Assembly: GCF_017833295.1 (NCBI RefSeq)
Contig: NZ_JAFIBW010000001.1
Location: 1,798,001 to 1,862,000 of the forward strand
Direction: 5' to 3'
DNA from: Methylobacterium sp. PvR107
GTDB taxonomy: Bacteria; Pseudomonadota; Alphaproteobacteria; Rhizobiales; Beijerinckiaceae
Length of the DNA: 64,000 bases
In this document: positions 1 to 64,000 of the stretch, piece by piece
Position numbering within the stretch: position 1 is the stretch's first letter
How the letters are laid out: every line of letters begins with the position of its first letter
Program-made: the position numbers and the translations under genes
The notes under the pieces: generated by a model
Told to the model about the DNA's origin: nothing
The model's database searches: none
What the model saw: the letters and a program-made list of their open reading frames with translations, nothing else

Positions 1-858
1 CGTGAGCGGCGGCCGGACCGGGCCGGCCGCCCGGCCGACCGCGGTCATCCCGGCCTTGACGATCGAGACCGCGTAGCCGCGCTTGCGGTTGCGGAGGGCG
101 ATGTAAGGCAGGACGAAGGCACGCAGTTCGGCATAGACCGCGTCGCGGTCGCGCCGGCGCACGGCCTCGTAGAACCACAGCGCCCAGTCCGGCAGGAAGT
201 TGAAGATCGCTGAGGAGTAGGTGGTAACGCCCATCTCAAGGTATGGCAGCGCGAAGGTCTCGGCCGTGGGCAGGCCGCCGATATAGGTGAGGCGATCGCC
301 GAGGCCGGCATAGACCCGGGTCATCAGCTCGACGTCACCGACACCGTCCTTGAAACCGACGAGGTTCGGGCAGCGCTCGCACAGGCGTGCCAGGGTCTGC
401 TCGTTCAACTGCGCATTGGCGCGGTTGTAGACGATGATCCCGAGCTTCGTGGCGCGGCAGACGGCCTCGACATGGGCGGCGAGGCCGTCCTGCTCCGATC
501 CCACCAGGTAGGGCGGCAGTAGCAGCAGGCCGTCGGCTCCGGCGCTCTCGGCGGCCTTGGCCAGTTCGACCGCGATGGCCGTGCCGTGGCCGGCCGGCGC
601 GATGACCGGCACCCGGCCGGCGGTCTCCTCCACAGCCGCGCGGAGCACGCGGTCGATTTCGGCTGGCGTGAGTGAGAAAAACTCGCCGGTGCCGCCCGCA
701 GCGAACAGGCCGGCGACCCTGTGCTCGGCAAGCTGCGCGAGATTCCGGCGATAGGCCCCCTCGTCGAAGGCGAGATCCGCGCGGAAATGCGTGACGGGAA
801 AGGAGAGCAGGCCGGAACCCAGAGCCTGCGCCATCTCGGCGGGCGTCATCTTGGACAT
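1..858 (-). CDS. kdgD: 5-dehydro-4-deoxyglucarate dehydratase (partial, 3' end outside window)
   Basis: A class I aldolase-like protein of the DHDPS/NAL superfamily that dehydrates and decarboxylates 5-dehydro-4-deoxy-D-glucarate to 2,5-dioxopentanoate in sugar-acid breakdown. 286 residues are readable from ATG 858 and the frame is still open at base 1; the family is about 300-320 residues. Visible: [10 protein letters not shown] near the N-terminus, the [11 protein letters not shown] phosphate/carboxylate loop, the YNRAN segment holding the catalytic-dyad Tyr region, and GFKDGVGD holding the Schiff-base Lys. A second ATG lies three codons downstream (849). It is divergent from a LysR regulator 114 bp away, a typical regulator-target arrangement. 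A generic DHDPS-family enzyme is the alternative. Confidence 0.85.
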
Positions 859-972
859 TGCGCGGTCCTCCCGACCAGGCGTGCGCCTTGCTGATGTTGG
901 CCGGGTCTCTACGGATGCTGGATTTGTGCGTCCAATGTTGATTTTGGCTGATTTATCCCAGATCTTGCATCA

Positions 973-1890
973 ATGTTCGATCTGGGCCACGTCCGAAGCT
1001 TCGTCGCCGTCGCGGAAGAGATGCATTTCGGCCGTGCGGCCGCGCGACTGAATCTCTCGCAATCGCCGCTGTCCCGGCAGATCCAGGCCCTGGAGCAGTC
1101 CCTCGGGGTCACCCTCTTGGAGCGCACGACGCGCGCCGTCCGCCTGACGCCGGTCGGGCGCACCTTCCTCGCCGAGGCCTACAGGGTCCTGGCGGCGGCC
1201 GAGGGAGCCGCCCAGATCACCCGCCGGGCCGCCCAGGGCGAGAGTGGGCTGGTCCGCCTCGGCTTCACCGCGGCCTCGGCCTTCCGCGCCCTGCCCCGCT
1301 TGGTCGCGCAGGTCCGCACGATCCTGCCGGACATCGACCTCGTCCTGGAGGAGATGGTTTCGGAGGAGCAGATTCAGGCGCTCAACGGCAGGCGGATCGA
1401 CTTCGCGTTGCTGCGCCCCTCCCCCGCCCTGCTGAGCGAGGACGGCTCGATCGCGACGGCCCTCCTGCTGCGCGAACGCCTTGTGCTGGCAGTGCCCACG
1501 GGCCGTCCGCTGGCGTCGGCCCGCCAACTCGGCATCCAGGCCCTCGACGGTCAGGCGCTGGTCACGTGGTCGCCGCGCGGTGGCCGCTACTTCGTCGAGT
1601 TGCTCGACCGCCTGTTCGAGGCGGCAAAGGTGCGGCCCCGGATCGTGCAGAGGGTCAACCAGGCGCATACCATGCTGGCGCTGGTCGGCGCCGGGCTCGG
1701 CGTCGCGCTGCTGCCGGAGAGCGTCCGCAGCATCCGCATGACCGGCGTGGTCCTGCGCCCGATCCGGCTGCCGACCTCCGCGCAACCGGAGCTGATGCTG
1801 GCCTGGCACCGCGACAACGAGAATCCCTGCCTTCCGACGGTCCGTGACGCGGCCCTCGGCCATGCTCGATCGTCCGACGCGACCGCGTGA
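973..1890 (+). CDS. LysR-family transcriptional regulator
   Basis: 305 residues, the normal LTTR length. The N-terminal winged helix is clear (residues about 1-60: FVAVAEEMHFGRAAARL, then SQSPLSRQIQALEQ and LLERTTRAVRLTP), followed by a type 2 periplasmic-binding effector domain. ATG 973 begins directly with MFDLGHVRSF, the usual LTTR start. It is transcribed away from the kdgD-type gene with a 114-bp shared promoter region, so it most likely controls sugar-acid catabolism; that target is inferred from position only. Confidence 0.9.
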   Translation: MFDLGHVRSFVAVAEEMHFGRAAARLNLSQSPLSRQIQALEQSLGVTLLERTTRAVRLTPVGRTFLAEAYRVLAAAEGAAQITRRAAQGESGLVRLGFTAASAFRALPRLVAQVRTILPDIDLVLEEMVSEEQIQALNGRRIDFALLRPSPALLSEDGSIATALLLRERLVLAVPTGRPLASARQLGIQALDGQALVTWSPRGGRYFVELLDRLFEAAKVRPRIVQRVNQAHTMLALVGAGLGVALLPESVRSIRMTGVVLRPIRLPTSAQPELMLAWHRDNENPCLPTVRDAALGHARSSDATA

Positions 1891-2109
1891 TCGGCACTCG
1901 CGTCTACGGCCATCGCGCGCAGTGGCGATTGAGCGAAATGGAAAGCGCCGCGATAGGGCCGATACGCTTTCGGCGCACAGCGGCCGGAGGCGGCCCTACC
2001 GCATCACCACCGGACCGCGCGTATGCGCCGAGTGATCAGGTCCGCGGGCCATTGGTGACACGCGCTTCGCGGCCTTGGCCATGCTCCGGACGGTTATCCT
2101 GCGCGGCTT

Positions 2110-3273
2110 CTATCCGACGCCTTTGAACCCCTGCGCGGCGGCGTCCGCCGGCTGTTCCGGCTCGGCTCGAAGACGGTGTGCGGCAACGAACGAGAAGCGA
2201 CGCCGCAAGCTCAGGATCGGCCGTTCGATCAGGTGCCAGGACACCATCGCGAACAGGACGATGCACGGGAGCGCCATCAGCACTTGCTGAGACGTATTCC
2301 GCACCGGCACCACCGCAACCAGAGCCTGCTGGATTGGCCAGCCGTACAGGTAGATTCCGTAGGAGTAGTCGCCGCGTTTGAGCAGGGCGGGAACCCAGAG
2401 ATCCGTCACGCCCAAGCAGACGGTGAGATAGATCAGCGATGGAAGGACCATGAGGTTCAGGAACGGATGGACCGGTACCGCCGTGACGGCCGTCAGGTCG
2501 CACGCACCGGCGACAAACACGATGCCCCCCGCCAGACCGATCAACCGCAGGTCGTAAGGCAGTCTGTAGCGGTATAAGTAGGCTGCGATGCCCAGCAGGA
2601 ACGCCACGTAGAGGCGCGACGCCTTATCGACGAACACTTTGTCGGCCACGCGAACCGGGAGGGTGACGGGGTCACCGAAGGCGCCGAGGCCGATGACGAA
2701 GCCGAGCAGGATCACGGCGCCGGCCGCACCCAGCACGAGAGCCGGACGCCGCAGCAGGCCCGTCAGGACGCAGGCCGACATCAGCGCGTAGCAAGCGATC
2801 TCGTGCGGGATGGTCCAGAGCGAGCCGTTGACGACATCGGTGGGGTTGTGCGCGAACACGCCCGGCAAGGTGTAGATGATCAGGCCCAGGATATTGGCGA
2901 AGTAGCGGTAGGTCTGCGGGTCAGTGGCGTAGCGCGACAGGGGCAGGTCGGTGAACAGCGGCCCAAGCACCACTGCACTGAGCACGATCTCGACGGCCAG
3001 TGCGGGGATGATCCTGAGCGCTCTGTTGAGCAGGAAGTCCCGAAGCCGGAGCCGCAGCGCGCTTCCGGTAATCAGGAAACCCGAGAGCCCGAAGAAGGCT
3101 GCGATGATGCCGTAGCTGCCGAGTTCGAAGAAGCCGTCAACGCGGGTGATCTCGTTGTTCACGATCGCGCGCCCGTGCCAGACCACGACAGACACAGCCA
3201 AGACGATTCGCAACAGATCGAAGCCGGGGGCAAGGCCGCCGCGGCGGTCGAGAACAGATCCGACGGTTTGCAT
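2110..3273 (-). CDS. Acyltransferase 3 family membrane protein
   Basis: 387 residues with about ten hydrophobic segments, typical of OafA/YrhL-type O-acyltransferases that acylate surface polysaccharides or other acceptors in the inner membrane. The N-terminal FDLLRIVLAVSVVVWHGR carries the family's conserved His after the first membrane segment, and SGFLITGSALRLRLRDFL is the characteristic second motif. It stands alone between the LysR gene and the efflux operon, with no glycan genes nearby, so the acceptor is unknown. Confidence 0.85.
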   Translation of the reverse strand: MQTVGSVLDRRGGLAPGFDLLRIVLAVSVVVWHGRAIVNNEITRVDGFFELGSYGIIAAFFGLSGFLITGSALRLRLRDFLLNRALRIIPALAVEIVLSAVVLGPLFTDLPLSRYATDPQTYRYFANILGLIIYTLPGVFAHNPTDVVNGSLWTIPHEIACYALMSACVLTGLLRRPALVLGAAGAVILLGFVIGLGAFGDPVTLPVRVADKVFVDKASRLYVAFLLGIAAYLYRYRLPYDLRLIGLAGGIVFVAGACDLTAVTAVPVHPFLNLMVLPSLIYLTVCLGVTDLWVPALLKRGDYSYGIYLYGWPIQQALVAVVPVRNTSQQVLMALPCIVLFAMVSWHLIERPILSLRRRFSFVAAHRLRAEPEQPADAAAQGFKGVG

Positions 3274-3431
3274 CCGCGCGTCCGGCCCCTGTGCTGTTGC
3301 CGCGCAGCCCTAGCACGTGAGACCTTGCCAAAATGCGCTGCCGGCCACGGTGCGTCGTCGGGCTCAAGGACGAGCGTGGGACTGGCTACCGACGCGACGG
3401 CTCCTCCTCGATCGCGGAACTGCATCCTGCG

Positions 3432-3617
3432 CTAGATCGTCTGAAGGGCGCCCGTCGCTTTCCAGCGCAGAGACGCTTCGATCGTGAGCGCCACGGTGGG
3501 CAAGACGTCCGGGAGCGCGTCGGGCCTGAACCCGGCGACCCTCAGGTTCTCGCCGCCATCGCTGGCCGCAGCGCCCGAGTCAGTCTGCGTCGTGGATTGA
3601 GGGCGAGCGGTGATCAT
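3432..3617 (-). CDS. Small hypothetical protein coupled to the RND pump
   Basis: A 61-residue open frame whose ATG (3617) overlaps the TGA of the RND permease in an ATGA arrangement, so it would be translated by coupling as the last gene of the efflux operon. The sequence is polar at the N-terminus (TTQTDSG) and mixed afterwards (FRPDALPDVLPTVALTIEASL); no signal peptide or membrane segment is seen. I do not recognise a family. The overlap is the main evidence that it is a gene; chance is possible at this length. Confidence 0.45.
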   Translation of the reverse strand: MITARPQSTTQTDSGAAASDGGENLRVAGFRPDALPDVLPTVALTIEASLRWKATGALQTI

Positions 3618-6600
3618 CGCACCTCGACTACCGGCTGTCGGGCCTCGGCCGGGCGATGCGGGGTGAGCAACAGCCTGAGCTTGTCCATGTAGAGATAGAC
3701 GACGGGCGTGGTGAACAGCGTCAGGGCCTGGCTGACCGCGAGGCCGCCGACGATGGCGTAGCCGAGAGGCTGGCGGATCTCCGAGCCGGTGCCGGTGCCG
3801 AGCATGAGGGGAACGCCGCCGAGCAGCGCGCACAGCGTCGTCATCAGGATCGGGCGGAAGCGCAGCAGGCACGCCTCGTGGATGGCCGCCTCGGGGGATT
3901 TGCCGCCCTCGCGCTCCGCCACGATGGCGACGTCGACCAGCATGATGCCGTTCTTCTTGACGATGCCGATGAGCAGGATGATCCCGATGATGCCGATCAT
4001 GTCGAGCGGTCGGCCGACCAGCATCAGCGTCGCCAACGCGCCGAGGCCGGCCGAGGGCAGCGTCGACAGGATGGTCAGCGGGTGGATCGTGCTCTCGTAG
4101 AGCACGCCCAGGATCACGTAGACCGCGAACAGGGCGGCCAGAATCAGCGGCGGCGTCGAGCCGAGCGAGGTCTGGAAGGCCTGGGCGTTGCCCTGGAACG
4201 CGGTGGCCACCGAGGACGGCATGTGCAGGTCGGCGGCCGCCTTCTGCACCGCCGCGACCGCCGCCCCGATGGTAGCGCCCGGGGCGAGGTTGAAGCTCAG
4301 CGTCACGGACGGGAACTGGCCCTGGTGGTTGACCACCGCCGGCATCGTGCCGGTCTCGATCTTCGCGATCTGGCTGAGCGGCACGGAGGTGTCGTTCTGC
4401 GAACGGACGTAGATCCGCTGCAGGGCGTTGGGCCCGAGCTGGTAGTGCGGATCGACTTCCAGGATGACGTAGTAGTAGTTCAGCGGCAGGTAGATGCGCG
4501 CGACGTGGCGCTGGCCGAAGGCGTCGTAGAGGGTGTTGTCGACGGCGGCGGGGTCGATGCCGAGGCGCGAGGCGGCCGTGCGGTCCACCACGACGTTGAG
4601 CATCCGCGCAGAGGATTGCTGGTCGCTCGCGACCGCGGTGAGCTCGGGCAGCTTCCGCAGCGCGTCGAGCAGCTTCGGGCCGTAGAGGTCGAGCTCCGAC
4701 AAGTCGATGTCGGTCATCGTGAATTGGTATTGCGTCTTCGAGACGACGGCGCCGATGGTGATGTCCTGGGCGGCCTGCATGTAGACCTTCATGCCCTGGA
4801 CCTGGTCGAGGGCCTTCGACAGGCGGGCGATGACCTGATCGGCCGTGACGTTCCTCTGCTCGCTCGGCTTGAGGCTGATGAACACGCGGCCGTTATTCTC
4901 GGTCACGGTCGGGCCGCCGGGGCCGATGTAGCCGGCCACGTCGGCCACCGCCGGATCCCTCATGATGATGCCGAGGATGCCCTGCTGGCGCTGTTTCATG
5001 CCCTCGGGCGAAACGTCCTGGGCCGCCTCGCTGATGCCGACGATGAGCCCGGTGTCCTGCTGCGGGAAGAAGCCCTTGGGGATCGTCCAGAACAGGTAGC
5101 CGGTGAGAACGATGGTGCCGAAGAAGGTCAGCAGCGTGAGGAAGCGGTGGCGCAGGGCGATCGTCAGGCCGTCGTCGTAGCGCGCCGTCAGCAAGGTGAA
5201 GAAGCCCTCCAGCCAGCGCGAGACGCGACCCGGGGCCTGCTCCTCGTGGCCCGGCAGGAGCCGGGCGCACATCATCGGCGTCAGCGTCAGCGACACGACC
5301 ACCGAGACGAGGATCGAGACGGCCACGGTCACCGCGAACTCGCGGAACATCAGGCCGACGATGCCGCCCATCAGGAACAGCGGGATGAACACGGCGACGA
5401 GGGAGATGGAAATCGACAGGATCGTGAAGCCGATCTCGCCCGCCCCGTCGAGCGCCGCCTGCATCGGGCTGGCGCCCTCCTCGATGTGGCGGACGATGTT
5501 CTCGACCATGACGATGGCGTCGTCGACCACGAAGCCGATGGCAATGGTCAGCGCCATCAGCGACAGGTTGTCGAGGCTGTAGCCCAGCACGTACATGACC
5601 GCGAATGTGCCCACGAGGGAGATCGGCACCGACACGGCGGGGATCACGGTCGCCCAGAGCCTGCGCAGGAACAGCGCGATCACGCCGACCACGAGCGCGA
5701 TGGTCAGGAGCAGCGTGAACTGCACGTCCTTGACGCTGGCCTGGATGGTCTGGGTCCTGTCCGAGGTGATCCTCACGTCGATGCCCGGCGGCAGCGAGGC
5801 CCGGAGCTGCGGCAGGGCCTTCTTGATGGCCGCCACCGTCGCGATGACGTTGGCCCCGGGCGCCCGCTGCACGGCGAGTGCCACGGCCGGCTTCTCGCCC
5901 ACCCAGCCGGCGATGGTCACGTCCTGGGGCGCCTTGACCGCGCGCCCGATGTCGCGGACCCGGATCGGCGCCCCGTCGCGATAGGCCACAATGGCGTCCT
6001 CGAAGCCGGCGGCCGTCGTGAGCTGATCGTTGCTCTGCAGGGCCACGGCCTGCTGGCCGCCGTAGAGCTGCCCCTTGGGCTGCAGCACCGTCAGGTTCGA
6101 GAGCGCGGTGCGGACCGTCTCGAAATCGAGGTTCTCGGCCGCGAGCTGGGCTGGGTTGACCTGGATGCGGATGGCCGGACTCTGCAGGCCACCGATGCCG
6201 ACGAGGCCGACGCCGGGGACCTGAGAGATCTTCTGGGCCATGAGCGAGGAGGCGTAGTCGCTCACGGTCGTGATCGGGAACACGTCCGAGGACATCGCGA
6301 TCAGCAGGATCGGCACGTCGGCCGGGTTGGTCTTGCGGTAGGTCGGCGGATTGAGGAGCGCCGCCGGCAGCTGACTCTGCGTGGCGTTGATGGCGGCCTG
6401 CACGTCCGAAGCGACCGAGTCGATGGTCCGGCTCCGGTCGAATTGCAGCGAGACCTGGGTGAAGCCCGTGCCGCTGCTCGACGTCATCTGGGTCAAGCCG
6501 GGGATCTGGCCGAACTGGCGTTCGAGCTGGGTCGCCACCGAGGAGGCAACCGTCTTCGGGTCGGCGCCCGGCAGTTGGGCCGTGACCTGGATCGTCGGCG

Positions 6601-6724
6601 AGTCGACGTTCGGGAGCGAGGCGACCGGCAGGAGCGTGTAGCTGATCGCGCCGAGCACGACGACGGCGAGCATGAGCAGGCTGGTGGCGATGGGCCGCCG
6701 GATGAAGCCGGATGAGATGTTCAC
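3614..6724 (-). CDS. RND multidrug efflux transporter permease (MdtB/MuxB-like)
   Basis: 1036 residues, full length for an inner-membrane hydrophobe/amphiphile exporter that uses proton motive force. It starts MNISSGFIRRPIATSLL and shows the RND signature LPNVDSPTIQVTAQLPGA, the TM4 proton-relay pair in GFVVDDAIVMVENI, and the second-half repeat ending in GIVKKNGIMLVDVA and RFRPILMTTLCALLGG. Resemblance is greatest to the MdtB/MdtC/MuxB subgroup. Its ATG overlaps the stop of the adaptor gene by 4 bp. No outer-membrane channel gene is in the window. Confidence 0.95.
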   Translation of the reverse strand: MNISSGFIRRPIATSLLMLAVVVLGAISYTLLPVASLPNVDSPTIQVTAQLPGADPKTVASSVATQLERQFGQIPGLTQMTSSSGTGFTQVSLQFDRSRTIDSVASDVQAAINATQSQLPAALLNPPTYRKTNPADVPILLIAMSSDVFPITTVSDYASSLMAQKISQVPGVGLVGIGGLQSPAIRIQVNPAQLAAENLDFETVRTALSNLTVLQPKGQLYGGQQAVALQSNDQLTTAAGFEDAIVAYRDGAPIRVRDIGRAVKAPQDVTIAGWVGEKPAVALAVQRAPGANVIATVAAIKKALPQLRASLPPGIDVRITSDRTQTIQASVKDVQFTLLLTIALVVGVIALFLRRLWATVIPAVSVPISLVGTFAVMYVLGYSLDNLSLMALTIAIGFVVDDAIVMVENIVRHIEEGASPMQAALDGAGEIGFTILSISISLVAVFIPLFLMGGIVGLMFREFAVTVAVSILVSVVVSLTLTPMMCARLLPGHEEQAPGRVSRWLEGFFTLLTARYDDGLTIALRHRFLTLLTFFGTIVLTGYLFWTIPKGFFPQQDTGLIVGISEAAQDVSPEGMKQRQQGILGIIMRDPAVADVAGYIGPGGPTVTENNGRVFISLKPSEQRNVTADQVIARLSKALDQVQGMKVYMQAAQDITIGAVVSKTQYQFTMTDIDLSELDLYGPKLLDALRKLPELTAVASDQQSSARMLNVVVDRTAASRLGIDPAAVDNTLYDAFGQRHVARIYLPLNYYYVILEVDPHYQLGPNALQRIYVRSQNDTSVPLSQIAKIETGTMPAVVNHQGQFPSVTLSFNLAPGATIGAAVAAVQKAAADLHMPSSVATAFQGNAQAFQTSLGSTPPLILAALFAVYVILGVLYESTIHPLTILSTLPSAGLGALATLMLVGRPLDMIGIIGIILLIGIVKKNGIMLVDVAIVAEREGGKSPEAAIHEACLLRFRPILMTTLCALLGGVPLMLGTGTGSEIRQPLGYAIVGGLAVSQALTLFTTPVVYLYMDKLRLLLTPHRPAEARQPVVEVR

Positions 6725-7935
6725 GGCAGCATCCCCGCCGAGGCCGTGGAAGTGTCGGGCACGTGGTCGGGCGATGCGGGCGTGATCCGCGTGCCGGGCT
6801 TCAGCCGGTACTGTCCCTGGACCACGACCGTCTCGCCGTCCCTCAGGCCCTCCGCGACCAGCGCGACGCCGCGGGTGCGCTGCTTGACCTTCACCGGCCG
6901 GACCGCGACGGTGTCGTCCGCCCCGACCACGTAGACGAACTGGCCCTTGTCGCTGACCTGCAGGGCGTTCGTCGGGATCGTCAGCGCCCCCTTCTCAACC
7001 GAGGTGGTCACCGCGGCGTTGACGAAGCTGCCGGCCCAGAGCTGGCGCTCGGAATTCGGGAAGACCGCCTTGAGCTGCACGGTGCCGGATTTCGGGTCGG
7101 CCTGGTTGTTGATGAGCAGCAGCGTGCCGGTGTCGAGCTTTCGGTCGCCGGACTGGTCGTAGGCGGTCGCCGCGACGGGGCCTCGGCCAAGGGCTGCCTG
7201 CACGGCCGCAATGTCACTCGTGGGCAGGGTGAACAGCACGCTGATCGGCTGGACCTGAGTCAGGACGACGATGCCGCCAGCATCCGTGGGATTGACGATG
7301 TTGCCGACGTCGACCCGTCGGATGCCGGTTACGCCGTCGAAGGGCGCGCGCAGCGTCGTGAAGTCGAGTTCGGTCTGCGCGTAGTCGATGGCGGCCTGGT
7401 CGCCCTTCAGCGCGCTCTCGGTCTGCGCGATCATCGCGCGCTCGCTCACGACCTGCTGGTCGGTCGCGAAGCCTTTCTGCAGGAGAGGCTCGTTGCGGGC
7501 GAGGTTGGTCTTCTGGTTGGTGAGGAGCGCTTGGTCCTTGGCGAGTTGCGCCTGCGCCTGTTCGAGACGGGCCTGATAGATGCGCGGGTCGATCCGGGCG
7601 AGCACGTCGCCGCGCCGGACGAACCGGCCCTCCTCGAAATCGGCGCTCTGAAGGTATCCGGTGACCTGGCTGCGGATGGTCGCGACGTTGAGCGCGTTCA
7701 CCGTCCCCACGCCCGTCAGGATGATGGGCACGTCCTGCTTCCGCACGGCGGCCGTCACGACCGGGACCGGTGCCGGGGCGCCGGCGTCCGGGGCGGGCCG
7801 GGGCGCCCCCTCGTGGCGATAGGCGGCGACGCCGACGGACCCCAGGACCAGGACGGCGACCGTGACCTTCCAGAGACCGTGGCGCGGGGACCGCGGGGCT
7901 TGTCCCTCGGTCGAGGATGCGGGCGTGCCCATCAT
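6721..7935 (-). CDS. RND efflux periplasmic adaptor (membrane fusion protein)
   Basis: About 404 residues from ATG 7935 (ATG 7932 directly follows). A membrane anchor (VTVAVLVLGSVGVAAY) is followed by the HlyD/MdtA fold: VIRKQDV-like lipoyl half VTAAVRKQDVPIILTGVGTV, a coiled-coil hairpin around ARLEQAQAQLAKDQALL, then DFTTLRAPFDGVTGIRRVDVG and the beta-barrel. The start was chosen because it overlaps the stop of the upstream small membrane gene; a longer in-frame start at 7992 would run through that gene. It links the RND pump to an outer-membrane channel encoded elsewhere. Confidence 0.93.
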   Translation of the reverse strand: MMGTPASSTEGQAPRSPRHGLWKVTVAVLVLGSVGVAAYRHEGAPRPAPDAGAPAPVPVVTAAVRKQDVPIILTGVGTVNALNVATIRSQVTGYLQSADFEEGRFVRRGDVLARIDPRIYQARLEQAQAQLAKDQALLTNQKTNLARNEPLLQKGFATDQQVVSERAMIAQTESALKGDQAAIDYAQTELDFTTLRAPFDGVTGIRRVDVGNIVNPTDAGGIVVLTQVQPISVLFTLPTSDIAAVQAALGRGPVAATAYDQSGDRKLDTGTLLLINNQADPKSGTVQLKAVFPNSERQLWAGSFVNAAVTTSVEKGALTIPTNALQVSDKGQFVYVVGADDTVAVRPVKVKQRTRGVALVAEGLRDGETVVVQGQYRLKPGTRITPASPDHVPDTSTASAGMLP

Positions 7936-8144
7936 CGTGCGGCTCCCGATCGACGCAGGACGCTCTCGACGAGGATCCCCGCGAGGCCGCAAATAAGCAG
8001 GACCGCCATCCAGGGGCGCGGTTGCGGCACCGAAGCGGCGAGCAGCCAGACAAGGGCGATCCAGCCCAGAACGGCGGGGGCCAGAGCGACGTCTTCGACG
8101 ACGAGGCCGAGAAGTTCGCGGGCGACGGCTTTGACGGCGTTCAT
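7932..8144 (-). CDS. Small two-helix membrane protein of the efflux operon
   Basis: 70 residues from ATG 8144 with two hydrophobic stretches (VALAPAVLGWIALVWLLAA and PWMAVLLICGLAGILVES) separated by a short QPRP turn. It begins 11 bp after the upstream membrane gene ends and its TGA overlaps the ATG of the adaptor gene, so the four genes read as one transcript. No family recognised. A role as an accessory subunit of the pump or of the upstream membrane protein is inferred from position only. Confidence 0.65.
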   Translation of the reverse strand: MNAVKAVARELLGLVVEDVALAPAVLGWIALVWLLAASVPQPRPWMAVLLICGLAGILVESVLRRSGAAR

Positions 8145-8155
8145 GGCGGATTGGC

Positions 8156-8920
8156 TCAGCGGAGGATCAGCGAGAGGCCGATGCCCGCGCGACGCCGGCA
8201 AAGCGGCACGGCGAGCGAGGCGACGGCGAGGAAGCCGAGGGTGAGCCCGATGATCGACCAGTCGGAGCCGGGCCAAGCCAGGCCGATGCCCTCGCCGACC
8301 CAGAACGTGCCGAACGCCGCGAGCAGCACCCCGACCGCGAACTTGAGTGCGTTCTCCGGCACCGTCGACAGCGGGCGGTGGAGGATGAGCCCGAGCGCCG
8401 CCACCAGCAGAAGCGCCGCGACAGCCCCGACGCTTGCGGGGACGAGGAGCCCGACGCCACCCGACCCGACGGCGATCACGATGAACACGACCTCAAGGCC
8501 TTCGAGCAGGGTGATCTTGAACGCGGTCGCGAACCCGACGAAGTCCAAGGCGCCAGCGGCGCGACCGGCCGACCGAAGGCTGCCGGCCTCTCGGTCGTAG
8601 GCGGCGGCCTCGTCGTGTAGGGGAATGACGCCGGCAGCCCGCAGGACAGCCTTGCGCAGCCAACGGAGGCCGAACAGCAGGAGCAGCCCGCCGACGACGA
8701 GTTGGACGCCCCGGATCGGGATGCGAGTCAGCAGGGGGCCGAAGAGCAGGACGACGGCCAGCAACGTAGCGAGGGCGGCAGCCGTGCCGGTGAGGGCGCT
8801 GCGCCAGCCGCGAACCGCATCGACCGCCAGCACCACGGTCAGCGCCTCGACGAACTCGACGGTGGAGGCGAGGAACGCCGCGATGGCTGCCGGCGATGCT
8901 TGAATCCAGTCGACGGCCAT
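8156..8920 (-). CDS. Multi-pass membrane protein with duplicated ExxE motif (COG4280-like)
   Basis: 254 residues, about seven membrane segments. Two internal half-repeats each carry a Glu-x-x-Glu motif at the start of a helix: STVEFVEALTVV (near residue 20) and TLLEGLEVVFIV (near residue 140). This pattern resembles COG4280-type proteins and, more distantly, the REGLE helices of Ftr1-type iron permeases and Gdt1-like cation carriers, which bind metal or protons through paired acidic helices. First gene of the RND operon, so it may move a cation linked to the stress that induces the pump. Function unknown. Confidence 0.7.
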   Translation of the reverse strand: MAVDWIQASPAAIAAFLASTVEFVEALTVVLAVDAVRGWRSALTGTAAALATLLAVVLLFGPLLTRIPIRGVQLVVGGLLLLFGLRWLRKAVLRAAGVIPLHDEAAAYDREAGSLRSAGRAAGALDFVGFATAFKITLLEGLEVVFIVIAVGSGGVGLLVPASVGAVAALLLVAALGLILHRPLSTVPENALKFAVGVLLAAFGTFWVGEGIGLAWPGSDWSIIGLTLGFLAVASLAVPLCRRRAGIGLSLILR

Positions 8921-8980
8921 TCGGAGCGCCCTCTCGCCAGTGAGCCTTCGCGCAGCGGCTTGCTCGACCGCAAAGTTGTA

Positions 8981-9021
8981 GCTATCACTACCTTTGTCAA
9001 GCGCAATGAAGATATCACTAC
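8981..9021. promoter_or_regulatory. Direct operator repeat in the efflux/RpiR divergent promoter
   Basis: On the minus strand GTAGTGATA occurs twice, at 9021-9013 and 8991-8983, exactly 30 bp (three helical turns) apart. A consensus -35 TTGACA (8999-8994) sits between them and the second copy falls in the -35/-10 spacer of the efflux operon promoter. The inner copy extends to a GTAG-N6-CTAC dyad. This spacing fits a repressor footprint; the divergent RpiR-type protein is the obvious candidate, though that family usually senses phosphosugars. Confidence 0.5.
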
Positions 9022-9069
9022 ATCACGAGGTCGGGTAGCTCGATGCGTGTGCTGGACGGAGGAGACGCC

Positions 9070-9918
9070 GTGACGGAAGACTTCGGCGCTACGGTCCGAC
9101 GCCTGACGCCGTCGCTGACGCCGTCGGCAGCCAGGGTAGCGAGCTATCTCGACCAGAATCGCGCGACGGTCCTCGCAAGTTCGGCCGCCCAGATCGCGGC
9201 GCAGCTCGGCACGTCGGACGCGACGGTCATCCGGGCTGTCCAATCACTCGGGTTCGACGGCCTGACGGATCTAAAGCAGGCGTTGGCCGCAGGCATGGAC
9301 GACCGCGGCACGCCGGCGGCCGACATGCGACGCACTCTCGCCGGCGTCGGCGAGAACGCGGGCCAAGCCATCGACGCCGTACTGGCGGCCCACGAGGAGG
9401 GAATGGCGGCGCTACGGTCGGAGGATGGAAAGGCGGACATCCTCGCGGCCATCACCACCCTGCATCTGGCGACCCGCATCGGCGTGTTCGGGATCGGGCC
9501 CTCCGCGCACCTCGCCCGGTATCTCGCCTTCCAGCTTACCCGATCGGGGCGGTGCAGTTTTCTGCTCGATGCCACGGGTTGGTCGCTCGCAGACCAACTG
9601 CTCGGCCTGCAGGCCGGCGACGCGGTCCTGCTCCTCGCCTACGGCCAGCCCTATCGCGAGGTTCAGGCCGTGATGGCCGAGGCCCGTCGCCTCGGATTGC
9701 CGGTTGTGCTGGTGACCGACACGCACAAGAGCGCGTTGGCACGGCAGGCAACGGTCGTGCTGCTGGCAAGGCGCGGTCGCGCGAACGAGGTCGCGCTTCA
9801 CGCCACGACCCTGATCGCGCTGGAGGCCGTCACCCTCGGCCTCGCCGCGGCCGACCGCGAGCACGCGCTCCAGCAATTGGCCAACCTTGACCGGCTGAGG
9901 AAGCTGGTCGGCCCCTGA
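9070..9918 (+). CDS. RpiR/MurR-family transcriptional regulator (HTH_6 + SIS)
   Basis: About 282 residues. The N-terminal HTH (residues about 10-80: SAARVASYLDQNRATVLASS, then LGTSDATVIRAVQSLGF) is followed by a SIS domain (TRIGVFGIGPSAHLARYLAF, DAVLLLAYGQPYREV, VLVTDTHKSALAR). The GTG at 9070 is preferred over the ATG at 9043 because GGAGGAG ends 5 bp before it. It is divergent from the efflux operon and shares its operator region. The ligand, usually a phosphorylated sugar, cannot be predicted. Confidence 0.85.
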   Translation: MTEDFGATVRRLTPSLTPSAARVASYLDQNRATVLASSAAQIAAQLGTSDATVIRAVQSLGFDGLTDLKQALAAGMDDRGTPAADMRRTLAGVGENAGQAIDAVLAAHEEGMAALRSEDGKADILAAITTLHLATRIGVFGIGPSAHLARYLAFQLTRSGRCSFLLDATGWSLADQLLGLQAGDAVLLLAYGQPYREVQAVMAEARRLGLPVVLVTDTHKSALARQATVVLLARRGRANEVALHATTLIALEAVTLGLAAADREHALQQLANLDRLRKLVGP

Positions 9919-9949
9919 AGGGCTCGCGGGACACCCCTTCAAGGGCCAT

Positions 9950-10275
9950 GTCATAGGCAGCCCTGGTCAGGCTTAGCTCCGGGGACTGATTCCGCCTGGA
10001 GATCGTGCAGGCGAACTCGACGTTCAGTTTGATCCACGGACCGCCGTCCTGCCACACCAGCACCGCGACGTGCTTGGGCTTGCGGGGGGCTCGTGCCCGT
10101 AGACCCAGCCAGCGGCCTTCGCCGCACCGAGGACGCGCGCCGGGTCGGTGGGCCCGTCCGCGTGCTTATGGTCTGGGGCGGGGTGATGTGGCTTCCTGTG
10201 CTCGATCCGAACGGGCTCGCGACCGTCGGCGGCAATGAGGGTGACCTTGATTTCGGAAGGCCGGCGCTCGCGCTC
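9950..10275 (-). pseudogene. Hypothetical protein remnant with poly-C frameshift
   Basis: The minus strand encodes a plausible protein segment in two frames: IKVTLIAADGREPVRIEH ... GAAKAAGWVYGHEPP and then KPKHVAVLVWQDGGPWIKL. Adding one C to the C6 run near 10085 joins them smoothly (HEPPRKPKHVAV). No start codon is found in frame, and the upstream side abuts the dehydrogenase fragment on the other strand, so the 5' end seems lost. No family recognised. A sequencing error in the C run is possible for the frameshift but not for the missing start. Confidence 0.35.
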
Positions 10276-10289
10276 GAGCGAGACGCGGA

Positions 10290-10545
10290 GCCCCTCGCTC
10301 AGTGGGGACAAGTGCTGACCGCCCATGCGATGCGGGAGGCGATCCGCCGGGCGAAGGCACACGGGGTCAGCGCCGTCGCCCTGCGCAATTCCGGGCATTC
10401 TGGCACGGCCCTGTACTTCACCCTGCTGGCCGCGCGCGACGGCTGCGTCGCGATCCTCTCAACGAACGCTCGCCCGGCGATGGCTCCCTGGGGTGGTCGG
10501 AAGAAGACGGTCGGCACCAATCCACTGCTCGTACGCGGCGAGGCT
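10290..10545 (+). pseudogene. Malate/L-lactate dehydrogenase (LDH2/YlbC family) fragment
   Basis: About 80 residues match the interior of the LDH2/MDHG2 oxidoreductase family: LTAHAMREAIRRAKAHGVSA, VALRNSGHSGTALYF and STNARPAMAPWGGR ending in GTNPL. In intact enzymes (about 340 residues) this is the NAD-binding core; both ends are missing here. The homology stops near 10530, exactly where a NIPSNAP-type fragment on the other strand begins. Confidence 0.7.
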
Positions 10546-10713
10546 CGGGAAGCTGAATAAGGCAAGGGCACGGTCGCTCGCGCCTTCGGGGGGGTCGTAG
10601 CCGTGGTGCGTGCCGCCATGGCGGTTGACGAAGTCGATCCACCGTCGGCCGAACGCCGCGAACTCGGCGATCTTCTCCGGATCAATGATGTAATCCACCG
10701 CGCAGGTGATCAG
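10528..10713 (-). pseudogene. NIPSNAP-family protein fragment (C-terminus lost)
   Basis: The minus strand reads ITCAVDYIIDPEKIAEF, then FVNRHGGTHHGY and LALFSFPSLAAYEQ, the typical first two thirds of a roughly 100-residue NIPSNAP protein, then runs into dehydrogenase sequence. The first codon where ATG is expected is CTG (10713-10711), overlapping the TGA of the ABM gene, so the usual ATGA coupling appears to have mutated too. It is probably the third gene of the ABM/NIPSNAP operon, now broken. Confidence 0.7.
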
Positions 10714-11399
10714 GCTGCGCCCTCTTCATCGGGTCCCGAGTTCGAAGCCCGCGCAGGCGGAAAGTATTGCGGGCTCTCTCGCCGGTCGAACATCCCGTAG
10801 TCGCGGATGATCCGCACGACTCGCGTTCGCGATCTCGCTGCCCCGGATGATGGGTCGGTCGCGGCGCGGGCATCCGTCCAGGATAGCAAGGCCAGCACCT
10901 TTCCGGGCGTAGTGAAGGAGTCGAACGCGTCCCACGCCACGAGCCCATCGGCTCGGGGATCAAGGCCGAGGGCAGGCAACACGCCGTCGTCGCTCGCAAT
11001 GAGCGCGGGTCGATCCGGAAGCATCTCCATCAAGGTACACACCTTGGCCACGCCGACCTCGGTCGAGTCGAAGCGCTGTTCCCGGATCGGGTAGCCATCG
11101 GGCGGATGACTGTCCGCCATGACCTCTCCCACGCGGAGATGATAGTCAGCAAAGACTTCGGACCGGCCTTTCCCCTGGATCAGGTGATGGCCAGCATGGG
11201 TGCGCCAGCGGATCACCGATTTCTCGTCCCGCCATGTCGAGTGCGAGAGCACCCAGCCCGGCCGTCTCCGGCTCGTGAAGCGCTCATTGTCGATGAAGCC
11301 GTCGATGCCCTCAAGCTCCGGCTTCAGCACCCGCGCGTGTTCGAGATAGGCATCCTTTCGGCCGTCGCCGGGCCGGACCTCGAAGATGACGGAGAACAT
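10710..11399 (-). CDS. Tandem antibiotic-biosynthesis-monooxygenase (ABM) domain protein
   Basis: 229 residues with two ferredoxin-like ABM modules. The first is clear (MFSVIFEVRPGDGRKDAYL, FIDNERFTSRRRPGW, SHSTWRDEKSVIRWRTH, HHLIQGKGR, DYHLRVGEV); the second is shorter and more diverged (VCTLMEM to RVVRIIRDYGMFDRRE). ATG 11399 follows a strong GGGAGGAG. ABM proteins include cofactor-free quinol oxygenases and unknown stress proteins. It lies between two NIPSNAP-type genes on the same strand, both small dimeric alpha/beta-barrel relatives. Substrate unknown. Confidence 0.8.
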   Translation of the reverse strand: MFSVIFEVRPGDGRKDAYLEHARVLKPELEGIDGFIDNERFTSRRRPGWVLSHSTWRDEKSVIRWRTHAGHHLIQGKGRSEVFADYHLRVGEVMADSHPPDGYPIREQRFDSTEVGVAKVCTLMEMLPDRPALIASDDGVLPALGLDPRADGLVAWDAFDSFTTPGKVLALLSWTDARAATDPSSGAARSRTRVVRIIRDYGMFDRRESPQYFPPARASNSGPDEEGAA

Positions 11400-11685
11400 G
11401 GGCTCCTCCCTTGATGTCGGTCTGGTTCGAAGCGGGACTGGCTCACCCCGACATGAGGCTGGGCCTGCCAGTGCGCTCTGACATCGAGGCCGGCTTCGGA
11501 CAACGCGGCGCGCCAGGACCCTTCAGGGAAGCGATGGGCAACCGATACAGCCGGCAGGAAGGTCGCCCCATGGACGTCCAGCATGGGTCGGCCTTGGATC
11601 GTGCCGGGTGATGGCAGGCGGCACAGGGAGCGAAAGCCCGGATCGCGTATCCTCGACCCGATGACGCTCATCACGGTCTTCCATC
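11400..11685. other. Gap between ABM and NIPSNAP genes
   Basis: No convincing gene. The minus strand carries open but low-quality frames (for instance LDVHGATFLPAVSVAH) that match no family I know. It may hold a decayed gene of the operon. Confidence 0.3.
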
Positions 11686-12045
11686 TCACGGGGCGTCATG
11701 GGCGGCCACCTCCCGCGTCGAGGCCCGACTCTCCGCATAGCCGTGACGCCGGATGAACGATCGCTCGATGGCGAGAAGGGCTCCGCTCTCCGTAAGGGCG
11801 GCCGCGTTGCGCCGGTGCGTAGGATCTGCTGCCAGGGTTTCCCGGTAGCGCTCGTACAGGTCGAGGCTCGTAAATTCGATCAGCCCGTAGCCGATGTTCG
11901 TCGGCCCGGCGAAGTCGGTCGGAAGATAGTAGCCGACGACGTGGCCGCCGCAGTCACGGATGACCGGCGTCTCGTCCTCGACATAAATACGAAAGGCGTC
12001 GATCCGGTTCGGATCGAGCGTGTAGCGGAGGCAGAGCGTGTGCAT
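11686..12045 (-). CDS. NIPSNAP-family protein
   Basis: 119 residues from ATG 12045 (MHTLCLRYTLDPNRIDAF; an in-frame ATG at 12072 adds nine poorly conserved residues). The pattern DCGGHVVGYYLPTDFAGP and GLIEFTSLDLYERYR is characteristic of bacterial NIPSNAP proteins, small ferredoxin-like dimers of uncertain function. It is first gene of the NIPSNAP-ABM-NIPSNAP strand and is divergent from an ArsR-type regulator 125 bp away, which probably controls it. Confidence 0.8.
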   Translation of the reverse strand: MHTLCLRYTLDPNRIDAFRIYVEDETPVIRDCGGHVVGYYLPTDFAGPTNIGYGLIEFTSLDLYERYRETLAADPTHRRNAAALTESGALLAIERSFIRRHGYAESRASTREVAAHDAP

Positions 12046-12170
12046 GGGCGTTTCCCGCGTTGCACCTCGCAATCTGATCCCGAGACTCCGTCTTGTCAGT
12101 CACGGACGCTTCGGTCCCGACCGAAGCGTCGAGGGGTGCCGCCGGTGGCGAGCGGGTGTAGGCTTGGCCC

Positions 12171-12866
12171 ATGTCGTCGGGTCCCGCACTCTCCGAGATC
12201 GGCGCGCTGATCGGTGATCCCGGCCGCGCCAACATCCTGTCGGCCTTGCTCGACGGACGGGCGTTGACCGCGACCGAACTGGCCTGGACGGCCGGTGTGG
12301 CCCCGGCCACCGCGAGCGAGCACCTGACGAAACTGGTGACCGGCGGTCTGCTCTCGGTCTCGCGTCAGGGTCGGCACCGGTACTTTCGCCTCGCCTCCGT
12401 CGAGACCGCCCGCATGCTGGAGGCCATGATGGTGATCGCGAACCGGGCCGAGCCAAACGAAGCACCACGGCGCGCGACCCCGCGGATCGATCCGGCCCTG
12501 CGCGAGGCCCGTACCTGCTACGATCACCTTGCCGGGCGGCTCGGCGTCGGGATCGCCGACGCGATGGTCGCAAGGGGACTGATCTTGCTCGGAGAGGAGG
12601 CGGGCGAGGTGACCGCGTCGGGCCGCGCATGGCTGGCCGAGTTCGGCGTCGCGGTCGAACCGGCTGGACGAACCCGCCGCTTACTCTGCCGTCCCTGCCT
12701 GGATTGGAGCGAGCGGCGGCCGCACCTCGCCGGCCGGCTCGGAGCCGCTCTGTGCCGCCGCTGCGAGGACCTCGGTTGGATCGAGCGTCAGCGGGAGGGG
12801 CGCGCCGTCCGGGTGACCGACGTAGGCCGGCGTGGCTTTGCGGGTGCATTCGGTTTGGCCGAATGA
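12171..12866 (+). CDS. ArsR-family regulator with C-terminal cysteine-rich extension
   Basis: 231 residues. The N-terminal winged helix (residues 10-80: IGDPGRANILSALLDG, LTATELAWTAGVAPATASEH, LLSVSRQGRHRYFRLA) is classical ArsR. The C-terminal half, usual in a subgroup of about 230 residues, has two CxxC pairs (CRPC and CRRC about 30 residues apart), which may form a structural zinc site or sense thiols/metals. It faces the NIPSNAP/ABM operon and is the likely repressor. The inducer is unknown. Confidence 0.87.
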   Translation: MSSGPALSEIGALIGDPGRANILSALLDGRALTATELAWTAGVAPATASEHLTKLVTGGLLSVSRQGRHRYFRLASVETARMLEAMMVIANRAEPNEAPRRATPRIDPALREARTCYDHLAGRLGVGIADAMVARGLILLGEEAGEVTASGRAWLAEFGVAVEPAGRTRRLLCRPCLDWSERRPHLAGRLGAALCRRCEDLGWIERQREGRAVRVTDVGRRGFAGAFGLAE

Positions 12867-13121
12867 CGAGGGGCTATCCCGCGCGCCCGAGAAGCCGCAG
12901 ATGCCGCCACGCGCTCAGGAACAAGCGCAAGCGTATGTGACGATGGTGTCCTGTGTGGATGGCTCCCGCATCGCAAGTGGCGAATTGAGCTTCTTTCGCG
13001 TCGGTCGGGTGCAGTCTGCTTCGATGCATCCGCCGCCCGAATGCGGATTGGCGGAAATCCACACAACCCAGACGCTCATGTGCTCGCTTCGCGATGGCAG
13101 AACATGGCCTGAAGCCGCTCG

Positions 13122-13187
13122 CCCGCTTCTCAGCAAAGGCAGGGGAAAGCGGCCATTTGCGCGGATGGCTTGAACGGCAGAAAGCGC
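13122..13187 (-). repeat. Dispersed intergenic repeat, copy 1
   Basis: Read on the minus strand, this begins CGCTTTCTGCCGTTCA and ends TGCCTTTGCTGAGAAGCGG. It aligns over its whole length with 44604-44669, which lies in the opposite orientation, with a 1-bp length difference at two points. Both copies are intergenic and next to decayed genes. Confidence 0.65.
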
Positions 13188-13274
13188 CTCGCTGTCACGA
13201 CCTCAAATTGCGGTTGTTGGTCCGCTTCGGGTGCGAGCAGGACATGTTCGTGACGAGCCATGAAGGCTTTCCGA

Positions 13275-13403
13275 CCTCACGAGGCTGGCCACCAGCGGGC
13301 TGGCCAGAACCATCTCGACAGCGAGCTTGAGCCGCGGCGACCAGTGCTCGAGCGATCCGAGCGGTGTTGCCGCTCAATCATGGACACGAATGCGCTCGGC
13401 CAT
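13275..13403 (-). pseudogene. PAS-type sensor histidine kinase N-terminal fragment
   Basis: From ATG 13403 the minus strand reads MAERIRVHD, a TGA stop where the family has Trp, then AATPLGSLEHWSPRLKL and VEMVLASPLVASLV. This is the conserved opening of Methylobacterium PAS/HWE sensor kinases (DWAATPLGP...W...LK). The sequence then breaks off. A truncated remnant with a Trp-to-stop change. Confidence 0.6.
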
Positions 13404-13808
13404 CTCTCCCTGGCCGGGTCTCCACACAGGCGATCTGGTATTGCTACCTATCCTGCGTCTCGAATCTTAGCGTCCGGGCCGAGTTGATCCGAGATTGAAA
13501 GCGACGGACCGCAACCCAGGTGACGCCGCACGGCCCAAAGTCTCGCAGGATGAGAACCAGTTGTCATCAGGTCTGTCCTGTCGGAGAACAGCGGACACCC
13601 TCGGTTCCCGGAACGGCCAGAGTCAGCGGAGCGCGTTCAGCTGCGTTCGCCAGTATGCCGAAAGCGCCGATCGGGCAGTCAGCCACTGAGTTGGTGCTTT
13701 CGACGCCGAACCGCGGAAAGCGCACACCATAGATAGTTGTCGCGTGTCAGAACCCGGGGCGGCGCGCGTCGATGCCAGTACGGCCCTCCCACGGGCGCGG
13801 ATACCGGG

Positions 13809-14654
13809 TCAGCGCGTCGCAGGCGCGCCGGCGCTCGGGAAGAACAGCTGTTCGCCGCCGACCTTGTATCCCGCGATCGCCTGCTGGCCCTCCGGCGAGA
13901 CAAGCCAGTCGATGAAGGCCTGTCCCTGCTTTGCCTTCACGCCAGGGTGGCTGTCGGGGTTCACCAGCATCACGCCGTAGGGATTGAACAGGCTCCGGTC
14001 CCCCTGAACCAAGATGACCAGGTCGGCGCGATTCCTGAACGCGAGCCACGTCCCCCGGTCGGCGAGGATGTAGGCGCCGAGGGCCGAGGCCGCGTTGAGC
14101 GCAGGGCCCATGCCCTGGCCGACGTCCCGGTACCAAGGGCCGCGCACGGCCGCGAGATCGACGCCCGCCTCCTTCCAGCTGCGCAGTTCGGCGCTGTGTG
14201 TGCCCGAGCGGTCACCGCGCGACACGAACGCCGCCTCGCTGGCCGCGAGCTTGGCGAAGGCCTCGCGCACGCCCAGGCCGCGCACGCCGGCCGGGTCGGA
14301 GGCCGGGCCGATCAGCACGAAGTCGTTGTACATCACGTCGTACCGCGTCTTCGCGAAGCCCTCGGCGAGGAATTTGTCCTCGGCCGGACGGTCGTGCACC
14401 AGCACCACGTCGGCATCGCCGCGGCGCGCGGCGTCGAGCGCCTGGCCCGTGCCCAGAGCGACGACCTTCACGTCGATCCCTGATGTCTCCCGGAAGAGCG
14501 GGAGGATGTGCTTGAACAGCCCGGACTGCTCGGTCGAGGTCGTCGAGGCGACGACGATCGAGGTCGGTTCGGCGTCGGCCGGCGGCAGCCGGCCGGCCGC
14601 GCTCAGGAGCGCGGCCAATGCGAGGGTCAGGAGGCGACGACGGAAGGGGTCCAC
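13809..14654 (-). CDS. tupA: Tungstate ABC transporter substrate-binding protein
   Basis: 281 residues with a signal peptide (RRRLLTLALAALLSAAGRLP...ADA). The mature start IVVASTTSTEQSGLF carries the TTTS-type oxyanion motif that separates TupA from ModA; RYDVMYNDFVLIGP, FVSRGDRSGTHSAE and GAYILADRGTW are further TupA hallmarks. It captures tungstate in the periplasm for TupBC. The gene overlaps tupC by 28 bp and ends the tupB-tupC-tupA operon. WtpA/ModA is less likely because of these motifs. Tungsten use fits the neighbouring Fdh1. Confidence 0.9.
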   Translation of the reverse strand: MDPFRRRLLTLALAALLSAAGRLPPADAEPTSIVVASTTSTEQSGLFKHILPLFRETSGIDVKVVALGTGQALDAARRGDADVVLVHDRPAEDKFLAEGFAKTRYDVMYNDFVLIGPASDPAGVRGLGVREAFAKLAASEAAFVSRGDRSGTHSAELRSWKEAGVDLAAVRGPWYRDVGQGMGPALNAASALGAYILADRGTWLAFRNRADLVILVQGDRSLFNPYGVMLVNPDSHPGVKAKQGQAFIDWLVSPEGQQAIAGYKVGGEQLFFPSAGAPATR

Positions 14655-15337
14655 GGCAACTCCGCAGTGAGGTAGGCCCGCGCCTCGGACGTGCGGGGCG
14701 ACAGAAGGATCTGGCGGGCCGGACCATGCTCGACGGCGCGCCCGGACGCCAACACGATCGCCGTATCGGCGAGGCGCGCCACCTGCCCGAGATTGTGTGA
14801 GACGAGCACAACCGTGGTGGCTGCCCGCGCCATCGCGGACACCAGTCCCTCGACGATCTCGGTCGAGGCTGGGTCGAGGTTGGCGGTCGGCTCATCGAGG
14901 AGGAGCAGGCTGGGGCCGACCGCCCAGGCACGGGCTAGCGCCAGCCGCTGCTGCTCGCCGCCGGAGAGCCGCGTCGCGGGATCGCGGGCGCGCTGGGAGA
15001 GGCGGACAAGGGCGAGCGCTTCCTCGACCCGCGCGGCCCGCGCAGGACGGGGCAGGTTTCCGAGAGCCAGCGCGACGTTCGCGGCCGCGGTCGCGCGGAT
15101 CAGCGCCGGCCGCTGAAACACGAAGGCCCGCCGGTGCGGGCCGACCCGTACCGTTCCGCCGTCCGGCCGCAGGAGCCCGTCGATGACCCTCAGGGTGACG
15201 CTCTTGCCCGCTCCGTTAGGGCCGATGACGGCCGTGACGCTGCCCCGAGCGACCTCCAGGCAGAGACGGTCGAGAACCGTTCGCCCGTCCAGGGACAGTG
15301 TCACGTCCTCGAGGCGGATGGCCGGCGTCGCGCTCAT
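14627..15337 (-). CDS. tupC: Tungstate ABC transporter ATP-binding protein
   Basis: 236 residues from ATG 15337, whose ATGA overlaps the tupB stop. Walker A GPNGAGKSVTLRVIDGL, signature LSGGEQQRLALARAW, Walker B LLLLDEPTANLD, and the switch His in VLVSHNLGQVA are all present. The frame stays open far upstream (to 15961) but that part is antisense-like sequence over tupB, so the overlapping ATG is the start. It powers tungstate import with TupB. Confidence 0.93.
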   Translation of the reverse strand: MSATPAIRLEDVTLSLDGRTVLDRLCLEVARGSVTAVIGPNGAGKSVTLRVIDGLLRPDGGTVRVGPHRRAFVFQRPALIRATAAANVALALGNLPRPARAARVEEALALVRLSQRARDPATRLSGGEQQRLALARAWAVGPSLLLLDEPTANLDPASTEIVEGLVSAMARAATTVVLVSHNLGQVARLADTAIVLASGRAVEHGPARQILLSPRTSEARAYLTAELPWTPSVVAS

Positions 15338-16029
15338 CCATACACCCGCGCGGCGTGCCGGCGGAGCAGGGCCACGGCGACGTTCACCATCAGAACGAGG
15401 CCGATCAGCACCAGGCCGAGCGCCAGGGCGAGGCTGAGATCGCCCTTCTGGGTCTCCAGCGAGATCGCCGTCGTCATCGTGCGGGTATACCCGTCGATGT
15501 TCCCGCCGACGACGAGGACCGCTCCGATCTCCGAGATCGCCCGGCCGAACGCGGCGAGCGCCGCGGTCACCAGGGAGAAGCGCACGTCGTAGATGATCGC
15601 GCAGGCCTGACGCGGCGCGGAGAGCCCGAGGGAGCGCAACTGCTCCCCGAGATGCACCCGGGCGTCGGCGACGACCTGCTGTGTCAGGGCCGCGACGAGC
15701 GGCGTCGCGAGCGTCGCCTGTGCGGCGATCATCGCGCCGGGGGTGAACAGCAGGCCGAGCGGTCCGAGCGGACCGGAGCGGGAGAGGACGAGGTAGAGCG
15801 CGAGGCCGACGAGCACCGGCGGCAGCCCCATGAACACGTTCAGGATGCCGACCGCGGCGCTGCGTCCGGGAAATCGGGCGACAGCCACGAACGCACCCAG
15901 GGGTATGCCGAGCACGAGACCGATGCCGACGGCGCTGAGGCTGACACGCAGCGACAGCCACGCGATCGCCAGCACGTCCCGATCCAGACTGAACAGGCGG
16001 GACAGGATTTCCTGGAGCGTCTGCATCAT
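15334..16029 (-). CDS. tupB: Tungstate ABC transporter permease
   Basis: 231 residues, five to six membrane segments. The EAA loop that contacts the ATPase is visible around LGEQLRSLGLSAPRQACAI and the preceding ISEIGAVLVVGGNIDGYTRT is typical of TupB/ModB-type permeases. Two start Mets lie at 16029 and 16026. It is first gene of tupBCA and is divergent from moeA-like across 355 bp. Confidence 0.92.
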   Translation of the reverse strand: MMQTLQEILSRLFSLDRDVLAIAWLSLRVSLSAVGIGLVLGIPLGAFVAVARFPGRSAAVGILNVFMGLPPVLVGLALYLVLSRSGPLGPLGLLFTPGAMIAAQATLATPLVAALTQQVVADARVHLGEQLRSLGLSAPRQACAIIYDVRFSLVTAALAAFGRAISEIGAVLVVGGNIDGYTRTMTTAISLETQKGDLSLALALGLVLIGLVLMVNVAVALLRRHAARVYG

Positions 16030-16384
16030 GCGCCCGGGACGGGCCTTGGGAATGTGACGACGCGGAAGGCGAGGTCAGCCGATGAGTCCGACCTCGAAAC
16101 GCAGGTTCGGCCGAATGGACCTGTCATGCCTACCAGGGGAGCGCGTGCGGATAGTCGGTGAGCATATCGCCCGGGGCGACAATTGTCGTCTCGTCGGGAC
16201 GTTCGACGCGGCTATCGCTCCCCGTCATGGCTGTGAGCAAGCCCTCCCCTGTGCGGGGGCGCTCCAGGCAGAGCCGCACGTGTTCTCGCCGACGCGACTT
16301 CGTCCGGGGAGTCGAACGCGGCGCGCGCCGGGTCGACCGCCACGCCGCCCCTTGATCATCGAACCCGGATGGCGCATCGCCCCC
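16030..16384. promoter_or_regulatory. tupB/moeA-like divergent control region with 12-bp palindrome
   Basis: 355 bp without a gene. It includes a perfect palindrome, CGACAATTGTCG, at 16175-16186, a candidate operator shared by both divergent operons. I see no copy of the CGTTATA-N10-TATATCG site found at fdh1 and no convincing Moco/Tuco riboswitch fold, though one cannot be excluded by eye. Confidence 0.4.
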
Positions 16385-17479
16385 ATGATGATCCGGAATG
16401 CGTCCTCGGCGCTGATCCCGCTTCGGGAGGCGGCGAACCTGCTGAGCGGCGCGGCTGCTCCCGTCGCCCCCGCGACGGTCACGCTCGCAGCGGCGCTCGG
16501 GCGCGTAGCCGCAGGAGTGGTCATCGCGCGCTCCGCCGTGCCAGCCGGCCTGACGGCGATGCGGGACGGCTTCGCGGTCGAGGCCGCTTCGGTGGGCGGC
16601 GCGTCGGCCTATGCGCCGATCTTCCTGGGGCGGCCACCACCATGGGTCGAGGCCGGACAGCCGCTGCCGTCCGGCACCGATGCCGTCTTGCCCCCGGAGG
16701 GGTTTTTGGACGGCATGGTCGTCGCGGACATCGCCCCCCGGGAAGGTGTGTTCGGAACGGGCGACGACGTCGCTGGCAGCGAGAGGCTGATCGAGGCGGG
16801 CACCCGGATCGAGCCGCTTCACCTGCTCGTCCTGGAGGCGGTTGGCCTCACGGCGGTGGACGTCCGTCAGCCCCTCTTGCGCGTCGTCACCGCGGGGGCG
16901 ACCGGTCTCGATACCGTGTCGCCCCTGCTCGGGCGTCTGATCGCGCGGGCAGGCGCGGCGACCGAGGCGGTTCGCGTCCAGGGCGTCCGGGACATCGCCG
17001 AGGCCCTCCGCGGCGGCACGGCGGACGCGGTGCTGGTGATCGGGGGGAGCGGTTTCGGCCGCTCGGACCACAGCGCGGCGGCCCTCGCCCTCGCCGGAGA
17101 GGTCCGCGCGCACGGCATCGCGATGCGGCCTGGGGAAACCACCGCCGTCGGCTCCGCAGCCGGCAAGCCGGTTCTTCTGGTGCCCGGGCGTCCCGAGGCC
17201 GCGCTCGCCGCGTTCCTGGCCCTCGGCCGTCCTCTCATCGCACGGCTCGCCGGCGCGCAGGAAAGCCTGCCTCGGCGGCAGGTCCTTCTCCGGAAGATCG
17301 TCTCGTCGATCGGTCTGTCCGAGGTCGTCTTCGTCCGAAGCGGGCCGGATGGCGTGGAGCCGCTCGGTGGAGCCGGCCTGCCGCTCAGTCGGTTGGTGCA
17401 GGCGAACGGCATCGTCGTGGTCGAGCCGGACAGCGAAGGCTTCCGGGCCGGCGAGGAGGTAGAGGTTTGGGCCCTGTGA
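16385..17479 (+). CDS. Diverged MoeA-like molybdopterin-binding protein
   Basis: 364 residues from ATG 16385. The overall order follows MoeA (N-terminal SALIPLREAANLLSGAAAP, TAMRDGFAVEA, PLPSGTDAVLPPEG, C-terminal GKPVLLVPGRPEAALA), but key MoeA motifs have changed: the usual STGDEL region reads VTAGATGLDTV, and the SGGVSxGDxD loop reads IGGSGFGRSDHS. It may bind the pterin without full molybdate-insertion activity. It overlaps the following moeA-PBP gene by 4 bp (GTGA), so both are one operon, divergent from tupBCA. Confidence 0.75.
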   Translation: MMIRNASSALIPLREAANLLSGAAAPVAPATVTLAAALGRVAAGVVIARSAVPAGLTAMRDGFAVEAASVGGASAYAPIFLGRPPPWVEAGQPLPSGTDAVLPPEGFLDGMVVADIAPREGVFGTGDDVAGSERLIEAGTRIEPLHLLVLEAVGLTAVDVRQPLLRVVTAGATGLDTVSPLLGRLIARAGAATEAVRVQGVRDIAEALRGGTADAVLVIGGSGFGRSDHSAAALALAGEVRAHGIAMRPGETTAVGSAAGKPVLLVPGRPEAALAAFLALGRPLIARLAGAQESLPRRQVLLRKIVSSIGLSEVVFVRSGPDGVEPLGGAGLPLSRLVQANGIVVVEPDSEGFRAGEEVEVWAL

Positions 17480-19464
17480 GTGCCGACTCAGACCGTGACG
17501 GGGCGCCGGATTTCGCCGCGCGTCTCGCCGCGGCCTCGAGCCAGGAGCAGTTTCTCACGGTACTGAGCCGGGACGAGGCGCTCGCGCGGTTCCGGGCGGC
17601 GGTCCCGCACACGCGCCTGCCTTCGGAGGCGGTATCCTTGGAAGGAGCGCTCGGGCGCGTGCTCGCCCGCGACGTCGCCTCCCCGATGGATGTTCCGCCC
17701 TTCGACCGTTCCCTGGTCGACGGTTTCGCCCTGCGCGCGACCGACACGGAAGGTGCAGGGCCGGCGAGCCCGCGGCGCCTCACGCTGAACCGCGAGATCC
17801 TCGCCTGCGGCGTCGCGCCGACAATCGTCGTCCAGCCGGGAACGGCGACGCCGATCGCCACCGGCGGCATGATCCCGCGCGGTGCCGACGCCGTGGTGAT
17901 GGTCGAGCACTCGGAATTCGACGCCGGGAGCCTCGCCGTCGATGTCCTGACCGCGGTTCGGCCCGCGCAGTTCGTGGGCTATGCCGGCGCCGACATGGCC
18001 CGCGGCGAGACGGTGCTGCGCAAGGGCGCGCGGATCACCGCCCGCGAGATCGGCATGCTGGCGGCGTGTGGTCTCGCGGCCCTCGACGTCACCAGACGCC
18101 CGCGCGTCGCGGTCCTGTCCACGGGGGACGAGCTGGTCGCACCGGGCGAGCCCCTGCCCGAAGGCGCGATCTACGACTCCAACGGCGCGATCATCGCGGC
18201 CGCGGTGACGGAGAACGGCGGGGAACCGGTCCGGCTCGGGATCGTGCGCGACGAGGCTTCCGTCCTCGAGGCGGCCCTCCGGTCCGCCCTGCGGGACAAC
18301 GACCTCGTCGTGCTCTCGGGAGGCACGTCTAAAGGTGCCGGCGACGTCTCGCACCGTGTGCTGTCCCGCCTCGGCGAGCCGGGAATCCTGTTCCACGGCG
18401 TGGCCCTGAAGCCCGGGAAGCCGCTCTGCGTGGCGGTGTCGCAGGGAAGGCCGGTCATCGTCCTGCCGGGGTTCCCCACCTCCGCGATGTTCACCTTCCA
18501 CGACTTTGTCGTGCCGTACGTGCGGGCGCTTGCCGGGTTGCCTCCGCGGGAGGACGAGACGATCGCGGCGCGCGTGTCCCAACGGGTGCCCTCCGAGCTC
18601 GGTCGCACGGAGTTCGTGATGACCTCGCTCGCCCTCGGTCCCGAGGGTGCGATCGCCCTGCCGCTGCCGAAGGGCTCGGGCTCGGTGACCGCCTTCTCGC
18701 AGGCGGACGGGTTTTTCGCGGTTCCGGCCGCGCGCGCAGGCGTCGAGGCGGGAGAGGGCGTCGCCGTGGTTCGCCTGGGCGCCGGCGTACGGGCGCCCGA
18801 CCTGACGATCGTCGGCAGCCATTGCATTGGTCTGGACCGCGTGGTCGGCCTGCTCGCCGAGCGCGGCTACCGCGCCCGCACCATCTGGGTCGGGTCGGCC
18901 GGCGGCCTTGCCGCCCTGCGGCGCGGCGAATGCGATGTCGCCGCCATGCACCTCTTCGATCCCCAGACGGGCCGGTACAATGCCCCGTTCCTCACCGACG
19001 GCATGTCTCTCGCGCCCGGCTGGCGCCGCCTCCAGGGCGTCGTGTTCCGCCGGGGCGACGCCAGGTTCGACGGTCGCGACGCCGCGGACGCGGTCGCCTC
19101 AGCGCTCGCCGACCCCGACGCCGTGATGGTCAACCGCAACGCCGGATCGGGCACGCGCCTGCTCGTGGACGGCCTGCTGAACGGTGCCCGGCCGGCGGGG
19201 TTCTGGAACCAGCCGCGCTCGCACAACGCCGTCGCCGCGGCGGTCTCGCAAGGAAGGGCGGACTGGGGCGTGGCCATAGCGAGCGTCGCGGAGGCCTACG
19301 GGCTGGGCTTCCGTCCGCTGACGGAGGAGGCTTACGATCTGGCGTATCGCGCGCACGCCGAGGCCATGCCGGCGCTCGCGGCTTTCCTAAGGCTGCTCGG
19401 CGAGCCCGAGACGGCCGCGGCGCTGCGCGATCTGGGCTTCTCGCCCGCCGCCGAGACCTCGTGA
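17476..19464 (+). CDS. MoeA-PBP fusion: molybdopterin molybdenumtransferase with substrate-binding-like domain
   Basis: 662 residues from a GTG overlapping the previous stop. Residues about 20-410 are a complete MoeA (PPFDRSLVDGFALRA, ATGGMIPRGADAVVMVEHS, STGDELVAPGEPLPEGA, SGGTSKGAGD, LPGFPTSAMFTF). Residues about 430-650 are a periplasmic-binding-like domain without signal peptide (TIVGSHCIGLDRVVGLL, VMVNRNAGSGTRLLVDGLL, HNAVAAAVSQGRADWGVAI), as in PBP_like/PF12727 proteins. Such a cytosolic domain could bind the oxyanion or cofactor for insertion. Its place between tup and fdh1 suggests loading of the Fdh1 metal. Confidence 0.88.
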   Translation: MSADSDRDGAPDFAARLAAASSQEQFLTVLSRDEALARFRAAVPHTRLPSEAVSLEGALGRVLARDVASPMDVPPFDRSLVDGFALRATDTEGAGPASPRRLTLNREILACGVAPTIVVQPGTATPIATGGMIPRGADAVVMVEHSEFDAGSLAVDVLTAVRPAQFVGYAGADMARGETVLRKGARITAREIGMLAACGLAALDVTRRPRVAVLSTGDELVAPGEPLPEGAIYDSNGAIIAAAVTENGGEPVRLGIVRDEASVLEAALRSALRDNDLVVLSGGTSKGAGDVSHRVLSRLGEPGILFHGVALKPGKPLCVAVSQGRPVIVLPGFPTSAMFTFHDFVVPYVRALAGLPPREDETIAARVSQRVPSELGRTEFVMTSLALGPEGAIALPLPKGSGSVTAFSQADGFFAVPAARAGVEAGEGVAVVRLGAGVRAPDLTIVGSHCIGLDRVVGLLAERGYRARTIWVGSAGGLAALRRGECDVAAMHLFDPQTGRYNAPFLTDGMSLAPGWRRLQGVVFRRGDARFDGRDAADAVASALADPDAVMVNRNAGSGTRLLVDGLLNGARPAGFWNQPRSHNAVAAAVSQGRADWGVAIASVAEAYGLGFRPLTEEAYDLAYRAHAEAMPALAAFLRLLGEPETAAALRDLGFSPAAETS

Positions 19465-19515
19465 CGCGCGCACGGTTGGCCGGCCTCGTCGCGGGCGGCG
19501 TGCCCCCGAGCCGCG

Positions 19516-19995
19516 ATGCCGTGGACCCAAGTCGATGAACGGAGACGGACAATCCTGTCGGCCGCCGGGATGATCGACGATGCCGTTTCGCGTAGGGACG
19601 CCTGCGAGGCGCTGAGGCCTCCAGCGAAGCGGCGGTGTGCGTTGGGCGAGGACACGAGCATCAGTTTGCGGATCGAGCTCGGCTCGGACACCCTGCTGGG
19701 ACCGGGCAAGGCCGCACTCCTGAGCGGCATCCGCGACACCGGCTCCATCGCCGCCGCGGGGCGACGGATGGGCATGAGCTACAAGCGAGCCTGGTACCTC
19801 ATCGATACGTTAAACAAGGCGTTCCAGGAGCCGCTCGTCTCAGCGAGCAAGGGGGGACGCCGAGGCGGCGGCGCTATCCTGACGCGCACGGGCGATGCCA
19901 TCCTCGACAGTTACCTGCGCATGGAGCGGCTCGCCTCGGAGGCCGTGGCGGGCGAACTCGACCTTCTCGCTTCGCTGATGAAGCCCGATTCCTAG
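19516..19995 (+). CDS. ModE-like winged-helix regulator lacking the TOBE/molbindin domain
   Basis: At most 159 residues. The core from about residue 50 is the ModE/LysR-type DNA-binding domain: LGPGKAALLSGIRDTGSIAA, GRRMGMSYKRAWYLIDTLN and KGGRRGGGAILT. The C-terminal molybdate-binding molbindin domains of full ModE are absent, so it may sense through another partner. The start is uncertain: ATG 19516, ATG 19570 or TTG 19642 are in frame and none has a good ribosome site. It follows moeA-PBP by 52 bp and probably acts on the Mo-box-like sites at 25408 and 27403. Confidence 0.78.
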   Translation: MPWTQVDERRRTILSAAGMIDDAVSRRDACEALRPPAKRRCALGEDTSISLRIELGSDTLLGPGKAALLSGIRDTGSIAAAGRRMGMSYKRAWYLIDTLNKAFQEPLVSASKGGRRGGGAILTRTGDAILDSYLRMERLASEAVAGELDLLASLMKPDS

Positions 19996-20143
19996 GATCG
20001 ACGCCGCCGCGCCGAGGCGCGTCACCAGCAGCAGCGGAGTCGCGAGGTTGAACGTCGCTGGCCCGGTGGCCCGCGGCTCGGCGCCGGCAGGCCTTCTGCT
20101 TCCGGCGTTGCACGCGGCCTTCGCCTGCTGTCCGCCGTCACGT

Positions 20144-20173
20144 TCCGGCGGCACGCCTGGGCGCGCCGCCGGA
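20144..20173 (-). terminator. Stem-loop after fdh1A
   Basis: TCCGGCGG (20144-20151) and CCGCCGGA (20166-20173) form a perfect 8-bp stem with a 14-nt loop, 12 bp beyond the fdh1A stop. There is no U-tract, so it may act as a weak terminator or as mRNA 3'-end protection. Confidence 0.4.
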
Positions 20174-20184
20174 GGTCTCGCCGC

Positions 20185-23157
20185 CTACTCGGCGGCCATG
20201 GGCGTCGCGTGGACGGCGGAGACCCGGGCCGCGCAGAACTTGAACTCCGGGATCTTGCCCATCGGGTCGAGCGCCGGGTTCGTCAGCAGGTTGGCCGCGG
20301 CCTCGGCGTAGCAGAACGGCATGAAGATCATGCCGGCCGGTACGTCGCGGTCAGAGCGCACCTTCAGATGGACGGCGCCGCGGCGCGTCTCCAGCTTCAT
20401 CGTATCGCCGGGCTCCAGCCCGAGCCGGTAGAGCTCCTTCGGAGCCAAGAAGGCGACCGCCTCGGGCTCCAGCGCGTCGAGGACGCCGGCGCGCCGGGTC
20501 ATCGATCCGGTGTGCCAGTGCTCGAGGACGCGGCCGGTCGACAGGACCATCGGGTAGTCGTCGTCCGGCAACTCGTCCGGGGGCACCACGGCGGCCGGGA
20601 CGATCTTCGCGCGCCCGCTCTCCGTGGGGAAGCCGGCGTAGAAGATGATCTCGTTGCCGGGCTTGTCCGGGGCGTCGACCGGGTAGGTCACGGCGCCCTC
20701 GCGCTCCAGGCGCTCCCAGGTGATGTTGTTGAACGACGGCATCACCATGGCCATCTCGCGGAAGATGTCCGCCGGGCCCCCGTAGTTCCAGGGCAGGCCG
20801 AGGCGCTTCCCCAGTTCCTGGATGATCCACCAGTCCTGCCGCGCGTCGCCCGGCGGCGACACCACCGGCCGCGAGATCTGCACGCGGCGGTCGGTGTTGG
20901 TGAAGGTGCCGGCCTTCTCGGCGAAGGCGGAGGCCGGCAGCACCACGTCGGCGTGGAAGGCGGTCTCCGTGAGGAACAGGTCCTGCACGACGAGGTGGTC
21001 GAGCATCGCCAGGGCGTGCCGGGCGTGGTTCAGGTCGGGGTCGGACATCGCCGGGTTCTCGCCCTCGACGAACATGCCCTTGATCTCGCCGGCGTGGATC
21101 GCCCGCATGATCTCGACCACGGTGAGGCCCTTCTGCGGGTCGAGCTTCTGGCCCCAGAACTCCTCGAACATCTCCCGCACCGCGGCCTTCTCGACCGACT
21201 GATAGTCCGGATAGACCATCGGGATCAGGCCGGCGTCGGAGGCGCCCTGGACGTTGTTCTGACCGCGCAGCGGATGCAGGCCGGTGCCCGGACGCCCGAT
21301 CTGCCCCGTGATGAGGGCGAGCGCGATCAGGCAGCGCGAGTTGTCCGTGCCGTGGACGTGCTGGCTGATGCCCATGCCCCAGAAGATGATCGAGGACTTG
21401 GCGCGGGCGTAGAGCCGGGCGACCTCGCGCAGGGTCTCCGCGTCGATGCCGCAGACCGAGGACATTTTCTCCGGCGTGAACTCGACGATCTTCTCCTTCA
21501 GCGCCTCGAAGTTCTCGGTGTAGCCGGCGATGTACTGCTCGTCGTAGAGCCGCTCCTCGACGATCACGTTGAGCATCGCGTTGAGCATCGCGACGTCCGA
21601 ACCGGGCTTGAACGCGAGGTGCTTGTAGGCGTGCCGCGACAGCACCTGCCGGCGCGGGTCCATGACGATCAGCTTGGCGCCGCGCTGCTTCACGGCGTTC
21701 TTGAGGAAGGTCGCCGCCACGGGGTGGTTCACGGTCGGGTTGGCGCCGATCACGATGATGACCTCGGCGTCGAGCGCCGCCGAGAACGGCGCCGACACGG
21801 CGCCCGAGTTCAGGCCCTCCATGAGGGCGGCCACCGACGAGGCGTGGCACAGCCGCGTGCAGTGGTCGACATTGTTCGAGCCGAACCCGAGCCGCACCAG
21901 CTTCTGGAAGAGGTAGGCCTCCTCGTTCGAGCCTTTCGCGGAGCCGAAGCCGGCGAGTGCCTTGCGGCCATGCGTGTCGCGGACCGTCTTGAGGCCGCCG
22001 GCGGCGCGGTCGAGCGCCTCCTCCCAGGTCGCCTCGCGGAAGTGCGTCCACGGGTTGGCCGGGTCGACCTGGTCGTTGGCGTCCTTCCGAACGTTGTCCA
22101 GGCGGATCAGCGGCGCCGTCAGGCGGTGGGGGTGGTGGACGTAGTCGAAGCCGAACCGCCCCTTCACGCAGAGCCGGTTGTGGTTGGCCGGGCCGTCCAC
22201 GCCCTCGGCGTAGACGATCTTCTCATCCTTCACCTTGTAGGAGACTTGGCAGCCGACGCCGCAATAGGGGCACAGCGAGGTCACCTCGCGGTCGGGATAG
22301 ACCGTCCGGGTGTTGTGCTCGGCGTCGAGATAGGCGGACGGCATCAGCGCGCCGGTCGGACAGGCCTGGACGCACTCGCCACAGGCCACGCAGGTCGAGC
22401 CGCCCATCGGGTCGTCGAAGTCGAACACGATCTTGGCGTCAGCCGAGCGGTAGGCCATGCCGATCACGTCGTTGACCTGGACTTCGCGGCAGGCGCGGAC
22501 GCAGAGATTGCACTGGATGCAGGCGTCGAGATTGACGCTCATGGCCGGGTGGCTGAAGTCGCCGGTCCAGCGCTCGGCCGCGGGGAAGCGGCTCTCGGAG
22601 ACGTCGAGGAAGTCAGCCTGAACCCAGAAGTGCGATGTCGGGTCGTGCGAGGTCTCGCGCTCGGGCTGGTCGGCCACGAGCAGTTCGAGCACCATGGCGC
22701 GCGCCTTGGTGGCGCGCTCGGTCGCAGTCTTGACCTTCATGCCCACGGCCGGCGTGCGCTTGCACGAGGCGGCCAGCACGCGCTCGCCCTCGATCTCGAC
22801 CATGCAGGCGCGGCAATTGCCGTCCGGGCGGTAGCCGGGTTCGGGCTTGTGGCAGAGGTGCGGGATATGGGTGCCGAGGCGCTTGGCGACGGCCCAGATC
22901 GTCTCGCCGGGGCCGGCCTCAACCTGCTGTCCGTCGAGCTCGAACGCGATGGTCGGCGGTGCGCTCGGGCGCTCCGTCAGATTGTGCAGGCCCGACGGCT
23001 CCGGTGCCGCCTGGCCGCCCGCCTTCGCTCCTTCCGAGTAGGAGCCGCCGGCCTCCGGCTTCGGGCCCTGCGCGGGGCCGCCTGCATCCTGCAGACCGTC
23101 GGCCCGGATCTCAGTCTTCTCGGTCTTGTCGCCGTGCTGTTCGGGGGCGTTGCTCAT
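20185..23157 (-). CDS. fdh1A: NAD-dependent formate dehydrogenase alpha subunit (tungsten/molybdenum)
   Basis: 990 residues. An acidic/glycine-rich N-terminal extension (1-65) precedes a 2Fe-2S ferredoxin domain (C102, C115, C118, C132), two 4Fe-4S sets (C213/C216/C219/C223 and C256/C259/C262/C266) and the catalytic-domain cluster (C296/C299/C303/C330). In DHCTRLCHASSVAAL the metal ligand is Cys437, not selenocysteine. The bis-MGD domain and the C-terminal FMPFCYAEAAANLLT segment complete it. It oxidises formate to CO2 in the cytosol with Fdh1B as NAD-reducing partner. The match to Methylobacterium Fdh1 and adjacent tupABC argue for tungsten. Confidence 0.95.
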   Translation of the reverse strand: MSNAPEQHGDKTEKTEIRADGLQDAGGPAQGPKPEAGGSYSEGAKAGGQAAPEPSGLHNLTERPSAPPTIAFELDGQQVEAGPGETIWAVAKRLGTHIPHLCHKPEPGYRPDGNCRACMVEIEGERVLAASCKRTPAVGMKVKTATERATKARAMVLELLVADQPERETSHDPTSHFWVQADFLDVSESRFPAAERWTGDFSHPAMSVNLDACIQCNLCVRACREVQVNDVIGMAYRSADAKIVFDFDDPMGGSTCVACGECVQACPTGALMPSAYLDAEHNTRTVYPDREVTSLCPYCGVGCQVSYKVKDEKIVYAEGVDGPANHNRLCVKGRFGFDYVHHPHRLTAPLIRLDNVRKDANDQVDPANPWTHFREATWEEALDRAAGGLKTVRDTHGRKALAGFGSAKGSNEEAYLFQKLVRLGFGSNNVDHCTRLCHASSVAALMEGLNSGAVSAPFSAALDAEVIIVIGANPTVNHPVAATFLKNAVKQRGAKLIVMDPRRQVLSRHAYKHLAFKPGSDVAMLNAMLNVIVEERLYDEQYIAGYTENFEALKEKIVEFTPEKMSSVCGIDAETLREVARLYARAKSSIIFWGMGISQHVHGTDNSRCLIALALITGQIGRPGTGLHPLRGQNNVQGASDAGLIPMVYPDYQSVEKAAVREMFEEFWGQKLDPQKGLTVVEIMRAIHAGEIKGMFVEGENPAMSDPDLNHARHALAMLDHLVVQDLFLTETAFHADVVLPASAFAEKAGTFTNTDRRVQISRPVVSPPGDARQDWWIIQELGKRLGLPWNYGGPADIFREMAMVMPSFNNITWERLEREGAVTYPVDAPDKPGNEIIFYAGFPTESGRAKIVPAAVVPPDELPDDDYPMVLSTGRVLEHWHTGSMTRRAGVLDALEPEAVAFLAPKELYRLGLEPGDTMKLETRRGAVHLKVRSDRDVPAGMIFMPFCYAEAAANLLTNPALDPMGKIPEFKFCAARVSAVHATPMAAE

Positions 23158-23212
23158 GCGGCCGCTCCTGGCTCGGACATAGGGATAGGGTTCGCCGGCG
23201 CCATCGGTTGCC

Positions 23213-24931
23213 TCACTCCGCCGCCGCGGCGCGCGGGGCGGGGAACAGATCCGGGAAATACTTGATGACGGTGCTCAGCGGGTTCGAGGCCGCTTGGCCG
23301 AGGCCGCAGATCGAGGCGTCCCGCATGCACTGGGACAGCTCGCCCAGGAGCTCGGTGTCCCAGACGCCCTGCTCCATCAGGATACGGGCCTTCTGGGTCC
23401 CCGAACGGCAGGGGGTGCACTGCCCGCAGCTCTCGTCCTCGAAGAACCTCATCAGGTTCAACGCGGCGCCGCGCACATCGTCCCGGTCCGACAGGATCAC
23501 GACGGCGGCGGACCCGATGAAGCAGCCGTACTTCTCCAGCGTCCCGAAATCGAGCGGGATGTCGTTCATCGACGCCGGCAGGATGCCGCCCGACGCGCCG
23601 CCCGGCAGGTAGCCCGCGAAGGTGTGGCCGTCCGCCATGCCGCCGCAATACTCGTCGATGAGTTCCTGGATGGTGAGGCCGGCCGGACCGAGCTTCACGC
23701 CCGGTTCCTTCACGCGCCCCGAGACCGAGTAGGAGCGCAGTCCGACGCGGTCGTTGCGGCCGTGGCTCTTCCACCAATCGCCGCCCCGCTCGATCAGGTC
23801 GCGGACCCAGAACAGCGTCTCGATGTTGTTGATCAGCGTCGGACGGTTGAACAGGCCGACTTGGAACGGGAACGGCGGCTTGTGCCGCGGCAGCCCGCGC
23901 TTGCCTTCGAGGGACTCGATCAGCGAGGATTCCTCGCCGCAGATGTAGGCGCCAGCGCCGCGGCGCAGGTGGATGCGCGGGCCGCCCTCGGGGAGCTTCG
24001 CGATCTCGCGCGTCAGGATCTCGCGGGAGATGGGGTACTCGTCCCGCAGGTAGATGTAGACCTCGGGCGCCTCGACGACGTGGGCGCCGATCAGCATGCC
24101 TTCGAGGAAGCGGTGCGGATCGGTGTTGAGGTAGAGCTGGTCCTTGAAGGTGCCGGGCTCGCCCTCGTCCCCGTTGACCGCCATCAGCCGGGGCCCGGGC
24201 TCGCCGCGCACCGAGCGCCACTTGCGCCCCGTCGGGAAGCCCGCGCCGCCGAGGCCGCGCAGGCCGCCGTCGTCGAGCACCTTCAGGATGTCGTCGACCG
24301 GTAGGTCACCGCTGCGGAGCCGGTCCAGGGTCGCGTACCCTCCGGCAGCCCGATAGGCCTCATAGTCGACGTAGTCCGGGATGTGAGCGTGCGTGTCGCC
24401 GGCCTCGACCGCGGCCGTCACGGATGCGAGGTCGGCCTTGTGCAGGAAGTTGTGCCCGACCTCGACGGCGGGCGCGTGGTCGCAAAGCCCGACGCAGGGC
24501 GCGCGCACGACGCGGACGGCGTCGGAGGCGAGTTCCCGCTGGAGCGTCTCGAGCAATTCCTCGGCGCCGAACATCGCGCAGGTGATGCTGTCGCAGACCC
24601 GGACGGTCAGCCTCGGGATGGAGGCGTCACCCTCCTTCACGACGTCGAAATGCGCGTAGAAGGTCGCGGTCTCGAACACCTCGGCGAAGGCCAGGGCCAT
24701 CTCGTCGGCTAGCGCCGCCAAATGCTCGGCGCTGATCTGGCCGTAGGTGTCCTGGATCAGGTGGAGGTGCTCGATGAGCAGGTCGCGCTGGCGCGAGCTG
24801 GAGCCGAGAAGCTCCTCGATCTCGACCTTCGCCCGCGGCTCGACCTGGCGCCCTTTGGGTACGCTGCGCGCTTTGTTCCGCCCCCGGCCGGGATGCGAGA
24901 AGGTCCTGACTGTCCCCGGTGCCTCACTCAT
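23213..24931 (-). CDS. fdh1B: NAD-dependent formate dehydrogenase beta subunit (NuoE-NuoF fusion)
   Basis: 572 residues. Residues about 40-180 are NuoE-like with a 2Fe-2S site (C113, C118, C146, C150); about 200-570 are NuoF-like, with the FMN/NADH segment GGLRGLGGAGFPTGRKW, GDEGEPGTFKDQ, YICGEESSLIESLEGKRG and the 4Fe-4S motif DESCGQCTPCRSGT plus SICGLG. It takes electrons from Fdh1A through Fe-S centres to FMN and NAD. It lies 55 bp upstream of fdh1A and 62 bp downstream of a small unknown gene, all on one strand. Confidence 0.95.
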   Translation of the reverse strand: MSEAPGTVRTFSHPGRGRNKARSVPKGRQVEPRAKVEIEELLGSSSRQRDLLIEHLHLIQDTYGQISAEHLAALADEMALAFAEVFETATFYAHFDVVKEGDASIPRLTVRVCDSITCAMFGAEELLETLQRELASDAVRVVRAPCVGLCDHAPAVEVGHNFLHKADLASVTAAVEAGDTHAHIPDYVDYEAYRAAGGYATLDRLRSGDLPVDDILKVLDDGGLRGLGGAGFPTGRKWRSVRGEPGPRLMAVNGDEGEPGTFKDQLYLNTDPHRFLEGMLIGAHVVEAPEVYIYLRDEYPISREILTREIAKLPEGGPRIHLRRGAGAYICGEESSLIESLEGKRGLPRHKPPFPFQVGLFNRPTLINNIETLFWVRDLIERGGDWWKSHGRNDRVGLRSYSVSGRVKEPGVKLGPAGLTIQELIDEYCGGMADGHTFAGYLPGGASGGILPASMNDIPLDFGTLEKYGCFIGSAAVVILSDRDDVRGAALNLMRFFEDESCGQCTPCRSGTQKARILMEQGVWDTELLGELSQCMRDASICGLGQAASNPLSTVIKYFPDLFPAPRAAAAE

Positions 24932-24993
24932 TGCGGTATCTGGTTCTCAACTGCTGGGGCGGGTGGTCGCGGCGTCCCGCGGTCCGATCAAAT

Positions 24994-25314
24994 TTACTGG
25001 CCGCCGAAGGCCCGGAGCGGCTGGCCGGCCTCGGACCGGTGTTTCATCGCGACGGCTCTCGTGACCTCGTCCAGGGACGTGACCCTGGGCCCAACGACGG
25101 AGCGGAGCTCGGTCTCGAACGCGTCCAGCGCGTCGTTCAAGCGGTCCATCAGAGCGTTCGGGGCGTCTGCGGCCGGTGAAGCGATCGCTTTCGCGAGCGC
25201 GTCGCGCACTCGGTCGGTGAGCTCCTGCGTGAGCGGTGGTTTCGCTTCGGCGTAGTAGGCGTCCGTCACGATGGTGGCCCAGTCCGCCGCAGAGGATGCG
25301 TCACCCATGTTCAT
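24994..25314 (-). CDS. Small conserved protein upstream of fdh1B (paralogue of 28329-28655)
   Basis: 106 residues from ATG 25314 (MGDASS at 25308 is the alternative). It is helical and charged, with the conserved blocks DAYYAEAKPPLTQEL, VVGPRVTSLDE and the C-terminal HRSEAGQPLRAFGGQ. A paralogue 3 kb away shares 14 of the last 16 residues. No signal peptide, membrane segment or metal motif. It begins 94 bp from a Mo-box-like site and precedes fdh1BA in the same direction, so it is probably the first gene of the fdh1 operon. It is not the FdsD-type delta subunit by sequence. Family not recognised. Confidence 0.75.
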   Translation of the reverse strand: MNMGDASSAADWATIVTDAYYAEAKPPLTQELTDRVRDALAKAIASPAADAPNALMDRLNDALDAFETELRSVVGPRVTSLDEVTRAVAMKHRSEAGQPLRAFGGQ

Positions 25315-25407
25315 GCCTGCGCGATCGAGGGAAGGTTGAAGTCGTGCATGGCGTGCCCGTTCGGGTCCATTGGCGTGGCGTTCGCTCGTGGCATACCAAA
25401 TGGCAGC

Positions 25408-25431
25408 CGTTATAGCGGAGGTGTTATATCG
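25408..25431. promoter_or_regulatory. Mo-box-like ModE operator 1
   Basis: CGTTATAG - 8 bp - TTATATCG, 24 bp in all, the length of known ModE Mo-boxes (CGnTATATA-N6-TATATnnCG). It lies between the fdh1 small gene (94 bp) and mobB (about 95-130 bp). On the minus strand TTGAAA stands 15 bp before a TATAAC that overlaps the site, so it would cover the -10 region of the fdh1 promoter. A second site of the same design is at 27403-27426. Confidence 0.65.
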
Positions 25432-25558
25432 TTTTTGAAGGCGTTTCAATTTGCACGGGGCCGCGGTCACGCGTCCCGGCGGCGTGGCTGATGCTTGCCC
25501 TGAGCCATCGAGCGGGGCAGTGGAAATGTCACGAGAGCGGTGGTCAGTGGTGTCCGGC

Positions 25559-26077
25559 ATGCGCGTTATCGGACTGGCCGGGTGGAGCGGGGCTGGCAAG
25601 ACCAACCTGCTGGTTCGGGCCATCCCCGTGCTCGTCGCGCGCGGGGTGAAGGTGGCGACCATCAAGCACGCCCACCACGACTTCGACACGGACTGGCCCG
25701 GGAAGGATTCTTACGAGCACCGCAGGGCGGGGGCGAGCGAGGTTCTCGTATCGTCGGGCCGGCGGTGGGCGCAGGTCCGCGAGCTGCGCGACGAGGCGGA
25801 AGCGACCCTGGGTCAGCTCCTGCGGCGGATCAGCCCCTGCGACCTCATCGTCGTGGAAGGGTACAAGCGGGAGCCGATCCCCAAGATCGAGGTTTATCGC
25901 GCCAACAACGGCCGCCCACCCATACATCCTCTGGACACCACGATTGCGGGCATCGCGAGCGACGTCGAATTTCCGACATCGGGCATTCCCGTCGTAGATT
26001 TGAACGACGCGGCGGCGGTGACGGGGCTGATGCTCGACGTGGCCGTTTCCTTCGAAGACGTCCTCGGGAGGCTCTAG
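25559..26077 (+). CDS. mobB: Molybdopterin-guanine dinucleotide biosynthesis adaptor (P-loop GTPase)
   Basis: 172 residues from ATG 25559, which directly precedes VIGLAGWSGAGKTNLL, the Walker A segment that opens MobB proteins; an in-frame ATG at 25526 is the alternative. Also seen: VKVATIKHAHHDFDTDWPGK, DSYEHRRAGASEVLVSS and CDLIVVEGYKREPIPKIEV. MobB binds GTP and assists MobA in making the bis-MGD cofactor that Fdh1A needs. The moeA gene starts 4 bp after its stop. It is divergent from the fdh1 operon across Mo-box-like site 1. Confidence 0.92.
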   Translation: MRVIGLAGWSGAGKTNLLVRAIPVLVARGVKVATIKHAHHDFDTDWPGKDSYEHRRAGASEVLVSSGRRWAQVRELRDEAEATLGQLLRRISPCDLIVVEGYKREPIPKIEVYRANNGRPPIHPLDTTIAGIASDVEFPTSGIPVVDLNDAAAVTGLMLDVAVSFEDVLGRL

Positions 26078-26081
26078 CCGG

Positions 26082-27338
26082 ATGGCCCAGCTCAGCGACG
26101 ACTGCTTCGCGTTCGGCGGCCCTCTGATGACCATCGAGGAGGCGCACGCATTGTTCGGCGAGCGGCTCGTGGCGGTCGTCGGCACCGAGGACGTTCCCGT
26201 CTCGGACGCCGATGGACGCATCCTGGCCGAGGATTGCGTTGCGCCCATCGACGTCCCGCCGTTCTCCAACTCGGCCGTCGACGGCTACGCGGTCCGTTTC
26301 ACGGACCTGCGCGCCTCCGATGCGACAATCCTGCCGGTCGGCGCGGTCGTCGCGGCCGGCGGCTCGTCCGAAGGCGTGTCGATGGCGGGCTCTGCCACCC
26401 GGATCTTCACCGGGGCCCCGATGCCGGCGGAGGCCGACACCGTCTTCATGCAGGAGGACGTCCACGTCCTGCCCGACGGCCGGGTGTCCTTGCCGCTCGG
26501 GCTGAAGCGGGGCGCCAACAGCCGCGACGCCGGCGAGGACGCGGCGAAGGGCTCGTCGATCATCCCGGCCGGCCGGCGTCTGCGGCCGCAGGACTTGGCT
26601 CTGGCGACCGCGGTCGGCCTGCGCACGCTGAAGGTTCGTCGCACCCTGCGGGTCGGCGTGTTCTCGACAGGCAACGAGCTCGCCGCGCCGGGGGCGCCCT
26701 TGAGGCCGGGCGCGATCTACGACTCGAACCGCGTCCTGCTGCTCGCTCTTCTCCGGCGGATGGGCGTCGCGGCGCGTGATCTCGGCATTATCCGTGACGA
26801 CCCGGCGGCACTCGCGGCGCGGCTCTCGGCGGCGGCCGCCGAGCATGACGTGATCCTGACTTCGGGCGGCGTGTCGACCGGCGACGAGGATCACGTGAAG
26901 ACCGCCGTCGAGACCATCGGCCGCCTCGTGTTCTGGAGGCTGGGGATCAAGCCGGGACGGCCGATCGCGATGGGCATGATCGACGGCAAGCCGTTCCTGG
27001 GCCTGCCGGGCAACCCGGTGGCTGTCTACGTCACCCTGGTGTTCGTCGTCCGGCCTCTCCTCGCCCGGCTCGCCGGCGCGGCTCACGCGCCGCCGCTCGG
27101 ATTCACCGTCAGGGCGGCGTTCTCCTATCGGAAGCGCGCGGGGCGCAGGGAGTTCGTGAGGGCCAGCCTCGCTCAGGACGCCGACGGCACCTGGGAAGCC
27201 CGGAAGTTCCCCCGCGACGGCGCGGGAATGCTGTCGTCGCTCACCGAGACCGACGGCCTCGTGGAACTGGAGGAGAGCCGGATCGAGGTCGTGCCGGGCG
27301 ACGTCGTGCGGTTCCACCCGCACGAAGCCCTTTGGTAG
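26082..27338 (+). CDS. moeA: Molybdopterin molybdenumtransferase
   Basis: 418 residues, canonical length and motifs: DVPPFSNSAVDGYAVRF, RIFTGAPMPAEADTVFMQED, FSTGNELAAPGAPLRPGA, TSGGVSTGDEDHVK and GLPGNPVAVYVTLVFV. It inserts molybdate or tungstate into adenylylated molybdopterin. It is translationally close to mobB. This is the third MoeA-like gene in 11 kb and the most conventional one, so it is the likely housekeeping enzyme, with the two others near tup being specialised. Confidence 0.93.
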   Translation: MAQLSDDCFAFGGPLMTIEEAHALFGERLVAVVGTEDVPVSDADGRILAEDCVAPIDVPPFSNSAVDGYAVRFTDLRASDATILPVGAVVAAGGSSEGVSMAGSATRIFTGAPMPAEADTVFMQEDVHVLPDGRVSLPLGLKRGANSRDAGEDAAKGSSIIPAGRRLRPQDLALATAVGLRTLKVRRTLRVGVFSTGNELAAPGAPLRPGAIYDSNRVLLLALLRRMGVAARDLGIIRDDPAALAARLSAAAAEHDVILTSGGVSTGDEDHVKTAVETIGRLVFWRLGIKPGRPIAMGMIDGKPFLGLPGNPVAVYVTLVFVVRPLLARLAGAAHAPPLGFTVRAAFSYRKRAGRREFVRASLAQDADGTWEARKFPRDGAGMLSSLTETDGLVELEESRIEVVPGDVVRFHPHEALW

Positions 27339-27402
27339 CGAAGCTGTACTCAGCGCCTCGCCAGACACAGACCGGGCTGGAGCATTGCCGGGCTCGGGCT
27401 TC

Positions 27403-27426
27403 CGTTATATCAAATCTGCTATATCG
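27403..27426. promoter_or_regulatory. Mo-box-like ModE operator 2
   Basis: CGTTATAT - 8 bp - CTATATCG, the same 24-bp architecture as the site at 25408 (consensus CGTTATAK-N8-YTATATCG). It sits 50 bp upstream of the avidin-like gene and 64 bp after moeA ends, so the gene it controls is almost certainly the avidin-like one. Confidence 0.65.
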
Positions 27427-27476
27427 CTTGTGACTGGCCGTGCGAACGGCCGCTCGATCGGCGGGCGTGGGCAACA

Positions 27477-27830
27477 ATGTTCGATGGTGTCTGGCGGAGC
27501 CAAGCAGGCGCGGAGCTTCGCCTCCTCCAGATGGGCGAGGCCGTCTCCGGAACCTACACCGCCGCCAATCCCGGTTTTGCGCACACGCATCGAAGCCGCA
27601 TCCTAGTCGGCACGGCCGAGGGCGACATCATCGGCTTCGTAACCAGCACGTCTTCGCCACAGGAAATCACGGCCTGGACAGGGCGCCTCGTCCGCGCCGA
27701 CGAAAAGACTGCCGAGGAGATCCACGCGGTCTTCCATGCCGTCGAACGGTGTTCGCAGCCGCAGGCCGTGGACAGTCACATCGCGCTAGAAACGACCGTC
27801 TTCTCAAAGGTCGAGAACGCCTGTTCATGA
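27477..27830 (+). CDS. Avidin/streptavidin-like beta-barrel protein
   Basis: 117 residues. The order of avidin signatures is visible: GVWRSQAGAELRL (strand 1, Trp6), GEAVSGTYTAA (Tyr27), a GDIIGFV strand, ITAWTGRL (Trp67, matching streptavidin TTWSGQ) and C-terminal TTVFSKV (matching DTFTKV). Several biotin contacts differ: streptavidin Asn23, Ser27, Trp108, Trp120 and Asp128 align with Ser, Ala, Val, a polar residue and Thr. There is no signal peptide, so it should be cytosolic. Biotin binding is therefore doubtful. The Mo-box-like site 50 bp upstream ties it to the cofactor regulon. Family assignment is by motif only. Confidence 0.65.
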   Translation: MFDGVWRSQAGAELRLLQMGEAVSGTYTAANPGFAHTHRSRILVGTAEGDIIGFVTSTSSPQEITAWTGRLVRADEKTAEEIHAVFHAVERCSQPQAVDSHIALETTVFSKVENACS

Positions 27831-28328
27831 AGGCAACGCCGCTTCCATCCTCGATAGCGTCCTGAGAAACGGGCGCGACACCGGAACGAGGAGCGGTCGG
27901 CGCATCGATTGCCGACAAAGATCGGGCTTCCGGTTCGTCCGCCCTCCCGTCATCGTGGCATCGGGTACGCGAATGGCCGGAATAGGCGCGCATCGGCCGC
28001 CTGGAACCGGCCCGAAGCGGATGATCCCCCGCTGGCCATTCTCATGTCGGCGGCCGTCAACGTCAGCTGCCCTGGCGCGCAAGCCTATCGCTCACCGTAA
28101 CCCGGACGAGAACAGGCGCGGGTCGGCTGCCCCCTTCGGGTTAAGTCGCCTCTCGAGAATTGCGAGAAGCTGTACGGTTCGTACCGCGTTTTAGTTTCGT
28201 CGCGGTACCTCTGTTGTAGCCAAGAGCTGGTTTCGGCTCACGATCAGTGTATTAGATCTCCAATGCAGGTGTAATTACTCAGGTCCAATCTGAATATTGA
28301 GTGCATTTCGAGACACGAGGGAGGGCGC
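27831..28328. other. 498-bp intergenic region
   Basis: No gene seen on either strand. The last 130 bp are AT-richer and probably hold the promoter of the following small gene; a loose GTATTA/TAATTAC dyad near 28248-28278 is the only structure noted. Confidence 0.35.
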
Positions 28329-28655
28329 ATGGGCACACACCCTGGTCGAACGACAGACGAGTGGGCCGGCATCATCAGCGAGGCGTATGCTGCTAAAACA
28401 CGGCCACCATTGACACGCCAACTCGTGAAGGAGGTTCGTCAGGTGATCGCCGAGGCGCTTCGGGAAGCAGAGGCAGCGAACAGCCCGGACAGTGAATGGT
28501 GCGAGCGCGTCAACCTCGTTCTGGATCGCAGCGAGATGTCGCTCCATGCAGCCGTGGGTCCTCGGCTTGCCGCGATCGATGATGCTGCAGGAACGGCCGT
28601 GATGATGCACCGTTCGGAAGCGGGACGACCCTTGCGCGCCTTCGGCGGGCAATAG
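28329..28655 (+). CDS. Small conserved protein, paralogue of 24994-25314
   Basis: 108 residues from ATG 28329, preceded by GGGAGG at good spacing. It shares SEAYAAKTRPPLTRQL, VGPRLAAIDD and the terminal HRSEAGRPLRAFGGQ with the protein in front of fdh1B; middle regions differ. The two copies bracket the mobB-moeA-avidin-like block in opposite orientations. The strictly kept C-terminus suggests a docking or partner-binding tail. No known family. Confidence 0.75.
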   Translation: MGTHPGRTTDEWAGIISEAYAAKTRPPLTRQLVKEVRQVIAEALREAEAANSPDSEWCERVNLVLDRSEMSLHAAVGPRLAAIDDAAGTAVMMHRSEAGRPLRAFGGQ

Positions 28656-28733
28656 CCAATGCGACACGGGGTGCGCCTGTACGGATCGACGGCGTTTCAT
28701 AGGCAGCAACACGGGAGCGGCGGGAGCGAGACC

Positions 28734-29354
28734 ATGAGTTCCGTGAATGAGGTGTGTGAGGTCACCGGTCCCGGTCCGGCATGGCCAGCCGCCAATGCGG
28801 ATTGGCCGACGATCCGTGACTGGCGCAAGGAAACCCGGGAGGGACTGATCGCGCGGCGTACCAGCATCTCGGCTGAGGATCGGTCCGCCTGGAGCGAGAG
28901 GATCAGCCGGGCCCTGGAAGCGGCTCTTGAGCCGTACGCCGGCAGACTGATTGGCTTCTACTGGCCGTTCCGCGGCGAGTATGATCCCCGAGCCGTTCTC
29001 ACCGCGATGCGGGAGCGCGGCTCACGCCTTGCTCTGCCGGTGATCGTCGAGCGCGGGCAGCCGCTCGTCTTTCGTGAGTGGTCCCCTGGCAGCCTGATGG
29101 TGCAAGGAACTTGGAAAATCCCGATGCCTGAATCGGGCGAGGCAGTCTTCCCGGACCTCCTCGTGGTGCCGCTGGTTGGGTTTGATAGGCAGGGCTACCG
29201 GCTCGGCTATGGCGGCGGGTTTTACGACCGGACGATTGCCGCAATGCCGGAGAGGCCACGCACCATTGGCGTCGGATTCGAACTCGGACGCCTGGAAACG
29301 ATCTGCCCGCAGTCGCACGACATTCCGCTGGAGCGGATTATCACGGAGCGGTGA
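28734..29354 (+). CDS. 5-formyltetrahydrofolate cyclo-ligase
   Basis: 206 residues from ATG 28734 (an open frame reaches back to 28659 but that part is unlike the family). The ATP-dependent enzyme converts 5-formyl-THF to 5,10-methenyl-THF. Visible: DWRKETREGLIARRTSIS, IGFYWPFRGEYDPRAVL, LALPVIVERGQPLVFREW, FPDLLVVPLVGFDRQGYRLG and the signature GYGGGFYDRTIA. In a methylotroph this feeds the folate branch linking formate to serine-cycle carbon, in keeping with the formate genes next door. Confidence 0.92.
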   Translation: MSSVNEVCEVTGPGPAWPAANADWPTIRDWRKETREGLIARRTSISAEDRSAWSERISRALEAALEPYAGRLIGFYWPFRGEYDPRAVLTAMRERGSRLALPVIVERGQPLVFREWSPGSLMVQGTWKIPMPESGEAVFPDLLVVPLVGFDRQGYRLGYGGGFYDRTIAAMPERPRTIGVGFELGRLETICPQSHDIPLERIITER

Positions 29355-29867
29355 CATCACCTCACCAGCCGATTTTCGACTGGGCCGATCGTTTAAAATG
29401 ACCGAGGTTACTTGTCGAAGGTGCCGGTGATTAATGACGCCGACCCTCCGATGTTCTGAAGGCGGTCGCGGTCTGCCTTCATCGCCTTACAGGATCTCGC
29501 GGACTTGAGGCGCATGCGAGGGGAGACTTGGACCGTCGATATCCTCTATTAAAGCGCCTTCCGGAAGCGTTAGCCGCCCTGCCCTGACAAGGGAGCCCTA
29601 TGCGGACCATTGCAATGGATCAAAGCTTGGCCGAATCAACACCAAGGGTCGGCAGCTAGGCCGCGCCTTTAGATCTCGCTTGCCGCTGAGGCCTGAGTCG
29701 ATCGGTCGAGATGCCGAAGCTCGATATCCATTGCTGGCGCATGCTTACGGAGCTGACGCAAGTCGCTGCGGTGCGCTGCCCGCGTATGCGAGCCGAGCGT
29801 GCTGGTGGGATCAATGGTGGGGCGGACAGCCGATATTTGCGAAAAATGCTGCTCAATCAATTGTGTC
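29355..29867. other. 513-bp intergenic region before the tRNA genes
   Basis: No supported gene. Short open frames on both strands lack family matches and ribosome sites. Confidence 0.3.
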
Positions 29868-29957
29868 TGGCGGAAGGGGTGGGATTCGAACCCACGGTGG
29901 AGTTGCCCCCACGGCGGTTTTCAAGACCGCTGCCTTAAACCACTCGGCCACCCTTCC
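29868..29957 (-). tRNA. tRNA-Ser (UGA anticodon)
   Basis: The minus strand folds as a class II tRNA: acceptor GGAAGGG paired with CCCCTTCC, anticodon loop CTTGAAA (anticodon UGA), a long variable arm, T-arm GTGGGTTCGAATCCCAC, and an encoded CCA (29870-29868). Confidence 0.95.
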
Positions 29958-30134
29958 CGGCGGATTCCGCGACTGCACGGTTACGGCCCCGGAAGAGGGT
30001 GCGTCAACCGGAGATCGAGCGGTTGACCTCCCGGAACATTCCGCCTATCTCACCGGCCACGCCGGAAGCTGCGGAATGCAGCTCGGGCGGCGCCCACCCG
30101 TCCGCGTGACAGACGGGTCGGGCCTACGGCCGAT

Positions 30135-30208
30135 TGGGGGATAGTTTAACGGTAGAACGGTGGACTCTGACTCCTCTAGTCCTGGTTCGAATCCAGGTCC
30201 CCCAGCCA
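30135..30208 (+). tRNA. tRNA-Gln (CUG anticodon)
   Basis: Acceptor TGGGGGA pairs with TCCCCCA; anticodon loop CTCTGAC gives anticodon CUG; T-arm CCTGGTTCGAATCCAGG; G discriminator and encoded CCA. An integrase remnant starts 114 bp downstream, so the 3' end of this tRNA is the probable attachment site of a lost island. Confidence 0.95.
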
Positions 30209-30321
30209 CCTGAGTTCCTAAGTCATTCTGATCGCTGAGCATTAGGTCGCGCCGCACTGCGGTGGGGCCCCCTGCTACACACCGCTGCTACATAGGCCGC
30301 CCCCGGCGGCGAAGGAGCGGT

Positions 30322-31515
30322 GTGGGTGGACTCGCGAACCTCGTCCTGCGCGGACGGGTCTTCTATTTTCGGCGTCGCGTTCCGGCCGATCTCCGGAAGC
30401 AGTTGGGCCAGCGCGAACTTGTGCGCAGCCTTGGGACCACCGACCCGAGGGCTGCACGGTCAAACGCCTGTCGGCTATCTCTCGCTGCGGACGGCCTGTT
30501 CGCGAGCCTGCGCGCGACCCCGATGCTGACCGACGCCGAACTCACCCGCCTCGTGCAGGAATCCACGCCTTCATTCTGCAGGGCGACGATGCGGTTCGGC
30601 TCGCGAGGGCTGAACCGCTGCCTGCACACTTTGTGGCGGCCAAGCGCGATTCCTATGGAAAGGTCGCCGCCCGCGCCCGCGAGGCGCTCGCCAGCGATGG
30701 GTTCGGCGAAGCTCGTGAGATCACGGCCTCGCTCCTACGCCGGCAGGGCATCGCGACGGCCACCTGTCGCGTCGCCGAGTGGAACCAGGTACGCCAGGCG
30801 GTGGTCAAGGCCGGCATCGACGTCGCCGAGGCGATGCAGGCGCGCTGCGCCGGCGACTTCGAGCACGAGCCGAAGGACCGGCGCCTGAAGACGGCGCTGG
30901 CCGCTCTGGCGTCCGAGCCGGCTCGTGCATCGACACCGGCAGTCCCCGCGGCTGCGCCGTCCGCAACGACCGCCGGGCCCGTGCCGCGGGGACGGTTACG
31001 TTGATGCCGTTGTCCGAACTCTGGCCGGCCTGCTGCGAGAAGCAGACCGTCTCAGGTGCCTGGGAAGGACAGACGGCTTCACAGGCGCGAGCCACCTTCC
31101 GCCTCTTCATCGACGTGTGCGGCGACAGACCATTGGCGGCCTACACCCGCTGGGACGCGAGCCGTTTTAAGCAGCAAGCCGAGCGCCTGCTGGCGCTCTA
31201 TAGAAAGTCTCCCTGCTACCGCGACAAGAGCGTTGCCGAAATCATAGCGCTGTACGCCAAGGATGCGGCTCCGACCGGGGGCAAGCCGCTCACGGCCAAG
31301 ACGATCAAGCGCCACTTCTCGGCACTCTCGACGTTCTGGGCCGCAGCCGAGGCCGGTGGCGAGGTCGCGAGCAACATCGTCAAGGGCTTTCGCTTCGGCG
31401 CAGCCAGGAAGGCTACTGAGCAGCGGCAGATGTGGGAGAGGACAGAGCTAGCGCGCCTGTTCGCCACCCCGATCTGGACCGGCTGCCTGTCGGAGCAGAG
31501 GCGGACGACGCGGGG
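30322..31515 (+). pseudogene. Tyrosine-type site-specific integrase remnant (DUF6538 N-terminus)
   Basis: From GTG 30322 (after GGAG) the sequence reads NLVLRGRVFYFRRRVPADLR, RSLGTTDPRAARSNA, the N-terminal domain of tRNA-targeting phage integrases. It continues in a second frame (about 30560-31000, SYGKVAARAREALASDGFG) and a third (about 30990-31500, core-binding SQARATFRLFIDVCGDRPL, KTIKRHFSALSTFWAAA, PIWTGC), so at least two frameshifts. The catalytic domain with the R-H-R-Y residues is absent: sequence breaks near 31515 into a thioredoxin-like gene on the other strand. Confidence 0.85.
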
Positions 31516-31637
31516 CTCGCTTTCTGGGCGGCCTCGAAAGCGGCCGGCGTGTAAGTCATCTTGGCAGCGATCGCGCCGGTGCCGAACAGCATGGCGGCGG
31601 CGGCAAGAAGGCCGAAGAGGATGCGACGCGTGGTCAT
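31515..31637 (-). pseudogene. Exported thioredoxin-like protein, N-terminal fragment
   Basis: From ATG 31637 a clear signal peptide (RRILFGLLAAAAMLFGTGAIA) is followed by YTPAAFEAAQKA, the usual lead-in to a periplasmic thioredoxin fold (then GKPxLV in intact proteins). Homology ends at the point where the integrase core is cut. It starts 44 bp after the pentapeptide-repeat gene, so the two were probably an operon. Confidence 0.6.
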
Positions 31638-31681
31638 GGGCTCGTAGATCCATAGGAGTGAGGAGGTGCGGGGTATGATGT

Positions 31682-32482
31682 TCAGTTGGACGCCTGAGTG
31701 ATGGCGCGGTCGGCATTCACGCGCTCCGACCAGTCCTTCGCCTCGGCCTGACCCTTGAGATTGATTAGTTTAGCGGCGTCGACGTCGACGTTCTTGAAGT
31801 CGGCGCCGGTGACCGTGGCGCCGGTCAGGTTCGCCCCCGACAGGTCTGAGCCCATCAGCACCACGTCGGTGAGGTCGGCGTCTTTGAGGTCGGCGTATTC
31901 CAGCCGCGATCGACCGAGGTTGGCCCCCTTCAGGTTGGCGCCCGACAGGTTCACCGAGGTGAACACCGCTCGCATCAGACCCATGGACTGGTTCTTGATG
32001 TCTGCGCCGCCCTTGAGATCGACCAGCGTCGCACCGCTCATGTTGGCGCCCTTGAAGTCGCCTATGGGCATGGACCGGCTGAGATCCGCACCGCTGAGGT
32101 TAGCGTCCCGGGCGGTGATCCCGAACATCTTCGCGTCAGTGAGCTTGGCGCCGGACAGGTCGGCCTTCAGGAACCACGCCTGTTCGAGGTTCGCCCCGCT
32201 GAGGTCGGCGCCGCGAAGGTTGGCCTTGTTCAGGCGGGCGGTCCTCAAGTTGGCGCCTCGGAGGTTCAGCCCGGACAGATCGAGTCCGGACAGCGCCTTG
32301 TCGTGCAGGTCGACGGGCTTGCCGTCAGCGGCCTTGATCATCGCCTCGACGTCGGTGCGGCTCATCTCGGCCTTGGTCATTGCGGGGGAGGACATGTCGG
32401 CCCCGAGCAGCAGATCCTGCTCGGCGGCGGCAGGGCTGGCGGCAAGGGCAGCGAGCATGAAGCTCAAGGCGAGGCGGCGCAT
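31682..32482 (-). CDS. Exported pentapeptide-repeat protein
   Basis: 266 residues with a signal peptide (RRLALSFMLAALAASPAAA). From about residue 60 to 245 there are more than twenty A(D/N)Lxx pentads (for example LSGLDLSGLNLRGANL), predicting a right-handed quadrilateral beta-helix. A break in the repeats occurs around residues 145-165 (LVDLKGGADIKNQS). Periplasmic function unknown; the truncated thioredoxin-like gene follows it. Confidence 0.88.
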   Translation of the reverse strand: MRRLALSFMLAALAASPAAAEQDLLLGADMSSPAMTKAEMSRTDVEAMIKAADGKPVDLHDKALSGLDLSGLNLRGANLRTARLNKANLRGADLSGANLEQAWFLKADLSGAKLTDAKMFGITARDANLSGADLSRSMPIGDFKGANMSGATLVDLKGGADIKNQSMGLMRAVFTSVNLSGANLKGANLGRSRLEYADLKDADLTDVVLMGSDLSGANLTGATVTGADFKNVDVDAAKLINLKGQAEAKDWSERVNADRAITQASN

Positions 32483-32667
32483 CGGTTCACTCCCATGGGG
32501 TGCCGTACATCGCCGGCACCCGTATCGTGTTCATTGTGCCGCGATGCTATGCCGGGCCGCTGCACCCGGTCGGTGACCCAGGTCACACAAGTCCGGTGCG
32601 GCGGGAGAAAAACGCAACGCAAGCCGGACGATCAGCCCGTCGTTACGGCCGGGGGACGACGCCAGCC

Positions 32668-33096
32668 ATGACGGACGCGCAGAAGGTGGAGCGCTGGATC
32701 AATCGATTTCCGCTTCTTCGAGCACTCAGCCCGGCTCACCTTCAGATCGTCAGGGGAACCGTGCAGTTCCCGGTTCTGGACGCCGGAGCCATCGCGTACG
32801 ACCTCGATGGCGAATGCACCAACTACCTGATGTGCCTAGAGGGCCGCACGCGCATCTTTCGCACGTCGGAGGGCGGGCGTGAGGTGCTGATCTACAAGGT
32901 CGGCCCAGGCGGGACCTGTGCCCTCACCACGCAGTGCCTTTTGTCTGGCGGCACCTTCCCGGCCCAAAGCGTGGCCGAGGAGCGGACCGAACTCGCCGCC
33001 CTGCCGGTGAGCACGTTCCAGCATCTGATGGACGATAGCTCCGCCTTCCGCAGCTTCGTCATGGACGATTACACGCGGCTGATGTCCGGTGTGTAG
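32668..33096 (+). pseudogene. Crp/Fnr-family regulator truncated by IS21-type element
   Basis: From ATG 32668, 142 residues cover the cyclic-nucleotide-binding-like domain (FPLLRALSPAHLQIVRG, YLMCLEGRTRIFRTSEGGRE, GGTCALTTQCLLSGGTFPAQ, STFQHLMDDSSAFRSFV). The C-terminal HTH is gone: the last codons and the stop are IS sequence (left end near 33090). The flank beyond the IS at 37068 does not restore it, so DNA was deleted as well. Without an HTH it cannot bind DNA in the normal way. Confidence 0.8.
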
Positions 33097-33517
33097 GGCG
33101 GTGACAAAACCATCCACTGGAGCGTCGGCGTCGTGCTGATGCGGGCGGCGTAAAAGCCGGCCAGTGGAGAGGCTTCTCTTTCGAGAGGAGCCGGGGATGT
33201 TCGCCGTGGAAGTTTACGCGGCCGTTCGGCAGTTCGTGTTTATCGAGGGCAACTCTCGGCGTGAGGCGGCTCGCGTGTTCGGGCTGAGCCGAGAGACGAT
33301 CGCCAAGATGTGCCGGTTCTCTCTGCCGCCGGGCTATACGCGCTCGAAGCCGGTCGAGAAGCCGAAGCTTGGGCCTCTTCTGCCGGTGATCACGGCCATC
33401 CTGGAGGCGGACCGGACTGCGCCGGTCAAGCAGCGGCACACGGCCAAGCGGATCTTCGAGCGTTTACGCGACGAGCACGGCTATGCCGGCGGCTACACGG
33501 TGGTGAAGGACCACGTG

Positions 33518-34945
33518 GGTCGTGTCCCTGATGGTGGTGTAGCTCGGCGGTAGCGAAGAGGCCCGTCCGCGCGCCTTCCACAGGGCTGTGGCGGGCGGGG
33601 CTCCTCGCGGGGTGGTCATCGGCGGTTGCCGGGTAGGGTCGGGTTGCGAGCGCCAACCCCGAACCCGAGAGACCCCCGATGACCGACGAGATGATGGCCC
33701 TGCGCGGGCTGATGGAGAAGAGCGCCGACACCGATCTGCTGCGCGAGATGATCGGCTTTGCGGCCGAACGCCTGATGGAACTGGAGGTGGGCGGCCTGAC
33801 CGGGGCCGCCCATGGCGAGAAGAGCGCAGAGCGGTTGGTCCAGCGCAACGGCTACCGTGACCGGGATTGGCAGACGCGGGCCGGCACGGTGGAGTTGCGC
33901 ATTCCGAAGCTGCGCAAGGGCAGCTACTTTCCGGGCTTCCTGGAGCCGCGCCGCATGGCCGAGAAGGCGCTCACGGCTGTGATCCAGGAGGCCTACATCC
34001 AGGGCATCTCAACCCGCTCGGTCGATGACCTCGTCCAGGCGATGGGCGGCACAGGCGTGTCGAAGAGCCAGGTCAGCCGGCTCTGCCAGGAGATCGACGA
34101 GCGGGTCGGCGCGTTCCTCGATCGGCCGCTCGAGGGCGAGTGGCCGTATCTCTGGATCGATGCGACTTACGTGAAGGTGCGCCAGGACGGCCGCATCGTC
34201 TCTGTCGCCGTGATCGTGGCGGTGGGCGTGAACACCGACGGCCGGCGCGAGGTGCTGGGCATGGATGTCGGTCCCTCCGAGGCCGAGACGTTCTGGACGG
34301 ACTTTCTCCGCAAGCTGGCGCGCCGGGGGCTGCGCGGGGTCAAACTGGTGATCTCGGACGCCCACGAGGGCATCAAGGCGTCGGTGGCCAAGGTGATGAA
34401 CGCGACCTGGCAGCGTTGCCGCGTCCACTTCATGCGCAACGTTCTCGCCCATGCCGGACGCAGCGGGCGGCGTGTCGTGTCCGCCTTCATCGCCACGGCA
34501 TTTGCCCAGGATGACGCCGAGGCGGCCCGTCAGCAGTGGCGGCGCGTGGCTGATCAGCTCCGGCCGAAGGTCCCCAAGCTCGCCGCCCTGATGGACGAGG
34601 CCGAGCCGGACGTGCTGGCCTACATGGGCTTCCCCACTCAGCATCGGGTCAAGCTGCACTCCACGAACCCGCTGGAACGCCTCAACGGTGAGATCAAACG
34701 CCGGACCGAGGTGGTCGGCATCTTCCCCAACGAGGCGGCCATCACCCGCCTCGTGGGCGCGATCCTGCTGGAACAGAACGACGAGTGGGCCGTCCAGCGC
34801 TCCCGCTACATCACCCTGGAAAGCATCGCCCCGATCGGCGATGATCCCCTCGTCAGCCTGCCCACCCTGGCAGCCTGATCAATCCGGCCCAAACCGGTGA
34901 TCGTGGTGGCCACGCCGAAGCTACACCACGCCAGGGGACACAACC
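33518..34945 (+). mobile_element. IS256-family element inside istA
   Basis: 1428 bp with imperfect terminal inverted repeats (GGTCGTGTCCC at the left, complement of GGTTGTGTCCCC at the right, similarity extending about 30 bp through GTGGTGTAGC). It is flanked by perfect 8-bp duplications ACCACGTG at 33510-33517 and 34946-34953, the length expected for IS256. Transposase frame intact. Confidence 0.93.
33679..34878 (+). CDS. IS256-family transposase (mutator type)
   Basis: 399 residues, intact. DDE catalytic residues lie in [25 protein letters not shown] and [18 protein letters not shown]; the family motif CRVHFMRN is present between the second Asp and the Glu. Likely active: complete frame, matched ends and target duplication. 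Confidence 0.95.
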
Positions 34946-36128
34946 ACCACGTGCGGATCTGCCGGTCGCAGGGGCGGGAGACCTTCGTGCCGCTGGCCCA
35001 CCCGCCTGGCCATGCCCAGGTCGACTTCGGCGAGGCGGTGGCCACGATCGGCGGCGTGCGTCGCAAGATCCATTTCTTCTGCATGGACCTGCCGCACTCC
35101 GACGCCTGCTTCGTGAAGGCATATCCGCGGGAGACCACCGAGGCGTTCCTCGACGGGCACGTCGCCGCCTTCGCCTTCTTCACGGGCGTGCCGCTGTCGA
35201 TCCTGTACGACAACACGAAGATCGCGGTCGCCAAGATCTGCGGTGACGGGCAGCGCGAGCGCACGCGCGCCTTCACCGAGTTGGTGAGCCACTACCTGTT
35301 CCGCGACCGCTTCGGCCGTCCGGGCAGGGGCAACGACAAGGGCAAAGTCGAAGGGCTGGTCAAGTTCGCCCGGTCCAACTTCATGACCCCGGCTCCGGAG
35401 GCCGCTTCGTTCGAGGCGCTGAACGCTGATCTGGAGCGACGCTGCCGAGTCCGGCAGGATGAGTGTGCCGGTCGGTCTGCCGAGCTCATCGGTACGCGGC
35501 TCGTGGCCGACCGTGCGGTCCTGCGCGCCCTGCCGGCGGTCCCGCTGGAGCCGTGCGAGAAGCGGGCTGGTCGTGTCTCCTCGACCGCGCTGGTGCGCTA
35601 TCACGGCAACGACTACTCGGTGCCCACCGCCTACGGCTTCCGGGATGTGCTTGTGAAGGGCTTCGTCGACGAGGTCGTGATCCTGTGCGGCGGGATCGAG
35701 ATCGCCCGGCACGAACGCAGCTACGGCACCGGCGTGTTCGTCTCCGAGCCGCTGCACTACCTCGCGCTGATCGAGACCAAGCCGAACGCCCTCGACCAAG
35801 CGGCGGCCCTCCAGGACTGGGATCTGCCCGAGGTGTTCCAGCACCTGCGCCATCTCCTGGAGGCGCGCATGGGCAACCGGGGCAAGCGCGAGTTCATCCA
35901 GGTGCTGCGTCTGATGGAGGCGATGCCCAAGGACGTGGTGGCCGCAGCCGTCACGGAGGCGATCCGGCTCGGGGCGATCGGCTTCGATGCGGTCAAGCTG
36001 ATTGCGCTGGCCCGACTTGAGCACCGACCGCCCCGGCTCGACCTGGCAGCCTATCCGCACCTGCCCAGAACCACGGTGCGGACCACCGTGGCCGCCGACT
36101 ATGCCGTGCTGGTGCCGGAGGTGGCCGC

Positions 36129-36971
36129 ATGAGCCCGGCGCGCGACGAGACCACGCCGGGCGTCCTGCTGGCTCACCACCTCAAGCAGCTCAAGCTACCC
36201 ACGGTGCTGCGCGAGTACGACAAGGTTGCCCGCGAGTGCGCCCAGGGCGGCCTGGACCACCCGCGCTACCTGTTGCGGCTGGTTGAACTGGAGCTGATCG
36301 ACCGTGAGCGGCGCATGGTCGAGCGCCGCATCCGGGCGGCGCGCTTCCCGGCGGTGAAGAGCCTCGACACGTTCGACTTCGCCGCGATCCCGAGCCTGAA
36401 CAAGATGCTCGTGCTGGAGCTGGCCCGCTGTGGCTACATCCTCGGCCGGGAGAACGTCATCACACTTGGCAACTCGGGCACTGGCAAGACCCACATCGCC
36501 TTGGCTCTCGGCTTGGCGGCTTGCCAGAAGGGCTTCTCGGTCACGTTCACCACCGCGGCCTCGCTGGTCAACCAACTCTTGGAGGCGCGCGACGAGCGTC
36601 GTCTGCTCCGGCTTCAGCGTGAGCTGGCCGCGGCGAAGCTCCTGATCGTCGACGAACTCGGCTACGTGCCGCTGTCCTCGACGGGAGCGGAGTTGCTGTT
36701 TGAGGTCTTCTCGCAGCGCTACGAGCGTGGCTCGACCGTGGTGACCTCGAACCTCCCGTTTGAGGACTGGACGTCAGTTCTGGGCTCGGAGCGGCTGACC
36801 GGCGCGCTGCTCGACCGGCTGACACACCACGTCAGCATCCTGAGCCTGAACGGCGACAGCTACCGCCTCAAAACTTCCCGCAGCCGGCGCGGCCGGGCCG
36901 AAGGGGCGGAGCAAAACCAGACCACCGCCGATCCTCACGACCCCGAGACGGGCGAGATCCCGCCGGCCTGA
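36129..36971 (+). CDS. istB: IS21-family helper ATPase IstB
   Basis: 280 residues, AAA+ DnaC-like. Walker A GNSGTGKTHIALALG, Walker B LLIVDELGYVPLS, sensor region STVVTSNLPFEDW and C-terminal RLTHHVSILSLNGDSYRLK are all present. It selects target DNA for IstA. Its ATG overlaps the istA stop. Intact. Confidence 0.95.
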   Translation: MSPARDETTPGVLLAHHLKQLKLPTVLREYDKVARECAQGGLDHPRYLLRLVELELIDRERRMVERRIRAARFPAVKSLDTFDFAAIPSLNKMLVLELARCGYILGRENVITLGNSGTGKTHIALALGLAACQKGFSVTFTTAASLVNQLLEARDERRLLRLQRELAAAKLLIVDELGYVPLSSTGAELLFEVFSQRYERGSTVVTSNLPFEDWTSVLGSERLTGALLDRLTHHVSILSLNGDSYRLKTSRSRRGRAEGAEQNQTTADPHDPETGEIPPA

Positions 36972-37254
36972 CCCTTACGATCGGGCCCCTTCTCCGTTCA
37001 GGCTGCACGTTGCCAGTGGCCTGATTTTGCTCCGCCACGGCGGCCTGGAATTGGTCCGCCCTTTACAAGCGTCCGTCCCGGCCACCCAGTGGACCAAATG
37101 ACGTTTAGGCACCAAATCCGAACGGGATGACGCACAGCCGCGAGTGCGCCGTGGGCTTTCATGCGCAACCGTCAGAAAGCAAACCGGCTTAAATCGTGCC
37201 AACCCAGTCGACGAAGCTTCCCGGCCGGATACCAGATTGCAGACATCGTAGATC

Positions 37255-37890
37255 CTACCCGACCAGCACGACGGCCTTGCGCAAGTAGGATGGACGCTCG
37301 ATCTCCTCGACGATGAAGTGCGCGACGTCAGCCCGGGAGATCAGTCCGTTGCACCACGAGGACGGGTCGGAAAGGACCTTGTAGCGCCCGGACGCCGACC
37401 CGGTTGTAAGAACGCCAGGCCTGACAAAGGTCCAGTCGAGGCCACTCTTGCGGATGCGCATTTCCTGCACGTCTTTGTCGTCGTAGGCCCGTCCGAAGAC
37501 GAGGCGGAACGGAACGCGTTGAAGGAAGCCGATCGCCTGCCGACTGTCGCCCGTGCCGAAGCCCGTGACTGCGATGAGCCGGCGGACGCCCGCCTTCTCC
37601 ATGGCGGGGACCAGCACGCCGGTTGCGTTAGAGAACAGATTAACGGGACCAAGGAGATCCTTCATCGGAACGCCAAGAGCTTGAACGACCACGTTGACGC
37701 CTTCGAGGGCGGAGGCGACATCGACCGCGTTCAAGGCGTCGCCGGGAAAGCGCTCCAGGCCGGCGTCGCTCAGTGTCATGGCGGAAGCGGATCGGGCGAA
37801 GGCTCGCACGCGATGCCCCGCCGCCAAGGCCGCCTTGACGGTCTCAAGGCCGATGCCGTTGGTGGCTCCGATGACGAGGACGTGGGCCAT
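37255..37890 (-). CDS. NAD(P)-binding oxidoreductase (atypical SDR, NmrA-like)
   Basis: 211 residues. The N-terminal Rossmann motif is VLVIGATNGIGLETVKAAL; further SDR5-type features are GDALNAVDVASALEGVNVVV, RRLIAVTGFGTGDSR and SGLDWTFVRPGVLTTG. The YxxxK dyad of classical SDRs is absent, as usual for this atypical group. First gene after the IS21 element. Substrate unknown. Confidence 0.85.
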   Translation of the reverse strand: MAHVLVIGATNGIGLETVKAALAAGHRVRAFARSASAMTLSDAGLERFPGDALNAVDVASALEGVNVVVQALGVPMKDLLGPVNLFSNATGVLVPAMEKAGVRRLIAVTGFGTGDSRQAIGFLQRVPFRLVFGRAYDDKDVQEMRIRKSGLDWTFVRPGVLTTGSASGRYKVLSDPSSWCNGLISRADVAHFIVEEIERPSYLRKAVVLVG

Positions 37891-38004
37891 GTGCTTCCTA
37901 CATTAAGTCAGGTGCGACTAGCCCCGACGCAGCGCGGCCGCGCCATGCGGCCGTTTGACCTTGGCACACGCGATCTCGGATGGATCGCCGCCCGCCATTC
38001 ACGG

Positions 38005-39285
38005 TCACACCGTGGGGCTGGGAAGGGTCAGGTCCAGCTGCGCACTCTCTGTGTCCCGTCCCATCCTGCGGTCGAGGACGCGAAGGACCGGCGTGACGGT
38101 GACGCCGTGCAGGAGGATCGAGATGAGCACCGTCAGCCCGGCCGTGGCCCAAAGGAGATCCGTCTCCTCGAAGACGGCATGACCGGTAGCGAACGCGAGG
38201 TAGTAGATCGTCCCCAACCCACGGATACCGAAGAAGCTCACGACGGCACGGTCCTCGGTGGATCGCCCGCTTCCGAGCAGTCCGACCCAACAACACAAGG
38301 GTCGCGCGACGAGAAGCGCTAGCAGGGCGAAGGCAACGGCCGGCCAGGTCAAGGCACGGAGCAACCCGCCGCTGACGAGCACCGCCCCGAACCCGATGAG
38401 CAGCACCATCATCAGAAGGCGTTCGAGTTCCTCGGCGTAGTCGTGCATCTTGCGATGGTATTCATGGCCGCGACTGGATGCACGCAGCGCAAGGGCCGCC
38501 GCGAAGACGCCGATGAAACCGTATCCGTCAAGAATCTGGACGCATCCATAGGCGATGCAGGTCACACCGAGCGCCACGAAGCCGTCTCCGGTGCGGGAAA
38601 GCTTCGACAGGTTCGGCAGGTGAAACATCAGCCATCCCAACGCTTGGCCGACCGCCGCGCCGAAAACGGCCCCCACGGCGATCTTCCAGAGCACGTCGAT
38701 CGCAAGCCAATGCGACCACGACAATCCGGCAAGACCGCCACCGGCGAGGCCAATGGCGAGGTTCACGAAGGGAAAGGCCAAGCCGTCGTTGAGCCCTGCC
38801 TCCGAGGTCAGGGCGAATCGCGGCTCGTCCTCATGGTCCTCGTCGGGATGACCAACCTGAACGTCGGAAGCCAAGACCGGATCCGTCGGAGCCAAGGACG
38901 ACGCGAGGAGCAGTGCCGACGCGAGACCAAGCCCAAGCAGGGTCGATCCCAGCACGGTCAAGGCGAGGATCGTCAGCGGCATGCCAATGCCGAGGAGCCG
39001 CCACGTCACCGACCAGGTTCGCCATCCGAACAGGCGGTCGATCTTGAGGCCTGCTCCCATCAACGAGATGACGACCACGGCCTCGGTGGCATGCTCGATC
39101 AGCTTGGCGTGGGAGCCGGGATGGGGTGTGATTTCCGCGACCACCGGGATGGTCGACAAGGCCGCGCCGATGCCGACGCAGCAGATGGGCAGCGAAAGAG
39201 GCAGCGCCCGGAGCACCATCGGCAACCAAGCCGTCAGAAGCACCAGGACACCGAACCCGGCGGCGACGAAGACATAGGTTTCCAT
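38005..39285 (-). CDS. Cation:proton antiporter (CPA1-type)
   Basis: 426 residues with about twelve membrane segments. The ion-binding helix reads LTSEAGLNDGLAFPFV with the Asn-Asp pair of electrogenic-type antiporters, preceded by LAPTDPVLASDVQVG and followed by GIRGLGTIYYLAFA, all hallmarks of NhaP/CPA1 exchangers. It lacks a C-terminal regulatory domain. Probably exchanges Na+ or K+ for H+. Confidence 0.9.
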   Translation of the reverse strand: METYVFVAAGFGVLVLLTAWLPMVLRALPLSLPICCVGIGAALSTIPVVAEITPHPGSHAKLIEHATEAVVVISLMGAGLKIDRLFGWRTWSVTWRLLGIGMPLTILALTVLGSTLLGLGLASALLLASSLAPTDPVLASDVQVGHPDEDHEDEPRFALTSEAGLNDGLAFPFVNLAIGLAGGGLAGLSWSHWLAIDVLWKIAVGAVFGAAVGQALGWLMFHLPNLSKLSRTGDGFVALGVTCIAYGCVQILDGYGFIGVFAAALALRASSRGHEYHRKMHDYAEELERLLMMVLLIGFGAVLVSGGLLRALTWPAVAFALLALLVARPLCCWVGLLGSGRSTEDRAVVSFFGIRGLGTIYYLAFATGHAVFEETDLLWATAGLTVLISILLHGVTVTPVLRVLDRRMGRDTESAQLDLTLPSPTV

Positions 39286-39411
39286 AACGACTCAAACGAT
39301 TCCGGAATTGATTGTTCAATGAAACGACGTGCCCGCGACCATGGCGACGGGGCTGTATCGCTGCACCGACATCTCTCGAACGAGACCACCGTGTCAGGGC
39401 GGTGAGTGCCT

Positions 39412-39816
39412 TCAGGTCTCGCTGGCTCGGTCGTCGGTCCGTCGACGAGGCTTCCCCTCGTCGTCCAGTGCCACGTAGGTGAAGACCCCTTCGGTGACCT
39501 TATCCGGATTGCTCCCGGTACGGTCCCGGATCCAGGCTCCGATCCTGACACCCAACGATGTCTCACCACTTTCCTGCAGAGTGCAGTCGCAACTCACCTC
39601 GTCACCGAGGGCAAACGGCCGGAAGAAGCGCATCGCGTCGATGCGGACGGTCGCCACGCGGCCATTGGTTCGCTGGGCGTCGAAGGTGCCGCCAGCCAGA
39701 TCCATCTGCGAGACCGTCCAGCCTCCGAAGACGGCGCCAGCAGCGTTCGTGTCGCGCGGCATGGCGATGGTGCGCAGGTGCGGGCCATCGGGGACGCTCG
39801 GGAACGTATCGGTCAT
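39412..39816 (-). CDS. Acyl-CoA thioesterase, hotdog fold (YciA-like)
   Basis: 134 residues. LRTIAMPRDTNAAGAVFGGW carries the conserved catalytic Asn-Asp area and is followed by TVSQMDLAGG, VRIDAMRFFRPFALGDEVSC and VFTYVALDDEGKPR, as in YciA/BACH thioesterases. Hydrolyses acyl-CoA in the cytosol; chain-length preference cannot be read. It is 24 bp downstream of the HAD gene. Confidence 0.87.
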   Translation of the reverse strand: MTDTFPSVPDGPHLRTIAMPRDTNAAGAVFGGWTVSQMDLAGGTFDAQRTNGRVATVRIDAMRFFRPFALGDEVSCDCTLQESGETSLGVRIGAWIRDRTGSNPDKVTEGVFTYVALDDEGKPRRRTDDRASET

Positions 39817-39840
39817 GTCTGACGCCCCACCCTTGTGCGT

Positions 39841-40515
39841 TCAGGTCCGCGACCCGACCAGTGGCGAGGTTTCATACTGGGCAAGAAGTTCGGCCGGGTC
39901 CTTGTAGGTCGCGATACAGCCGGCCTGCATGAGCTCCTCGGCCGTCCACCCGCCCGTGAGCAACCCAATCGTGCGGATGCCGGCCTTGCCGGCGGCCTCG
40001 GCATCGTAAGGCGTATCGCCGACGACGACGGCGTCCTGCGCTGCTATGTCGTCGAGGCGCTTCAGGGCGGCCTGGAAGATGTCCGGGTTCGGCTTGCTCT
40101 CCTCCGCGTCGTCCGACGACGTCTCGATGGCGATGAGCTCCTCGATGTCGGCGATCTTCTTGTAGGTCTTGAGCTCGTCGCCCTTGGCGGAGGAAGCCAG
40201 TGCGAGTTGCTTGCCGTCGGCCAGCAGGCGTTCGACGAGTGCCCGGACCTGCGGCAGGCCCTTGATGGTCGGCAGGTAGCGCTTCTTCAGGATCCCCGAA
40301 CGGTGCTCCTCCAGAGCGTCGCCTTTCTCGGCGATCTCAGCTTCCGACAGGAATACCGGCATCAGGAGGTCCCCTCCCTTGCCGATCTGCCTCCGCAGGT
40401 CCTCGAACGGGATGTCGTGACCGAAGTCCCGGAAGGCATCCTGCCAGGCACGGGCGTGCTGCGGAACCGAGTCGATCAGGGTGCCATCGACATCGAAGAT
40501 CACTGCGGTGGGCAT
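39841..40515 (-). CDS. HAD-superfamily phosphatase (phosphoglycolate phosphatase-like)
   Basis: 224 residues. The four HAD motifs are present: DVDGTLIDS (nucleophile and acid Asp), LALASSAKG, Lys in ESKPNPDIF, and VVVGDTPYDAEAA, with a helical cap domain between motifs one and two. Acts on a small phosphorylated metabolite, perhaps a sugar phosphate or phosphoglycolate. Confidence 0.88.
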   Translation of the reverse strand: MPTAVIFDVDGTLIDSVPQHARAWQDAFRDFGHDIPFEDLRRQIGKGGDLLMPVFLSEAEIAEKGDALEEHRSGILKKRYLPTIKGLPQVRALVERLLADGKQLALASSAKGDELKTYKKIADIEELIAIETSSDDAEESKPNPDIFQAALKRLDDIAAQDAVVVGDTPYDAEAAGKAGIRTIGLLTGGWTAEELMQAGCIATYKDPAELLAQYETSPLVGSRT

Positions 40516-40643
40516 AAGTCGCTTTCTTGTCTGTGTTGGGCAGCGGTGGACATTCGGGAGACTGCTGTCCTTTGCCTATTCGAGGCGCATGGCGCCCGTC
40601 GCCGGGTCTGAAGCGGGCCCGGCCGAAACGGTGGCGGCATCGA

Positions 40644-41114
40644 TCAGGCGTGTCGTCCCTCGACCTTGGTGTAGGTCCCGGACGAAACCTGCTCGGCGAG
40701 CTGCGCCTTGAAGTCGGCGATGCCGAGGACCTGGACGGGAGTGCCTGCGTCGTTCAGGAACTCGTAGAGGGCATCCTCGACGTTGCGGTTGCTGAAGAAC
40801 ACGATGGCGTCCTTGTTGCCGCCGCCTTCCATGTGCGGTTCGCCGTTCGCGGGCCCGGAGACGAAGCTGCCGGTAGGTCGTGTCTCCGTGTGGGTCCCGT
40901 CCTCGCGGTAGAACCGGAGCTCTCCCTGCATCACGAGCGTCACGTAGGGGCACTTGTGCCGATGGAGCATCACCTTCTGGTTCGACGCGAACTTGAACAC
41001 GACGTCGACGATGCGGTTGTCCTCGTCGACCTTGTAGACGAAGAACGCGATGTGTGGCAGCCAATCCAACGTCCGCCAAGTAATGTTGCTGTCATCGAAA
41101 ACGTAGTCCGACAT
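40644..41114 (-). CDS. Cupin-domain protein (acetylacetone-cleaving/dihydroxyacetophenone dioxygenase-like)
   Basis: 156 residues from ATG 41114, preceded by GGGAGGAG. A single cupin barrel with metal ligands in LHRHKCPYVTLVMQGELRFY (two His, Glu) and a second motif around ANGEPHMEGG. Proteins of this length and motif include metal-dependent C-C cleaving dioxygenases. It lies 76 bp downstream of a zinc alcohol dehydrogenase on the same strand. Substrate unknown. Confidence 0.75.
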   Translation of the reverse strand: MSDYVFDDSNITWRTLDWLPHIAFFVYKVDEDNRIVDVVFKFASNQKVMLHRHKCPYVTLVMQGELRFYREDGTHTETRPTGSFVSGPANGEPHMEGGGNKDAIVFFSNRNVEDALYEFLNDAGTPVQVLGIADFKAQLAEQVSSGTYTKVEGRHA

Positions 41115-41190
41115 CCGGTCTCCTCCCGCTCGTTTTGTTCGTTCGGGGCCGGGCACGACTGGCGCATGTGCACTGCCCCGTGGTCGTGTT

Positions 41191-42369
41191 TCAGCCGTGC
41201 GGCTTGAACACCACCTTCGTGCAGCTGTCTTTCTTGTCCCGGAACATGTCGTACAGGGCCGGGCCATCCTCCAGGTTCGTGGAGCGATGACTGATGATGA
41301 AGGACGGGTCGATCTCGCCGTTCTGGATGCGCTCCATCAGGGGCTTCATGTAGCGGACCATGTGGGTCTGGCCGGTCTTCAAGGTCAGACCCTTGTTCAT
41401 CAGGATGCCGAGGGCGACGGGACCGACCGGGCCCGCGAAGACGCCTGGCATCGAGACGTTGCCGCCGGGGCGGCAGGCCAGGATGGCCTGGTTGAGGGCG
41501 AACGGACGCTCCAGGCTAACGGTGTGCTCCATGATGGCCGAGGAGACCTTCTGTAGCGTGGTATCCGCCCCGTGCGACTCCATACCGACCGCCTCGATGA
41601 CCGAGTCCGGACCGAGCCCGTGGGTCATCTCCATGAGGGTGTCCTGCACGTTCTCCGTGGACAGATCGATGGTCTCGGCGCCGGCCTCCCGGGCCAGCGC
41701 GAGGCGCTCGGGAACGCTGTCGATGGAAATGACGCGCTTGGCGCCCAACATCAGGCAGCACTTGACCGCGAGCACGCCGACCGGACCGCAGCCCCAGATC
41801 GCCACGGTGTCCGCGGGACCGATGTCGCAGTGCTCGGCGGCCTGGTAGGCGGTCGGGAAGATGTCGCTGAGGAACAGGACCTGCTCGTCGGTGAGACCCT
41901 CGGGCACGACGATAGGGCCGACGTCGGCATAGGGCACCCGCAGGTACTCGGCCTGGCCGCCCGGGATGCCGCCGGTGAGATGCGAGAAGCCGAACAGTCC
42001 GGCGAGCGGATAACCGAAGACCTTGGCCTGCATCGCTCCGTTCGGGTTGGTGCGTTCGCAACAGCTCCAGTTGCCCCACTTGCACTGGCGGCACTCGCCG
42101 CAGCAGATGGTGAAGGGCACGACGATGCGGTCGCCGATCTTGAGCTTCTGATTGTCCCGACCGACCTCGATGACCTCACCCATGGTCTCGTGCCCGAGGA
42201 CGTCGCCGCACTCCATCGTGGGCATGAAGCCGCCCATGAGGTGGAGGTCCGAGCCGCAGATCGCGCAGGCTGTCACCCTGATGATGGCGTCACGACCATG
42301 CTCGATCTTCGGGTCCGGCACGGTGTCGCACGAGATTTTGCCTCGGCCCTGCCAAGTAAGTGCCTTCAT
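41191..42369 (-). CDS. Zinc-dependent alcohol/formaldehyde dehydrogenase (GSH-independent type)
   Basis: 392 residues from ATG 42369 (MKALTWQGRGKISCDTV is the usual family start; the open frame extends further upstream without similarity). Catalytic zinc motif CAICGSDLHLMGG, GHETMGEVIEVG, structural-zinc cysteines CCGECRQCKWGNWSCCE, and Rossmann segment VAIWGCGPVGVLAVK. The long form with the NPNGAMQ...FGYPLAGLFGFSHLTGG insertion is typical of the group containing glutathione-independent formaldehyde dehydrogenase. Likely oxidises formaldehyde or another short alcohol/aldehyde with NAD. Confidence 0.88.
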   Translation of the reverse strand: MKALTWQGRGKISCDTVPDPKIEHGRDAIIRVTACAICGSDLHLMGGFMPTMECGDVLGHETMGEVIEVGRDNQKLKIGDRIVVPFTICCGECRQCKWGNWSCCERTNPNGAMQAKVFGYPLAGLFGFSHLTGGIPGGQAEYLRVPYADVGPIVVPEGLTDEQVLFLSDIFPTAYQAAEHCDIGPADTVAIWGCGPVGVLAVKCCLMLGAKRVISIDSVPERLALAREAGAETIDLSTENVQDTLMEMTHGLGPDSVIEAVGMESHGADTTLQKVSSAIMEHTVSLERPFALNQAILACRPGGNVSMPGVFAGPVGPVALGILMNKGLTLKTGQTHMVRYMKPLMERIQNGEIDPSFIISHRSTNLEDGPALYDMFRDKKDSCTKVVFKPHG

Positions 42370-42784
42370 TTCGATGATCCCGCTGGAAAATATTGCGCTC
42401 AAAACCGTAGGAAAAACCATCCACGGTCGAGTGCTACGCATATGACAACCGACTGTTGGGTCGCTTGATCCCACGAAGGCCAATAAGAATTTCTGCGGAT
42501 GAGACCGACCGCTCGCCTTTCGGGACGCTGGCCCATCGTCCAAGGCGCCGCTTGCGAGTGTGTGGACACCGGGCCATCGCCGCTGGCTGCTTGGCGGCGG
42601 CGACGGGTTGCGACGATGGCAGCGGTCGACACGGGTCTGCCCCGCGTTTCGTGCTGCGGCGCAACATTCGATGCCGGGCACGGTTTGACTGACGCTAGCC
42701 TCGCATCGCCGCGTGAGGGACGGCATCCCAGCGCTCGCTCGTGGAGCCGGTTCGGAGGTGCTGCCATCCCTCCGGAGAACCACC
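42370..42784. other. 415-bp intergenic region
   Basis: Divergent promoter region for the alcohol dehydrogenase and a small exported-protein gene. The frame of the dehydrogenase stays open across most of it, but the translation is unlike any family. Nothing else seen. Confidence 0.35.
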
Positions 42785-43132
42785 ATGATGCGCCTGGTTG
42801 CCGCCGCCGTTCTCGCGACCCTTCCGCTTCCCGCCCTCGCATCGTCCTGCGCCGAGCAGATCGGCACCGTCGAGCGTCGCCTCGACAGCGCCGGGGCCGT
42901 TCAGGTCTCCGGCCTGATGGAGCGCCACGAGCTACGAACGGATTCGCCACGGGGCCTGACGACCGTCCGCGCCGGCTCCCCGAGCGATCCTTAAGCGGTC
43001 TCGACCGCCGACCACATCGCCGCCGCGCGAACCCTGATCGTCCGGGCGACCGCCGAGGACCGGGGCGGCGACAAGCGCGCCTGCGAGAATACGATGACCG
43101 CGGCGAAGGGCATGATCGGCGCCCTGCCGTAG
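42785..43132 (+). pseudogene. Small exported protein with one in-frame stop
   Basis: ATG 42785 has GGAG upstream and gives a signal peptide (MRLVAAAVLATLPLPALASS) and SCAEQIGTVERRLDSAGA. A TAA at 42992-42994 interrupts, after which the same frame continues as AVSTADHIAAARTLIVRATA and ends with a second stop at 43130. The two halves make one protein of about 115 residues with three cysteines. Single nonsense change; function unknown. Confidence 0.55.
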
Positions 43133-43344
43133 CTCGCGATCCGCATCATACTGGGCCGTCCCCGAAAGCATCTCGATGACATTGCGTCCCGGACCTACGT
43201 CGAGGGAGTCGAGCGAGCGGTCCTTTGATCGGCCCGGCGCCTTGGCACGCCGATACGGTAACAGGGCGGGAAGTCGCGCCGACGACCTGTTCGTGCCGTC
43301 GGGCTCCGGTCACGGCCCGCGGCTGACGGTCCAGCTGTTCGTGT

Positions 43345-43593
43345 TCAGAAGCGGAGGAAGTCGGAGTCAGGCGGAGGTGGCATGTTCCACCTGCATGACC
43401 ACACGAGGCCACCCTCTACAGCATCTGTGAGGACGCCAACCCCCGGCACGTCCGCCAAGAAGAGATCCATGGCGCGGCTGGCGGCCACGATTGCTTCGCT
43501 AACGCCGTGCGCCTCGATCGTCTCGGAGGCGATGTCGACGCTTCCGTGAGCCCGGCTCCGGGCTATGCGCAATCGATATTGCATTCGAATCAA
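43345..43593 (-). CDS. Small hypothetical protein
   Basis: 82 residues from ATG 43593 (or 79 from 43584). The pattern QYRLRIARSRAHG, IEAHGVSEAIVAASRAMDLF and GVLTDAVEGGLVWSCRW reads like a compact alpha/beta protein and has no antisense gene that would explain it. No family recognised. Confidence 0.4.
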   Translation of the reverse strand: MIRMQYRLRIARSRAHGSVDIASETIEAHGVSEAIVAASRAMDLFLADVPGVGVLTDAVEGGLVWSCRWNMPPPPDSDFLRF

Positions 43594-43814
43594 TAACTCA
43601 AGTTAGATATCTCTATTCGTGACATACATTACTATATAAAAATCACATTTTGGACATAAGATCAATATCCACAGAGGCTTATCAACCTTGGCCAGTGCGT
43701 AATACCACCGCTGGGCGCAACCTACAGCTTGCCACAACCGGAAGTCGCTTGATCGAGCGCGGCGACATCAGTATTGCTTTGCCGGGGAACGGCCCGGATA
43801 GGAGTATTTGGGCA

Positions 43815-44213
43815 ATGTATCCTATGCATAGTGTCGCATATAGTGGAAGGCCATCAGTTTTGATTGTCGACGATGAAATCATCGAGAGACATTCGACGGT
43901 TGAGTCGTTGAAAATTGCTGGATTTGAAACCGTTGATGTCTGCAATGTGGCCGAGGCTGTTTTCGCACTCGAAATGGTGAGCGGTATTCGTGTTGTACTC
44001 ACAGACATTGATCTAGGAGATAGTCTCGATGGGATCGTGTTGGCCGCTTGCGTAGACAGGCGCTGGCCCAGTGTCGGCATCATTATGACGTCTGGCAAGA
44101 TCGAACCCATGCCGGGGGATGTGCCAAGCCGGGCATGCTTCCTGCGGAAACCCTATTGCGAAGCGAGAATGCTGGCGACCGTGCGTGGGATGATCGAGCA
44201 GAGTGTGCCTTGA
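43815..44213 (+). CDS. Single-domain response regulator (REC)
   Basis: 132 residues from ATG 43815, chosen because AGGAG lies 10 bp before it; an in-frame ATG at 43650 would add 55 residues of no known kind. SVLIVDDEIIERHSTVESL holds the acidic pocket, VVLTDIDLGDSLDG the phospho-acceptor Asp, MTSGKI the Thr/Ser switch and FLRKPY the Lys. No output domain. Base composition is much more AT-rich than the surroundings (43590-43980), a sign of transfer. Confidence 0.82.
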   Translation: MYPMHSVAYSGRPSVLIVDDEIIERHSTVESLKIAGFETVDVCNVAEAVFALEMVSGIRVVLTDIDLGDSLDGIVLAACVDRRWPSVGIIMTSGKIEPMPGDVPSRACFLRKPYCEARMLATVRGMIEQSVP

Positions 44214-44858
44214 AGCGCCGGCCTGAAGTCCGAGAGGTTGGACGATCGTTTGGCGGCTACCCGGCGTACACTTTCCGCAGTGCAGGGGCAGGCGCCGACA
44301 CAGAACAGGGGCCCATCACGTTGGCGATCTTAGGGAAGGTGCCGCCGGGGTTGGCTGATCGGGCACCCTTCCGACAAGACACCCTGCGCACCGGGCGGTG
44401 GCGGGGCGAAGTCGATTTCGGGTCGAAAATCCCGGGCGTCTCCAAGTCTCAACGGTACCATCAGGAGATCGAGACGGCATGGGGGGACGGATGCCGCCCG
44501 GATTGCGCGACCCTACGGTGACTGAATTTGGACGCCTTCACATAGGTGGGGAAGCCAATTCTCGGTCTCTTCGCTTACGCCGGTGCCGCCGGCCGACCTA
44601 GATCGCTTTCTGCCGTTCAGCCGATGCCGTGAGAATAGCCGCTTTTCTCCTGCCTTTTCCGAGAAGCGGACAGGCCGGTTCCGGCCAGCATCGGCCGCGT
44701 TGGCGGGCGCCGCTGAACGGCCGGGTTGGGTAGTTTCCTGCCCGACCGCTTCCGAGCGGCGGATACATCGAAGCAGGCACCGCCATGGGCATGTCTTTCG
44801 GCGCACTACGGTTTTCTGCGAAGTCTACCCCTCGGAGGCCCGCAATGAAATTGCTTGA
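44214..44858. other. 645-bp gene-poor region
   Basis: No supported gene. It contains the second copy of the dispersed repeat (44604-44669). A minus-strand segment near 44520-44580 (VSEETENWLPHLC) may be the end of a decayed gene but cannot be identified. Confidence 0.4.
44604..44669 (+). repeat. Dispersed intergenic repeat, copy 2
   Basis: Starts CGCTTTCTGCCGTTCAG and ends TGCCTTTTCCGAGAAGCGG, matching the complement of 13122-13187 with few mismatches. Similarity continues loosely past the end in both places (GGCC...CAGCATCGG here, GGCC...TGCCATCGC there). Confidence 0.65.
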
Positions 44859-45632
44859 TCAACTGGGTTCCAGACCCTTGGCACGGATGATCGTTGCCGC
44901 GGCAGGCGCCTTTAGAAACGAAAGAAAAGCCTCGGCCCGAGCCTTGTTCGCGGTGGCCGAGATCCCTCCAGCCAGCACCACGAAGGACTGAACTTCCGCA
45001 GGCAAGGGGCCGACCACGTCCACCCCTGAGACCGACAGCAACTCAGGCATCAGTTGCACGGCAAGGTCCGCCTCGCCCCGAGCGACAACGTCACCTGTTA
45101 AGCCGTTCGGGATAGCCTTTCCTTTGGCCTTCACCGCGTCCGCGATCCCGAGCTTCTGGAGAGCAGCGGCGAAGACCGCCCCGCTCGCACCAGACGTGCT
45201 GTAGGCCACCGACCCTGCGCTGGTGAGCGCCTGCTTGAGCGCCTCGGCAGAGCCGATGTCGGGTCGGGCTGCCCCCTTCTTGACGGCAAGGCCAACGCCC
45301 GTGCGAGCGAGCGTGGCCGCGGTGCCGTCTACAACTTTGCCCTGCTGGATAAGGGCTGTGATCAGAGGCGGGGTTAGAACGACGACGTCGAACGGCTTGC
45401 CCGCCTCGACCTGCGCCTTAAGGATCGCAGAGGTGTCGTAGGTGACGATGAGATGGTCGCCGCTCGCCCGCTCGTATTGCGGGATGAGGTCGTCCAAGGC
45501 GGTCTTGAGTCCCTGCGAACAGAGAACGGTGACGTCGGCCGCATGGACGCCGGTAGCGATACCCCAGACCGAGATCGCGAGTAGGCTGAGCGTGCGCAAC
45601 CTTCCTACCAAACTGACCATCGTGCCCCTCAT
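44859..45632 (-). CDS. ModA-like extracellular solute-binding protein
   Basis: 257 residues from ATG 45632 (ATG 45620 also possible). Signal peptide LRTLSLLAISVWGIATGVHAA, then VTVLCSQGLKTALDDLIPQY, GKPFDVVVLTPPLITALIQQ, GSVAYSTSGASGAVFAAAL and AEVQSFVVLAGGI, the layout of ModA-type type 2 binding proteins. No permease or ATPase genes adjoin. Ligand-site residues differ from TupA's TTTS. The open frame runs on upstream into a DUF937 gene because that gene lost its stop; the signal peptide fixes the true start. Confidence 0.78.
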   Translation of the reverse strand: MRGTMVSLVGRLRTLSLLAISVWGIATGVHAADVTVLCSQGLKTALDDLIPQYERASGDHLIVTYDTSAILKAQVEAGKPFDVVVLTPPLITALIQQGKVVDGTAATLARTGVGLAVKKGAARPDIGSAEALKQALTSAGSVAYSTSGASGAVFAAALQKLGIADAVKAKGKAIPNGLTGDVVARGEADLAVQLMPELLSVSGVDVVGPLPAEVQSFVVLAGGISATANKARAEAFLSFLKAPAAATIIRAKGLEPS

Positions 45633-45771
45633 GCGTTCGGCTCTACTATTGCACAGACGCCGACGAACGCACCATGAGCGCAGGCGCTTGCATGCTGCGA
45701 TCGCTTCAGAAATCGCGTTGCTTTGCTTAGGTTTCGTCGGCGTCTGAGCACTAGCGCACGCTTCGGATCGG

Positions 45772-46181
45772 CTAGGCCGGCATCCGTCCGTCCGGCTGTA
45801 GCGGTCGACGGCCTGGGGAAGTTCACGCGACAGCCGGGAGAGGAGTCCCTCTTGGGACAGCCCGGTCCGCTGCGTCAGGGTCGCCAGGACGTCTGGGCCG
45901 ATGGCCTGCTCAAGATGCCGCGGCGCGATTTCATGCTTCAACCCCTGGTCGACGCAGGATTGCGCGGTCGCCCCGTGCCCTGCCTGCTGGAAGCGGTCCA
46001 GCATCTCGCCGAGGCCGCTGTTGAAGAACCCGCCGGGCGCCTCGCCGCGCCTGTCCCCCAGCGATTCGCCGAGTTCGCCGCTCGACCCAGCCGACGCCGC
46101 ACCCTGGCCCGCAGGAGCGGGAGCGGACTGGCCAGCCCCGCCGAGCATCTCCGCCAGCTTGTCACGGTGTCTCCGGGGCAT
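45772..46181 (-). pseudogene. YidB-like (DUF937) protein with C-terminal frameshift
   Basis: ATG 46181 gives MPRRHRDKLAEMLGG, a Gly/Ala linker and LEQAIGPDVLATLTQRTGLS then LLSRLSRELPQAVDRY, the DUF937 C-terminal signature. The family ends DRYTPDGRLP; here the frame shifts near 45797 and reads YSRTDGCRP. One added base would give PDGRMPA and a stop at 45772-45774. Because of the shift the frame stays open into the ModA-like gene. Confidence 0.7.
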
Positions 46182-46363
46182 GGCGGCAGCATCGGGACAT
46201 GCCGCCCTCGAAAGCGGGCCTTGAACGCACGAGGGCGGCGGCCGGGTGCAGGCACTGCCATGGGGCCACCCCTCCCGCGACCGTGACCCGGCGCACGGAA
46301 CGTGGCCCGGGCCGGGACCGTTGCTGGTTCCCGTGGCCGCCATGGCCGCGAAGGAGAACCGCC

Positions 46364-46567
46364 ATGAGCAGCACCACCGACAAGATCAAAGGCCTCGCCA
46401 ACGAGGCCGTCGGCAACGTGAAGCAGGGCATCGGCAACGTCACGGACAACGACAAACTGAAGGCCGAAGGCAAGGCCCAAGAACTTAAGGGCGAGACCCA
46501 GAAGACCACGGGTGACGTCAAGGACGGCGCCAAGCACGTCGCCGACAAGGTCACCGGCAAGGCCTGA
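46364..46567 (+). CDS. CsbD-family stress protein
   Basis: 67 residues from ATG 46364 with AAGGAG upstream. DKIKGLANEAVGNVKQGIG and DKLKAEGKAQELKGETQKT are the CsbD repeats; the protein is highly hydrophilic and of the usual length. Found widely as a general-stress protein of unknown mechanism. A strong stem-loop follows. Confidence 0.93.
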   Translation: MSSTTDKIKGLANEAVGNVKQGIGNVTDNDKLKAEGKAQELKGETQKTTGDVKDGAKHVADKVTGKA

Positions 46568-46575
46568 AGCGTTCG

Positions 46576-46601
46576 CCCCGGGGCGGTTCCGCGCCCCGGG
46601 G
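46576..46601 (+). terminator. Stem-loop after csbD-like gene
   Basis: CCCCGGGGCG (46576-46585) pairs perfectly with CGCCCCGGGG (46592-46601) around a 6-nt loop, 8 bp past the stop codon. No U-tract follows, so termination may be partial. Confidence 0.6.
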
Positions 46602-46754
46602 AGTACCGACGTGACGGCCACGGCTTCGACAGAGACCGTCGTGAGCCCAGGCATAAGCTGTTTCGACGGGAGCAGCCCACCTTGCCGCGCTCGCCGGTCA
46701 GGCCGATATCCGATTCGCAGCCGGACCGTCGCCTGCGACCAGCATCGCGGGCCC

Positions 46755-49298
46755 ATGGACCAGTTGAAAGCGTCGCAGCCGACGCCCGAGATCGACCTCT
46801 CCTCCTGCGACCGCGAGCCCATCCATATCCTGGGCGCGGTGCAGGCGTTCGGCTTCCTCATCGGCGTCTCGCCGGACTGGATCGTCACTCGCGCTTCAGA
46901 CAACGTCGCCACCTGGCTGGGCAGAACCGCCGACGAGCTCCTCGGCCTGCCCCTCGATGCCGTCCTCGACAGCGAGGCCATCCACGTCCTGCGCGGTCAT
47001 CTCCAGACCCTGCGCGGGCCGGACGCCGTGGACCGGGTGTTCGGCCTCCGGCTCCTGCCCGCTGGCGAGTCGTTCGACGTTGCCTTGCATCTGTCGGGGG
47101 ACACCATCGTCTTCGAGGCCGAGCCGGGCGCCACCGAGCACCTCAGCGCCGGCAACCTCGTGCGCGGCATGGTCACCCGCCTCCAGCAGACAGAGGGCTT
47201 CGACGCGCTCTGTCGAGAAGCCGCGCGACAGATGCGGGCGCTGACCGGCTTCGACCGTGTGATGGTCTACCGCTTCGCCGAGGACCATTCGGGCGAGGTC
47301 ATCGCCGAGGCGGTTCGGTCCGGCCTCGACCCATATCTCGGACTGCACTACCCGGCGTCGGATATCCCCAAGCAGGCCCGCGCCCTCTACGAGCGCAACT
47401 GGCTGCGCATCATCGCCGACGTCGACGAGACGGGCGCCGCCGTGGTGCCGCCGCGCGATCCGGCAGGGCAACCCCTCGACCTGTCCTTGTCGACCCTCCG
47501 GACGGTCTCGCCGATCCACCTCGAATACCTGCGCAACATGGGCGTGTCGGCCTCGCTCTCCGTGTCCATCCTGCGCAACGGTCGCCTGTGGGGCCTGTTC
47601 GCCTGCCACCACACCGAGCCGCGCCACATCTCCCTCGAACGGCGGACCGGCGCCGAGCTGTTCGGGCAGATGTTCTCCTGGCTGCTGGAGGCGCGCGAGC
47701 GGCAGGCCGACGCCGAGCGCGAGGTCCGCTCGCGCGAGCTGCACAACCGGCTGCTGGGTGCCCTGGCCTCCGGCGGCACCAACCTGGAGAGCCTCTCCGA
47801 CTTCCTCGACGACCTCTCGGCCATCCTGCCCTGCGATGGCATCGGGTTGTGGGTGAACGGCGAGATCACCCTGCAGGGCTCGACTCCGACCGCGGAGGAG
47901 TTCGCCGGGCTGGTGCGCTTCCTCAACCGCACGGCCGCGAGCAAGGCCTACGCGAGCGACGAGATCGGGCGCGTCCACGAACCGGGCCGGGACTTCACCG
48001 AGCGGGCGGCGGGCATGCTCGCCATCCCGGTGTCGCGGACGCCCCGGGACTTCCTGGTCTACTTCCGGCGCGAGGTCTCGCGGACCGTGACCTGGGCTGG
48101 CAACCCGGTGAAGCCCGCGACCCCGGGGCCGAACGGCATCCGCCTGACCCCGCGCAAGAGCTTCGAAGCATGGCGCGAGACCGTGCACGGCCGCTCCCTG
48201 CCCTGGGCGGAGGTGGAGATGCGGACCGCCGAGGCCCTGCGCATCACCCTTCTGGAGGTGATCCTGCGCCTCACCGATTCCGCCGAGAAGGAGCGCAAGG
48301 TCGCCCAGGAGCGCCAGGAGCTCCTCATCGCCGAGCTCAACCACCGGGTCCGCAACATCCTGAACCTGATCCGCGGGGTGGTGACCCAGAGCCGGCCAGC
48401 GGACGGCGTGGACAGCGCCTTCGCGACCGTGGTCGGCGACCGCATCCAGGCGCTCGCGCGGGCCCACGACCAGATCACCTCGTCCAACTGGGGTCCGGGT
48501 TCCCTGCGTGACCTCATCATGCTTGAGGCCGGCGCCTACCTCGGCCCCAAGGCCGGCCGGGTCGTCCTCGACGGGGCGGACGTCCTGCTGGAGCCTCAGG
48601 CGTTCTCGACCCTCGCCCTGGTCGTGCACGAGATGATGACGAACTCGGCCAAGTACGGCGCGCTCTGCGACAGCCTCGGCCGGGTCGACGTGCGCTGGGA
48701 GCGGGACGCCCTCGACCATCTCGTCATCCGCTGGCGCGAGACCGGCGGTCCGGCGGTGCGCGCGCCCACCCGGCGCGGCTTCGGCACGACCATCATCGAG
48801 CGGTCGATCCCGTACGAGCTCAAGGGCGAGGCGGAAGTGCGGTACGAGGTGGCCGGCGTCGAGGCGCGCTTCACGATCCCGCCGGCGTTCGTCCGAAACG
48901 CCCCGCGCGCCGCGCCCAAGGCCGTCCGGGCGGCCCCCGCCGAGGCTCCGCGCAGGCTCACGGGTGCCGTGCTGGTCGTGGAGGACAACATGATCATCGC
49001 CCTGGAGGCGGAGGAAATGCTCGTCTCGCTCGGCGCCACCAACGTGGACATGGCCTCCTCGACGCGCGAGGCGCTCCGCCTGATCGATGCGGCGCCGCCG
49101 ACCCGCGCTCTGCTCGATGTCAACCTCGGCTCCGAGACCAGCATCGCGGTCGCGCGCAAGCTCTTCGAGCTCGGCATTCCGTATGCCTTCGCCACCGGCT
49201 ACGGCGACGGCTTCCGCATCCCGGAGGACCTCGCGCAGGTACCGGTCGTCAACAAGCCTTACGGCGCGGATGACCTCATGCGCGCCTTCCCGGCCTGA
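46755..49298 (+). CDS. Bacteriophytochrome HWE histidine kinase with fused receiver
   Basis: 847 residues from ATG 46755. PAS domain with the biliverdin-binding Cys18 (DLSSCDREPIHILG), GAF domain with the LGLHYPASDIPKQARALYER signature, PHY domain with the tongue motifs WAGNPVKP and PRKSFEAWRETV, an HWE kinase with phospho-acceptor His530 in ELNHRVRNILNLIRG and ATP site GFGTTIIERSIPYEL, then a C-terminal receiver with Asp788 (LLDVNLG). It should sense red/far-red light through biliverdin and phosphorylate its own receiver. No heme oxygenase or separate response gene adjoins. Confidence 0.93.
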   Translation: MDQLKASQPTPEIDLSSCDREPIHILGAVQAFGFLIGVSPDWIVTRASDNVATWLGRTADELLGLPLDAVLDSEAIHVLRGHLQTLRGPDAVDRVFGLRLLPAGESFDVALHLSGDTIVFEAEPGATEHLSAGNLVRGMVTRLQQTEGFDALCREAARQMRALTGFDRVMVYRFAEDHSGEVIAEAVRSGLDPYLGLHYPASDIPKQARALYERNWLRIIADVDETGAAVVPPRDPAGQPLDLSLSTLRTVSPIHLEYLRNMGVSASLSVSILRNGRLWGLFACHHTEPRHISLERRTGAELFGQMFSWLLEARERQADAEREVRSRELHNRLLGALASGGTNLESLSDFLDDLSAILPCDGIGLWVNGEITLQGSTPTAEEFAGLVRFLNRTAASKAYASDEIGRVHEPGRDFTERAAGMLAIPVSRTPRDFLVYFRREVSRTVTWAGNPVKPATPGPNGIRLTPRKSFEAWRETVHGRSLPWAEVEMRTAEALRITLLEVILRLTDSAEKERKVAQERQELLIAELNHRVRNILNLIRGVVTQSRPADGVDSAFATVVGDRIQALARAHDQITSSNWGPGSLRDLIMLEAGAYLGPKAGRVVLDGADVLLEPQAFSTLALVVHEMMTNSAKYGALCDSLGRVDVRWERDALDHLVIRWRETGGPAVRAPTRRGFGTTIIERSIPYELKGEAEVRYEVAGVEARFTIPPAFVRNAPRAAPKAVRAAPAEAPRRLTGAVLVVEDNMIIALEAEEMLVSLGATNVDMASSTREALRLIDAAPPTRALLDVNLGSETSIAVARKLFELGIPYAFATGYGDGFRIPEDLAQVPVVNKPYGADDLMRAFPA

Positions 49299-49313
49299 GC
49301 CCGGTTTCGGGCG

Positions 49314-49736
49314 CTAATCAGGGCGGTGATCGGGCTGACCGGCGGGTCGGGCGATGTCGACCGCCGTCCTCGTTGCACCAGGGTGTTCGGCCACGAAGCG
49401 CTCGAAGGTCGCGCGATCCTTGGCGCGCTTCAGCTTGTCGACGAAGCCCTCGAACTCTTGGAGACGCGTTTCGAGGTCGCGGCGCTGCGCCTCGATGCGG
49501 CGGATCTCGCCGTCGCGCCATTCGTCGAAAGCGGTGTTGCCGCTGGTCCGCGCCGGGGTGAACCGTGGCCGCTCACGGGTCACGGCACCGAGGCCGAAAG
49601 GTCGCCGCAGGCGTTCGAGGCCCGGCAGGCCGGACAGCCTGAGATCGCGCGCTACGAGCGCCTGCCGCGCCACGAGGACGAGGCCGGCGAAGCCGCCGAC
49701 ATAGAGGGCGTCATGAATCCAGGGCATGATGGGCAT
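49314..49736 (-). CDS. DUF2852-like protein
   Basis: About 140 residues from MPIMPWIHDALYVGG (49736). One N-terminal hydrophobic stretch (YVGGFAGLVLVARQAL) and a C-terminal charged coil NTAFDEWRDGEIRRIEAQRR and FVDKLKRAKDRATFERFV, as in alphaproteobacterial DUF2852 proteins. Convergent with the phytochrome gene, 15 bp apart, with a small CCCG/CGGG hairpin between them. Function unknown. Confidence 0.75.
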   Translation of the reverse strand: MPIMPWIHDALYVGGFAGLVLVARQALVARDLRLSGLPGLERLRRPFGLGAVTRERPRFTPARTSGNTAFDEWRDGEIRRIEAQRRDLETRLQEFEGFVDKLKRAKDRATFERFVAEHPGATRTAVDIARPAGQPDHRPD

Positions 49737-49838
49737 GGCAAAGCTCCTGGCGCCTGTAGGCGCCGTTGACGACGGCCGGAGCATGCCAACGTGCCGCTGC
49801 CGCAGGCTGAACGGGTCGGTTAAGGCCGGGTTAAGCCT

Positions 49839-50149
49839 TCAGGCCCTGCCGACCGGTCGCACGTCGGTGGCGGCCGCGAACGAGGTGAACCGGTCCGGCT
49901 CGTCGCGGGGCACGTCGAGGCTGCAGCGCAGTCCGTCGAGGGCGAACTCAAGACGGACCTCGCCGCCGAGTTCCCGGCTGACCCCGCCCGTGATCAGGCG
50001 CGTGCCGAAGCCGCGTTTGCCCGTCTCCCGCACCGGCGGGCCCCCGCTCTCCTGCCATTCCAGGGCGAGCCGCCTCGCGCCGCTCTCGCCGACCACGACC
50101 TTCCAGGTGACGTCGATCCGGCCCGTGTCGGTCGAGCGGGAGCCGTGTG
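49839..50149 (-). pseudogene. HWE-type histidine kinase, C-terminal fragment
   Basis: The minus strand reads HGSRSTDTGRIDVTWKVV, then LALEWQESGGPPV, KRGFGTRLITGGVSRELGG and RLEFALDGLRCSLDVP, the end of an HWE ATPase domain. The 5' part is missing: sequence stops at the left end of an IS110-family element at 50150, and the DNA beyond the element (after 51496) does not continue the kinase. Confidence 0.75.
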
Positions 50150-51496
50150 TGGACGCCCCATCGGATTCAAGGGGGTGTTTGAGAGATCTGTGCGCGCAGG
50201 TTCAGGTGCTTCCGTGTGTCCGGCCTGTTGATGCAGCCATCCTCACGGCTGCTGGCCTGTATGAAGATCGCGGATCGGGTCCAAATCGCTTTTGCGCGCT
50301 CGAGGCGCCTGACATCCACTGGTTCTCCCAACCCCGTCTTCTGACCGTTGCGCCATACCTCTCGACTGACCTTCCCTGCCTCCCTGACGCCTCAGGCCGT
50401 GGCGATCACGCTGTGGCCGGAGCTCTGTAGGAGCCGCCATGGGCCATCAAGGCCCAGACGATCCGCGCCATCTTGTTCGCCAGGGCGACGGTGATCAGCA
50501 TGCGCGGCTTGCGCGACAGTATGCCGGCCAACCATGCCCCAGCTTTATCGGGATCACGCGCCGCGACCTTGGTCGCAGAGCTCGCGCCCAGGATCAGCAA
50601 CCGTCGCAAGCTGCGCTCGCCCATCTTGGTCGTTCGCCCGAGCCGCTCCTTGCCGCCGCTGAAGTGTTGCCGCGGGACGAGACCGAGCCAAGCCGCAAAG
50701 TCGCGCCCGCGGCGGAAGGTACTGGCGGCCGGTGCCAGAGCCACGAGTGCGGTCGCGATCACCGGGCCGACACCCGGTATCGTCATCAGCCGCTTGGCCA
50801 CGGCATCGTCCTTCGCGCGTTGGGCGATCTCGCGGTCCAGAAGAGCGATCTGCGCCTGGAGCGCCTCCAAGCTGCCCGCAATGATGGCCAGGACCCGCCT
50901 CGCCTCGGCCGGCACGTCGGATGTCGGGTCGCGGACGATCGCCACGAGCTTGCCGACGTGCCCGACACCTTGGCGAACGACGTACCCGAACTCCGTGAGG
51001 TGCCCGCGCAGTGCATTGATCAATTGGGTCCGCTGACGCACGAGCAGGTCGCGCGTACGGAACACCACTGCGGAGGCCTGGGCCTGCGCACTCTTACCCT
51101 GAACGAACCGCATCGTCGGCCGCTGCGCCGCCTCGCAGATCGCCTCAGCATCGGCCATGTCGTTCTTCTGCCGCTTCACGAACGGCTTCACGTAAGCTGG
51201 TGGAATGAACCGCGTTTCGTGGCCTGCCAAGGCTATCTCACGGGCCCAGTAAGTGAGCGCTGGCGCATGCTTCCATAGCGACCACGCAACGCGGAAGTGT
51301 CGAGAAGGACGTCAGCACCTGATCGCGCCGCAGCTTCTTGCGGAAAACGACGGCGCCGCTCGTATCCGCGCCGTGAACCTGGAAAACTGATTTCGCCAGA
51401 TCGATCCCGACTGTGCTAACCTCACCCATGGACGCCTCCTGCAGTGATGTTGCAACACCTTCACACTGGCACATCGATGCCGTCAGGGGGCGTCCA
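50150..51496 (-). mobile_element. IS110-family (IS1111-like) element
   Basis: 1347 bp. Subterminal/terminal inverted repeats TGGACGCCCCATC at 50150 and the complement of TGGACGCCCCCTG ending at 51496. Encodes one broken DEDD transposase. The presence of inverted repeats points to the IS1111 subgroup. No target duplication seen, as usual. Confidence 0.8.
50406..51429 (-). pseudogene. IS110-family DEDD transposase with one-base frameshift
   Basis: The first part starts at ATG 51429 (MGEVSTVGIDLAKSVFQVHG, VVAMEACASAH). An extra base at about 51251 shifts the frame; removing it gives ASAHYWAREIALAGHETR, which joins the rest (KNDMADAEAICEAAQRPTM, MTIPGVGPVIATALVAL, AAWLGLVPRQHFSGGKERLG). DEDD residues and the C-terminal Ser-type domain are intact otherwise. 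A recent knock-out or programmed shift; I favour mutation. Confidence 0.85.
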
Positions 51497-51706
51497 CCCC
51501 TACGCTTCTGGGTGGCCTGATTGACGAGGGCCTACGATCGGAACGGGTGGAGTTCCGCCGGTCCGCTTCTGGGATGGCGATCCATAGGAGCGGACTGCGA
51601 GGCGGCGCTCATCCAGCAACCGTCGACGTTGCCCGACTCCTCGTGCTTCGGTCCCGATATTGGTCCGTCCGCCAGGATCGGATCATGTCCGTCGTGCGGT
51701 CCATCG

Positions 51707-54118
51707 TCAGCCTAGGACGATCCGTAGCTTGTTCGCGAGCTCGTCTCGTTGGTAAGGCTTGCTAAGGAGCGGCAGGTCTGCCGGCACCCCTTGCTCGTCG
51801 AGAGCCGTGCCCGTGTAGCCTGATGTCAGGAGCACACGCAGGCCAGGCCGCAGACGCCGTGCCTCGACGGAGAGCTGCACCCCGTTCATGCCGCCGGGCA
51901 TAACCACGTCGGAGAACAGGATGTCGATCCGCTCCGGACCCCTCAGTCGTTCCAGGGCCTGCGCGGCGTGCGTCGCGGTGAGCGTCCGGTAGCCGAGCTC
52001 GCCCAGGCTCTCGATGGCCATCTCCAGCACAGCCGGCTCGTCCTCGACTACCAGCACCACTTCGCCCGAGGCGGCGCGGCGTAACGGCAGCGCGCCGTCC
52101 GGTCGGCTTGCCACCGCCTTCTCAGCCGAGCGCGGTAGGTAGAGCTCGACGGATGTGCCGCGCCCGAGCTCACTCCTAATCTGAGCGTGGCCGCCGGCTT
52201 GCCGCACGAAGCCGTAGACCTGGCTCAGGCCGAGGCCAGTGCCCTTTCCGACGTCCTTAGTTGTGAAGAACGGCTCGAACGCGCGGACGAGCGTGCCGGC
52301 ATCCATACCATTGCCCGTGTCCGTGACGGACACGAGCACGAAGGCCCCAGGCCGCAGGTCGGGCCGATCCACGATCTCGTCGGCGTCAAGGTGTACGTTG
52401 CAGGTCTTCACCGTCAGTGTTCCGCCACCCGGCATCGCATCGCGCGCGTTCACCGCGAGGTTGAGCACCGCGCTCTCGAACTGGCCCGGGTCCAGCCGCA
52501 CCGGGTCGAGGCTCGCGTCGAGGTTGAGACGGACCTCGACGGTTTCGCCCACCGCCCGCTGGAGCAAAGCCTCGAAATCCTTGAGCAGGCGGTTCGGGTT
52601 GACGGTCTCTGGCCGCAGCACCTGCCTGCGCGAGAAGGAGAGCAGCTTCTCCGTGACCTCGGCCCCGCGCTTCGCCGCGGTCATCGCCGAGGTCGCAAGG
52701 CGCTCCACGCGTTGCGCGTTGTCGGGTTTGCGCACGATCATGTCGAGGTTGCCCACGATGATGGTGAGCAGGTTGTTGAAGTCGTGCGCCACCCCGCCCG
52801 TGAGCTGGCCAATGGCCTCCATCTTCTGGGCCTGGTTCAGGCGCTCCTCGGCCTCGTGCTGTTGCGTCGTGTCCATGACGATGCCGGCAATCGTGCGCAC
52901 CCTGCCCGCTGCGTCGAGGTAAGCCTTGCCCCGTAGCGCGATCCAGCGGATCGCACCGTCGTCGGCCCGCTTAATTCGGCAGTGCAGGTCGAAGCGCTCA
53001 GTGCCGGTCGACCCTTCCAAGGCAGCTCGGGCCATGCCGCGATCCTCCGGCACGACGTGGTTGAGGAAGGTCTCGATGCCCCAGGTCTCGACCGGATCGC
53101 GGTAGCCAAAGATTGCGTCGTGCCGTGGGTTGCGGCGCGAGGCACCGCTGCGCAGGTCGAGCTCCCAATCACCCATCTCGGCCGCCTCGAGCGCCAAGGC
53201 CAGGTTGTCGCGCGCCAGTTGCAACTCCGCCCGTCGCGCCTCGCGCTCCTGGGCCGTCGCCTCGGCCCGGGCGTACAGGAAGTCGACCTCGCGCAGGTAG
53301 ACGCCGAGCAGGATGAACCCTGCAACAAGCGCCTCTAGGCGGCCCGCGAACCACCCGACCGTGCCGCGGGCGGCGCCTGGGAGGGTGACCATGTTGTCGA
53401 ACACGAGCAGGAGCAGTGAGACGGCCAGCCAGAGCTGCAGGACGGTGCGCAGGCGCGTGGTCCAGCACAGCGCAGCCAGGGCCAGCACCGTCAGAGCGAC
53501 GACGGCCGGGCCGACGCCCGAGGTCGTCAGCAGCCAGTAATCGTCGCCCTCGACGCTCTTCGGCAGGAGGTGGACGTAGCGGGTCACCACCACGGCCGTG
53601 AGCGCGGCGGCCGCCACTGTTCCTGCGACGGCGAGCAGGCCTATCCGGTCGGCGCGCGACGATGGCACCGACCCACCGTGCTCGCCGCCTTCCATGATGG
53701 CGTAGGGCAACGCGAAGAGCGGGGGGCCGAGATGCCAGAAAGTCCAGAGCCAGATCGTGGTGTCCGGGCCGTCGCCGAGGATGCGTCCTTGTGCGAGGAC
53801 GTTCGGGAACGACAGCATCTGCACGAGCACGACCAGCGTCACGTAGAGGCTGCCGGTCCCGAGCACGAGCAGCGATCCCGAGTGGGTGCGGCGGTAATGA
53901 GTGAGGAAGAGGTAGGTGGTCAGGCCGTAGACCACGACGAGGGCCGATTGATAGACCGGCACGAAGCCCGGCATCGGCGGTATGGGCCGGCTTGCGAACG
54001 GAAGCAGCGCGAGCGTGACCGCGCCGAAGGCGAGGCTGACGAGGCCGGCGATCAGGCGCTGCGTCCTGCCAGCCCGGGCGGTGGCGAGAGTGGGACCCGT
54101 GGTGGCCGTGCCCATCAT
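51707..54118 (-). CDS. Hybrid sensor histidine kinase (MASE4-like membrane sensor, PAS, HisKA, HATPase, REC)
   Basis: 803 residues from ATG 54118. Residues about 20-290 contain eight hydrophobic helices (MASE4-type sensor), followed by a coiled coil, a PAS domain (EMGDWELDLRSGASRRNPRH), a HisKA His in QLTGGVAHDFNNLLTIIVGN, the ATPase N/G boxes (NLAVNARDAMPGGG, DTGNGMD, GKGTGLGLSQVYGF) and a C-terminal receiver with Asp in DILFSDVVMPGGMNG. A membrane-bound kinase with unknown signal and no adjacent partner. Confidence 0.92.
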   Translation of the reverse strand: MMGTATTGPTLATARAGRTQRLIAGLVSLAFGAVTLALLPFASRPIPPMPGFVPVYQSALVVVYGLTTYLFLTHYRRTHSGSLLVLGTGSLYVTLVVLVQMLSFPNVLAQGRILGDGPDTTIWLWTFWHLGPPLFALPYAIMEGGEHGGSVPSSRADRIGLLAVAGTVAAAALTAVVVTRYVHLLPKSVEGDDYWLLTTSGVGPAVVALTVLALAALCWTTRLRTVLQLWLAVSLLLLVFDNMVTLPGAARGTVGWFAGRLEALVAGFILLGVYLREVDFLYARAEATAQEREARRAELQLARDNLALALEAAEMGDWELDLRSGASRRNPRHDAIFGYRDPVETWGIETFLNHVVPEDRGMARAALEGSTGTERFDLHCRIKRADDGAIRWIALRGKAYLDAAGRVRTIAGIVMDTTQQHEAEERLNQAQKMEAIGQLTGGVAHDFNNLLTIIVGNLDMIVRKPDNAQRVERLATSAMTAAKRGAEVTEKLLSFSRRQVLRPETVNPNRLLKDFEALLQRAVGETVEVRLNLDASLDPVRLDPGQFESAVLNLAVNARDAMPGGGTLTVKTCNVHLDADEIVDRPDLRPGAFVLVSVTDTGNGMDAGTLVRAFEPFFTTKDVGKGTGLGLSQVYGFVRQAGGHAQIRSELGRGTSVELYLPRSAEKAVASRPDGALPLRRAASGEVVLVVEDEPAVLEMAIESLGELGYRTLTATHAAQALERLRGPERIDILFSDVVMPGGMNGVQLSVEARRLRPGLRVLLTSGYTGTALDEQGVPADLPLLSKPYQRDELANKLRIVLG

Positions 54119-54429
54119 GTGTTCCGTGACGAAGCGCGAAGGCTGACCGTGCCGGCTAGTCGCTCGCGAAGCCTGGGCGTACCACGGCTCAGGCCGAGGC
54201 ACCATTTGGCGACCCCGCGCTTTGGAACCGGCAGTCCGGTCAGCCGAAGGGCTGTGATGGAGCGCGAAGCCGACGGTCGGCCTCCGGGCGGCGGCTGAAT
54301 GACAGCTCACCACTCCCGAGCCGAAGTTGCCGGAGGGCTGACGAATGGCTGCTTCCGGAAAGCGCCGGAGGCGTCACAGGCGGCCGGGTTGGGTCGGTAG
54401 GAGGCCGTCCGTTTTTCTGGCGACCCTGC
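54119..54429. other. 311-bp region upstream of the hybrid kinase
   Basis: Promoter-side DNA. The kinase frame is open to 54313 but the extra residues look random. Nothing else recognised. Confidence 0.3.
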
Positions 54430-55262
54430 TCTGAAGCGGACGTGCTGCTTACGGCCAGGCGTGAGCGCAAGGTGCAGATGAGGCGGGGCAGAGATGACGA
54501 GGCGGCGCTGACCGCCGATCTCGTGGAGCTGGCACGTTCCTATGGGCGCTAGGGCTACCGGAAGATCGGCGCGCTGCCGAAGGCAGCCGGCTGGTTCGTC
54601 GAGGACAGGCGGGTCGAGCGGATCTGGCGGCGCGAGGGACTTAAGGTGCCGGGCCGCCAACCGTAAAAGAGCCGGCTGTGGGACGGGGATGGCTCGTGCA
54701 TCCGGCTCAAATCGGAGCGGCGCGTTCACGGGTGGCCCTACGCCTTCGTCGAGGCGCGCACGCATGACAGACGCAAGTTCCGGACGCTCAACGTCGTCGA
54801 CGAGTTCACCCGCGCATGTCGGGCGATCCGTGTCGCACGCAAGCCGAAGGGAGCAGACGTGATCGACGTGCTCTCGGACCTGTTCATCCTGCGTGGCGTG
54901 CCGGGGCACGTTCACTCAGACAACGGGCCCGAATTCATCGCCAAATCGGTGCAGGCTCGGATAGCGGCAGTTGGCGCAAAGACCGCCCACATCGCCCCGG
55001 GCTCTCCGTGGGAAAACGGCTCCGTCGAAAGCTTCAACGCGCGCCTGCGGGACGAACTCCTGGGAAGCGAGATCTTCACCGCTCATGGAGACAGAAATCA
55101 GAATCGGGAGCTGGCGTCGACACGACAACACGGTATGCCCACATGGACCACTCGGCTACAAGCCGCCGGCGCCCGAAGTGTTCTGGCCAGCCATGGCGGC
55201 TTGGCCGGCTGCGCCTGCCCAACCGGCTCCGTCGGCGAAGCGACCCGCGGAACAACGGCCTG
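54430..55262 (+). pseudogene. IS3-family transposase OrfB remnant
   Basis: The plus strand reads ADLVELARSYGR, stop, GYRKIGALPKAAGWFV, ERIWRREGLKVPGRQP, stop, then an open stretch with the rve core: FRTLNVVDEFTRACRAI, VHSDNGPEFIAKSV and SPWENGSVESFNARLRDELL. Near 55085 the frame shifts, after which PLGYKPPAPE is legible in another frame. Two stops and a frameshift make it dead. No OrfA or inverted repeats found. Confidence 0.85.
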
Positions 55263-55305
55263 ACCCTGACTCCACGCCTTGGACGGGCTAGAGCGTCGGG
55301 AAGAT

Positions 55306-55340
55306 GTCCGCTCGGGTGCCCGTATCGCGCGGAAGCGGAC
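55306..55340. repeat. Short intergenic inverted repeat (GTCCGCT/AGCGGAC)
   Basis: GTCCGCT at 55306-55312 and AGCGGAC at 55334-55340 with a 21-nt loop. Related elements are at 56378-56412 and 61059-61093. Confidence 0.45.
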
Positions 55341-55522
55341 CGGCGATAATCCACCTATGCCGGTGACAAATACGGTTCCTCTCCGCGGCTTGAAACCTCA
55401 CGCAAGAGCACGGTGACAGAACGTTACGCGAGGGTCTTCGAAGGTCACATCGTAGCCATGTCGACCCGCGACGATACCCCGATACGTTGCATCGATTGCC
55501 GTGCAGCGACGGAGGATCGCAA

Positions 55523-56338
55523 ATGTCCGGTGTGGCCGAAGCCGTCCATGTGGTGTGGGGGGTCAGTCGGGCGGAGGCGATCCGTGATGCCCTACGGTTG
55601 CAAGGCTGCAAAGCACGCGTCATCGCACTCCCAAATTGCTTGAGCGTCGGCCCCATCGATCCATCGGATCCGGACGCGCGCCGGAGGTGGGCCCGGGAGA
55701 ACCTACGCGACGACGACGCGTCCGACTGGGACGAACCAGAGGCGCCCTGGACAGAAGCAACCGCCCCCGACGTTCACCCAATCGTCTGGGTCTGTCTGTC
55801 CAATGCCGCCGAGCACGCGAGCTTCCTTGCATTCACATCGCGCATGGCTGGCCGGCCCTTCGACATCGTCGACGCGACGGGGCTCGGCATCTCGACGGTC
55901 GGCGGCGTCTCGCCGATCTGGTCCCTTGGCCTGCTGCGGCCCGAAGAGATTGTCGCGTCCGGTCTCTCCGCGAGGCGCCGTCCGGTCGCACCCGCGGAGA
56001 GCGCCGCGGCCTCGGAGGCTTGGTCGCAGCTTCAGCGGGAGAATGCGCCGCTCCGCGTCGTGCGCGACGGCCAATTGGTGTCGGCTCCGCTGGAGCACTT
56101 CGACCCCGTCTTGACGGAGCTCGCGACACCGGACTGGGAGTTAGTCGTCAAGCTGATCGGCCGCGCCCTCCACCATCTGAACACCGAGGTCGACCCGCCG
56201 GGCCAGGGTACCGGCAGTGAATTCCTGTTCGCCCGCGTCCTCGCTCTCGGAGAAGCGGGGATCCTGGAGGTTACGGGCTCGGGACCGGGTATGCGTGAGT
56301 TCGAGGTGCGACGGCCCGCCATCCGTTCGTCGTCCTGA
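55523..56338 (+). CDS. DUF1835/DUF3658-domain protein
   Basis: 271 residues from ATG 55523, which has GGAGG 7 bp upstream. N-terminal DUF1835 (VHVVWGVSRAEAIRDAL, LSVGPIDPSDPDARRRW, VWVCLSNAAEHASFLAF) and C-terminal DUF3658 (WSQLQRENAPLRVV, GQLVSAPLEHFDPVLTEL, VVKLIGRALHHL). Such proteins are cytosolic and of unknown function. It lies alone between IS remnants. Confidence 0.82.
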   Translation: MSGVAEAVHVVWGVSRAEAIRDALRLQGCKARVIALPNCLSVGPIDPSDPDARRRWARENLRDDDASDWDEPEAPWTEATAPDVHPIVWVCLSNAAEHASFLAFTSRMAGRPFDIVDATGLGISTVGGVSPIWSLGLLRPEEIVASGLSARRRPVAPAESAAASEAWSQLQRENAPLRVVRDGQLVSAPLEHFDPVLTELATPDWELVVKLIGRALHHLNTEVDPPGQGTGSEFLFARVLALGEAGILEVTGSGPGMREFEVRRPAIRSSS

Positions 56339-56377
56339 GCCGTGGGAGAAGCGTGTCTGGGCGGCGGTCGGGTGAAC

Positions 56378-56412
56378 GTCCGCTTCGGCAGTTCGGCCTC
56401 CAGGAAGCGGAC
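56378..56412. repeat. Short intergenic inverted repeat (GTCCGCTT/AAGCGGAC)
   Basis: Perfect 8-bp arms at 56378-56385 and 56405-56412 with a 19-nt loop, preceded by AAC as at other copies. Confidence 0.5.
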
Positions 56413-56614
56413 CGTCAGCAAACCACCCACCTGAGACGATCAGGCGAGCGATGCGTGGCGGCAGATGCCGGCCGTAGGCCGTTCCTCCGGTCTGGAGAAG
56501 TTTTGCCGGAAATCGGACGCGTTCATATCGATCCGAGGCAGTCGCAAGGGCCATTCCGCCGAATATTTTTGACCAGGCATCTAGCGGATTTTTTGATCAC
56601 TGTAATTTTTCAAA

Positions 56615-56884
56615 TCATCGGATCAAACTCTTCGCGTCGATCTCCGGCATCTTCGCCATCTGGTCGAGAGGCACGACCGCCATTACGTGGCCGTCCGGCA
56701 TCTTGATGATGTTGAACTGCTTGCCGGTGGCTTTGTCGGTAGCCATCGCGACGAAGAGCTCCATCGGCGCGAACGGCGTAACGACGAAGTCGTGTCCCCA
56801 GGCGCCGACGAGGCTTGAAAGGGAGGCCATGGCCATGCTTGTGCCAGCGAGAAGATAGACGGCCGGCAAAATCGTGCGCACCAT
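56615..56884 (-). CDS. Small exported hypothetical protein
   Basis: 89 residues from ATG 56884. A signal peptide (ILPAVYLLAGTSMAMASL) is followed by a short mature protein: VVTPFAPMELFVAMATDK, GKQFNIIKMPDGHVMAVVP. Rich in Met and hydrophobics, no cysteines. Family not recognised; periplasmic location inferred. Confidence 0.55.
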   Translation of the reverse strand: MVRTILPAVYLLAGTSMAMASLSSLVGAWGHDFVVTPFAPMELFVAMATDKATGKQFNIIKMPDGHVMAVVPLDQMAKMPEIDAKSLIR

Positions 56885-57023
56885 GATAGATCCCTTCCGG
56901 TTTGATCGATAGGATTTCGCAGGTTTGGACCGAGCAGTTACCGGCAGTGGATCGTCATCACGCGCCTCGTAACGGGCAGCCGCTGGCGGACGAAAAAGCG
57001 GCGGGGCGAAAAGCGAGGGACGG

Positions 57024-59180
57024 ATGACGGCGCAGGGCGAGCAGCGGCGCGTCGTTCATCGGACAGCCTTCGGGCTCGTTCGTGGAGTCTCATACGCGTT
57101 ACGTACCGCCGGCCGGATCGCCGGTGCGTTCTTCCTCGCGGCTTTCAGCATCCTCTTCCTGAACTACGTGGTCCTCTCGACCGACAAGGCGCACGCCTAC
57201 CGCAATCTGGACCCAGGCCTTGCCGAATGCCGCGATGGGCTGGCGAACGGCTGGACGATCCTTGCCGATACCGGCCGTGAGACCTTGCGGTCGACGATGC
57301 CGATCGACGGTGACGGCTGGGTCGATGTCAGCAACGATGAGGACGCGGCGATCGACAGGGATTCCCGCTGGGCGACGCGGCTGCGCTGCGCCCTGCAGCG
57401 CCACCGCGTCTCGGCTCGCGCGCCCGGCGGCCGGGACCTCGCCTACCATTTCGGCTTCATCGAATTTCAGGAGGATGGCGAACCCTACGCCCTGGTTTCC
57501 CGCGAAGGGGCCAGCGACTCCGCCATCGACAGCGCGATGCTGCGCCACGCCATGGACACCGAGATGCGGGCCAAGGGCATGCCGGCCACGATGGTCAAGC
57601 CCGTCATCACCCAGCTCGACGCCCTGAAGAAGCATCTTTCGACCGGTTCGCACTACGTGATCGCATTCGTCCACGGCTGGCGGCACGACGCGCGGATCGG
57701 CGACCGGAACGTGGCGGATCTGCGCCTTTACGCAGCCCACGCCGCCCGATTTCTCTCACAGCGCTGCCCGAGCGATCCAAGCGTCTGCGATATGGATGTC
57801 ACAGCGATCTATATCGGCTGGCGTGGAGCACGGGTCGACGAGCGCGGTCTCCGGCGCTGGTTCGGCGATACGATCGGTGGCTTTTTCGGAAATCTCTCGG
57901 CGGGCGCCACCTTGTTCGATCGGAAGCCGGTGAGCGAAGCCATCGCGCCTGCGGCGATCTCAGCCTTACGCACACTTGAGACGACGCTCAGCGCGCCGGG
58001 CACGCACAACAAGTTGATTGTCGCCGGGCACAGCCTTGGCGGCAACATGCTGGCGAGCGGGCTCAAGGATGACGTGATCAAGGCGGTGCGGCGCCATCGA
58101 TTTGGAGAAACGCTACCGCCGATCCTCGGCGATCTCGTGGTCCTGATCAATCCTGCGTCCGAAGCGAGCAAGTGGACGTCTATCCAGCGCGAAGTCTGGA
58201 TGAAGTTGGCCGACCATGCCGACGCCAACACGCCGGCTGCAGAGGTCGAGCGCGACGACGGTTACTTCCCCACCGACCAGCGGCCAGTCCTGATGTCGGT
58301 GACCGCGGCCCTGGCATTCCCAGCGGGCGGCTTGCGGCCTGGTGACTGTGCGTGGATCGGTCTCGATGTCGACGATGCCTATGCCGCTGCCCGCCGGAAA
58401 ATCCGGAGCCGGCTCTCGGCGACTGACCACATGTTCGATGCGGGCGTCGACTATGATTGGGCGACCCACGATTTATTCCCGACCTTCAAATTCGATTTCC
58501 GCCCGGCGGCGGGCTTTCTCGACCGAGTGGCAGCAAGGTTCGAGGGCCGCCAGCCTCGCGGCGAAAGTTGTAGCGCGCCGGCGCCCGTCGATCTCGGAGC
58601 CGAATTGCTGACCCTGCCGCTACGCACCCTATCGCTGCTTGCCGCAACCTTCCCGTTTCAAAACACCGCGCGCGAGGATTCACACACCATCGGCAATCTC
58701 GATCCGCCGCGGCCAGCGGCCGGCGTGCTCGCCGATGCCCAGCCTTCGGCTGCGCCCTTCGGCACGACCCACGAACTGCTCGGTCTTGATGCATCTGGGC
58801 TTGAGCGGCACCACCCCTATGCTACCCTCGCTGACGACACCCTTGACTGCCCGCGCTCCGACCACTGGCTGACGCGAGCCCGAGTGGCGCGCGCAGCCCG
58901 ACGCGGCAACTTCTGGGACAGCGCCGACCTCGTGCCTGGCAGCTTCGGCGAGAGCGGGCCGGCCGCACGCTTCCTGCACGGCCTTCAGTTGACAGGCATT
59001 GCGCCGATCACTCGGCCCAACGACCCTTTCTGGAATGTCCGGGCTTTCGACAACGCGCTCTCGCGCCACGACGGCTACCGACTGTCTTCGTTCATTTGTG
59101 CCTTGAATCAGCTCGTCATGGACAACATCACGGATGCGCAGTCGTTGATGAGTGATCACCAAGGCTCCCAGAGCCCATGA
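57024..59180 (+). CDS. Membrane-anchored alpha/beta-hydrolase of unknown substrate
   Basis: 718 residues. One N-terminal membrane helix (AGAFFLAAFSILFLNYVVL, about residues 34-52) precedes a large domain with the hydrolase elements: oxyanion-type IAFVHGWRHDAR (about 213-224) and nucleophile motif VAGHSLGGNML (Ser about 337). Five cysteine-containing segments and a roughly 250-residue C-terminal region (HMFDAGVDYDWATHDLF, RPNDPFWNVRAFDN) have no family I know. Likely periplasmic or membrane-associated serine esterase/lipase. Flanked by intergenic repeats and gene remnants. Confidence 0.75.
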   Translation: MTAQGEQRRVVHRTAFGLVRGVSYALRTAGRIAGAFFLAAFSILFLNYVVLSTDKAHAYRNLDPGLAECRDGLANGWTILADTGRETLRSTMPIDGDGWVDVSNDEDAAIDRDSRWATRLRCALQRHRVSARAPGGRDLAYHFGFIEFQEDGEPYALVSREGASDSAIDSAMLRHAMDTEMRAKGMPATMVKPVITQLDALKKHLSTGSHYVIAFVHGWRHDARIGDRNVADLRLYAAHAARFLSQRCPSDPSVCDMDVTAIYIGWRGARVDERGLRRWFGDTIGGFFGNLSAGATLFDRKPVSEAIAPAAISALRTLETTLSAPGTHNKLIVAGHSLGGNMLASGLKDDVIKAVRRHRFGETLPPILGDLVVLINPASEASKWTSIQREVWMKLADHADANTPAAEVERDDGYFPTDQRPVLMSVTAALAFPAGGLRPGDCAWIGLDVDDAYAAARRKIRSRLSATDHMFDAGVDYDWATHDLFPTFKFDFRPAAGFLDRVAARFEGRQPRGESCSAPAPVDLGAELLTLPLRTLSLLAATFPFQNTAREDSHTIGNLDPPRPAAGVLADAQPSAAPFGTTHELLGLDASGLERHHPYATLADDTLDCPRSDHWLTRARVARAARRGNFWDSADLVPGSFGESGPAARFLHGLQLTGIAPITRPNDPFWNVRAFDNALSRHDGYRLSSFICALNQLVMDNITDAQSLMSDHQGSQSP

Positions 59181-59263
59181 AGGCTATTGCAAAATACTAG
59201 TTTGATCAGATTTTGCTGCAAAGCGGATGATCGCAAATCCACTTACCGGATGCGCTGAGAGGG

Positions 59264-59615
59264 CTACCAGCGCAGGCAGGACATGGCCGAAAACTGCCCG
59301 TCATCTTCCAAGAAGCGGCGCCCGAGGAGCAGACATTCGCTTAATGATCCAAGTCGGTTACTGTCATGTGGGATCAGCAGGAAGACGTCCTTGCTCGGCG
59401 GCACGGGACGGAGATTGATAAATCTTAAGTGCGGGTCGCTGTGACGGATGTAATGGGGAAGGAGCGCACGCCCAACACCAGACCGGGCGGCGATGGATCG
59501 CGCGAATTGGTCATGCGCCCGGAAGGCTAGGTGCACGCGTGGGATATGCCGCGTCACCCACGCCGCTCCGGGAAGATTCGCATCCGCCTCGTCGAATCCA
59601 ATTAAGACCGGTTCG
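59264..59615 (-). pseudogene. LysR-type regulator, C-terminal effector-domain fragment
   Basis: The minus strand reads LIGFDEADANLPGAAWVTRH, then VHLAFRAHDQFARSIAARSG, VGRALLPHYI and FINLRPVPPSKDVFLLIP, the last third of an LTTR (substrate-binding lobe and C-terminal helix). No HTH upstream: homology ends near 59615. Confidence 0.75.
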
Positions 59616-59743
59616 GAGCGCGCCTCGCAGACGTCAGGGCATAACCTTCAGGCCGGCGCTAAACGAAGGTCTCACCCAGGCTGCGTTCCAGGGAGAGGGG
59701 CCGCCGCGAGGGAGTAGGTTTTCCACATCGACGGAGGCCGCTC

Positions 59744-60215
59744 GTGTTCGCAAAGTTCGACAGCCTGTTCGACCTGATGGCGGCGTTCCCCGACGAGCAG
59801 ACGTCCGTTGACCACTTCCGTGCGATCCGCTGGCGCGACGGTGAGTTCTGCCCCACTGCCAGGGCAATCGCATCTATTCGTTCTCGGATCGTAAGACGTT
59901 CAAGTGTGGCGACTGCCGCAGGCGTTCTTCGATCAAGTTAGGCACAATCTTCGAGGATACCAAACTGCCGCTGCGCAAGTGATTTATGGCGATTTGGCTC
60001 ATTACGAACCATCCGAAGGGCATTGCCAGCACGACGCTCGCCAAAGACCTTAAGATTGCTCAGAAATCTGCGTGGCTCGTCTTGCACCGCCTGCGGCACG
60101 CTGCGCGCACCAAATCGTTCAACGCGCCGCTCAAAGGCACTGTCGAGGCGGACGAGACCTACGTCGGCGGCAAAGAGGAGAACAAGACTGCCACGGACCG
60201 AAAGGGCGGCACGCC
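59744..60215 (+). pseudogene. IS1595-family transposase remnant
   Basis: ATG 59744 gives KFDSLFDLMAAFPDEQTSVD and RWRDGEFCP; a lost C near 59854 shifts the frame to the zinc-ribbon part (IYSFSDRKTFKCGDCRRR). The Trp codon in LRKWFMAIWL is TGA (about 59980). After that PKGIASTTLAKDLKIAQKSA and GTVEADETYVGGKE (first catalytic Asp-Glu) are intact, then homology ends near 60215. Truncated and inactive. Confidence 0.85.
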
Positions 60216-60503
60216 ATGCTTTCGAATTCCGGGATCTTCAAAGCGAACGGCCGGGCGGGCTGGACCCTACGCCAGCCAGACGATGCGGAAGCGCCCGAGG
60301 AGGAGGAAGAGGAAGTGGATCAGGACGACGCAGAACAGCGCGCTCCCAAACAAGCGGAGCGTAGCGCCGAAATCCGGCAAGAAGATTTGGACGACGAACT
60401 ACCGCCGCCCTCGTCTCCACGGCCTCCCCCTCCGCCTCCTGCGGAGCGTCGGGCATCACCCGCACGCGGAAACTATGGTATAGACGACAACGTTCCGTTC
60501 TAG
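60216..60503 (+). CDS. Acidic, proline-rich hypothetical protein or fragment
   Basis: 95 residues from ATG 60216: a short opening (MLSNSGIFKANGRAGWTLRQ), a run of six Glu in an acidic stretch, then PPPSSPRPPPPPPAERR. The start coincides with the end of the IS1595 homology, so it is probably the tail of a larger gene cut at this junction. Low-complexity sequence; no family. Confidence 0.3.
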   Translation: MLSNSGIFKANGRAGWTLRQPDDAEAPEEEEEEVDQDDAEQRAPKQAERSAEIRQEDLDDELPPPSSPRPPPPPPAERRASPARGNYGIDDNVPF

Positions 60504-61247
60504 ATCGGCCTCGCGCCGGGTCTTTTACAGGCGCGGCATACTAGCTCGCACTTATGGTTTTTTATCTTCGTCGTAAGCTTCAAGTAAACGAACTGGGTCA
60601 ATATCAGCCACTGCGCCGAGATCGCGAGGGCTCAAAACACGGGGTGGAATTTTGATTTTACAGCTAAGTGTTGATCAGCCAATGCCAGGACGCATCTGAA
60701 ATTTAATGTGCGTGACTTGATAGTCGCCGGCAGGCAATGTCGAGCCGACACGGGTCAGGAAAAATGGCTTTTGACAATCGACTTCAATGACGCGAGTGCG
60801 CTGTTGAGACATGGGGCGTCCCTTTCGCAGGCAGCTCAGGCCGATGAACGAGTCGGGTCAAGCACGTATATTGGTCCTATCGGAAAGGCCATCTCAGAAG
60901 CGAAAATCTGATCGGAATCCATCCGGAAACACGTTCGCGATGTCTGCGTCTGAGCGTCCGCGAAGTTTGACGGAATGACCGGGAAAGGCGCCAAGCCGAA
61001 CAGCCGGTTTTGCGCCCATTGGCAATTCGGCATGACGCAAACTGGCCGGAAGGAGAATGTCCGCTTCGGTGAGAGCGCACTGGAAACGCGGACGAGCCCC
61101 GACCGCGCAATCTGAGGTATACTGAGAGTCGCCTGGGGTTTCCCAAACGCGGTCGGATCACTCCCCACCCGCAGGCGCCCTGGACGGCATCGCGCACCCG
61201 ATGTCGGGAGGAATTGGTCCCCGACTGCGCTGAGGGTGCTGACAATT
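60504..61247. other. 744-bp gene-poor, partly AT-rich region
   Basis: No intact gene. The minus strand near 60555-60680 encodes a short coherent tail, IPPRVLSPRDLGAVADIDPV then LLEAYDEDKKP and stop, possibly the end of a lost gene. An inverted repeat of the GTCCGC family is at 61059-61093. Confidence 0.35.
61059..61093. repeat. Short intergenic inverted repeat (GTCCGC/GCGGAC)
   Basis: GTCCGC at 61059-61064 and GCGGAC at 61088-61093. The left context AATGTCCGCTTCGG is shared with the copies near 55306 and 56378. Confidence 0.4.
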
Positions 61248-62081
61248 TTACTTCATGCGAGCGGCGGCCCAGGCGATATGGTCGGCCATGAAGGTCGAGA
61301 TGAAGAAGTAGGAATGGTCGTAGCCTTCGCGCATGTTGAGGGTCAACGCGATGCCGGCCTTCTTGCAGGCCTCCTCCAGCAGCCAGGGGCGCAGGCCGTC
61401 CTGCAGGAAGCTGTCGGCGGTGCCCTGATCCACCAGGAATTCGGGGAAGCGCTTGCCGTCCTCGATCAGCGCGGTGGCGTCGTGAGCGCGCCAGGCGGCC
61501 GGATCCGAACCGAGGTACTTCTCGAAGGCAGGCTTCGACCAGCCGGCCGTGGAGGGCTGGGCGATCGGCGCGAAGGCGGAGCAGGACTTGAAGCGCTCCG
61601 GGTAGGTTAGCGCGACGGTGAGCGCCCCGTGGCCGCCCATGGAATGGCCGAAGATGCCCTGACGGGTCATGTCGGCGGGGAATTCCTTGGCGATGAGCGC
61701 CGGCAGTTCTTCCGTGATGTAGCTCCACATCCGGTAGTTCTTGTCATAGGGCGCCTGCGTAGCATCCAGGTAGAAGCCGGCGCCGGAGCCGAACTGCCAA
61801 TTGCCCTCTTCGTCCGGGATGCCGGGGCCGCGCGGGCTGGTATCGGGGGCCACGATGATCACGCCGTGCGCGGCGGCGGCCGCGCGGTACTCGCCCTTGT
61901 CCATGACGTTGGCGTGCGTGCAGGTGAGACCGGACAGGTACCACAACACCGGCACGGGGCCGTTCTCGGCCTGGGGCGGCACGAACACCGCGAAGGTCAT
62001 CGGACATCCGGTGGTCTGCGCATCGTGCTTGTAGACGCCCTGCGTGCCGCCATGGGCGCGGGCCTTCGAGATGGTTTCCAT
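61248..62081 (-). CDS. fghA: S-formylglutathione hydrolase
   Basis: 277 residues, full length for the esterase-D family. Nucleophile motif GIFGHSMGGHGALT, oxyanion region WYLSGLTCTHANV, and the acid/base residues in FLVDQGTADSFL and EGYDHSYFFISTF. It hydrolyses S-formylglutathione to formate and glutathione, the second step of GSH-linked formaldehyde oxidation. The dehydrogenase for step one lies 176 bp upstream on the same strand. Confidence 0.95.
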   Translation of the reverse strand: METISKARAHGGTQGVYKHDAQTTGCPMTFAVFVPPQAENGPVPVLWYLSGLTCTHANVMDKGEYRAAAAAHGVIIVAPDTSPRGPGIPDEEGNWQFGSGAGFYLDATQAPYDKNYRMWSYITEELPALIAKEFPADMTRQGIFGHSMGGHGALTVALTYPERFKSCSAFAPIAQPSTAGWSKPAFEKYLGSDPAAWRAHDATALIEDGKRFPEFLVDQGTADSFLQDGLRPWLLEEACKKAGIALTLNMREGYDHSYFFISTFMADHIAWAAARMK

Positions 62082-62124
62082 CGGCTGTGATCTCCTGTGC
62101 GTGGGCTGAGACGATCGTCTTCAG

Positions 62125-62250
62125 AAAGTCGCGGCTCTCCTCCCCCTGCGGAGAGGAGTTGACGGTGGGGGTGGCTCGGCCAGCCTCAGCCGGCCGAGGG
62201 TCTCCCGACCAACCCCCATCCCTGGCCCCTCCCCGCACGGGGAAGGGTTG
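62125..62250. repeat. Long imperfect inverted repeat between adhC-type gene and fghA
   Basis: Left arm from about 62132 (CTCCTCCCCCTGCGGAGAGG, then GGTGGGGGTGGCTCGGCC) and right arm to about 62250 (GGCCGAGGG ... CCAACCCCCATCC, CCCCTCCCCGCACGGGGA) fold onto each other around AGCCTCAGCC. This is the style of REP-like intergenic elements of GC-rich Alphaproteobacteria. It could attenuate readthrough into fghA or stabilise the upstream message. Confidence 0.6.
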
Positions 62251-62257
62251 TCGAGTG

Positions 62258-63394
62258 TCAGTAGACGACCACGGATCGGATCGACTTGCCCTCGTGCATG
62301 AGGTCGAAGCCGTGGTTGATCTCTTCCAGCGGCATGGTGTGGGTGATCAGATCATCGATGTTGATCTTGCCCTCCATGTACCAGTCGACGATCTTCGGCA
62401 CGTCCGTGCGGCCGCGGGCGCCGCCGAAGGCCGAGCCCTTCCAGACCCGACCGGTGACCAGCTGGAACGGACGGGTCGAGATCTCGCGGCCGGCCTCGGC
62501 CACGCCGATGACGATCGACTCGCCCCAGCCGCGATGGCAGCACTCGAGCGCTTGGCGCATCACGTGGACGTTGCCGGTGCAGTCGAAGGAGAAGTCCGCA
62601 CCCCCGCCGGTGAGATCGACGATGGCCTGGACCACCTTGTCGGTGCCGACCTCGTTCGGGTTGATGAAGTGGGTCATGCCGAACTTGCGGGCCATGGCCT
62701 GCTTCTCCGGGTTGATGTCGACGCCGATGATCTTGTCGGCACCGACCATCCGGGCGGCCTGGAGGACGTTGAGGCCGATGCCGCCGAGACCAAAGACCAC
62801 CACGTTGGCGCCGGGCCAGACCTTGGCGGTGTAGATCACCGCGCCGATGCCGGTGGTCACCCCGCAGCCGATGTAGCAGATCTTGTCGAAGGGGGCGTCT
62901 TCGCGGATCTTGGCCAGCGCGATGGCGGGCAGGACCGTGAAGTTCGAGAAGGTCGAGCAGCCCATGTAGTGGAACACGGTGTTCGATCCGGAGGGGCTGC
63001 CGCCGGTGGAGACGCAGGAGAAGCGGCTCGTGCCGTCCGGCATCACGCCCTGGCCCTGGGTCGCGCGGATCGCGGTGCACAGGTTGGTGCGCTGGGACAG
63101 GCAAGACTTACAGTTGCGGCATTCCGGCGTGTAGAGCGGAATGACGTGGTCGCCGGGCTTCAGCGTGGTGACGCCGGCGCCGACCTCGCGAACGATGCCG
63201 GCGCCCTCATGGCCGAGGATCGCCGGGAACTTGCCCTCGGAATCGAGGCCCGAGAGCGTGTAGGCATCGGTGTGGCAGATGCCGGTGGCCATCAACTCGA
63301 CGAGAACCTCGCCGGCCTTGGGGCCCTCGATATCGATGGTCTCGATCGTGAGAGGCTTCTTAGCCTCCCACGCGACCGCGGCGCGCGTCTTCAT
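62258..63394 (-). CDS. S-(hydroxymethyl)glutathione dehydrogenase (class III alcohol dehydrogenase)
   Basis: 378 residues from ATG 63394 (a GTG codon precedes it in frame). Catalytic zinc site [12 protein letters not shown] and [12 protein letters not shown], structural zinc cysteines [15 protein letters not shown], and Rossmann [18 protein letters not shown]. The class III marker Arg in [17 protein letters not shown] is present. It oxidises the formaldehyde-glutathione adduct with NAD to S-formylglutathione. Known as FrmA/AdhC/FlhA/Hgd in different species. Confidence 0.95.
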
Positions 63395-64000
63395 CACGTG
63401 TTCCTATTGTCTGGATGATCACGGACGGCGCCGAACTGCCGACTCTTCGGCGCACCTCACTCAAGGGCTGCGCACCGAACGGTCCGAGGATCTGTCGCGT
63501 GTGTGATGCTTCTTGTGCCCGGATGCAACGCCTGCATCCGCGTTTCCGTCGGGGCGACCCCGTTCCGGTCGGTGCGGGACGTGGGTCGCCTCAGCGCAGT
63601 CCGAGTCGAGCGCGAACTCCAAACCATGGATCGCACTCTCCCCAGGACCTGGGGCACGCGGCTCGACCGTCTCTCTACTGTCCTGTGGGTGAGCCGGTGC
63701 CGGTTACGCCTCCGCCTTCCCGGGACTCCGTCGCCCCCGCTCTCTTGGATCGATCGTCGTCAAACGTCCGGCCGCGCACGCGACCGCAATCCGTCGTGGC
63801 GTATTCTGGCCGATCGCTGAACGGCCGGTGACGGATACCAGAGCCGGCGAAGCGGACGCTCTGCCCAGAGGTCTGTGGCCGACAGCTTCCATCCAATCGT
63901 CATTTCTCCGGACCGCTCACGAAAGCGGAGCGGTACGCCTCATCGGATTCCGTCGATGGCAATTCCGAGCTGTCGGGGACCGCGCAGTGAGGCACCGGGA
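63395..64000. other. 606-bp region to the window end
   Basis: No supported gene. It should hold the promoter of the GSH-linked pathway. Short open frames on both strands are unlike known families; a GGACCGCT/AGCGG-type dyad is near 63917-63935. Confidence 0.3.

Follow-up and report, generated by a model that had tools for sequence, protein, structure and literature searches.

The avidin-like gene and its surroundings

The window, a stretch of 64,000 nucleotides from Methylobacterium sp. PvR107, carries at 27477..27830 (+) a gene for a 117-residue avidin-like protein, which we assigned from its match to PF01382, its predicted barrel and an alignment of its pocket. The preliminary description of this DNA, made from the letters alone, had located the gene among molybdenum/tungsten cofactor genes, and the annotation bears this out, with a TupAB-like/moeA/modE/fdhAB/mobB/moeA cluster around it. 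By position, we found a TupA-like substrate-binding protein (13809..14654, -), a TupB-like ABC permease (15334..16029, -), a second MoeA-like gene (16370..17479, +; start approximate), a MoeA-type molybdopterin biosynthesis protein with a C-terminal extension (17500..19464, +; start approximate; PRK14498), modE (19516..19995, +), fdhA for the formate dehydrogenase alpha subunit (20185..23157, -; TIGR01591), fdhB for a NuoE/NuoF-like formate dehydrogenase subunit with no model over its cut-off (23213..24931, -), a small ORF of ~105 aa with no family above cut-off as the first gene before fdhB (24994..25335, -; start approximate), mobB (25541..26077, +; start approximate), which is also the RefSeq name in M. 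radiotolerans, and moeA, encoding a molybdopterin metal insertase (26082..27338, +). The fdhA, mobB and MoeA-type matches pass their cut-offs. TupA is the best family for the binding protein, and TupA and TupB are best or near-best named families overall; because both matches fall below the equivalog cut-offs, we only infer which metal the Tup-like transporter carries. The moeA gene has the neighbourhood given for moeA1 of M. extorquens in the main text of PMC13197769, and it is a candidate moeA1 orthologue.

Paralogous proteins of ~105 aa are encoded at 24994-25335 (-) and 28329-28655 (+); both end in HRSEAGxPLRAFGGQ and neither has a family above cut-off. At every FDH1 locus that we read, the gene for one of the pair directly precedes fdhB, and the 28329-28655 (+) paralogue precedes an ORF that by eye resembles 5-formyltetrahydrofolate cyclo-ligase. 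Elsewhere in the window, 44871-45560 (-) gives a weak modA-like match to modA of locus L098 (27% over 238 residues, E 4e-8).

The 117-aa protein matches PF01382 (Pfam) with 30 bits against a gathering cut-off of 24, its homologue in M. extorquens CM4 scores 31.6 bits, and the ORF at 27477-27830 is the sole match in the host genome (6.36 Mb, one contig). No NCBIfam model matched the protein, and RefSeq labels its orthologues 'avidin/streptavidin family protein'. The motifs GVWRSQAG, GTY, ITAWTG and TVFSKV are all present, confirming the avidin-type order read earlier. A structure model resting on 13 sequences predicts an eight-stranded avidin beta-barrel, the fold on which the preliminary description had staked its proposal beforehand. 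Strand 1 of the model starts at residue 4 and thus leaves no room for a signal peptide, whose absence had also been claimed; the protein is probably cytosolic. A chance ORF is ruled out by the PF01382 match together with purifying selection on the gene (dN/dS 0.05-0.41; 33 pairs tried).

We assigned the pocket equivalents through a profile-to-xenavidin alignment and give them in streptavidin numbering. Asn23, Ser27, Trp108 and Asp128 of streptavidin correspond to S8, A12, H87 and T107, and the Trp120 equivalent is lost as well, since none of the 18 members of the family has a Trp beyond residue 67. These five contacts had been called absent before; the first reading missed that Leu25 (A10), Ser45 (A29), Trp79 (T58) and Ser88 (E63) are also altered. 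Tyr43 (Y27), Thr90 (T65) and Trp92 (W67) are retained in the 117-aa protein. Among 12 biotin-contact positions, only the equivalents of Tyr43 and Trp92 are invariant in the 18 relatives, the Thr90 equivalent being kept in 11, and the loss is not uniform (Asn at position 8 in 4/18, Asp at position 107 in 2/18). Three of the four tryptophans and most biotin hydrogen-bonding residues are gone from the family, and of the ten contacts conserved in biotin-binding avidins (Asn23, Ser27, Tyr43, Ser45, Trp79, Ser88, Thr90, Trp92, Trp108, Asp128) it keeps two throughout, the Tyr43 and Trp92 equivalents. Judged by its sequence and predicted model, the protein is an avidin by descent and fold and is not a biotin-binding avidin by its residues.

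Mo-box operators and the ModE regulator

A perfect palindromic operator of the ModE type (Mo-box), CGTTATATCAAATCTGCTATATCG, lies at 27403..27426 and ends 50 nt before the ATG of the avidin-like gene, where a Mo-box-like site had been noted from the letters. We scored sites against the Mo-box consensus, CGNTATA-N10-TATANCG. A second perfect site (25408..25431) lies where the fdhBA unit and mobB-moeA diverge. These are the only two perfect sites in the 6.36-Mb genome, 2 kb apart in the same cluster, which is beyond chance expectation. Two one-mismatch sites elsewhere in the host genome were set aside, as they lie in or near unrelated genes, and single one-mismatch sites are in general weaker evidence than perfect ones. 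Matches with up to two mismatches are uninformative because they occur at 36 places in the host genome and at 38 for the reversed control. No site with one mismatch or fewer was found in 1.28 Mb of second-order Markov sequence built from the window.

Across 111 Methylobacterium genomes, perfect sites number 30 and are spread over 21 of the genomes; the reversed control gave 11. Ten of them precede the avidin-like gene, nine lie in the fdhBA/mobB region and ten in modE/modA/DUF2325 loci, and the remaining one, in genome G035, has a DUF2325 gene at a distance of about 4 kb. Since 29 of the 30 fall in these settings and the motif recurs beside modE and modA, it is very probably a ModE operator. 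All 18 family members have an upstream site with at most one mismatch (ten perfect, eight one-mismatch), and it ends 45-60 nt before the ATG in 17 of them, the exception being L039, at 173 nt, in a region shared with fdhBA. When ten of the upstream regions are aligned, invariant columns follow one another in runs of two or more only inside the operator half-sites. The two classical avidins of the genus have no Mo-box upstream.

A consensus scan of 27300-28000 found no sigma-70-type promoter or terminator, and an RNA element in the 5' region was discarded, as the only Rfam matches at gathering threshold in 14000-32000 are two tRNAs. A hairpin, GGCCGT-GCGA-ACGGCC, lies between the Mo-box and the ATG (27436-27451) and by eye is retained with changes in seven near relatives.

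The ModE regulon of proteobacteria covers modABC, moa and molybdoenzymes. The present locus resembles it in the palindromic operator upstream of the avidin-like gene, the modE gene and the neighbouring Mo genes, but differs in including an avidin-fold gene and in a regulator with no detected molbindin domain. Indeed, the window ModE consists of a DNA-binding domain only and matches the HTH family alone (HTH_1 PF00126); it is 69% identical over 107 residues to the modE product beside modA in L090, and the modE genes that we read beside modA encode about 110-145 aa. Because no sensor domain was detected in ModE, the metal response is not supplied by the modE of the cluster itself. The host genome has five TOBE matches, three of them in frames of 388-392 aa; the other two were read as molbindins, and neither of these two is a sensor-bearing ModE.

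Several further features of modE loci came to light. In the host genome (G000), molbindin-like ORFs are encoded away from modE (G000:C1:212777 and 6119643). In three loci (L109:6806-7183, L110:5199-5576 and L101:1046-1420), modE has as its neighbour a gene for a 125-aa protein with no NCBIfam match, preceded at 80-95 nt by a perfect Mo-box. The DUF2478 (9395-9907) and DUF2325 (11403-12656) genes of L131 have one-mismatch Mo-boxes 180 and 18 nt upstream, respectively, and their membership in the ModE regulon is possible on the strength of these sites.

Relatives of the gene and their neighbourhoods

Full members of the avidin-like family occur in 18 of the 111 Methylobacterium genomes. This count leaves out two classical avidins (L043, L044), a 32-residue fragment beside a modE fragment (L045) and proteins P0012-P0016, which are not tied to a genome of the set. 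The fragment, in genome G103 (L045:7345-7605), is a second, decayed piece of the avidin-like gene, and the modE piece next to it has 34 residues. Of 924 candidates searched with the profile, 16 proteins matched (E up to 0.01); the seven with an organism name are all from Methylobacterium or Methylorubrum, and the weakest match, P0017, resembles a classical avidin. Among 397 sampled genomes of the order, four had matches (G000, G018, G059, the last a classical avidin, and G402, a genome of another family, at E 2e-8). The family is present in 4 of 72,556 plasmid records, and the phage records gave no match. In the tree, one clade unites the 18 genome members with P0013-P0015 and is set apart from three classical avidins (100/98, long branches). 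Within this clade, the FDH1-locus members group with P0013 (97/96), and L041, L042, P0014 and P0015 form another group (98/97).

The preliminary description had also made its proposal depend on homologues being linked to Mo/W genes. We found homologues linked in this way both to Mo/W genes and to those for formate dehydrogenases; the arrangements number at least five, and all 18 members keep the operator. Eight genomes, including the window, share the order fdhA-fdhB-small ORF, operator, mobB, moeA, operator, avidin-like gene, the second operator having one mismatch in L029, and in M. radiotolerans this cluster is carried on plasmid pMRAD01. The avidin-like gene adjoins mobB on the opposite strand in L033, lies downstream of mobB on the same strand in L035 and L038 (the L035 mobB match being in three pieces) and is divergent from the fdhBA unit in L039 and L040. 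In L034, L036 and L037 it lies near modE, DUF2325, DUF2478 and a metal-independent NAD formate dehydrogenase (NAD-FDH), in L041 it adjoins NAD-FDH, and in L042 it is at a contig end. On plasmid pCMU01 of M. extorquens CM4 the order is TonB receptor, avidin-like gene, DUF2478, DUF2325, winged-helix protein, molybdotransferase and modABC; the avidin-like gene, missing from the feature table of the record, has a perfect operator, and one-mismatch sites precede the TonB receptor, DUF2478 and DUF2325. PMC8033661 drew on the M. extorquens records CP001298-1300 for a neighbourhood analysis; no term starting with 'molybd' occurs in its main text.

Common inheritance of a single locus does not by itself account for the linkage. 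The gene is found downstream of moeA, on either strand next to mobB, in divergent orientation to fdhBA, within a plasmid locus made up of modE, moeA and modABC, and by NAD-FDH; the independent moves were nevertheless few, since the tree groups these contexts by clade. With kinship ignored in all three Fisher tests, FDH1 is present in 16/18 carriers and 28/93 non-carriers (p 4e-6), NAD-FDH in 7/18 and 7/93 (p 0.0016), and either or both in 18/18 and 34/93 (p 2e-7). NAD-FDH, named by eye within the 2-hydroxyacid dehydrogenase family, is encoded together with a LysR-type regulator (L034:9391-10557, L041:9362-10528, L109:4179-5366, L110:7016-8203). Its presence in or near the modE loci of L034, L109 and L110 suggests a metal-sparing switch between formate dehydrogenases.

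As a control we took 15 of the 28 FDH1 genomes that do not have the avidin-like gene and three carriers with FDH1 elsewhere (G107, G044, G012), and read about 9.5 kb beside fdhBA (7.4 kb for G107 and 4.2 kb for G102). Within this stretch, tblastn found neither mobB nor moeA in any of the 18 loci, and none had a perfect operator beside fdhBA; a one-mismatch site upstream of the small ORF was present in six, five of them among the 15 non-carriers. Thus, in the loci read, mobB and a perfect operator were seen at fdhBA only where the avidin-like gene is close by.

Possible roles of the avidin-like protein

The protein shares with the avidin/streptavidin family PF01382 (zebavidin, xenavidin, afifavidin, shwanavidin) the profile, the motif order and the eight-stranded barrel; it differs in that most biotin contacts are replaced, the signal peptide is absent, and its gene has a ModE-type operator and is linked to genes of Mo/W metabolism and formate dehydrogenases. 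Molbindins (Mop/TOBE) and Moco carrier proteins are small and soluble, bind molybdate or Moco, and have folds unrelated to the avidin barrel; the avidin-like protein may play an analogous role. For M. extorquens AM1, the main text of PMC13197769 describes MoeA1 and MobB as specific for W and places moeA1-mobB with tupBCA. The window has a set similar to this W-specific pathway (MoeA1, MobB, FdhD), namely moeA, mobB, tup-like genes and FDH1, and in addition the avidin-like gene, which is absent from 28 of the 44 FDH1 genomes. The word 'avidin' does not appear in that main text, and the titles and abstract openings retrieved in a literature search included no paper linking an avidin-like protein to Mo/W. 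The absence from 28 of 44 genomes marks the gene as accessory; together with the placement near NAD-FDH in L034, L036, L037 and L041, it rules out that the protein is generally needed to mature the W-type formate dehydrogenase. The patchy spread over genomes and plasmids also suits an optional or mobile trait.

The fold, the family, the loss of most biotin contacts, the operator with its conservation and the linkage to Mo/W and formate dehydrogenase genes are computed results; the avidin-like branch is real and conserved, and its link to Mo/W is strong enough for testing. Its genomic setting indicates that it very probably belongs to the Mo/W regulon and probably acts in metal or metal-cofactor handling rather than in biotin binding. 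We see an even chance that a small avidin-fold barrel was recruited into the Methylobacterium ModE regulon, had its biotin site swapped for another pocket and holds a Mo/W-related ligand as an optional helper. ModE would then repress the gene when Mo is plentiful, a suggestion prompted by the right half-site of the operator, which could double as a -10 element, and by the same operator preceding modA and, in one-mismatch form, the TonB receptor. The overlap with a -10 element is a guess, with no sigma-70 consensus promoter found at the gene. Scarcity of Mo or W, or use of the W or metal-free route, would then bring on synthesis of the protein. As the least certain step, the protein might hold a small molecule from Mo/W metabolism, with molybdopterin or a metal-pterin/oxyanion intermediate as the likeliest candidates (the preliminary description had offered a pterin, an oxyanion adduct or a cofactor intermediate as speculation), and could act as a buffer or carrier beside MoeA and MobB, presumably as an optional helper and not an essential maturation factor. 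In a sharper version, which we think unlikely, a cytosolic avidin barrel would bind molybdopterin or a metal-pterin intermediate and be made only at Mo/W shortage, as the cell switches among its W-, Mo- and metal-free formate dehydrogenases.

Other readings start from the same observations. The barrel might be a protein-protein or oligomerisation module with no small ligand, for example a partner of the stand-alone ModE DNA-binding domain, MoeA or MobB. Such an adapter would suit the HTH-only window ModE, the short modE genes beside modA and the lack of a sensor-bearing ModE among the two of five TOBE matches read; we consider it a possibility on the unlikely side, as ModE loci are common without the avidin-like gene (G007, the modA locus of G015, G034, G067, G080, G088, G089 and G092) and the conserved positions include the pocket equivalents W67, Y27 and H/Q87, which fit a ligand. 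The invariant Tyr43 and Trp92 equivalents, the Pfam and RefSeq family names and the plasmid location of some homologues could instead reflect a degenerate or weak biotin binder that entered the regulon by chance of plasmid rearrangement. Retention of the operator in every member over at least five arrangements, purifying selection and the loss of most hydrogen-bonding residues and three of four tryptophans make this very improbable.

We likewise give little credence to an optional accessory with a quite different ligand, such as a metallophore-type Mo/W chelate imported under starvation. Such import is favoured by the TonB-dependent receptor of pCMU01, whose gene lies some 4 kb from the avidin-like gene, follows its one-mismatch Mo-box at about 70 nt, and recurs in L034 and partly in L036. 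Against it, the avidin-like protein has no export signal, and neither the window nor 14 W-type loci (16-18 kb each) yielded a relative of the receptor.

With its conserved operator and recurring neighbours, the avidin-like family offers a clear cue to the native role of a bacterial avidin. Binding of a pterin or oxyanion, if it occurs, would make the protein both a natural avidin variant with a changed ligand and a Mo/W-cofactor binder of a new kind, in bacteria whose W-type formate dehydrogenase is of interest for the reduction of CO2. Should the molybdopterin/metal-pterin reading be true, the avidin fold would have been converted from biotin capture to buffering of the Mo/W cofactor.
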